Positions 1 through 33,820 of a stretch of DNA of 33,820 nucleotides are shown in pieces. The position numbers and the translations under genes were made by a program. The first letter of the stretch is position 1. Every line of letters starts with the position of its first letter. Below the pieces are notes generated by a model. It made no database searches and was not told the origin of the DNA. It saw nothing but the letters and a program-made list of their open reading frames with translations. The stretch is from positions 1-33,820 of the forward strand of contig JARGPE010000009.1 in NCBI GenBank assembly GCA_029212835.1. Reading direction: 5' to 3'. This DNA is from Alphaproteobacteria bacterium. GTDB lineage: Bacteria > Pseudomonadota > Alphaproteobacteria > UBA8366 > Aestuariispiraceae.

Positions 1-440
1 AGGATTGCAGTGGCTGTGCTGCCATCCTGATCATAATCCACGACCTCGCTGCTGGTGCGCAATTCGACCAGCGGGTGGTCCTGACAGGCCTTCAGAAAAA
101 CTCCATGCAGATCACCGCGATGGACAACCGCATAAGGATTCTTGAATCGTTTGCGAAAGCCGTCATCTAAGGGGATCTGGCAAATCTGGTCGCCTGTCAT
201 GGCATCCATCAGGCGCAGATTGTCTACATAGACGGCCATGCTGCGGGCGGTATCGCCAACACCCAGATAATCGAAGGCATGAAATGCATTGGGACCCAAC
301 TGAATGCCGGCCCCAATCTCCCCCAATTTAGCGGAGCGTTCCAGCACGAGAGAGGCAATCCCCTTTTGGGCCAGACCACTGGCCAAAGCCAGCCCACCAA
401 TGCCACCCCCAGCGATTAGAATACGGGTTGTTTCGGTCAT
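1..440 (-). CDS. FAD-dependent aromatic monooxygenase, likely 3-hydroxybenzoate 6-monooxygenase/salicylate hydroxylase family (C-terminus outside window)
   Basis: Reverse strand from ATG at 440 reads MTETTRILIAGGGIGGLALASGLAQKGIASLVLERSAKLGEIGAGIQLGPNAFHAFDYLGV; GxGxxG FAD motif and GEIGAGIQLGPN motif. Adjacent to gentisate ring-fission product genes. Confidence 0.82.
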   Translation of the reverse strand, partial: MTETTRILIAGGGIGGLALASGLAQKGIASLVLERSAKLGEIGAGIQLGPNAFHAFDYLGVGDTARSMAVYVDNLRLMDAMTGDQICQIPLDDGFRKRFKNPYAVVHRGDLHGVFLKACQDHPLVELRTSSEVVDYDQDGSTATAI

Positions 441-476
441 GCGGCGATCCTCCCAGAACGGGGTTTTGACAAAGAC

Positions 477-1118
477 TTATTCGGCGTCTGGCTGTGCACC
501 CGGTTGGGCGGCAGTAAAGGCTGGATGGTTGTCCATCTCTGTTTGAACGGCACGCAGGCGGGGCATATTGGTCAGATCGACCTTGAAACGCGCAGCAGAG
601 AACAATTGAGGGGCCAGACAGATATCCGCCAGGCTGGGTGCGTCCCCGAAACAGAACCGAGTCTTTGGTTGATCCGCTAAGAGTTGTTCGCAGGCGGTTA
701 GGCCATCCGTCAGCCAGCGGTTGATCCAGGCCAGCACAGCCGCTTCATCCAATTTCAAATCTTGTCGCAGATAGCTCAATACGCGCAGATTTTGCAGGGG
801 ATGAATGTCACAGGCGATAACCTGTGCAAAGGCGCGAACCTTGGCGCGCTGGATCGGGTCGCTAGGCAGGATTGCGGGCTGGGGATGGGTTTCCTCCAGC
901 CATTCCAGGATTGCCATGGATTGAGTCAGGATGGTGCCATCCGTCTCAAGCGCGGGAACCATAGCCTGCGGATTGATTTTGCGGAATTCGTCCGTTTTCT
1001 GTTCGCCGCCATTGCGTGTCAAATGGATCGGGATCATCTCGGGGGACAGGCTTTTTAGATTGAAGGCGATCCTGAGGCGGAAGGCGGCGGAGCTTCGAAA
1101 ATAGCCGTAATATTTCAT
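477..1118 (-). CDS. Maleylacetoacetate/maleylpyruvate isomerase (zeta-class GST family)
   Basis: 213 aa; N-terminus YFRSSAAFRLRIAFNLKSL (SSxxxRxRIAL motif of the family), GST fold motifs. Stop/start overlap (ATGA) with the upstream FAH-family gene. Confidence 0.88.
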   Translation of the reverse strand: MKYYGYFRSSAAFRLRIAFNLKSLSPEMIPIHLTRNGGEQKTDEFRKINPQAMVPALETDGTILTQSMAILEWLEETHPQPAILPSDPIQRAKVRAFAQVIACDIHPLQNLRVLSYLRQDLKLDEAAVLAWINRWLTDGLTACEQLLADQPKTRFCFGDAPSLADICLAPQLFSAARFKVDLTNMPRLRAVQTEMDNHPAFTAAQPGAQPDAE

Positions 1119-1813
1119 TCGGGCTCTCCAATGGTCAGATCGACGGGCTGTAGGCCTTCCACCACACCATGAATCTTGTCGCCGGGCACAACGGGTCCAA
1201 CGCCCGCAGGGGTGCCAGTATATATCAGATCCCCAGGCACCAGATGATAGTATTTCGACAAATCCGCGATCAGTTCGGGAACCGAATGGATCAGGTCACC
1301 CAAGGTCGCTTCTTGCTTGGTGTCCCCATTCACGGACAGCATGATGCCCTGTGGTGCCAGATCAGCGACGTAATCTGCGGCCTTTGTCATTGGCGCGATA
1401 ATGGCTGATTGCTCAAAGGCTTTCCCTAGATCCCAAGGGCGCTGTTTTGCCCGTGCAGCCAGTTGCAGGTCGCGGCGGGTCATATCCAGTCCGGCGGCAT
1501 AGCCATAGATTGCCTTGGACGCATCTGCGACGCTGACCCGAAAGGCTGGTGCACCAATCGCGACAACCAATTCCATCTCATAGTGATAATTCTCCGTCCC
1601 TGGCGGGTAGGGAATGGTCGCACCAGACAGGACGATGGCAGAGGAGGGTTTGACGAAATAGAACGGGGCCTCTCGGTCTACTTCAACACCCATTTCTGCG
1701 GCATGGGCGGCATAATTACGCCCAACGCAAAAGATGCGCCCAACAGGATATTCTGCGGTTTCATTTTCAACGGGGACTGTAAATTCGTTCTGGATGGTAA
1801 ACAAAAGGCTCAC
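1115..1813 (-). CDS. Fumarylacetoacetate hydrolase family protein, likely fumarylpyruvate hydrolase
   Basis: 232 aa; motifs IFCVGRNYAAHAAEMG, YHYEMELVVAIG, GDLIYTGTPAGVGPV typical of FAH family. Confidence 0.9.
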   Translation of the reverse strand: MSLLFTIQNEFTVPVENETAEYPVGRIFCVGRNYAAHAAEMGVEVDREAPFYFVKPSSAIVLSGATIPYPPGTENYHYEMELVVAIGAPAFRVSVADASKAIYGYAAGLDMTRRDLQLAARAKQRPWDLGKAFEQSAIIAPMTKAADYVADLAPQGIMLSVNGDTKQEATLGDLIHSVPELIADLSKYYHLVPGDLIYTGTPAGVGPVVPGDKIHGVVEGLQPVDLTIGEPE

Positions 1814-1863
1814 AATACGGGCTCCTAGTTGGGTCGGTGCATCTCGACGATCTGAAAATTGTA

Positions 1864-1892
1864 AGTGTACTCTCTAATTTAATAAGTATACT
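1864..1892. promoter_or_regulatory. Candidate tandem operator for the divergent MarR regulator (AGTGTACT ... AGTATACT)
   Basis: AGTGTACT at 1864-1871 and the perfect palindrome AGTATACT at 1885-1892, start-to-start spacing 21 bp, in the divergent FAH/MarR intergenic region. Confidence 0.5.
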
Positions 1893-1942
1893 GTCAATTG
1901 AGAACTTGCGATGAGTTTGTCTGTTATGGGCCAGGAGTGAGC

Positions 1943-2401
1943 ATGGCTGACATTACCAATATGCCCGGACATCTGATCCGCAGGCTTCACCAGATTTCTC
2001 AATCGGTCTTTGCAGAAATGATCCAATCGGCGGGCATTGACCTGACACCGGTGCAATATGCTGCGTTGAAGACGATTATTAGCAATCCTGGTATTGATCA
2101 GGCGACCTTGGCTGGCGCGATTGCCTATGATCGCGCGACGATTGGGGGTGTCATTGATCGTCTGGAGCGCAAAGGACTTGTCCAACGAACGATGAATGAA
2201 CGGGATAGACGGGCGCGGGAGCTAACGGCCCTGGATGCGGGACGTGATCTTTTAGGCAAGGCGGAACCGGTGGTCGCGGAAATCCAACTGGCGATGCTGG
2301 ATGGCCTGAATGACGTGGATCGCGCCCAATTGGTAACCCTGTTGGTGAAGGCAACACAGGCAGGCAACCAGCGCAGTCGTGCGCCTTTCATAGACGTCTA
2401 G
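1943..2401 (+). CDS. MarR family transcriptional regulator
   Basis: MADITNMPGHLIRRLHQISQSVF...LTPVQYAALKTI...LAGAIAYDRATIGGVIDRLERKGLVQRTMNERDRRARELTALDAG; winged-helix MarR signature. Start chosen at ATG 1943, not the upstream ORF-track start. Confidence 0.9.
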   Translation: MADITNMPGHLIRRLHQISQSVFAEMIQSAGIDLTPVQYAALKTIISNPGIDQATLAGAIAYDRATIGGVIDRLERKGLVQRTMNERDRRARELTALDAGRDLLGKAEPVVAEIQLAMLDGLNDVDRAQLVTLLVKATQAGNQRSRAPFIDV

Positions 2402-2501
2402 TCAAAGACGTTCTGGGCAAATTTGTGCCCTCAAAAAACCAATCAATGTCAGCTCACATTCTGATTTCATTATAAATAAGTGGTAGCACTGTACCTTTTG
2501 G

Positions 2502-2518
2502 ATGTTTAAACTAAACAT
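2502..2518. promoter_or_regulatory. Inverted repeat ATGTTTA-AAC-TAAACAT upstream of hybrid kinase
   Basis: Perfect 7-bp arms separated by 3 bp, ending 33 bp before the ATG at 2552. Confidence 0.4.
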
Positions 2519-2551
2519 TTCTTGGGGCACATTTTATCAGAAAAAATTACT

Positions 2552-5500
2552 ATGAAACTCAATAGAAGTTTGAGCAGTCGCCCAATCCTACTGTCACTTG
2601 GCGCATTGATTTTAATCGCGGGCGGGCTGATATCTTACTTTGCTTATCAGTATGAAAAAGAAAGCCTTTTTAAACAGGCCTCGAAAGAGCTCCATGTTTC
2701 TTCCAATGCTTTTGTCCGGGCATTGAATGCTGTTTTCGAACCTGCTCTGGTTCTGTCGCGAACGATCATTGATTCCGGAATTTGGCGAGAGGACCCGGCG
2801 GATAATGCTGAGACCTTCTTTGGCATTGCGACCGGTCCCGTGCGTCAGTTTGAGCATCTGAATGGGGCATTTATCGGATTTCCGGATGGGCGGTTCTTTC
2901 ATATCCAGAATTTGACCCTAACGGGTTCCCGAAACATGCAAAGAATAACAATTCATCGACGGGTGATCGACGAACCAGATACCCTCCCTCAAGGGCATTG
3001 GGAAAAATACAATTCTCTGAGCCGTCAGTGGTCTATCGATAGCACGAAAAGCGAACCATACGACCCTCGTACCCGCCCCTGGTACACTGCTGCCCTGCAG
3101 CAGAAGGGGCCCGTCTGGACACAAGCCTATATGTTCGCTTCCAGTGGTCAGATCGGCGTTACTTATGCGCAGCCGATATATGATGATGCTAGAGCGCTAT
3201 GGGCAGTATTGGGGATTGATCTGTCGTTGAATACATTGTCTCGGACAATGTTGCAGACGGCGGATGATTTGGCCGGGATTGGCAATCTTGTCTTTGCGAC
3301 TGACCTTGGCAACAAAATGCTTGGGCACCCTGATTTCGTCAAACAAGCGGAAGAAATGAAGCGGGACACAGATGCCTTTTTTGCCCGATATAGTGTGCCC
3401 AGCAGCTTTGAGAGCACCGTGCAACGCGCGGTTCAGGATCCAGGTGAAATCGTCCCGCTGACGATGGACAAGCGATCTTTTATCGCGATCAAGGCTGTTC
3501 TGGATCCTGCTAAGGCAATGCCCTTGAATATTTTCATCGCGCGGGATCTCGATGTGATCTTAGCAGAGGCGGAAGCCGGAATGCAGCGCAACGTTATCCT
3601 GTTGTTCAGTGCCATTCTAATCTTTGGCATTGTCGGTCTGTATGCCGTGAAGTTGCGGGTTGAGGTTATCGCCCGTGAAAGAGCGGAGGCAGAATTGATC
3701 GATGCGAAGGAAATGGCGGAGGCCGCGACTAAGGCGAAATCCACGTTCCTGGCGACCATGAGCCATGAAATTCGAACGCCCATGAACGGTGTCGTCGCTA
3801 TGGCAGAGCTGTTGACATTGACCCGCCTGGATACTGATCAGCGGCGTATGGCGGGTATTATCAACAACTCTGCAATGGCCTTGTTAACAATCATCAATGA
3901 CATTCTGGATTTTTCCAAGATTGAGGCTGGAAAGATTGAGATTGAAGAAATCTCCTTCTCGTTAGCGGAGGTGGTTGATGGATGCGCGGAATTACTGGCA
4001 CCGAGGGCGGATGAAAGAGGGCTCACTTTTGCAGTGGAAATTGACCCCAGTCTTGTGGACCGGCGTTTCGGAGACCCAACGCGCATTCGCCAGGTTTTAC
4101 TGAATTTAGGTGGAAATGCGGTCAAATTTACTGAAGCAGGATCAGTAGAGATCGTGGTGACCGCACTGGCAGATCGGCCGGACGGTTCCATGGGCGATTG
4201 GTTGCGGTTTGCGGTGCATGACACCGGGATAGGCTTAACGCCCGAACAGCAGGGCAGGTTATTCCAGCCTTTTGTGCAGGCCGATACGTCGACATCCCGC
4301 AAATTTGGCGGAACGGGACTGGGTCTATCTATTTGTCAGCGCCTTTGCACCCTTATGGGAGGCGACATCTTTGTTACCAGCACGGTTGGAAAGGGATCGA
4401 TTTTTACGTTCGACCTGCCTCTCGCCGCTCAGGGTGACTTTGCGCTCAGATACCCTGACTCTTTATCTGATGCGCGGGTGCGTTTGTACGGGCTGGAAGA
4501 TCGTATCGTTGGCATTATTCGGCGCTATCTCAAAGCCACCGATGTCACAGATGTTGAGGTTGTCACGGGTGAGATTGGTCCCGGTGAGACAGCAGACCTT
4601 TTGATCATGAACGCGGTCCTCCCGATCCCTGCCTTCAAGGGGGCTATTTCGGTAGTTGGCACCCGCAGTGAAATAGCAAATGTGTCCGCCGCTGATCGCA
4701 CGAAGCTGTCCAGCATTTTGACCTATCCGGTTTCTCGTGAACCGCTGTGGCATGCCGTTGCTGTGGCCATGGGGTTAGAAGCAGCGGAGGTTCTTGTCGA
4801 ACGCGAGGACCTAGCCTTTACGCCACCTGATATAGATCGCGCGCGTGAACAGATGGCCTTGATCCTTGTGGCTGAGGATAATCAAACCAACCAAATCGTA
4901 ATCCGTCAGATGTTGAACAAGATGGGGTTTGCCTGTGAATTGGCAGAGAATGGTAAGGTCGCGCTGGATATGCTGCAGCGCCCTGGGTCCGGGTATGGCC
5001 TGTTATTGTCCGATTTCAACATGCCCGTCATGGATGGCTTTGAACTTAGTCGCGCTGTGCGGGATCAGGAGATGGGCACTGAAAGCCGACTGCCCATTTT
5101 AGCCCTGACTGCCGATGTTTTGGCTGGATCGGAGCAAGCCTGTCGTGATGCTGGCATGGATGGGTTTTTCACGAAGCCTATAGATAGTCGTAAATTGGGT
5201 GCCGCTTTGGTGAAGTTTCTACCACAGGCGCTGCCGTTGCGGACCATTGCGGCAAAAGCAGAACCTGTTGCCGAGGACATTTCAGAAACGACAGGTCAAG
5301 ACTGGGATTTGGACATTTTTGATGTGAAGCAGATGGTCGAGGCCTTTGGCGGTCTTGATGCAGATGCAAAAACGTTAATCAGGGATGCAGCCCAGGGCTG
5401 GTATGTCCGAGTGACTGAAGTTGAGACCGCTATTGCGGATGGTGACCAATCGGCCGCGCGTCACGCAGCCCATGCGTTAAAGGGAGCAGCGCTGTCAGTT

Positions 5501-5647
5501 GGTGCAAAGCGTCTGGGACGAATGGCCAGCGACATTCAGGATGCGCTGGACGACGGTGATATGGAAATGGCCAGTATTTTGGTAGAAGTTCTTCCTGATT
5601 GTCTGGAAGAGTTTAATGCGATCCTACCGAAGGTCCTTGCTGTGTAA
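2552..5647 (+). CDS. Hybrid sensor histidine kinase: Cache-like extracytoplasmic sensor, HisKA, HATPase_c, receiver (REC), C-terminal HPt
   Basis: N-terminal TM and TRPWYTAALQQKGPVWTQAYMFASSGQIGVTYAQPIYD (Cache motif); FLATMSHEIRTPMNGV (HisKA); GGTGLGLSICQRL (HATPase); LLLSDFNMPVMDGFELSR (REC); ARHAAHALKGAALSVGAKRL (HPt). Confidence 0.93.
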   Translation: MKLNRSLSSRPILLSLGALILIAGGLISYFAYQYEKESLFKQASKELHVSSNAFVRALNAVFEPALVLSRTIIDSGIWREDPADNAETFFGIATGPVRQFEHLNGAFIGFPDGRFFHIQNLTLTGSRNMQRITIHRRVIDEPDTLPQGHWEKYNSLSRQWSIDSTKSEPYDPRTRPWYTAALQQKGPVWTQAYMFASSGQIGVTYAQPIYDDARALWAVLGIDLSLNTLSRTMLQTADDLAGIGNLVFATDLGNKMLGHPDFVKQAEEMKRDTDAFFARYSVPSSFESTVQRAVQDPGEIVPLTMDKRSFIAIKAVLDPAKAMPLNIFIARDLDVILAEAEAGMQRNVILLFSAILIFGIVGLYAVKLRVEVIARERAEAELIDAKEMAEAATKAKSTFLATMSHEIRTPMNGVVAMAELLTLTRLDTDQRRMAGIINNSAMALLTIINDILDFSKIEAGKIEIEEISFSLAEVVDGCAELLAPRADERGLTFAVEIDPSLVDRRFGDPTRIRQVLLNLGGNAVKFTEAGSVEIVVTALADRPDGSMGDWLRFAVHDTGIGLTPEQQGRLFQPFVQADTSTSRKFGGTGLGLSICQRLCTLMGGDIFVTSTVGKGSIFTFDLPLAAQGDFALRYPDSLSDARVRLYGLEDRIVGIIRRYLKATDVTDVEVVTGEIGPGETADLLIMNAVLPIPAFKGAISVVGTRSEIANVSAADRTKLSSILTYPVSREPLWHAVAVAMGLEAAEVLVEREDLAFTPPDIDRAREQMALILVAEDNQTNQIVIRQMLNKMGFACELAENGKVALDMLQRPGSGYGLLLSDFNMPVMDGFELSRAVRDQEMGTESRLPILALTADVLAGSEQACRDAGMDGFFTKPIDSRKLGAALVKFLPQALPLRTIAAKAEPVAEDISETTGQDWDLDIFDVKQMVEAFGGLDADAKTLIRDAAQGWYVRVTEVETAIADGDQSAARHAAHALKGAALSVGAKRLGRMASDIQDALDDGDMEMASILVEVLPDCLEEFNAILPKVLAV

Positions 5648-5663
5648 GAGGGGGAGATGAAAC

Positions 5664-6065
5664 ATGGCAGATACAGTGATCAATTATGAATCTAAACGGA
5701 TATTGGTGATTGAGGATGAAGTCCATATTCGACAGATCATCTGCCGCTTGTTGCGTCAGATCGGTTATCGCTTGATCGATGAGGCGTCGGATGGGTCTGA
5801 AGGCTTTAAGACGCTTCTACGGGTGCAGCCAGATGTCATCTTGTGTGATGTGCATATGGAACCGGTCAATGGCATTGCGTTTCTGCGTAAGTTGCGGGGC
5901 CTTAGCCAACCGAAATATGCGTCCCAACCTGTGATTTTTCTGACCGGTGATCAGGAAAGCACAACAGTTATCGCAGCCAAGGATTTGCGGGTCGATGGGT
6001 ATTTGGTGAAACCTGTTTCACTGAATGCCTTAAAGGATCGGATTGATGCGGTGTTGGTGCGATAG
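5664..6065 (+). CDS. Single-domain response regulator (CheY-like receiver)
   Basis: RILVIEDEVHIRQIICRLLRQIGY...DVILCDVHMEPVNGIAFLRKLR...VIFLTGD...VDGYLVKPV. Confidence 0.9.
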   Translation: MADTVINYESKRILVIEDEVHIRQIICRLLRQIGYRLIDEASDGSEGFKTLLRVQPDVILCDVHMEPVNGIAFLRKLRGLSQPKYASQPVIFLTGDQESTTVIAAKDLRVDGYLVKPVSLNALKDRIDAVLVR

Positions 6066-6216
6066 ATTTCGGGGTAGCCTTCCGTGTATGAGATTGTAAC
6101 AGCTACACTAAATCATTTTCACGCCTAGTATTAGCGCGTATGATATACGAAATAGCGTATGTTTCTGGATAAAGACTAATCAGCACAACAAGAGGTGCAA
6201 AGATTAGCTGGGTCAA

Positions 6217-6747
6217 ATGGGGGTAATCACATTGGCTACAAACTATGATTTCCGGAATCTTCGGGTTCTGGTGGTTGATGACAGCCATTTTATGACACGG
6301 GTCGTTTCAAACATCCTCGAAGCATTAGGGGTTGGATCCGTCTATAGTGCCCATTCTGGGCATGACGGCTTTGACGCCGCCTGCCGATATCGCCCGGATG
6401 TGGTGATTTCTGATTGGGATATGGATGGTGGTGAGGGGCCGGAACTGGTCAATTTGCTGCGCCATCATCCAACCAGTCCGGACCCGTTCGTCAGTGTGAT
6501 CATGTTGACTGGTTTTGCTGAAATGCGCCGAGTCCTTGCCGCACGGGATTTTGGTATTACAGAGTTTTTGTCCAAGCCGGTCTCTGCCAAGGCATTGCAT
6601 GCGCGTCTGGTCTCTTTGGTAGAACGTCCCCGTCCTTTTGTGCGGGTTGCTCGGGACTATTTTGGCCCGGATAGACGGCGCGCCGCGAATGAGGATTATT
6701 ATGGTGCAGACCGGCGGGGGACTGAAGACTTTGCGGATATTGGGTAA
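6217..6747 (+). CDS. Response regulator receiver protein with C-terminal DY(F/Y)G(P/A)DRR tandem motif
   Basis: RVLVVDDSHFMTRVVSNILEALG...DVVISDWDMDGGEGPELV...VIMLTG...ITEFLSKPVS; C-terminal DYFGPDRRRAANEDYYGADRR. Confidence 0.87.
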   Translation: MGVITLATNYDFRNLRVLVVDDSHFMTRVVSNILEALGVGSVYSAHSGHDGFDAACRYRPDVVISDWDMDGGEGPELVNLLRHHPTSPDPFVSVIMLTGFAEMRRVLAARDFGITEFLSKPVSAKALHARLVSLVERPRPFVRVARDYFGPDRRRAANEDYYGADRRGTEDFADIG

Positions 6748-6758
6748 AAGTGGATGTT

Positions 6759-7265
6759 ATGACCAATAATAAGGATAACATGAAATCAACCCCGGCCGGT
6801 CGAAAGGCGGAATTTTACACACCCCCTTCATTGGCCAAGAAAGTGCCGACTAAGGGGGGGCCGTCCTTAGAGGATGCATTGCGTCGTGCAGATAAGGCCG
6901 TCGCCGCCGTGGTTCAAGAGTTCGAAGGTATTCTCGGTGAGGAATTGGATGAATTGGACGTCCTTTTATCCAGCTTCAGGGCCTCACAGGATGAAGAAAC
7001 CCTGAACAAATTGTTTCGCCGGGTTCATAACTTGCGGGGACAAGGAACAACACTTGGATTCCCTCTGATTACCCGGATTGGCACCTCATTTTGTGCCTAT
7101 CTGATTGAACGCAATCCAAATCGCCCGGTAAACCCTTCGGTGATTGAACAGCATATTCAGGCCTTGCGTATTGTGTTGAAGGAACGCAAGGCACAGGAAG
7201 GCGACGCAATTTCCGTGTCAGTCGCTGCGGCTTTGGAAGATGTTGTGCGGCGCGAATTGTCCTGA
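6759..7265 (+). CDS. HPt (histidine phosphotransfer) domain protein
   Basis: FRRVHNLRGQGTTLGFPLITRIG resembles the HPt motif HxxKGxGxxxG with K to R; helical protein directly downstream of the response regulators. ORF track opens at a GTG (6750); ATG at 6759. Confidence 0.65.
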   Translation: MTNNKDNMKSTPAGRKAEFYTPPSLAKKVPTKGGPSLEDALRRADKAVAAVVQEFEGILGEELDELDVLLSSFRASQDEETLNKLFRRVHNLRGQGTTLGFPLITRIGTSFCAYLIERNPNRPVNPSVIEQHIQALRIVLKERKAQEGDAISVSVAAALEDVVRRELS

Positions 7266-7280
7266 CACGTCATTAATCAA

Positions 7281-7329
7281 TTTTTCAGAATGATATGAAA
7301 AACTGCATGAACGGTAACATTTCACCGTT
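7281..7329. promoter_or_regulatory. Two adjacent inverted repeats in the leader of NAD-GDH
   Basis: TTTTTCA (7281-7287)/TGAAAAA (7296-7302) and AACGGT (7310-7315)/ACCGTT (7324-7329). Confidence 0.4.
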
Positions 7330-7501
7330 ATGACCCTGTTTGGGTATCTGCAGCCTGGATTGTGTGATTCGAGACGGGATTTGCGTCTTAGCGCTTTCGG
7401 TCTAAGCTATTGAGAATGAAAACACGTCACTCGCAGGGGTATTGTTAAACTGCCCCGACGACGGCGGACAGTGCGAAACAAAACGATGCGGGGGATATGT
7501 T

Positions 7502-10500
7502 ATGGCTGATCGAGTTGATATTCGTAAGCAGGATTTGTTGGAGAAAGTTCACGCTCTGATTGATGATCGCATCAAGAAGGACCAACGAGAGCCGGCTCAT
7601 ATCTTTACCACGCATTACTACCGAAATGTCCCCCCCGAAGATATCTGCAACCGAGAGCCTGAAGATCTGTATGGCGCGGCAATTTCGATGTGGACATTTG
7701 GTCAGGATCGCCCGTCCGGAAAACCCAGTATTCGCGCCTATAATCCCCGGTTTGAGAAACACGGCTGGCATGCGACCCATACGGTGATTGAAATCGTCAA
7801 CGACGATATGCCGTTTCTGGTCGACAGTGTGACAATGGAACTGACACGCCAGATGTATACGGTTCACTTGGTGGTTCATCCGGTCTTTGGGGTGGATCGG
7901 GATGCCAAGGGCAAGGCTCAGAACTTTCCATCTAAATCCGCCAAGACGGATGATTTCCCCCGCGAAAGTTTCATGCATATCGAAGTGGACGAACAATCGA
8001 GCCCCGATGTGCTGAAGGCGATTGAGGATGGTATCCGGTCGGTGCTGAGTGATGTCCGAGCGACAGTTGTCGATTGGCGCGACATGCGGGCCCAGGCGTT
8101 GAAGATAGAGAAGGAGTTGAGCAAGACGCCGCCCAAAGGCATGGACAAGGCGCTGGTGTCCGAGACCTCATCCTTTTTGAAATGGCTGTATGACGATCAT
8201 TTCACGTTCATGGGTTATCGCGAGATTGACTATCATGGCACCGGAAAAAAGGCGCGGCTGGAAATTGTTCCAGACAGCGGCATGGGAATTCTCAGTGACC
8301 CGGAACGGCAAGTATTCGATGGGCTGCGTAATCTTGGTGCCTTGCCGGTGGAGATTCAGGCGCAAATGCGCGCACCGGACTTGGTCCGCATTACCAAAGC
8401 CAACAATCGATCAACTGTGCACCGCCGTGTTCATATGGATACAATTGCGGTTAAGAAGTTTGATGCGGAGGGGACTGTTGTGGGCGAACATCTGTTCGTC
8501 GGATTGTTGACCTCTGTTGCCTATAATCAATCACCTCGCGAAATTCCGCTGCTCCGTCAGAAGGTCAGCGCGGTCATTGAGGCGTCGGGCTTTGAACCGG
8601 GTGGGCATTCCTCCAAGGCACTCACTCATGTCTTGGAAAGCTATCCCCGCGATGAGTTGTTCCAGATTTCGGTCGATTTGTTAAGTGAGATTGCCCGGGG
8701 CATTCTGTTCTTGCAAGAACGTCAGCGGATTGCTGTGTTCCTGCGCCCTGATCCCTTTCAACGCTATATTTCTGCCCTGATCTATGTGCCCCGAGATCGG
8801 TTTTCCTCTTCTTTGCGCAAGCTGATCGGGCGTCAATTGGCGAAGGAATTTAAAGGCCATATTGCTGCCCATTACACCTTTATGACTGATGAGCCGCTGA
8901 CTCGCGTGCAGTTTATCGTCAAGACTCAGCCAGGCAATGTGCCGGAGATCGACCGCAAAGAGCTGGAAGAACATCTGGCCGATGTGACCCGAACCTGGGA
9001 AGACCGGCTGCAACAGGCCTTGATTGAAAATCTAGGCGAAGAGCGTGGCATGGGTCTGTTCCATCGCTACCGCGAGGCGTTTCCGCATGCTTATGCGAAT
9101 GTCTTTAATGTTCAGACCGCTTGTTATGATATTGAACAGGTGGAACAGGCGCTCTTCAGCAATGGTCCTCGGGTAAACCTGTATCATCCGATAGAAGCTG
9201 GTGCGAACCAGCTTCGATTTAAGATATACAGTCCCCATAAGTCGCTGGTTCTATCGGCTGTCATGCCCATGCTGGAAAATATGGGCGTCATGGTTATGGA
9301 GGAATTGCTGTATGAAATTCATCCAGCAGGATCCAAGAACGTTCCAGGCCGACTGACCGGTGGGCAAAGCATTGATGCAGAAGACAGCGAGGCTAAAGAA
9401 AGCCTGTATCTGCATGACTTTGCGCTGGAAAGTAAGGATGGGCGAGACATTGATTTCGCTAGCGTCCGCGAAGTTTTTCACGACAGCTTCCTGCAGGTTT
9501 TGTCTGGTGATGTTGAAAATGACGGGTTCAATCGCCTGGTTCTGTCGGCCGGACTGGCATGGCGCGACGTGGTCATCAGCCGTGCCTATTCAAAATATCT
9601 GCGTCAGGCCGGAATCCCGTTCTCACAGGATTATATGGCCGAAACCTTGGCAAAGAACCCAGGCATCGTTCGCAATCTGGCTAAGTTGTTTACGACCCGC
9701 TTTGACCCAAATTTCTCGGGCGATCGCATAGCGACCTGCCAGGCATATGTCGCGGAGATTGAAACGGCGCTGGAGGATGTCAGCAATCTGGATGAGGATC
9801 GGATTATTCGCCGGTTCCTGAATATGGTCCAGGTGACGCTGCGTACCAATTTCTATCAGTCCAGCGAGGATGGACGTGCCAAATCCTATGTGTCCCTGAA
9901 ATTCGCCAGTCGCGATATTCTGGAAATCCCCCAGCCAGCGCCACTGCGAGAAATCTTTGTTTACAGTCCGCGGTTTGAGGCGGTGCATCTGCGCTTTGGT
10001 TTGGTTGCGCGCGGTGGTCTGCGCTGGTCTGATCGACGGGAAGATTTCCGGACTGAGGTTCTGGGCCTGGTAAAGGCACAGCAGGTGAAGAATGCTGTGA
10101 TCGTGCCCGTAGGGTCCAAGGGTGGCTTCGTTCTGAAAAAGGCGCCGCCCCCTTCAGATCGGCAAGCTTTTCTTCAGGAAGGTATCGCCTGCTATCAGAC
10201 CTTTATTTCGGGTATGCTCGATATTACTGACAATCTGGTGACTGGTGAAATCGTGCCCCCGGAGCAAGTCGTTCGACATGACCAGGATGATCCCTATCTT
10301 GTCGTTGCGGCCGATAAGGGAACGGCCACCTTCTCTGATTTCGCCAATGCAATTTCCAACAAGTATAATTTCTGGTTGGGCGATGCCTTCGCCTCTGGTG
10401 GATCCGCAGGCTATGACCATAAAAAGATGGGCATCACGGCCAAGGGGGGCTGGGAAGCGGTCAAACGCCATTTCCGCGAATTTGGTCACGATACCCAAAC

Positions 10501-12394
10501 CGAAGACTTCACCGTCGTTGGGATTGGCGATATGGGGGGCGATGTCTTTGGGAACGGGATGATTCTCAGTGAGCATATCTGCCTGAAAGTTGCTTTCAAT
10601 CATCTGCACATCTTCATTGATCCCAATCCTGATCCGAAGAAAACCTTTGTTGAGAGAAAACGTTTGTTCGACGCGGTGAAGGGGTGGGCGGACTATGACA
10701 CCTCACTGATTTCCAAAGGCGGTGGCGTCTTCGACCGATCCGCGAAATCGATCAAGCTGACGCCGGAAATGAAGGCCATGCTGGAGGTCACGGAAGACAG
10801 TTTGCCGCCAGCGCAATTGATTAAGGCAGCTCTGCGCATGCCGGTCGATCTGCTGTGGTTCGGCGGTATCGGCACCTATGTGAAGCATAGCGATGAAGGC
10901 AATGCGGATGTGGGTGACCGTGCCAATGACTCTTTGCGTATTGATGCCGATGAAGTGCGGGCGAAAGTCATTGGGGAAGGCGCAAATCTTGGCGTTACCC
11001 ATCGATCCCGCATTCAGTTCGCGCAATTGGGCGGGCGGATCAATACCGATGCTATTGATAACTCTGCCGGTGTCGATTGTTCGGACCACGAGGTGAATAT
11101 TAAAATTCTGCTGGGCGATGTCGTGCAACGTGGAGATATGACGGAAAAGCAGCGCAACAGCCTGTTGGAAACGATGACTGATGAAGTTTCCGCCCTTGTG
11201 TTGCGGGACAATTATCAACAGACACAATCTCTATCGGTGGAATTGTCTCAGGCAGAGACCTTGTTGGATCGGCATCAACGCTTGATTCGGGCAATGGAGC
11301 GCGCAGGCGATTTGAACCGACGCTTGGAATTCCTGCCGGATGATGAGGAGATCGCTGAGCGGATGCAGAAGAAGGAAGGTCTGTGTCGTCCGGAACTGGC
11401 CGTGATCCTTGCCTATGCAAAGAACATCACTTATCGCGAGTTGCTGGATTCTGATCTGCCCGACGACCCGATGTTGGAGGCAGATCTGTTCCGGTATTTT
11501 CCGACAGCACTGCAACAGAAGTATCCAGATGCGATCCAGAACCATCGATTGCGGCGAGAGATCATTGCGACCGCTGTTACCAACTCGATGATCAACCGCA
11601 CCGGGCCAGCCTTTGTCAGCGAAATGCATCAGCGGACCGGTCGCTTCGAATCTGAAATTGCCAGGGCCTATACGGTTGTTCGGGAAGTTTTCAGTCTGCG
11701 GGGGATCTGGGCGGCGATTGAGGCCCTGGACAACAAGACCGATGCCAAGATTCAAATTCGGATGCTTCGGGAAACGGAACGCACGATTGAACGGATGACC
11801 GAATGGTTCCTGCGTAACAGTGATCACCCGATCGATATGAAATCGAGTATTGAAACCTATCGACCGGGCGTTACCACCTTGAAGGAAAACCTGGATACGA
11901 TCCTGTCCAAATTCGCCAAGGACGATGTGGCTGCGCGGTTGGCGCGGTTCCAGAAAACCGGAGTTCCGGATGATCTGGCCCTGTCTGTGGCACAGTTGAA
12001 GGTGCTTTCTTCCTCCTGCGATGTGGTCCGCCTTGCCGGTCAGGCAGATGTGCCGGTCGTGGATGTCGGGCGGGTTTATTCGACTGTCGGGTCGCGATTT
12101 GGGTTGGATTGGTTGCGATCCTCTGCGAACCGAATTCCGTCAGATAACCAATGGCACCGGCTGGCGCTGGGGGCGATCATTGATGATCTGTGGGGCCTTC
12201 AGTCGGAAATCACGTCGCGTGTTCTCGTCCGCGAAGGGGCTGGCGTCGATGCGGTCGATAAATGGTGTGGCTTGCGATCCGACACCGTTGAGCGGCTGGA
12301 TGCACTGCTGGCGGAGTTGCGCAGCTTGCCGCAGCTTGATCTGGCAATGCTGGCTGTGCTGAACAGAGAACTAAGAAACCTAACAGCGTCCTGA
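7502..12394 (+). CDS. NAD-specific glutamate dehydrogenase, large (about 180 kDa) class
   Basis: About 1630 aa single ORF; GLRWSDRREDFRTEVLGLVKAQQVKNAVIVPVGSKGGFVLKK and GIGDMGGDVFGNGMILSE, VIGEGANLGVTHRSRIQFAQLGGRINTDAIDNSAGVDCSDHEVNIKILL are hallmark motifs of the family. Confidence 0.96.
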   Translation: MADRVDIRKQDLLEKVHALIDDRIKKDQREPAHIFTTHYYRNVPPEDICNREPEDLYGAAISMWTFGQDRPSGKPSIRAYNPRFEKHGWHATHTVIEIVNDDMPFLVDSVTMELTRQMYTVHLVVHPVFGVDRDAKGKAQNFPSKSAKTDDFPRESFMHIEVDEQSSPDVLKAIEDGIRSVLSDVRATVVDWRDMRAQALKIEKELSKTPPKGMDKALVSETSSFLKWLYDDHFTFMGYREIDYHGTGKKARLEIVPDSGMGILSDPERQVFDGLRNLGALPVEIQAQMRAPDLVRITKANNRSTVHRRVHMDTIAVKKFDAEGTVVGEHLFVGLLTSVAYNQSPREIPLLRQKVSAVIEASGFEPGGHSSKALTHVLESYPRDELFQISVDLLSEIARGILFLQERQRIAVFLRPDPFQRYISALIYVPRDRFSSSLRKLIGRQLAKEFKGHIAAHYTFMTDEPLTRVQFIVKTQPGNVPEIDRKELEEHLADVTRTWEDRLQQALIENLGEERGMGLFHRYREAFPHAYANVFNVQTACYDIEQVEQALFSNGPRVNLYHPIEAGANQLRFKIYSPHKSLVLSAVMPMLENMGVMVMEELLYEIHPAGSKNVPGRLTGGQSIDAEDSEAKESLYLHDFALESKDGRDIDFASVREVFHDSFLQVLSGDVENDGFNRLVLSAGLAWRDVVISRAYSKYLRQAGIPFSQDYMAETLAKNPGIVRNLAKLFTTRFDPNFSGDRIATCQAYVAEIETALEDVSNLDEDRIIRRFLNMVQVTLRTNFYQSSEDGRAKSYVSLKFASRDILEIPQPAPLREIFVYSPRFEAVHLRFGLVARGGLRWSDRREDFRTEVLGLVKAQQVKNAVIVPVGSKGGFVLKKAPPPSDRQAFLQEGIACYQTFISGMLDITDNLVTGEIVPPEQVVRHDQDDPYLVVAADKGTATFSDFANAISNKYNFWLGDAFASGGSAGYDHKKMGITAKGGWEAVKRHFREFGHDTQTEDFTVVGIGDMGGDVFGNGMILSEHICLKVAFNHLHIFIDPNPDPKKTFVERKRLFDAVKGWADYDTSLISKGGGVFDRSAKSIKLTPEMKAMLEVTEDSLPPAQLIKAALRMPVDLLWFGGIGTYVKHSDEGNADVGDRANDSLRIDADEVRAKVIGEGANLGVTHRSRIQFAQLGGRINTDAIDNSAGVDCSDHEVNIKILLGDVVQRGDMTEKQRNSLLETMTDEVSALVLRDNYQQTQSLSVELSQAETLLDRHQRLIRAMERAGDLNRRLEFLPDDEEIAERMQKKEGLCRPELAVILAYAKNITYRELLDSDLPDDPMLEADLFRYFPTALQQKYPDAIQNHRLRREIIATAVTNSMINRTGPAFVSEMHQRTGRFESEIARAYTVVREVFSLRGIWAAIEALDNKTDAKIQIRMLRETERTIERMTEWFLRNSDHPIDMKSSIETYRPGVTTLKENLDTILSKFAKDDVAARLARFQKTGVPDDLALSVAQLKVLSSSCDVVRLAGQADVPVVDVGRVYSTVGSRFGLDWLRSSANRIPSDNQWHRLALGAIIDDLWGLQSEITSRVLVREGAGVDAVDKWCGLRSDTVERLDALLAELRSLPQLDLAMLAVLNRELRNLTAS

Positions 12395-12412
12395 TATCAG
12401 GATTCTATTGAA

Positions 12413-12446
12413 ATGGGGCAGGTCGGGGGGACTCGGCCTGCCCCAT
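12413..12446. terminator. Stem-loop after NAD-GDH (ATGGGGCAGG...CCTGCCCCAT)
   Basis: 10-bp perfect stem 12413-12422/12437-12446 just after the GDH stop, in a convergent intergenic region; no strong T-tract. Confidence 0.5.
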
Positions 12447-12487
12447 AGTGATTCTGTTGTTCAGCGCGAAATTTGAACCGCAAACAA

Positions 12488-12523
12488 TAAGGCCACGCGA
12501 ACTGTAAAGTGCGCGCGGCCTTA
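12488..12523. terminator. Second stem-loop between convergent genes (TAAGGCC-A-CGCG...CGCG-C-GGCCTTA)
   Basis: TAAGGCC 12488-12494 pairs GGCCTTA 12517-12523; inner CGCG 12496-12499/12512-12515. Likely bidirectional terminator. Confidence 0.5.
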
Positions 12524-12551
12524 ACCGTTACGTCAAAGACTGTTTGAAGTC

Positions 12552-13127
12552 TTATTTAAGAATGGTGATGCCATCTGCGGCAATCATATCGCCGCGGGCG
12601 ATCACATCACAGCCACCGCTTGCTGCCGCCAGGACAATTTCCTGCTTCAGAGAGGGGGAGACACGCATCGAATAGGCCAATGCAATTTTGTATAGGTCAG
12701 CGGATGGATTTTCCAGCAGGGCCGCAAAGGCGCTGGCGGCACCGCCGCAGAAGGAGTTGCGGTTTTCCGCCTGACGAACAGCTGCAAAATTCGCCAAATC
12801 AGTCACATAGGAATTGATTTCGCGCGTTGCATTTTGGCCGTGCAGACTTTGGAAGTAGCTTTTGAGGGCGCCACCTTGTTTTTGAATTTCAGGGCGAAAT
12901 TTGATCGCGAAAGCATTGTAATGTTCGCGCTCATTGCAGGACAGGGCTGCGACCATCATATCGGACTGTAATGTGCGTACAGACAGGGCCAGAGTATGTT
13001 TTGGAGCAACCGTGCTCAAGCAAGCCTGTGCGATGCCGGAGAGTGAGAAGGATGCTGCAAAGACTGCTGCAACCATACCCGTTTTAATAACTTTTTTCAC
13101 ATCGAATACCTGCTTGAAACCATGCAT
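12552..13127 (-). CDS. Small exported protein of unknown function
   Basis: VKKVIKTGMVAAVFAASFSLSGIAQAC... signal peptide; mature part has conserved-looking Cys residues. Start uncertain (ATG 13127 or a downstream GTG near 13112). Confidence 0.6.
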   Translation of the reverse strand: MHGFKQVFDVKKVIKTGMVAAVFAASFSLSGIAQACLSTVAPKHTLALSVRTLQSDMMVAALSCNEREHYNAFAIKFRPEIQKQGGALKSYFQSLHGQNATREINSYVTDLANFAAVRQAENRNSFCGGAASAFAALLENPSADLYKIALAYSMRVSPSLKQEIVLAAASGGCDVIARGDMIAADGITILK

Positions 13128-13324
13128 CTGATGTCTTCTCCCTGTCTCAGGTCGCACTTGGCATCACAAAAAAATTCGGACGCCGCCTTAATGTGGCCAC
13201 AGTATCCTCGGCTTTGCGCAGAAATCAAGGTGAGTTTTAAAGCCTTTTGCCGCAAGGGGTTGGTGGGGCTAGTGTGAATGCCACTACCGCTATAATCGAC
13301 CAAACGGGAATCGAAGGCCAATTT

Positions 13325-15088
13325 TCAGCCCTGCGCAATACCGTTTAAATCCTCCAATAACATGCGAATGCGGCCGCTGTCGTGACTGTCCATAATCATG
13401 CGGGCCCGGGCCGCTGCTGCTGTGAATTCGATTTGTCGAACCCGGTTTTTGACTTGTAGCAAGCTGGTCGTGGCCATCGATAAATCCCGCACCCCCATTC
13501 CGATCAACAGTGCGGTAAATTTCGGGTCGCCGGCGATTTCACCACACACCGAGACTGGGATGCGCGCGCGTAAGGCTGCCTGAATGGTGAAATCCATCAA
13601 TCGCAAGACGCCGGGATGCAGCGGGTTATATAGATGCGCGACCTGGTCATCCGTGCGGTCGAACGCCAGCGTGTATTGTGTCAGGTCATTTGTCCCAATA
13701 GCAAAGAAGTCAGCTGATTGGGCCAGAGAATCTGCCGCCAAGGCCGCACCCGGCACTTCGATCATGACCCCAAGCGGCGGTGTTGGGTCCGCGATGGCAA
13801 CGCCCCGGCGCTTCAATCTTTTTACCATGCGTTGCAAGATTTCCCGGACGGCGCGGATCTCTCCCGACGTTGTGATCATCGGCAACAGGATGCGAACCGG
13901 ACCCAGGGCACCCGCCCGAAGAATTGCACATAGCTGGGTTTCTAGAAGTTTTGGGCGTTTCAAGGACAAGCGGATGGCCCGCAACCCCAGCGCCGGGTTA
14001 GGAGAGGGCGAAAGATCATCCCCCAAAGAGTAGGTTAATTTTTCACCCCCCACATCCATGGTACGGATCGTGACTGGCCGACCTGCCATGGCGCGAATGA
14101 CTGTGGCCAGGCTTTCAAACTGCTCATCTTCACTGGGGGGGACGGCGCGGTTCATAAACATGAACTCCGTGCGAAACAGCCCTACTCCATCGGCCCCCAG
14201 GCGATGAGCGATGTCGCCTTCTCTGGGCAGTTCCAGATTGGCCTCCAGAGTAATGGTGACGGAATCCCTGGTTGTAGCGCTTTCCCCGATCAAGGTTTCC
14301 AGACGCTGTTGTTCGCGCAATTGTTTTGCGCGCTTTTCGCGGTAGCGTGTCTCTGTATCGGGTGAAGGGTTGGTAATCAGGATGCCTTCGCCGCCATCCA
14401 GGATAACGGGTGTTCCGGTCGGCACACAGGCGGCATCACTGAGGCCAAGAACCGCGGGAATGCCTAAAGAACGCGCCATAATGGCGGTATGGCCCTGCGC
14501 GCCACCTTGTTCTGCAGCAAAACCGCTGATCCGGTTTGGATCCATCAACGCTGTATCTGCAGGACTGATAACCTCTGCCAGCATAATCGCGCCCTTGGCC
14601 GCAGCGGCATAGGCATTCTTTGGGACATCCATCAGGTTGCGCAGAACCCGGTGAGAAACTTCCCGAACATCTTCGGCGCGTGCGGCGATATAGGGGTTAT
14701 CCATCGCTTGGAAACCAGCAATCACCGCATCACTCTCAGCCTTCATGGCCGCAGCAGCATTCACGCAGTCTGCCTCGATCCGCTGTCTTGCACCGCGCAC
14801 AAGGCGGGAATTCTGGAGCATCTGGACATGCGCCTCCAGAATCTCATTCAACCCCTCCGCTGTGTTATCTGTGACCCGGCCCCGTATCCTCTTCAGTGCC
14901 AGAATTTGGCGACGGCTCTTACGAACCGCCTTTTCCAACCGTTCAACCTCATCCGGTATGTCTGTCGACGTAATTTTATGATCGGAAACAGCCATTCCGG
15001 TCGCGTCGATCTGTGCAGCAAAACCAAAAGCCACACCGGGGGAGACGCCGACACCGATCAGGATATGCTGTGGCAGTTTCGCGGACAT
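13325..15088 (-). CDS. ptsI: Phosphoenolpyruvate-protein phosphotransferase (PTS enzyme I)
   Basis: 587 aa; GGAQGHTAIMARSLGIPAV (phospho-His region), GVGLFRTEFMFMNR, GVMIEVPGAALAADSLAQSADFFAIGTNDLTQYTLAFDR, PVSVCGEIAGDP. Confidence 0.96.
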   Translation of the reverse strand: MSAKLPQHILIGVGVSPGVAFGFAAQIDATGMAVSDHKITSTDIPDEVERLEKAVRKSRRQILALKRIRGRVTDNTAEGLNEILEAHVQMLQNSRLVRGARQRIEADCVNAAAAMKAESDAVIAGFQAMDNPYIAARAEDVREVSHRVLRNLMDVPKNAYAAAAKGAIMLAEVISPADTALMDPNRISGFAAEQGGAQGHTAIMARSLGIPAVLGLSDAACVPTGTPVILDGGEGILITNPSPDTETRYREKRAKQLREQQRLETLIGESATTRDSVTITLEANLELPREGDIAHRLGADGVGLFRTEFMFMNRAVPPSEDEQFESLATVIRAMAGRPVTIRTMDVGGEKLTYSLGDDLSPSPNPALGLRAIRLSLKRPKLLETQLCAILRAGALGPVRILLPMITTSGEIRAVREILQRMVKRLKRRGVAIADPTPPLGVMIEVPGAALAADSLAQSADFFAIGTNDLTQYTLAFDRTDDQVAHLYNPLHPGVLRLMDFTIQAALRARIPVSVCGEIAGDPKFTALLIGMGVRDLSMATTSLLQVKNRVRQIEFTAAAARARMIMDSHDSGRIRMLLEDLNGIAQG

Positions 15089-15094
15089 TGCGGG

Positions 15095-15364
15095 TTAGGT
15101 CTCCTCATGAAAACCGGCATTGATCAGGGCCGTGATCTCCTCCATCGCAGCCAAGGCTTCTGGGCCTGAGACGGAGATGTCTATTGTTGTCCCCTTCGAG
15201 GCCGCCAACATCATGAGACCCATGATAGAGGTGCCCGTCACGGTCTGACCGTCCTTGGTAACCTCAATATGGGCGTCGAAACGTTCTGCGGTTTGGACAA
15301 ATTTTGCAGCGGCGCGCGCGTGCAGACCCCGCTTGTTGCAAATCGTCAGTGTGGCGTCGATCAT
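15095..15364 (-). CDS. ptsH: HPr phosphocarrier protein
   Basis: 89 aa; NKRGLHARAAAKFVQ (His15 motif) and GTSIMGLMMLAA (regulatory Ser46 region). Confidence 0.94.
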   Translation of the reverse strand: MIDATLTICNKRGLHARAAAKFVQTAERFDAHIEVTKDGQTVTGTSIMGLMMLAASKGTTIDISVSGPEALAAMEEITALINAGFHEET

Positions 15365-15756
15365 CCCAGCAGCTTGCTGGCGACGTTAATGTATTTCGTG
15401 CCCGCATCCTGTGCCTGTTCGACGGCAACGTCCAAGGTCTCCGTCTGGCGGACCTTGGCCAATTTGATCAACATCGGCAGGTTCAAACCAGCAATGACCT
15501 CAACCTTGGCCTGATCCATGATTGAAATTGCCAGATTGGACGGCGTGCCGCCAAACATATCGGTCAGGACGACAACCCCTTCGCCCGTGTCGACCGCCTT
15601 AACAGCCTCCAGAATATCAATTCGGCGGCGTTCCATGTCATCATCGGGGCCGATACAAATCGCCGTGACATTCTGTTGTGGCCCGACAACATGTTCCATA
15701 GCAGACACGAATTCCCGTGCGAGTCCCCCATGGGTGACCAAGACCAATCCAATCAT
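15361..15756 (-). CDS. PTS EIIA component, mannose/fructose (ManX) type
   Basis: MIGLVLVTHGGLAREFVSAMEHVVG; VVVLTDMFGGTPSNLAI; 131 aa; 4-bp overlap with ptsH. Confidence 0.92.
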   Translation of the reverse strand: MIGLVLVTHGGLAREFVSAMEHVVGPQQNVTAICIGPDDDMERRRIDILEAVKAVDTGEGVVVLTDMFGGTPSNLAISIMDQAKVEVIAGLNLPMLIKLAKVRQTETLDVAVEQAQDAGTKYINVASKLLG

Positions 15757-15769
15757 GCTTTATCCCTTT

Positions 15770-16720
15770 TTAGCCCCGATTTTGATCCGTTTTATCTACT
15801 GCAGTCCCCGGTGGTTCTGAACCTTCGGGGTCTGTTGGCATGTCCCTGTGAAAGCGGTAGGCCGGTCGTCCTTGCTTTGTCAGCCAGTCTGCAAGCTGTT
15901 CTGCCATATAGACAGACCGATGTTTGCCCCCCGTGCAGCCAAATGCAATCGTTAGATAACTTTTTCCTTCGGCTTCTTGGCGTGGCAGCACCCGGGTCAG
16001 CAAGGTTTGCAGGTCTTTTTGAAAGCCTGCGCTATCTGGGTCTGCTTCAATTGCGGCCCCAACTCTGGGGTCCAGGCCAGTCAGGTCCCGCAAGGTAGGG
16101 TCATAATGCGGGTTTTTCAGAAACCGCACATCCAGGACCATATCGGCCTCTCTGGGGACGCCTCGGCGGAACGAAAAGGACATGACTGTGATTGCTGCCC
16201 CGACAGGAGTTCCATTGGCAAAAAGTGACGTCATCCGTTGTTTGAAGTCCCAAACCGTCAGCCCGGTGGAGTCAATCATCATATCAGCATGAGACGCCAA
16301 AGGCAGGATCGCCTCACGCTCCATACGAATACCATCGGCGACGGGACGGTCGGCAGCCAGGGGGTGGCGACGACGAGTTTCAGTAAACCGGCGCAGCAAT
16401 TCATCGTCACTGCAATCCAGGAAAAGGGTCGTTACCTTCAGCCCCTCGGCCAGTTTTAACGTATCAATTTCTGCCAGCAGACTGGCAATGCCGAAATCCC
16501 GGTTGCGGATATCAACGCCAATCGCGACCGGCGACGCGCTGGGGTTTTCGCGGATCGACTGCGCCAGACGTGGCAAGAGGCTGAGTGGGAGATTATCAAC
16601 CGCATCAAATCCCAAATCCTCCAGCACCGCCAAGGCGGTTGACCGGCCCGCTCCGGACATACCAGTCACCAGAACTAGGTCTGCCGGTGCGGTGGACTTT
16701 GGAGGGGGGGTGTCGGTCAT
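15770..16720 (-). CDS. rapZ: RNase adapter protein RapZ/YvcJ-family nucleotide-binding protein
   Basis: LVTGMSGAGRSTALAVLEDLGFDAVDNLPLSLLP; LDVRFLKNPHYDPTLRDLTGLD; TIAFGCTGGKHRSVYMAEQLADWL. Confidence 0.95.
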   Translation of the reverse strand: MTDTPPPKSTAPADLVLVTGMSGAGRSTALAVLEDLGFDAVDNLPLSLLPRLAQSIRENPSASPVAIGVDIRNRDFGIASLLAEIDTLKLAEGLKVTTLFLDCSDDELLRRFTETRRRHPLAADRPVADGIRMEREAILPLASHADMMIDSTGLTVWDFKQRMTSLFANGTPVGAAITVMSFSFRRGVPREADMVLDVRFLKNPHYDPTLRDLTGLDPRVGAAIEADPDSAGFQKDLQTLLTRVLPRQEAEGKSYLTIAFGCTGGKHRSVYMAEQLADWLTKQGRPAYRFHRDMPTDPEGSEPPGTAVDKTDQNRG

Positions 16721-17193
16721 GCCGGCTCTCCAAATCCCTGCAACAGGGCAAGTTTAAGCTTGATCGGTGCAGAGGATTCAAAAGGGGCAATTGTCAGGCA
16801 AGGGAGTGTGATCCCTTCCAGTGTTTCCTGCGAACAATCCGGAAGCCGATCTATCGGCCCCTGTGTCAGATCTGCCAGCAGTTCCACCGCGACCTTGGTG
16901 CGGTAGGGCAGGGTCATTATGCCAACCCCCCGAACCTCAATGCGTCCCTGTAATTGTTCCGGCGCCTGGGCGTACAGGGTTCCGGCATCAACGGTCAGGG
17001 TGGTTTGGTCATCGGCAACCAGCTCCGCCCCTGCATCAATCATGCGCAGGGCCAAATCCGACTTGCCCGCGCCGGATACGCCGCGCAGCAGAATGCCCCG
17101 TCCATCGATGGCGATTGTTGTACCGTGCACCAGTGCCATTGCCCCTATCACTCCCATACCAAATAGCGTGCGGTGCAGCGTAACGCCTGTCAA
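16717..17193 (-). CDS. hprK: HPr kinase/phosphorylase (short alphaproteobacterial form)
   Basis: VHGTTIAIDGRGILLRGVSGAGKSDLALRMIDAGAELVADDQT; Walker A GVSGAGKSDLAL; 4-bp overlap with rapZ. Exact start uncertain (several ATGs). Confidence 0.9.
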   Translation of the reverse strand: MTGVTLHRTLFGMGVIGAMALVHGTTIAIDGRGILLRGVSGAGKSDLALRMIDAGAELVADDQTTLTVDAGTLYAQAPEQLQGRIEVRGVGIMTLPYRTKVAVELLADLTQGPIDRLPDCSQETLEGITLPCLTIAPFESSAPIKLKLALLQGFGEPA

Positions 17194-17230
17194 TCAAGAT
17201 GGCGTGGCAGTGTGCTGAATTGTTTTAAGG

Positions 17231-17545
17231 TTAAATTGATCCGGAGCGTTCTGCCACCAGAATTCGACAGGTAGTTAAGGGTTCGGCCTTGTGGGAATCC
17301 CCTGCTTCACAATGCACGATGTCGCCCGGTGTCATTAATAGGCTGTCTTCTCGACCGTCTGGATGGCGGAAATGCATGCGCAGTGATCCGTCCAATAGCA
17401 CGAAAACCTCCGGTCCGTCATTAATGTGCCAAATATAGGACTTGTCGGTCCAATGCAGGCGGATGGTTGCTGTATCAATTGTTTCAATGTCCAGCGCATC
17501 CCATGCACGCGTGCCGGTAAAGTCTTTTGGCTTAATATGTCGCAT
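17231..17545 (-). CDS. Cupin domain protein
   Basis: 104 aa; WHINDGPEVFVLLDGSLRMHFR...LMTPGDIVHCEAGDSHKAEPLT, cupin two-motif pattern. Confidence 0.85.
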   Translation of the reverse strand: MRHIKPKDFTGTRAWDALDIETIDTATIRLHWTDKSYIWHINDGPEVFVLLDGSLRMHFRHPDGREDSLLMTPGDIVHCEAGDSHKAEPLTTCRILVAERSGSI

Positions 17546-17607
17546 GAGGGTTCCCGAATTCGTTCAAGAAGATCGAATGGATAACGGATACCCATAAAGG
17601 ATGCCAT

Positions 17608-17648
17608 AAAAAACGACGGCCGCCGATGGGGGGGTATCGACGGCCGTC
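17608..17648 (-). terminator. Rho-independent terminator, 13-bp stem with ACCCCCCC loop and T6 tract
   Basis: Minus strand reads GACGGCCGTCGAT-ACCCCCCC-ATCGGCGGCCGTC-G-TTTTTT; stem continuous with one T:G wobble. Confidence 0.8.
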
Positions 17649-17719
17649 TATCGCGGTTGCAACGATCTGTTGGAGATCGTCCCGGGGCAGTTTGGGGGCG
17701 CCCCGGTGAGAGGGGAGGT
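17608..17719 (-). ncRNA. Candidate small RNA or structured leader upstream of the cupin gene
   Basis: Three consecutive hairpins on the minus strand (17706-17682, 17680-17662, 17648-17615), the last a terminator; TATACT at 17731-17726 as possible -10; C-rich segments in the 5' end and loops. Confidence 0.45.
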
Positions 17720-17792
17720 CTCAGCAGTATAGATATTGGGTGTGTACCAGGGAATTGAAGAGGTTCAAATAAGGCATTTTCGGGGCAATTGC

Positions 17793-18437
17793 TCACCGTT
17801 GCGTGATCGCCAGATTGATGCCCAATCCTATCAGAATGGACCCGCCAGCCCAGCGGGTGATGCGCATTGTATGGCGGCCCTTGCGCAACCCTGCCATCAC
17901 CGCATTTGTCAGAAAAACAGCTGCCACATCGGCAAAGGTCACAGCCAGGTTCACAATGACACCCAGCACCAGCATCTGCATCCAGATCGGGAAGCTGGCT
18001 GTCGGGTCGGCGAACTGCGGAAGAAAGGCAACGAAGAACATTGCCGTCTTTGGATTGAGCATTTCTACTGTCATGCTTTGGATAAAGGCGGAACGGCCTT
18101 GCTTGCGCGGTTTAATGCTCGCGGCTGCCTGTGTGGTATCTTCTGTGATCAGGCGTGTTCTGATGATCGATATGCCCATATAAACCAGATACAAAGCCCC
18201 AATAATTTTCAGAACCATGTAGAGCGTGGGCACCAGGGCAAGCAGGGCGGAAAGTCCTAAGGCGGCGGCTGCGACATGAACAAGCCCGCCAACCTGTAGG
18301 CCAAGGGCAGCCATAAAGCCGCCCCGTCGCCCATGCGCCAGAGTCTGCGCCGCCGTGTAAAGCAGCGCCGGGCCTGGGATAAGAGCAAAAATCACGGTTG
18401 CAGCCAAAAATGGCAGAAGCAAATCCCAATTTGGCAT
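17793..18437 (-). CDS. LysE/RhtB family amino-acid exporter
   Basis: 214 aa multi-TM; FALIPGPALLYTAAQTLAHGRRGGFMAALGLQVGGLVHVAAAALGLSALL...LYLVYMGISIIR. Confidence 0.92.
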   Translation of the reverse strand: MPNWDLLLPFLAATVIFALIPGPALLYTAAQTLAHGRRGGFMAALGLQVGGLVHVAAAALGLSALLALVPTLYMVLKIIGALYLVYMGISIIRTRLITEDTTQAAASIKPRKQGRSAFIQSMTVEMLNPKTAMFFVAFLPQFADPTASFPIWMQMLVLGVIVNLAVTFADVAAVFLTNAVMAGLRKGRHTMRITRWAGGSILIGLGINLAITQR

Positions 18438-18580
18438 AGCTCGATCCTATCAATGTTTAGGGCCTATCCTCGGATGTGGTTGATGTCCGGGCAAGAGCAA
18501 TTTTCACCATAAATAGGAGGCCATTCATCAATGGCGCTGAAAAATTTTTACTAATTTGATTGTATTTTAAAAGACTCAAG

Positions 18581-18616
18581 ATATATCTTAGTATATCAAA
18601 ATAATATGGAGATATA
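18581..18616. promoter_or_regulatory. Candidate operator of the PadR regulator (GATATA-N6-TATATC, followed by GATATA)
   Basis: GATATATCTTAGTATATC at 18581-18598 is an 18-bp imperfect palindrome with perfect 6-bp outer arms; a third GATATA at 18611-18616 just before the ATG. Confidence 0.45.
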
Positions 18617-18618
18617 AA

Positions 18619-19236
18619 ATGAAAGAGAGTACAGGACAACGATTGGGCCATCATGGCGGTCGATCAGGGCACAGAGGGGGCCGCGGGGGTTCCCATGATG
18701 GATCCCATGAGCACACATTCGGAGACGAGCCTCATGACCCTTCTCACAGCGGTGGGCGACACGGTCGACATGGGCGCCATCGGGTCATCGATTCTTCTGA
18801 ATTGCGGCTTTTGCTGATGAAGCTGTTGGCGGAAACGCCGCGACATGGCTATGACCTGATCCGAGAGATTGAGGCCATAACCGGCGGTGCCTATGCGCCA
18901 AGCCCGGGAATGGTTTATCCAACCCTGACGCTGTTGCAGGAAATGGATCTGATCGCAGAATTAGACTCCGATGGTCCTCGCAAGGCATTCGTGCTTACCG
19001 CACAGGGCGAAACAGAAGTGTCTGCGAAAGCAAAAGACATCGATCAGATTATGATGCGGCTGTCTTCATTAAAGGAAAACCATGAACGGGTAGATGCCGG
19101 TCCGGTCCGTCGCGCGGTTGATAATTTACGCCGGGTGATCCGGTCCCGTTTGGGGGGCGAGGATGTTGATAAGGAAATGCTGCATACCGTGGCAGGAATT
19201 CTGGATGAAACCGCCCAGCGGATTGAGCGGCTGTGA
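18619..19236 (+). CDS. PadR family transcriptional regulator, YqjI-like, with His-rich N-terminus
   Basis: RLGHHGGRSGHRGGRGGSHDGSHEHTFGDEPHDPSHSGGRHGRHGRHR then ELRLLLMKLLAETPRHGYDLIREIEAITGGAYAPSPGMVYPTLTLLQEMDLI (PadR winged helix). Confidence 0.92.
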   Translation: MKESTGQRLGHHGGRSGHRGGRGGSHDGSHEHTFGDEPHDPSHSGGRHGRHGRHRVIDSSELRLLLMKLLAETPRHGYDLIREIEAITGGAYAPSPGMVYPTLTLLQEMDLIAELDSDGPRKAFVLTAQGETEVSAKAKDIDQIMMRLSSLKENHERVDAGPVRRAVDNLRRVIRSRLGGEDVDKEMLHTVAGILDETAQRIERL

Positions 19237-19325
19237 TGAAAACAACCTTACAAGACACAATGCGGCGTCGGGCCGGATTGGACCCGATCCCGGACAGTAG
19301 CAAGAAAACAAAGGAGAATGAGACG

Positions 19326-19646
19326 ATGGCTTCCATCAGTACTGCTGAAGTGCCAACAGAAAATGGCAATCGGTATCTGCAACAATTGTGCAAGCACTGG
19401 GCGCATAAATTGGCTGTGGATATGACCGAAGGGCAGGGACGGATTATCTTCCCGAAGGACGGGCGCAGTGGCACTTGGGCAGAGGATGCAACGGTCACAC
19501 TGACCGCGCATTCAAACCATCTGGAATGTCGGATTGAAGCCAGTGCCGACGCTCAGCGGGACGCCCTTCAGGATGTCATATCCTCGCATTTGGATCGGTT
19601 CGCCTTTCGGGAGGCACCGCTATCCTTTGATTGGCAAACAGTCTGA
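19326..19646 (+). CDS. DUF2218 domain protein
   Basis: MASISTAEVPTENGNRYLQQLCKHWAHKLAVDMTEGQGRIIFPKDG...LTLTAHSNHLECRIEA; matches the DUF2218 pattern often linked to siderophore-interacting proteins. ORF track extends upstream to 19233; translation may start there. Confidence 0.75.
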   Translation: MASISTAEVPTENGNRYLQQLCKHWAHKLAVDMTEGQGRIIFPKDGRSGTWAEDATVTLTAHSNHLECRIEASADAQRDALQDVISSHLDRFAFREAPLSFDWQTV

Positions 19647-19653
19647 AGCGAGC

Positions 19654-19698
19654 CTGCCCCTTGGGATTCCTGTGAGATCACTCTTGTTACAGGGGCAG
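19654..19698. terminator. Possible stem-loop between convergent DUF2218 and M20 genes
   Basis: CTGCCCCT 19654-19661 pairs AGGGGCAG 19691-19698; long loop, overlaps the 3' end of the M20 gene. Confidence 0.3.
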
Positions 19699-20841
19699 AC
19701 GCCGCCGGGCGATGGCGGTATGAAACGCCACCCCGGCCGTCAAGCTGGCATCGTTGAAATCATACTTTGGATTATGCAGCGGCAGGGAGTCTTCGCCATT
19801 GCCCAAAAAGGCGAAACAGCCGGGGACATGGCGCAGGAATTGGGCGAAATCTTCCGATGCCGTGATCGGTGCGTCGGTAATGACGGCATTCTGCGCGCCC
19901 AATACATCCCTTGCCGCGCTCAGTGCTTCTTCGGTTAGAACGTCATCGTTCAGCAGGGAGATAAATTCACGGGTATAGGTGACATCAACACTGACATTAT
20001 AAGACAGGGCGATGCCCTCTGAGATCAGGCGCATCTGCTTTTCGATTTGTGCACTGACGGCGGGGTCGAAGCTTCGCGCATCCCCTAGAATGCGTGCCAA
20101 TCCTGGCAGCACATTGCGCGTGCCATCGGTGGTCAATTCAGTGACCGATACCACCGCCACCGTGGTTGGATCCACCCGCCGCGACACGATGGTTTGCAAC
20201 TGGGTGACCAGGGCACAGGCGGCAACCAGTGTTTCGCTGCCGGCATGGGGTTTAGATGCATGCCCTCCAACGCCGCGCAGGGTGATTTCAAACACATCTT
20301 CGGCGGACATGATTGCACCCGGTTTGCTGACAATCTGTCCTACCGGATAGCCCGGCATATTGTGCAGACCGTAAATCTCCTCAAAAGGGAAACGATCCAG
20401 CAGGCCATCGTCAATCATGGCAATCGCTCCCTGGCCCCATTCTTCCGCCGGCTGGAAGATAAAGCGAAGGGTACCGTCAAAGCCTGATTCCTGTGCCAGA
20501 GTCTTGGCGGCGCCCAGCAGCATGATGGTATGTCCGTCATGGCCACAGGCATGCATGTAGCCGTCATGTCTGGACTTATAGGGTAAGGAGCCTTGCTCGG
20601 TGATATGCAGGGCATCCATATCCGCCCGCAGCGCGATGGCGCGATTCCCGGTGCCGCGTTTCAGGGTGCCCACAACGCCAGTCCCACCAACGCCTTCGCT
20701 TACATCATCCAGCCCGAATTCTTTCAACTTCTCGGCCACAAAGGCCGCCGTCCGCTTTTCACTGAATCCAAATTCAGGATGGGCATGAAGGTCATGCCGC
20801 CATTGTATCATTTCCTGGTGAAGGTCTGCTGGATCGGACAT
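19687..20841 (-). CDS. M20 family amidohydrolase (hippurate hydrolase/N-acyl-amino acid amidohydrolase type)
   Basis: MIQWRHDLHAHPEFGFSEKRTAAFVAEKLKEFG; ALRADMDALHITEQ; YMHACGHDGHTIMLLGAAKTLA; FIFQPAEEWGQGAIAMIDDGLLD; GGHASKPH. Confidence 0.94.
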   Translation of the reverse strand: MSDPADLHQEMIQWRHDLHAHPEFGFSEKRTAAFVAEKLKEFGLDDVSEGVGGTGVVGTLKRGTGNRAIALRADMDALHITEQGSLPYKSRHDGYMHACGHDGHTIMLLGAAKTLAQESGFDGTLRFIFQPAEEWGQGAIAMIDDGLLDRFPFEEIYGLHNMPGYPVGQIVSKPGAIMSAEDVFEITLRGVGGHASKPHAGSETLVAACALVTQLQTIVSRRVDPTTVAVVSVTELTTDGTRNVLPGLARILGDARSFDPAVSAQIEKQMRLISEGIALSYNVSVDVTYTREFISLLNDDVLTEEALSAARDVLGAQNAVITDAPITASEDFAQFLRHVPGCFAFLGNGEDSLPLHNPKYDFNDASLTAGVAFHTAIARRRLPL

Positions 20842-20905
20842 TGTCGGCTCGCTGTGTTGTGAAAGCAGCACCACTGTAGCCCCGGTTCCCATTGGGCACA
20901 AAGTT

Positions 20906-20929
20906 CCTCTTACTCCATTGAGTGAGAGG
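20906..20929. repeat. Short inverted repeat CCTCTTACTC-CATT-GAGTGAGAGG
   Basis: 10-bp stem (one T:G wobble) with a 4-nt loop between the divergent M20 and CHASE2 genes. Confidence 0.45.
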
Positions 20930-21082
20930 CTGTGTGGTGATTGAGGGGAAAGTAAAACTAGTTGTAAATCAAGTTATCTGGTTTAATCCCGATTGTGGCG
21001 GGCAGCCTATTGCTATCTGGATTATTGTTAGGCTGGCCAGTGGAAGATGCGGGGAAATTGGCCACGGTTCAGTGGGGGCTGA

Positions 21083-23065
21083 ATGAAAAAATTAGGGCAG
21101 TGGTATTCAATCAAAACATTGATCAATCGAGAAGTGTTTACCCTCAGATTGATTTTGATTTGGGGTGTTGGAATACTTTTACTTCACTTTTCGCCATTTA
21201 ATTTGTCAGCACGACTGTATGAAGAAACTCAAAATCTTGTTCTCGCGATTTTCTCTCCAAGCTTTCCACCAGATGGCCGATCGGCGCTCGCTGAGCCCGC
21301 TGTTGTTGTTGAGATAACCAATGATAGTTTGCGCGCCTTCCGAATAGAACAGTGCAAAGAAATCGATAGAAGGCTGAAAGACCTCAATAGAGCATCGTCC
21401 TTTGATTTAAAGGCATGTGAAATTGAGTGCATTGTAAAAAAGGATGGTGGGAATACGACGGGCTGCGACGTTGCTGATTATCTCACCGAAGAAGAGCGAC
21501 GTGTTTGGCAGAACGGAAGCATCCTGCTGTATCCTGTTGAGGATCCAACTGATGTTTGGCCAATATCCTATGGCATCCATGATTATCTGATCTCAAGGCT
21601 GATCGAATTGGAGCCTGCGGCAATTATGGTCGACATCACCTTTGGCCCGCCCCGCCGGTGGGACAATGAGTTGAAGACCTTTGGAAAACGGATTGAAGCG
21701 GCACAAAAGCAACTGGTGGAATTTGGTGAAAAACCGGTTCCAGTTTACTTCGCCATTGATGAAAATTCCCTTTATCAGGGAATGACATCTCTGGATACAT
21801 TGAAACGAAACGCACAGAATTCTGAAGATTACGTGTTCGATGTACCAACGACCTGGAAAGAGGATGACAATTGGTATCCGATCAAAATTACAGAGTTTCC
21901 CACTGTTTATTCGCCCGCTGCTAAAATTTTCTTAGATCTTTGTTTGGAACAGAGGGGGAATGATGGAAATCTTCCCCGCGCATGCGGATCTATGCGGAAA
22001 CTTGAGGTTTGTGAAACAAATACGCCAGAAGGATTGGGCAATGATGGGATATCCGGTGACCCCAGCTTGGATTGCCTGCCCCTAGGGAAGACAGAAATCG
22101 ACACTTCGGAGGATTTTATTTTTACCATATCTTCCCCGAAAATGGATTTGGAAAAGTTCCATGACCGTATGCTGGTTCGCTGGCCCTACAATATTTCTGA
22201 ATTGCAGCCAAATTTTAAGAACCAGGATTTATGCGCGCAAAAAGTACCGCCCTCTTCGCTTCGTTTTTTTGGAATTGACTGGGGTCCGGTGATCCCTGAT
22301 CTGGGTGTTATCTGGCAATTGGTCAGCCAATCAACGGGCATAATGTGGCAAGGCGGGCCAATTCAACCGTGTCGTCCGATGCCAACGGTTGGGGCGGCGC
22401 GACTGTTGCCGGAATATGATAAAGGCCTGGGTGAATTATACAGTTTGGTCAATAATCGTGTTGTTTTCCTGGGAGCGTACATTCGAGAGTATCCAGATAC
22501 GATCGATACAACGCTTTATGATAAGGTGCCCGGAGTTGCGTTTCACGCGACTGCCTATAGAAATCTGACCGCTTATGGCACGGATTATTTCCGCAGTAAC
22601 CCGTTTTTAAAGAGCGTGATTGAGGCCGTGTTGTGGTTCTTTATAGCGGTACACTCGGCGGTTAAGATTGGACTTCACGAGGCCCATTTAAATGGTGCCA
22701 TGAGCGTGCGCTCTTACGAGCGGTCTCGGATATGGCTTAATCGTGCCATTATGGGGATCAATTTTCTGGGCTTTTGCATTGCCTGTCTTTTGTGGTTGAT
22801 GCACACCGCACCGGTCGATTTTCTCTCACTTGCCGCTTTAAGCGGAGGTCTCGCCTTGGTCGAGACGATTGTTTTAGCCAAGCCCATGCTGTCGATCGGT
22901 GGAATTATGATCAGCTTGGTCTCCTACACAATGATGGCAACGCGGTGTTGCGCGGTTTTGGTGAAGCAGGTCGATAGGCGCGTTATCTCTATTCTTGCAT
23001 GGGGATGGCGCTATCTTGTCGCGAATGTTCATCGCGCAATCAGTCATTTTTTTAAAAAGAAATAA
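21083..23065 (+). CDS. CHASE2 domain membrane protein lacking a recognisable output domain
   Basis: N-terminal TM, AEPAVVVEITNDSLRAF, WPISYGIHDYLISRLIELEPAAIMVDITFGPP, NNRVVFLGAYIREYPDTIDTTLYDKVPGVAFHATAYRNLT, then several TM helices and a short tail ending HRAISHFFKKK. Confidence 0.83.
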   Translation: MKKLGQWYSIKTLINREVFTLRLILIWGVGILLLHFSPFNLSARLYEETQNLVLAIFSPSFPPDGRSALAEPAVVVEITNDSLRAFRIEQCKEIDRRLKDLNRASSFDLKACEIECIVKKDGGNTTGCDVADYLTEEERRVWQNGSILLYPVEDPTDVWPISYGIHDYLISRLIELEPAAIMVDITFGPPRRWDNELKTFGKRIEAAQKQLVEFGEKPVPVYFAIDENSLYQGMTSLDTLKRNAQNSEDYVFDVPTTWKEDDNWYPIKITEFPTVYSPAAKIFLDLCLEQRGNDGNLPRACGSMRKLEVCETNTPEGLGNDGISGDPSLDCLPLGKTEIDTSEDFIFTISSPKMDLEKFHDRMLVRWPYNISELQPNFKNQDLCAQKVPPSSLRFFGIDWGPVIPDLGVIWQLVSQSTGIMWQGGPIQPCRPMPTVGAARLLPEYDKGLGELYSLVNNRVVFLGAYIREYPDTIDTTLYDKVPGVAFHATAYRNLTAYGTDYFRSNPFLKSVIEAVLWFFIAVHSAVKIGLHEAHLNGAMSVRSYERSRIWLNRAIMGINFLGFCIACLLWLMHTAPVDFLSLAALSGGLALVETIVLAKPMLSIGGIMISLVSYTMMATRCCAVLVKQVDRRVISILAWGWRYLVANVHRAISHFFKKK

Positions 23066-23250
23066 TATTAGACCCAATTCCTGCCTATCGTTCTCAAAGG
23101 GATAGGAGCAAAAGCCGTCTCTGCTGAGTGTCAGTCTTACAGGCCATAAGCAGTTGGATCTCACAAAATTCGTAATATTAAAATGGTTGTATCCAAAAAC
23201 TATACACCCTAGGGTTTCTATTGTGATTGATCGGATCTGGGAGAAGGGCA

Positions 23251-23697
23251 ATGAAGGGGACTCTGACTTTCTCAACCATTTTGCGAAAGAATTCTGCGGT
23301 TAAGCGGCGATTTTTTGCGGGGATTGGCTGTGGGGTTTTGTTGGCTTTTGGGGGCGTTCCTTTCCATGAGGCTTTGGTTCTTCCCAGTGTTGCTTATGCT
23401 CAGCAACAAGTGAATGTAATTGAGATAAAAGGTTTTCGGCGGGATTCCTTCCGTGTTGCTGACAAGGATGCTCAACGTCCCAGCATTTCAAAGACGAAGG
23501 CAGACTTTGTTCTGCCACAGAGCTTCGCGGAAGAAGATGAAAAGAATGGCCTTTATCCATTGGTGGACCCGCAGGGAGAGCTTTTCTATCTGCATCCCAA
23601 ATATGCCATTCTGAATCGAAAGACCTGCGATCTAGGGCCAGCTGAAGTGGCTCAACTCCGCAATTATGCAACATCTGGCGCGCGCCCACCCTGTTGA
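23251..23697 (+). CDS. Small exported protein of unknown function
   Basis: MKGTLTFSTILRKNSAVKRRFFAGIGCGVLLAFGG...LPSVAYAQQQ: signal peptide with AYA-QQ cleavage site; two Cys in the mature part. Confidence 0.65.
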   Translation: MKGTLTFSTILRKNSAVKRRFFAGIGCGVLLAFGGVPFHEALVLPSVAYAQQQVNVIEIKGFRRDSFRVADKDAQRPSISKTKADFVLPQSFAEEDEKNGLYPLVDPQGELFYLHPKYAILNRKTCDLGPAEVAQLRNYATSGARPPC

Positions 23698-23794
23698 AAG
23701 AGTGAATTCTAAGGGGATAGCTGCCGTGACGTGAATCCATTGGTCGGTGTGGAATATATACCGTCATTGGACAATAAAATGAGGGGATGGTGTG

Positions 23795-25480
23795 ATGGGC
23801 AATTTACGATCGGTTTTGATAGCCTTAGGGCTGGTGGCGATACTGACGTCCTGTGTGACGGATGATGGCTCAGAAGGTGGCGGTTTGGACTCTGCCATGC
23901 GCAGTGTTTCTGACGGTGTCGCTGGGCTGTTTGGCGATACGGCAGATCCAAGCATTAATGCCTTGGTTTTAGCCCAGTCCTATATTCAGGATGTCGACGT
24001 TGACGAGGTGGAGAATGTTGAGGCCTTAACAGATCCAAACCATGTGTGCGACCCGACAAAGAAGCGCCCAGAGGCTGATTTTAAGTTGGGTATCGAAGAT
24101 ATTCGTGAAACGGGCTATGGGACTTGGCCGATTAAGAACGCAGAGAAATATTTAAATCAAATATTGGATCGTATTATTGCCTGCGCGCCTTTCGATCCTG
24201 TCCCCGCAACCATTGTGATAGCCCCTCAGCCGCAACAAAATGCCCATGTGCATCGGGATGGTTTGATCGAAGTTTCGGTTGAGAGCTTTACCCAGAACCC
24301 ACAAAACGAAAATGCTTTGGCCTTTATGATTGCGCATGAATATTCCCACATTCTTCTGCGCCATTATGAACGGGGATTGGCGACCGAACGGCGGAACAAA
24401 ATTTTCCGTACCAGTATGGAGGTCGCCTTCTTGGCAGATGACATTCTGGTCAGCAATGGGGCGGAAAAGAAGGCCGCTGATAAAATGAAATCACCCATGT
24501 TGGTGAACCGTACTATGGACGTGTTGTTTGAACATGCCTGGGGGCGGCAGGACGAACATGAGGCGGATATGCTGGGGTTGCATTTAGCTGCTCTTGCTGG
24601 CTTTAACGCTTCAATTGGGGCTGGGCAATTCTTCAAGGACATGGAACGCCAACCAACAATGGAAGATCGTGTGTTGGCGTTGGCGGAGGACAAGGAACGT
24701 ATTTTCGGTGATGCTGCCAAGGGCGGACTAACTGGCGGCAAAAAGGGCATTCTCGACGTTTTTAAACAGGCCGGGCAAGATGCGGCACAGAGTTTGGCCG
24801 TCAGCCTACAAGACAGCCATCCTTCTGTCGAAGCACGGCAAGAAATTCTCTTCAAATACGATCTCGCCCACGGCATTGAGGATCTTGAATATGATCGAAT
24901 TGATATGGGCGTTGGTAAGCAATTCCCTTTGGCAGACTATAAGAAAGTCTATTCTGACGCCGAACTGCAACTTTCTTTGAAGGCATTTGCCGCCGCGAAG
25001 GAAGTGCATGATGCGCTAGGTTCTGTCGCGTCCCTGGATGAGTTACCTGATGACATCTCGGTCAGCGCCTTGGAATCAAAAGCAAGGCTGGGTGTGTCGG
25101 GGCGGCCTTGGTTGGAAAACAATGCCTTTGGCCGTGTCGCGTTTTCATCTTTGCGGGAAATGCAGGGGAAAAACGATCTGGCAATTGTTGGATTTGAAAA
25201 ATACGCGATGAAAGACCCAGAGGTTCCTCTGCGGGTTTATGAAAATCTGTTTGATCGTCAGCTTCAGGCGAAGAAGGTCAAAGAGGCAATAAAAACCTTT
25301 TCAAAAGCGGAAGCGACTTTTGGTTCAGACAATGACATATTGTACCCAATGCGCATAAAACTGGCCCATGCAAAAGGCGAAGATCCCACTTCGCTGTTGG
25401 CTGGATGTCGTCTCAGTGCAGACCCTCGCATCGCCCGGATTTGCCGCTTCTGGCAGCAAGGTGGTGTGCCGCAATCTTAA
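23795..25480 (+). CDS. M48 family metalloprotease, predicted lipoprotein with C-terminal helical/TPR-like region
   Basis: Lipobox LTSC; zinc motif AFMIAHEYSHILLRHYERG (HExxH) and EHEADMLGLHLAALAGF (ExxxD third ligand motif). Confidence 0.9.
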   Translation: MGNLRSVLIALGLVAILTSCVTDDGSEGGGLDSAMRSVSDGVAGLFGDTADPSINALVLAQSYIQDVDVDEVENVEALTDPNHVCDPTKKRPEADFKLGIEDIRETGYGTWPIKNAEKYLNQILDRIIACAPFDPVPATIVIAPQPQQNAHVHRDGLIEVSVESFTQNPQNENALAFMIAHEYSHILLRHYERGLATERRNKIFRTSMEVAFLADDILVSNGAEKKAADKMKSPMLVNRTMDVLFEHAWGRQDEHEADMLGLHLAALAGFNASIGAGQFFKDMERQPTMEDRVLALAEDKERIFGDAAKGGLTGGKKGILDVFKQAGQDAAQSLAVSLQDSHPSVEARQEILFKYDLAHGIEDLEYDRIDMGVGKQFPLADYKKVYSDAELQLSLKAFAAAKEVHDALGSVASLDELPDDISVSALESKARLGVSGRPWLENNAFGRVAFSSLREMQGKNDLAIVGFEKYAMKDPEVPLRVYENLFDRQLQAKKVKEAIKTFSKAEATFGSDNDILYPMRIKLAHAKGEDPTSLLAGCRLSADPRIARICRFWQQGGVPQS

Positions 25481-25486
25481 GGGTGG

Positions 25487-26797
25487 TCATGCATTATCTA
25501 TGGTCGCTCTGTCTTGCAGGGCTAGTGGGGCTGGGCCGCCGGTGATCCAGTCCAGCAATTCAACCGTGTGCGTGACGGGCAGGGCGGTGCCACTGGCGAT
25601 TTGTTGGATACAGCCGATATTGCCGGCGGCGACAAGGTCCGGCTTGGTCTTTTCGATGTTGCGAACCTTGCGGGCCTTCAGCGTGTTGGCCATTTCTGGC
25701 TGCAGCAGGTTATAGGTCCCGGCAGAACCGCAACAAAGATGACCTTCTGCCGGGCTGACGACCTTAAAGCCCGCCTGTGTCAGCAGGTCCTTGGGCAGGG
25801 CGGTGATCTTCTGGCCATGCTGCATGGAACAGGCGGAGTGATAGGCGACCGTCAAATCGGCCTGTCGTGTGGCAGGCATCAATTTGATCGTGGTCAGATA
25901 CTCCGTCACATCCTTTGTCAGGGCGGAAACCCGGGCTGCATCAGCCTGCATTGCGGGGTCACTGCGGAACATGAAGCCGTAATCTTTCACCGTCGTGCCA
26001 CAGCCTGATGCATTGATGACGATGGCATCCAGACCCTCGCCATCCATTTCTCGCGCCCAGGCCTTTATATTCGCGGCGGCTTGCTGGTGGCTGGTTTCGG
26101 TATCGCCCATATGATGCACCAATGCGCCACAGCAGCCAGCGCCTTGGGCAACCACGACCTCGATCCCGTGTCGGGTCAGCAGACGGATCGTGGCCTCATT
26201 GATCTGGGGCTGCAAAACCTGCTGCGCACAGCCAGTCAGCATCGCCACACGGCCCTTGCGCGGCCCTTCTGCTGGGATCACTTGCGGCACATCCCAAGGT
26301 GAGGCCTTGGGGATAGAGGCCGGTGCCATGCGGAACATCGCACCGATCGGTCCCGGCAATCCTTTCAACAGAGGCTTGCCCAGCCAGGCCCCGATCAGGG
26401 CCAGCCGAAACACCCGGGGGCGCGGCAGCACGAAACTCAGGATTCGCCGCAGTCCTTTATCCAAGAATGGTCGATTGTAGGTTACATGAATCTTCGCCCG
26501 GGCGATATCGACCAGATGCATATAATGCACCCCGGACGGGCAGGTCGTCATGCAACTTAGACAGCTCAGGCAGCGATCGATATGTTTCACCAGAGTGGAG
26601 GAGGCGGGCTTGTCCCCCTCCAGCATATCCTTGATCTGATAAATCCGCCCACGCGGGCTGTCCAATTCATCGCCCAGCGTAATATAGGTCGGACAGGTCG
26701 CCGTGCAGAACCCGCAATGCACACATTTCCGCAGGATATCATTCGCCGCCGCAACATCGGGATCTTCAAGCTGAGCAATGGAAAAGTTAGTTTGCAT
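25487..26797 (-). CDS. glcF: Glycolate oxidase iron-sulfur subunit
   Basis: RKCVHCGFCTATCPTYITLGDELDSPRGRIYQIKDMLEG; CLSCLSCMTTCPSGVHYMHLVD; CCG domains (GCCGALVHHMG, CCGSAGTYNLLQPEM). Confidence 0.96.
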   Translation of the reverse strand: MQTNFSIAQLEDPDVAAANDILRKCVHCGFCTATCPTYITLGDELDSPRGRIYQIKDMLEGDKPASSTLVKHIDRCLSCLSCMTTCPSGVHYMHLVDIARAKIHVTYNRPFLDKGLRRILSFVLPRPRVFRLALIGAWLGKPLLKGLPGPIGAMFRMAPASIPKASPWDVPQVIPAEGPRKGRVAMLTGCAQQVLQPQINEATIRLLTRHGIEVVVAQGAGCCGALVHHMGDTETSHQQAAANIKAWAREMDGEGLDAIVINASGCGTTVKDYGFMFRSDPAMQADAARVSALTKDVTEYLTTIKLMPATRQADLTVAYHSACSMQHGQKITALPKDLLTQAGFKVVSPAEGHLCCGSAGTYNLLQPEMANTLKARKVRNIEKTKPDLVAAGNIGCIQQIASGTALPVTHTVELLDWITGGPAPLALQDRATIDNA

Positions 26798-26806
26798 AGT
26801 GAGACC

Positions 26807-28030
26807 TTACAGCCCTTCTGTCATGCGACCGGGGTTTAGGACGCGGTTGGGGTCGAAGCTGTCTTTCAGGCGTTGGGACAGGGCGGCCAGCGGGCCGGGT
26901 TGGGGCTGGAAGACCGGGATGGCGTTGCGCAGGGAGGCGGGGCCGCGGATCAGGGTGGCGTGGCCGCCTCCGGCCTGAGCAATGGCATCGCGGATCGGCT
27001 CATGGGCGCCGTGTTTGGGGGATTGGGTGGCCAGCCAGATCAAACCACCGGCGGCGTCCAGATAGGCTACCCCCTCTTTCAAATGGGACAGGGCCGACAG
27101 GATGCCGGGCGCGGCGGTTGGGGCAACCGACAGTTTCCAGACCACCCGGTCATCATCATCGCAGAAGGGGGTGACATCGCGCACGGCCTTCCAGAATGTC
27201 TTGGAATTGTGGCTATGCAGTTCCTCTGTCTCCCCAAACGGGGCCAACAGGGCACGCAGCTTTTGACAGCGATAGTCGACCGAGGGGCCAAAACCTTCGA
27301 CCCTGAGGGCCGCGACATCACTTTGCACCTGCTGAACATAGTCGATCTGTGAGCGCGCGGCGATGCTGGCGGGCAGCCAGGCGGCACCAGATACTTCGAA
27401 GGGCCCATTAAGGCCTGCGGCCAGGGCTTTTACCCCTTGGGCGGCATCAACGTTGCGGACCAGGATGGTGCGGGCCTTTTGTCCAACCGGCAGCACCTTG
27501 ACCGTCAGGCGGGTCATCGCGGCCAGCGTGCCATAGGAGCCACACAGCATTTTGCTCAAGTCATAACCGGTGACATTCTTCATCACGCGCCCGCCCGATT
27601 TGACCGCCATGCCTCGGCCAGAAACGGCATCAAAGCCCAGAAAATGATCCCGTGCCGCGCCATCTTTAATGCGACGCGGGCCCGCGAGATTACAGGCAAT
27701 GACACCTCCCAGAGTGCCCGACGACTCCACTTTCAACAGGGCAGACAGGTCGGGCGGCTCAAAGGCCAGTTGTTGGTGGTTTTCGGCCAATAGAGTTTCG
27801 ATCTCCGCCAGGGGGGTGGCAGGCCCTGCGCCCAGCACCAGTTCCTCAGGCTCGTAGAGATTTACACCGGAAAAGGCAGAAAGATCCAACGTATGGGCCG
27901 TCTGGACGGGGCGACCCAATCCGCGCTTGGTGCCGCCGCCAATGACTTCCAGTGGCAACAATTCTGAATTCGCCCAGGAAATCGCGTCGATTAACTGCGC
28001 TTCCGTTTCGGGGCGGAAGGTTTCGGTCAT
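26807..28030 (-). CDS. glcE: Glycolate oxidase FAD-binding subunit
   Basis: EPEELVLGAGPATPLAEIETLLAENHQQLAFEPPD; LGGVIACNLAGPRRIKDGAARDHFLG; SFDPNRVLNPGRM. Confidence 0.95.
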   Translation of the reverse strand: MTETFRPETEAQLIDAISWANSELLPLEVIGGGTKRGLGRPVQTAHTLDLSAFSGVNLYEPEELVLGAGPATPLAEIETLLAENHQQLAFEPPDLSALLKVESSGTLGGVIACNLAGPRRIKDGAARDHFLGFDAVSGRGMAVKSGGRVMKNVTGYDLSKMLCGSYGTLAAMTRLTVKVLPVGQKARTILVRNVDAAQGVKALAAGLNGPFEVSGAAWLPASIAARSQIDYVQQVQSDVAALRVEGFGPSVDYRCQKLRALLAPFGETEELHSHNSKTFWKAVRDVTPFCDDDDRVVWKLSVAPTAAPGILSALSHLKEGVAYLDAAGGLIWLATQSPKHGAHEPIRDAIAQAGGGHATLIRGPASLRNAIPVFQPQPGPLAALSQRLKDSFDPNRVLNPGRMTEGL

Positions 28031-28110
28031 GGGCGGCGTCCTGAGGCTGCGGTGGGGAATGTGATGGAGGTGACACGACCGTCACTGGTGTTGAAAGAAT
28101 ATCCCATAGA

Positions 28111-29598
28111 TCAGAACCGAGGGATATCGGGGAAGGGTAACTGACCCTTATGGATATGCATCCGGCCCAGTTCCGCACAGCGATGGAGCTGTGGGAAGAC
28201 CTTGCCGGGATTCAGCAAGCCGTCTGGATCAAAGGCGCATTTGACTCGCATTTGTTGCTTCAGGTCATCTTCGGTAAACATGGTCGGCATCAGGTCGCGC
28301 TTTTCAACGCCAACGCCATGCTCGCCCGTCAGCACGCCTCCCACTTCGACACATAGCTTCAGGATGTCGGAGCCAAAGTCCTCTGCCTTCTCTAATTCGC
28401 CGGGATTATTGGCGTCATACATGATCAGGGGGTGCAGATTGCCATCGCCCGCATGAAAGACATTGGCAACGCCCAAGCCATAATGCTTGGACATTTTGGT
28501 CATCTCGCTCAACACATGGGGCAATTGGTTGCGGGGGATCGTGCCATCCATGCAGTAATAGTCTGGGGACAGTCGGCCTACTGCGGGAAAGGCCGCCTTG
28601 CGTCCAGCCCAGAACATGGCGCGTTCTTCCTCACTTTGAGAAATGCGCAGGCTGGTCGCGCCTAATCCTTCGGCGATGATGCGGACTTCTTCGATCAGAT
28701 GGTCTACTTCCGCTTCCGGCCCATCCAATTCTACGATCAGCAGCGCCTCGCAATCCGCTGGATAGCCAGCATGGATAAAGTCTTCTGCCGCGGTGATGGC
28801 GGGCCGGTCCATCATTTCCATGCCGCCGGGGATGATGCCGCTGGCGATCACCTGAGCCACACAATTGCCGCCCGCCTCGCTGGATGGGAAACCGATCAGC
28901 AGTGCCCGCTGGGTCTCTGGCTTAGGCAACAGACGCACGGTGACTTCTGTGACCACCCCCAGCAACCCTTCAGACCCGATCATCAGACCCAGCAGGTCAT
29001 AGCCTTCCGCATCCAGATGCTTGCCACCTATGCGCAGGATTTCACCATCAATGGTGACCATTTCCAGGCCCAGGACATTGTTCGTGGTCAGGCCATATTT
29101 CAGTGAATGCACGCCACCGGAATTTTCCGCGACATTGCCACCAATTGTGCAGGCAATCTGGCTGGATGGGTCAGGGGCATAATAGAAGCCATCTTCTTCG
29201 ACAGCCTTGGTAATCGCCAGATTGGTGACGCCGGGCTGAACCCGGGCGCAGCGATTGTCATAGTCGACCTCCAATACCTTGTTGAACTTTCCCATACCCA
29301 ACAATATGCCATCTTCCAGAGGCAGCGCCCCGCCAGACAGGCTGGTCCCCGCACCGCGCGGCACCACCTTAATACCTTGTTCCTTGCAATATTTCAGGAC
29401 ATTTGCCACCTGATCCACGGTCTGTGGCAGCACAACGATTAACGGCGGGGTGCGATAGGCCGTTAGCCCGTCACTTTCATAGGCGCGCCGTTCATCTTCA
29501 TCCACGATGACGCCTTCACCAGGCACCAGGGCACGCAGGTCATCGGCAATGGTTAGCCGACGCGCAATAACCGCCTTGTCCGGATCTGGCATTTTCAT
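28111..29598 (-). CDS. glcD: Glycolate oxidase subunit GlcD (FAD-linked oxidase)
   Basis: VVLPQTVDQVANVLKYCKEQGIKVVPRGAGTSLSGGALP; GGNVAENSGGVHSLKYGLTTNNVLG; HAGDGNLHPLIMYD; GGVLTGEHGVGVEKRDLM. Start set at ATG 29598 (MKMPDPDKAV). Confidence 0.96.
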   Translation of the reverse strand: MKMPDPDKAVIARRLTIADDLRALVPGEGVIVDEDERRAYESDGLTAYRTPPLIVVLPQTVDQVANVLKYCKEQGIKVVPRGAGTSLSGGALPLEDGILLGMGKFNKVLEVDYDNRCARVQPGVTNLAITKAVEEDGFYYAPDPSSQIACTIGGNVAENSGGVHSLKYGLTTNNVLGLEMVTIDGEILRIGGKHLDAEGYDLLGLMIGSEGLLGVVTEVTVRLLPKPETQRALLIGFPSSEAGGNCVAQVIASGIIPGGMEMMDRPAITAAEDFIHAGYPADCEALLIVELDGPEAEVDHLIEEVRIIAEGLGATSLRISQSEEERAMFWAGRKAAFPAVGRLSPDYYCMDGTIPRNQLPHVLSEMTKMSKHYGLGVANVFHAGDGNLHPLIMYDANNPGELEKAEDFGSDILKLCVEVGGVLTGEHGVGVEKRDLMPTMFTEDDLKQQMRVKCAFDPDGLLNPGKVFPQLHRCAELGRMHIHKGQLPFPDIPRF

Positions 29599-29630
29599 CG
29601 ATTTGGCCTCCCTTGTTCTTCTATCTTTAT

Positions 29631-29654
29631 AATTGGTATTACCAATTTGGTAAA
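29631..29654. promoter_or_regulatory. GntR/FadR-subfamily-type operator upstream of glcD (AATTGGTATTACCAATTTGGTAA)
   Basis: AATTGGTA-T-TACCAATT (29631-29647) perfect palindrome around one central base; overlapping TACCAA-T-TTGGTA gives a third half-site. Confidence 0.65.
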
Positions 29655-29684
29655 CCTGCCTTGAAGAGTGGCTTTCACGGGTGG

Positions 29685-30620
29685 CTAACCATCTCTCAAC
29701 AAACCGCGATAGGCATTTTGCAAGGTCAGGCGCACACCCTGCCAAGCATTATTGCGCCAAACAGTATCGGAGGGATAGGACGGCGGTGCCTCATTCGGGC
29801 TGCGCGTCGACCCACCCAACCGGCGCGACAGCGAGTATGTGCCAATTTCCAGAACCACATTTGTCACTTGTGCCTTGGGCAGCAGCCCGCCCAATCCACC
29901 GCCACAAGGCGCGGCACCAGCACCTATGGCATCACTGGCGGCGGTAACGTTAATCGTAAACCAGCTTTCCGCCCGTGTCCGACCAGCAGAATTGGGAGGA
30001 TTACAGGGCACTATTTCCGGCATGCCAAAGGGCCCTGGTCCGGTGCGGGAATCAATGACACAGACTTGCTGTGCGCCCTCGAACCGCTCTGCTGCAATCG
30101 CACGCAAAACAGCACCATCCCAAGCGGGGGGAGTCATGGACGCCAGCGTTTGCCCGGCCATCCGGGTCCAATCCACACCTTGCTCCGCCTGAAAGGCAGA
30201 AAACCGCTCCTCTGCGGCGGCCAGAACGCTGTCAGACCAATCCGGGGCGGGCTTATTGGCGGAAATGACATCATCCGGTGCAAAATAAGGCCAGATCGGG
30301 CCAGCTGGATTGGCGGCATGGATCAGCACCAGGGCTACTTCTTTAGGCAGATCCTGTAATCCTCCTTCGGTCAGGACTCCTAAAATCGCACCGCAGCCCA
30401 GCAATCCCGCTGAACCTGCCGCTGCGCTGCATAGAACTGCGACACGGGTGGCATCAGGAGAGCCCATGCGGGCAACGTCGCAGGATAGGCCTGTTGACCC
30501 TGCATTATCTCCGCGTGCAGCATGAGATGTTATGCGCAGCCCGATCCGATCGCAGGCGGTTAGGAATCTGTCTCTCGCGCGGTTAACATCATCACTGAAA
30601 CAGGCGACCGTGTCTGTCAT
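29685..30620 (-). CDS. DUF2817 (M14-like) family protein with degenerate metal-binding motif
   Basis: FSDDVNRARDRFLTACDRIG...LSCDVARMGSPDATRVAVLCSAAAGSAGLLGCGAI...VALVLIHAANPAGPIWP...NVVLEIGTYSLSRRL; overall pattern fits DUF2817 but with the HGxEG motif replaced. Confidence 0.7.
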   Translation of the reverse strand: MTDTVACFSDDVNRARDRFLTACDRIGLRITSHAARGDNAGSTGLSCDVARMGSPDATRVAVLCSAAAGSAGLLGCGAILGVLTEGGLQDLPKEVALVLIHAANPAGPIWPYFAPDDVISANKPAPDWSDSVLAAAEERFSAFQAEQGVDWTRMAGQTLASMTPPAWDGAVLRAIAAERFEGAQQVCVIDSRTGPGPFGMPEIVPCNPPNSAGRTRAESWFTINVTAASDAIGAGAAPCGGGLGGLLPKAQVTNVVLEIGTYSLSRRLGGSTRSPNEAPPSYPSDTVWRNNAWQGVRLTLQNAYRGLLRDG

Positions 30621-30773
30621 CGACCTCTCGGCATTTCATTTGTTTGCAATATTATGTCCAAACTGAACGCTGTTGTCGTCCAGTGCAAGAAGGCGACACA
30701 GTTGCCTCCATTGTATATTCGCCCCATAGTTAATTGCCGACGCAGTCCTTTTGACGATATTTCGATGGAGAGA

Positions 30774-31352
30774 ATGGCGATGGGCGAGTCTGTTAAGCAG
30801 ATTTTTATGGCGGTTATTACCGTTATTGGCATGGTTGTGCTGGCAATGCCAAGCCTGGCTGATCAGGAAGACAAGCGTCTCGATTCCCTGTTTGATATTC
30901 TTCACACAGCGCCGCTGCACAGTCAGGAAGCCTATATCGCGCAACAGGGTATTTGGGCCTTGTGGGTGCAGGCTCCGACGGCCAGTGGACGTGTTTTGAT
31001 GCGTCAGGGAATCCAGCAGATGTCCCAGGGGGATCTAGATCAAGCAGTAGAGACATTCTCTGCCCTGATTGCGCTGGAGCCGGATTTTGCGGAGGCCTGG
31101 AACAAGCGTGCGACGATTTATTTCATGCAAGGAAACTATGCTGATGCCTTGGCAGATATTGATGAAACGCTGACGCTGGAACCTCGGCATTTTGGCGCGA
31201 AATCCGGGCTAGGGTTAATTTTCGATGCAATGGAAGAACCGGAAGCTGCAATTGATGCCTTTCGGGAGGCATTGAAGATTAATCCGCATATGGAGCAGAT
31301 CCGCGCCCGCATTGAACAATTGAAGAAACAGCTTGAGGGACGGCAGCTTTAA
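30774..31352 (+). CDS. TPR repeat protein, exported
   Basis: Signal peptide IFMAVITVIGMVVLAMPSLADQ; TPR units LDQAVETFSALIALEPDFAEAWNKRATIYFMQGNYADALADIDETLTLEPRHFGAKSGLGLIF. Start uncertain (ATG 30765/30774/30780). Confidence 0.85.
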   Translation: MAMGESVKQIFMAVITVIGMVVLAMPSLADQEDKRLDSLFDILHTAPLHSQEAYIAQQGIWALWVQAPTASGRVLMRQGIQQMSQGDLDQAVETFSALIALEPDFAEAWNKRATIYFMQGNYADALADIDETLTLEPRHFGAKSGLGLIFDAMEEPEAAIDAFREALKINPHMEQIRARIEQLKKQLEGRQL

Positions 31353-31356
31353 CCTC

Positions 31357-31881
31357 TCAGGTGCTCACTTCTTTCGGAGTTTGGAAGGCCGTCAGGGTTG
31401 CACTGTGCGGCGATAGGGCAGGCCAGGGCACATCCCCTAAATTCAATGTCGCTAATCCTGCGGTCGGAAATTTTTCGGTCAGGGCGTCAAGGTCTTCTGG
31501 ATGATCCGCCTGTTTGCAAAGGGTCAGGCTGATATCGTGCATGATCGGGTTATGGCCGATCACCATGACGCGGTTGACCCCGGCGGGCAGTCGACGCAAT
31601 CGGTCGATCAACTCAGATGTCTCCTGCATTTTATAAACCGCATCTTCCATCAGGATACGGCAATCGCCTTGCAGATAGGGCAAGATCAGGCCCAGAGTTT
31701 CCCGCGTGCGTCGGCTGGTCGAACACAAGATAAAGTCAGGGGCGACACCGGTTTCTTGCATCAATGCGCCCATTTTTGGCGCTGCTTTTATACCGCGATT
31801 GGCCAGAGGCCGCTCAAAGTCACTCAAATTGGCATCACTCCAACTGGATTTCGCGTGGCGAAAAATATACAAGACCGGCAT
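31357..31881 (-). CDS. sixA: Phosphohistidine phosphatase SixA family (histidine phosphatase superfamily)
   Basis: LYIFRHAKSSWSDANLSDFERPLANRGIKAAPKMG; CSTSRRTRETLGLI; VMVIGHNPIMHDISL. Confidence 0.92.
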   Translation of the reverse strand: MPVLYIFRHAKSSWSDANLSDFERPLANRGIKAAPKMGALMQETGVAPDFILCSTSRRTRETLGLILPYLQGDCRILMEDAVYKMQETSELIDRLRRLPAGVNRVMVIGHNPIMHDISLTLCKQADHPEDLDALTEKFPTAGLATLNLGDVPWPALSPHSATLTAFQTPKEVST

Positions 31882-32079
31882 TTAACAGGCTTCCTTTCCC
31901 GATCATAAAAGTGCGCGACAGGTAGCATGCTTCCCGACGCGGGCTCAAGCAAAACGCACGGATTCCATGGGTTTGTAACGGGTTTGAAACAAAAATCACC
32001 GTGACATGGTCATATGTATTGGGTATCGACAAGAGCCTGATGCAAACAGGCGACATATTGGATGGAGATCGCGGTGAGC

Positions 32080-33820
32080 ATGACAGAAGAAAATGGTCCG
32101 CTAGATGAAAGCCCCTCAACCACGGGGATGCTTGTGGTTCCAGACGCTTCAGAGGCTCCTCATTCTCCCGAAGACTGGGGGCCGGAACGTTTCATCAATC
32201 GCGAACTCTCCTGGTTGGCCTTCAACACCCGCGTATTGGAAGAAGCCAGCAATACCCATCATCCGCTGTTGGAACGTCTGCGCTTCCTCTCCATTTCTGC
32301 CAGTAACCTGGATGAATTTTACATGGTGCGTGTCGCGGGCCTGAAGGGTCAGGTCGGGGCAGGCATTAGCACCCCCAGTCAGGAAGGCAATACGCCCGCT
32401 CAGCAATTGCGTTTGATCTCAGAAGAGGCTGGGTCGCTGATGCGCCTTCAGCAGAAAATCTGGGAAGAACTACAGGTCGAGCTGCGCAAGGCCAATGTCA
32501 CACTGCTAACCCGGGATGAATTGACCACGCGGGAGAAGAGTTGGTTAGATGGGTGGTTCCTGGAACAGATTTTCCCGGCACTGACGCCGCTGGCTGTGGA
32601 TCCAGCGCATCCATTTCCCTTCATTCAGAACAAGGGCTTGGTACTGGCGCTGGAACTGATGCGCCCTGAAGACGATAAAACCATGAACGGCCTGCTGCCC
32701 GTTCCTAGCAACTTGGACCGCTTCATCCGTCTGCCCGGACAAAAGGCGCGATTCCTGCTGTTGGAAGATGTCTTCCGAATTTACATGGATCGGCTGTTCC
32801 CAGGCTTTACCGTTATTGGCCAGGGTATGTTCCGGGTTCTGCGCGACAGTGATGTTGAAGTCGATGAAGAAGCTGAAGATTTGGTGCGCACGTTTGAAAG
32901 CATGCTGCGCCGTCGTCGTCGCGGCAGCGTGATCCGCCTGACGATCAATGCTGGTATGCCTGAAGATCTGCGGGACTTTGTGGTCGGTAAATTGGGGGCT
33001 GATAGCGAAGATGTGTTCCCGCTGGATGGCATTTTGGGCATGCCCGATGTCAGCCAGATGATCGTTTCAGATCGCCAGGACCTGCTATTTGAAGCCTTTA
33101 ACATTCGCTTCCCTGAGCGTATTCGTGATTTTGGGGGCGACTGCTTCGCTGCGATCCGGGCCAAGGACATTATCGTCCACCATCCCTATGAGAGTTTTGA
33201 CGTCGTGGTACAGTTTCTGCGCCAGGCGGCCCAAGACCCTGCCGTGGTTGCGATCAAGCAGACCTTGTATCGTACCTCTAAGGACTCCCCTATCATCGCA
33301 GCTTTGGGTGAGGCTGCGGAGGCGGGTAAATCCGTGACCGCACTGGTGGAGTTGAAAGCTCGCTTTGATGAGGCAGCGAATATTCGGTGGGCACGGGACT
33401 TGGAACGTTCCGGTGTGCAGGTCGTTTATGGTTTCGTTGACCTGAAGACCCATGCCAAGGTTTCCATGGCGGTCCGTCGCGAAGGCAGTGGCCTGCGTTC
33501 CTATGTCCATTTCGGAACCGGGAACTATCACCCTATTACGGCGAAGATTTATACCGATCTCAGTTACTTTACCTGCGACCCGGCGTTGGCGCGGGATGCG
33601 GCACGGGTGTTTAACTTCATGACAGGGTACGCCACGCCAGAGGCACTGGAGCGCCTGGCCATAGCGCCGATCACCCTGCGTCATCGCGTGTTAAGCTCAA
33701 TCCGCGATGAAATCGACCATGTGAAGGCAGGACGGACAGGTCAGATCTGGCTGAAGGTCAATAACCTCGTGGATGGCGAAATCATCGATGCCTTGTACGA
33801 AGCGTCAACGGCGGGGGTTG
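32080..33820 (+). CDS. ppk1: Polyphosphate kinase 1 (3' end outside window)
   Basis: Open frame from ATG 32080 (alternative in-frame ATG 32062): [134 protein letters not shown]. Confidence 0.96.

Follow-up and report, generated by a model that had tools for sequence, protein, structure and literature searches.

What might a CHASE2 protein without an output domain sense or control, and do the two exported proteins encoded beside it take part? The question arises from a 33,820-nucleotide stretch of alphaproteobacterial DNA (contig JARGPE010000009.1, hereafter the window), in which an earlier sequence-only reading had singled out three consecutive same-strand genes that all point to the cell envelope: a CHASE2 protein, a small secreted protein and an M48 metalloprotease lipoprotein. 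To our knowledge, the CHASE2 sensor domain is widespread among bacteria, but few of its ligands and exported partners are known. We recovered the three genes in the described place, all on the plus strand and all envelope-facing. Their features are collected in Table 1.

Table 1. Positions of the three genes and of their predicted features in the window.
Feature	Position	Strand	Description or basis
Output-less CHASE2 protein, 660 aa	21083..23065	+	N-terminal TM, large ectodomain, 3-4 C-terminal TMs, short basic tail
CHASE2-A-specific segment between Cys384 and Cys430 (ectodomain)	22232..22372	+	alignment of CHASE2 proteins
Small exported protein, 148 aa	23251..23697 (alternative TTG start 23227)	+	signal peptide, SH3-like barrel, two-cysteine tail
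SH3-like beta-barrel of the small protein, residues 53-127	23407..23631	+	AF2 strands, weak Foldseek matches, profile match
Cys126 and Cys148 of the small protein, invariant	23626..23694	+	alignment
M48 metalloprotease lipoprotein (protease domain and putative TPR-like C-terminal half)	23792..25480 (GTG 23792 or ATG 23795)	+	Pfam, family profile
M48 lipobox LTSC	23843..23854	+	sequence
M48 HExxH zinc site, H181-E-x-x-H185	24335..24349	+	alignment
M48 third zinc-ligand motif E254xxAD	24554..24568	+	alignment
M48 HPx4R active-site plug motif, H342-P-S-V-E-A-R348	24818..24838	+	alignment; analogy with BepA
M48 C-terminal cysteine pair Cys538 and Cys550, conserved	25406..25444	+	alignment

The genes are separated by gaps of 185 and 97 bp, which exceed those of most relatives. 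Nothing promoter- or terminator-like sets them apart: no such site rose above chance at the triad and none was found on the plus strand in either gap. Rfam gave no RNA match within the window. Transmembrane (TM) and signal-peptide positions were taken from simple hydropathy and the AF2 models, and the starts of the relatives' genes were assigned mechanically.

The first protein matches the Pfam CHASE2 family (PF05226) with an E-value of 6.6e-12 and 46 bits, for a curated cut-off of 26.3. Its hydropathy profile places TM1 at residues 18-36, followed by a long ectodomain, further TM segments from residue 509 and a 47-residue tail, and its AF2 model has a mean pLDDT of 77. Searches of Pfam, NCBIfam and PADLOC detected no further domain (no cyclase, kinase or GGDEF), in line with the sequence-only reading. 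Because the defining output domain is absent, we did not class the protein as a receptor cyclase or kinase; it may resemble a CHASE2 receptor on the input side. A fold search of the PDB with the model gave no convincing match (best E 0.19, TM about 0.1), and thus no solved relative of the ectodomain was found.

This protein had also been called an orphan copy. It is indeed output-less, but output-less CHASE2 is a whole clade with its own cysteine pair and not a lone copy. A tree built from 63 CHASE2 regions places 38 proteins, hereafter CHASE2-A, on one side of a branch with an SH-aLRT support of 100; relations within the clade are unsure, this being a quick tree with long branches. With the window numbering, Cys384 is present in 38/38 and Cys430 in 37/38 CHASE2-A proteins, and both columns are gapped throughout the 25 cyclase- and kinase-type CHASE2 proteins. 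The CHASE2 domain was matched at E<=0.01 in each of the 36 aligned relatives, and no cyclase or kinase domain was recognised in any of them. A Pfam output domain is absent from 35 of them and the remaining one (L039) bears an N-terminal TIR domain, so that some CHASE2-A members may signal inwards. In another member (L034), an extended N-terminus shows a cyclase-like match below threshold. The C-terminal tail of the CHASE2-A proteins has a median length of 28 aa.

The likeliest start of the small protein is the ATG at 23251, with GGGAGAAGGGCA just before it and the alternative TTG upstream. Its length of 148 aa, its predicted signal peptide and the lack of a Pfam family are as first described, but the protein is not unrecognisable. 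Its family is highly divergent (36 members, mean column identity of 20%), both tail cysteines being kept in 36/36 members, and no member matches the Pfam SH3 models (SH3_3 and SH3_4) or any consistent Pfam family. The AF2 model shows a seven-stranded barrel with a pLDDT of up to 97, confident for residues 53-127 or so only. Using this model, the best sensible Foldseek matches were bacterial SH3 domains, detected weakly (E 0.16-0.3). A single-sequence comparison of the family with one SH3 protein gave no match, whereas the profile-profile comparison with the SH3_3 partners of CHASE2-cyclase loci, discussed below, reached a probability of 93.9 (E 1.5e-7). The small protein represents a new family with a predicted SH3-like barrel.

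The third protein matches Pfam M48 (PF01435; E 1.1e-12), and its lipobox, HExxH site, E254xxAD motif and plug motif are all intact, the first three as already read from the sequence. Among 39 relatives, the zinc site is nearly invariant (His181 38/39, Glu182 39/39, His185 39/39, Glu254 39/39), the first zinc histidine being lost at one locus, L101. Within the plug motif, His342 is kept in 35/39 and Arg348 in 39/39 relatives, and Cys538 and Cys550 are present in the 38/38 members with letters at those columns. The lipobox is found in about half of the relatives. TPR repeats gave no Pfam match in the window protein and a TPR_19 match in 7/39 relatives; the family profile aligns to the BepA structures 6ait and 6sar and to TPR chains. 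In BepA, a plug residue sits on the zinc and has to be displaced before the enzyme is active (PMC7950410). The window protein itself was rejected as a BepA equivalog, since it scores 37.8 bits against NCBIfam NF052400 for a cut-off of 570. In 4/39 relatives, SH3 domains are fused onto the M48 protein.

Co-occurrence of the three genes was assessed from each of its members. In the order of the window organism, the same triad was found in two congeners (identities of about 41% for CHASE2, 42-50% for the small protein and 64% for M48), with divergent triads in other genera and families. Searching one genome per species with the M48 profile yielded 30 loci, the strong matches mostly adjoining a CHASE2 gene together with an ORF for a small exported protein, in Marivibrio, Thalassospira, Kiloniellaceae, Minwuiaceae, Oleispirillum, Acidiphilium and Parvibaculum, and further in Alteromonas, Vibrio, Stutzerimonas, Methylotuvimicrobium and one Myxococcota MAG. 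The CHASE2 profile detected 14 loci in 13 of 386 Alphaproteobacteria, 13 of them beside an M48 gene and the remaining one broken. The small-protein profile matched 12 of 338 genomes; M48 was adjacent at 12/12 loci and CHASE2 at 11/12, the other locus lying at a contig end. These search sets overlap and some members helped to build the profiles, which makes a later phylum-wide search the cleanest test: in 6 of 6 previously unused genomes it recovered the full triad in the same order with intact zinc motifs. Two plasmid records, from Photobacterium and from the betaproteobacterium Caballeronia, add further triads, the latter annotated as CHASE2 protein, hypothetical protein and M48 protease. Six M48 matches (L061, L063-L065, L068 and L070) were left out as ordinary M48 genes without a CHASE2 neighbour, as was a broken locus (L099) with a transposase-like gene between its parts.

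Overall, the order CHASE2-small-M48 on one strand holds in 39 of 47 loci, the genes often overlapping by 1-4 bp. At four loci no small-protein homologue was detected, and a similar-sized ORF lies between the genes in each. Since the genomes checked hold 3-7 M48 genes, adjacency by chance was estimated at about 0.5% per locus. The neighbourhood is thus conserved well outside close relatives, in Alpha-, Beta- and Gammaproteobacteria and one Myxococcota MAG. Its prevalence, for this sample and the thresholds set, is 13/386 in Alphaproteobacteria, 4-5/321 in Gammaproteobacteria at high score and 1/189 in the Myxococcota phylum. Mirror-tree correlations between the families were positive (r 0.34-0.40, 0/2000 permutations) and were not taken as proof of interaction, shared ancestry alone being able to yield them. 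The three genes are inherited together in a fixed order as a module, and this recurrence in many unrelated bacteria shows it to be a real cell-envelope system, apparently undescribed. The sequence-only reading knew of no named system of this composition, and PADLOC, NCBIfam and the literature searched supplied none.

As controls, we analyzed 17 gammaproteobacterial CHASE2 loci outside the CHASE2-A clade. In nine, an M48 gene lies nearby, mostly accompanied by a small gene of SH3 type, and Pfam identified the CHASE2 proteins of four of these nine (L163, L168, L171 and L177) as adenylate cyclases. Seven lack an M48 neighbour, the three tested among them being histidine kinases, and one locus (L176) ends after its SH3-like gene. 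In spirochaete loci, SH3-like, M48 and CHASE2-cyclase genes lie in a row. The SH3 and M48 partnership therefore extends to cyclase-type CHASE2, and the controls are not clean negatives. From this looser arrangement of CHASE2-adenylate cyclase, SH3_3 and M48, the exported pair seem to recur as partners of CHASE2 regardless of its output. The sequence-only reading had not picked up the predicted SH3 likeness of the small protein, the TIR-fused variant or these cyclase relatives. Of the triad, the parts that stay constant are extracytoplasmic, and the cytoplasmic one is variable or absent.

We favour, tentatively, a three-protein envelope module in which the inner-membrane CHASE2 protein and the SH3-like adaptor regulate a plug-autoinhibited, BepA-like protease; this is quite possible, though short of probable. 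The CHASE2 ectodomain would perceive an envelope cue, the CHASE2 protein would anchor and regulate the M48 protease, and the SH3-like protein would link the parts or present the substrate. Together, the two would release the protease from its plug, and the output would be regulated proteolysis outside the cytoplasm; in the CHASE2-cyclase relatives, similar exported partners might feed a cytoplasmic cAMP output instead. An extracytoplasmic output would fit the cytoplasmic domain missing in 35/36 relatives. The protease keeps its zinc site and plug and the constant parts lie outside. Control by the membrane and SH3-like proteins would be the simplest reading. SH3 and M48 are moreover tied together by their fusions and by the SH3_3 and M48 genes beside CHASE2-cyclases. 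Co-conservation of the triad gives no direction of control. The wide gaps in the window, the zinc histidine lost in L101, the four loci without a small-protein homologue and the TIR fusion in L039 count against the model. It is conceivable, though we consider it rather doubtful, that the triad senses across the membrane in a new way: an output-less receptor would control an exported protease via an SH3-like adaptor, signal and response being both extracytoplasmic and the thiol/disulfide chemistry of the three conserved cysteine pairs taking part in the switch.

Two other readings, each unlikely in itself, fit nearly as well as regulation of the protease. The M48 protein could act in a proteolytic relay, cleaving or maturing the CHASE2 ectodomain or the small protein, while the membrane part of CHASE2 signals in trans, for instance by pairing with CHASE2-adenylate cyclases encoded elsewhere. 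In favour of this, the window genome encodes two more CHASE2 proteins of cyclase-type length and clade (neither with an M48 neighbour), a cyclase-type CHASE2 directly adjoins the triad in L191, and pairs of small and M48 genes lie next to CHASE2-cyclases in L037, L038, L040 and L126. Such pairing is not obvious, however, for CHASE2-A proteins, which are far from the cyclase and kinase types and have their own cysteine segment. Somewhat improbable too is a constitutive assembly or quality-control complex, with CHASE2 as a scaffold and not a sensor, which would assist or degrade particular outer-membrane proteins as BepA does LptD and BamA. The putative BepA-like M48-TPR architecture and the plug speak for it, as does a FadL/PorV-like outer-membrane protein encoded in some gammaproteobacterial CHASE2-cyclase/SH3/M48 clusters, but a patchy spread (about 1-4% of genomes per group) is ill-suited to housekeeping, and a receptor role is known or predicted for other CHASE2 proteins.

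The TIR fusion in L039 and the same patchy distribution could also evoke a conflict or immunity-type system, an envelope signal triggering a cytoplasmic effector that the output-less form has lost or encodes separately. We regard this as very unlikely: TIR occurs in only 1/36 proteins, a search of 201 genomes returned TIR proteins without CHASE2 and no second TIR-CHASE2, PADLOC gave no match and no conserved effector gene adjoins the triad. Least credible is a decaying receptor that lost its cyclase, with hitch-hiking neighbours. Cyclase-bearing CHASE2 with SH3 and M48 neighbours do exist, but the output-less proteins form one clade with invariant cysteines of its own across several classes, and all three reading frames and the catalytic residues are kept.

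The nearly constant association of the output-less clade with the same two exported proteins makes these partners a test of what CHASE2 senses or controls. Besides a new small-protein family, the triad adds a candidate regulator of M48 proteases autoinhibited by a plug, as BepA is.

The openly accessible journal papers searched contained none on CHASE2 with M48, SH3, TIR or peptidase in such an arrangement, and neither PADLOC nor NCBIfam gave a system name for the window triad. CHASE2 systems described so far signal through a kinase or a cyclase, and the window CHASE2 protein has neither. The Sinorhizobium meliloti receptor adenylate cyclases CyaD1, CyaD2 and CyaK likewise place their ectodomain between TM1 and C-terminal TMs, and an exported partner, the outer-membrane protein NsrA, matters for their signal input (PMC13001267); the window protein differs by its lack of a cyclase, its separate clade and its partners, an SH3-like protein and an M48 protease in place of a beta-barrel. 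The BiofilmReg operon encodes a response regulator, a LysM-FecR protein, a CHASE2 histidine kinase and DUF4136 (PMC5192318). It also joins a CHASE2 protein to an exported partner in one operon, co-transcription being predicted for the triad, but with a kinase output, a FecR partner and no M48 or SH3 gene. Kinase-type CHASE2 proteins belong to a clade other than that of the window protein, and neither the response regulator, the LysM-FecR nor the CHASE2 histidine kinase gene adjoins the window triad. Escherichia coli BepA (PMC7950410; PDB 6ait, 6sar) shares with the window protease the M48 domain, HExxH, the glutamate ligand and the HPx4R plug, and may share a TPR-like C-terminal half; unlike BepA, the window protease is a predicted lipoprotein linked to CHASE2, and its genome has other, stronger M48 genes. 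The gammaproteobacterial and spirochaetal clusters of CHASE2-cyclase, SH3_3 and M48, for which we found no published description, contain the same three kinds of part as the triad. They differ from it in that the cyclase output is kept, the M48 protein is short (about 280-300 aa, no TPR) and the SH3 partner is a plain Pfam SH3_3 protein.

At L191, a locus from another genome, the tail-to-tail adjacency of a cyclase-type CHASE2 gene suggests that the latter is a possible partner of the CHASE2-A triad. At the loci L037, L038, L040 and L126, a CHASE2 gene is convergent to the small and M48 gene pair; an adenylate cyclase domain was detected by Pfam in the CHASE2 proteins of the first three, the L126 gene being assigned by HMM only.

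The M48 gene product of L039 comprises SH3_3 and SHOCT domains, and a second TIR-CHASE2 fusion like that of this locus was found in none of the 201 additional genomes searched. At L101, the M48 protein exhibits a Leu in place of the first zinc His of HExxH and is possibly inactive.

Within the window, the NAD-glutamate dehydrogenase is 1650 aa long. The glycolate oxidase-like iron-sulfur gene and one FAD-subunit gene also adjoin the triad in both congeners.

Features of the window and of the compared loci
Position	Feature	Remark
L191:785-4581	Complete CHASE2-A triad and cyclase-type CHASE2 gene	Tail-to-tail arrangement
L039:4892-9492	TIR-CHASE2 fusion, then SH3-like small gene, then M48 gene	
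L099:7316-11155	CHASE2-A and M48 parts, separated by a transposase-like gene	Parts on opposite strands
L101:4288-6081	M48 protein	
L168:2215-3573	FadL/PorV-like outer-membrane protein gene	End of gammaproteobacterial CHASE2-cyclase/SH3/M48 cluster
L177:843-2084	FadL/PorV-like outer-membrane protein gene	End of gammaproteobacterial CHASE2-cyclase/SH3/M48 cluster
Window 2522-12394	Hybrid histidine kinase (cache sensor + Hpt), lone receiver gene, lone Hpt gene, then NAD-glutamate dehydrogenase	
Window 25487-29745	Glycolate oxidase-like genes, encoding an iron-sulfur protein plus two subunits that bind FAD	Opposite strand, downstream of triad; sequence-based call
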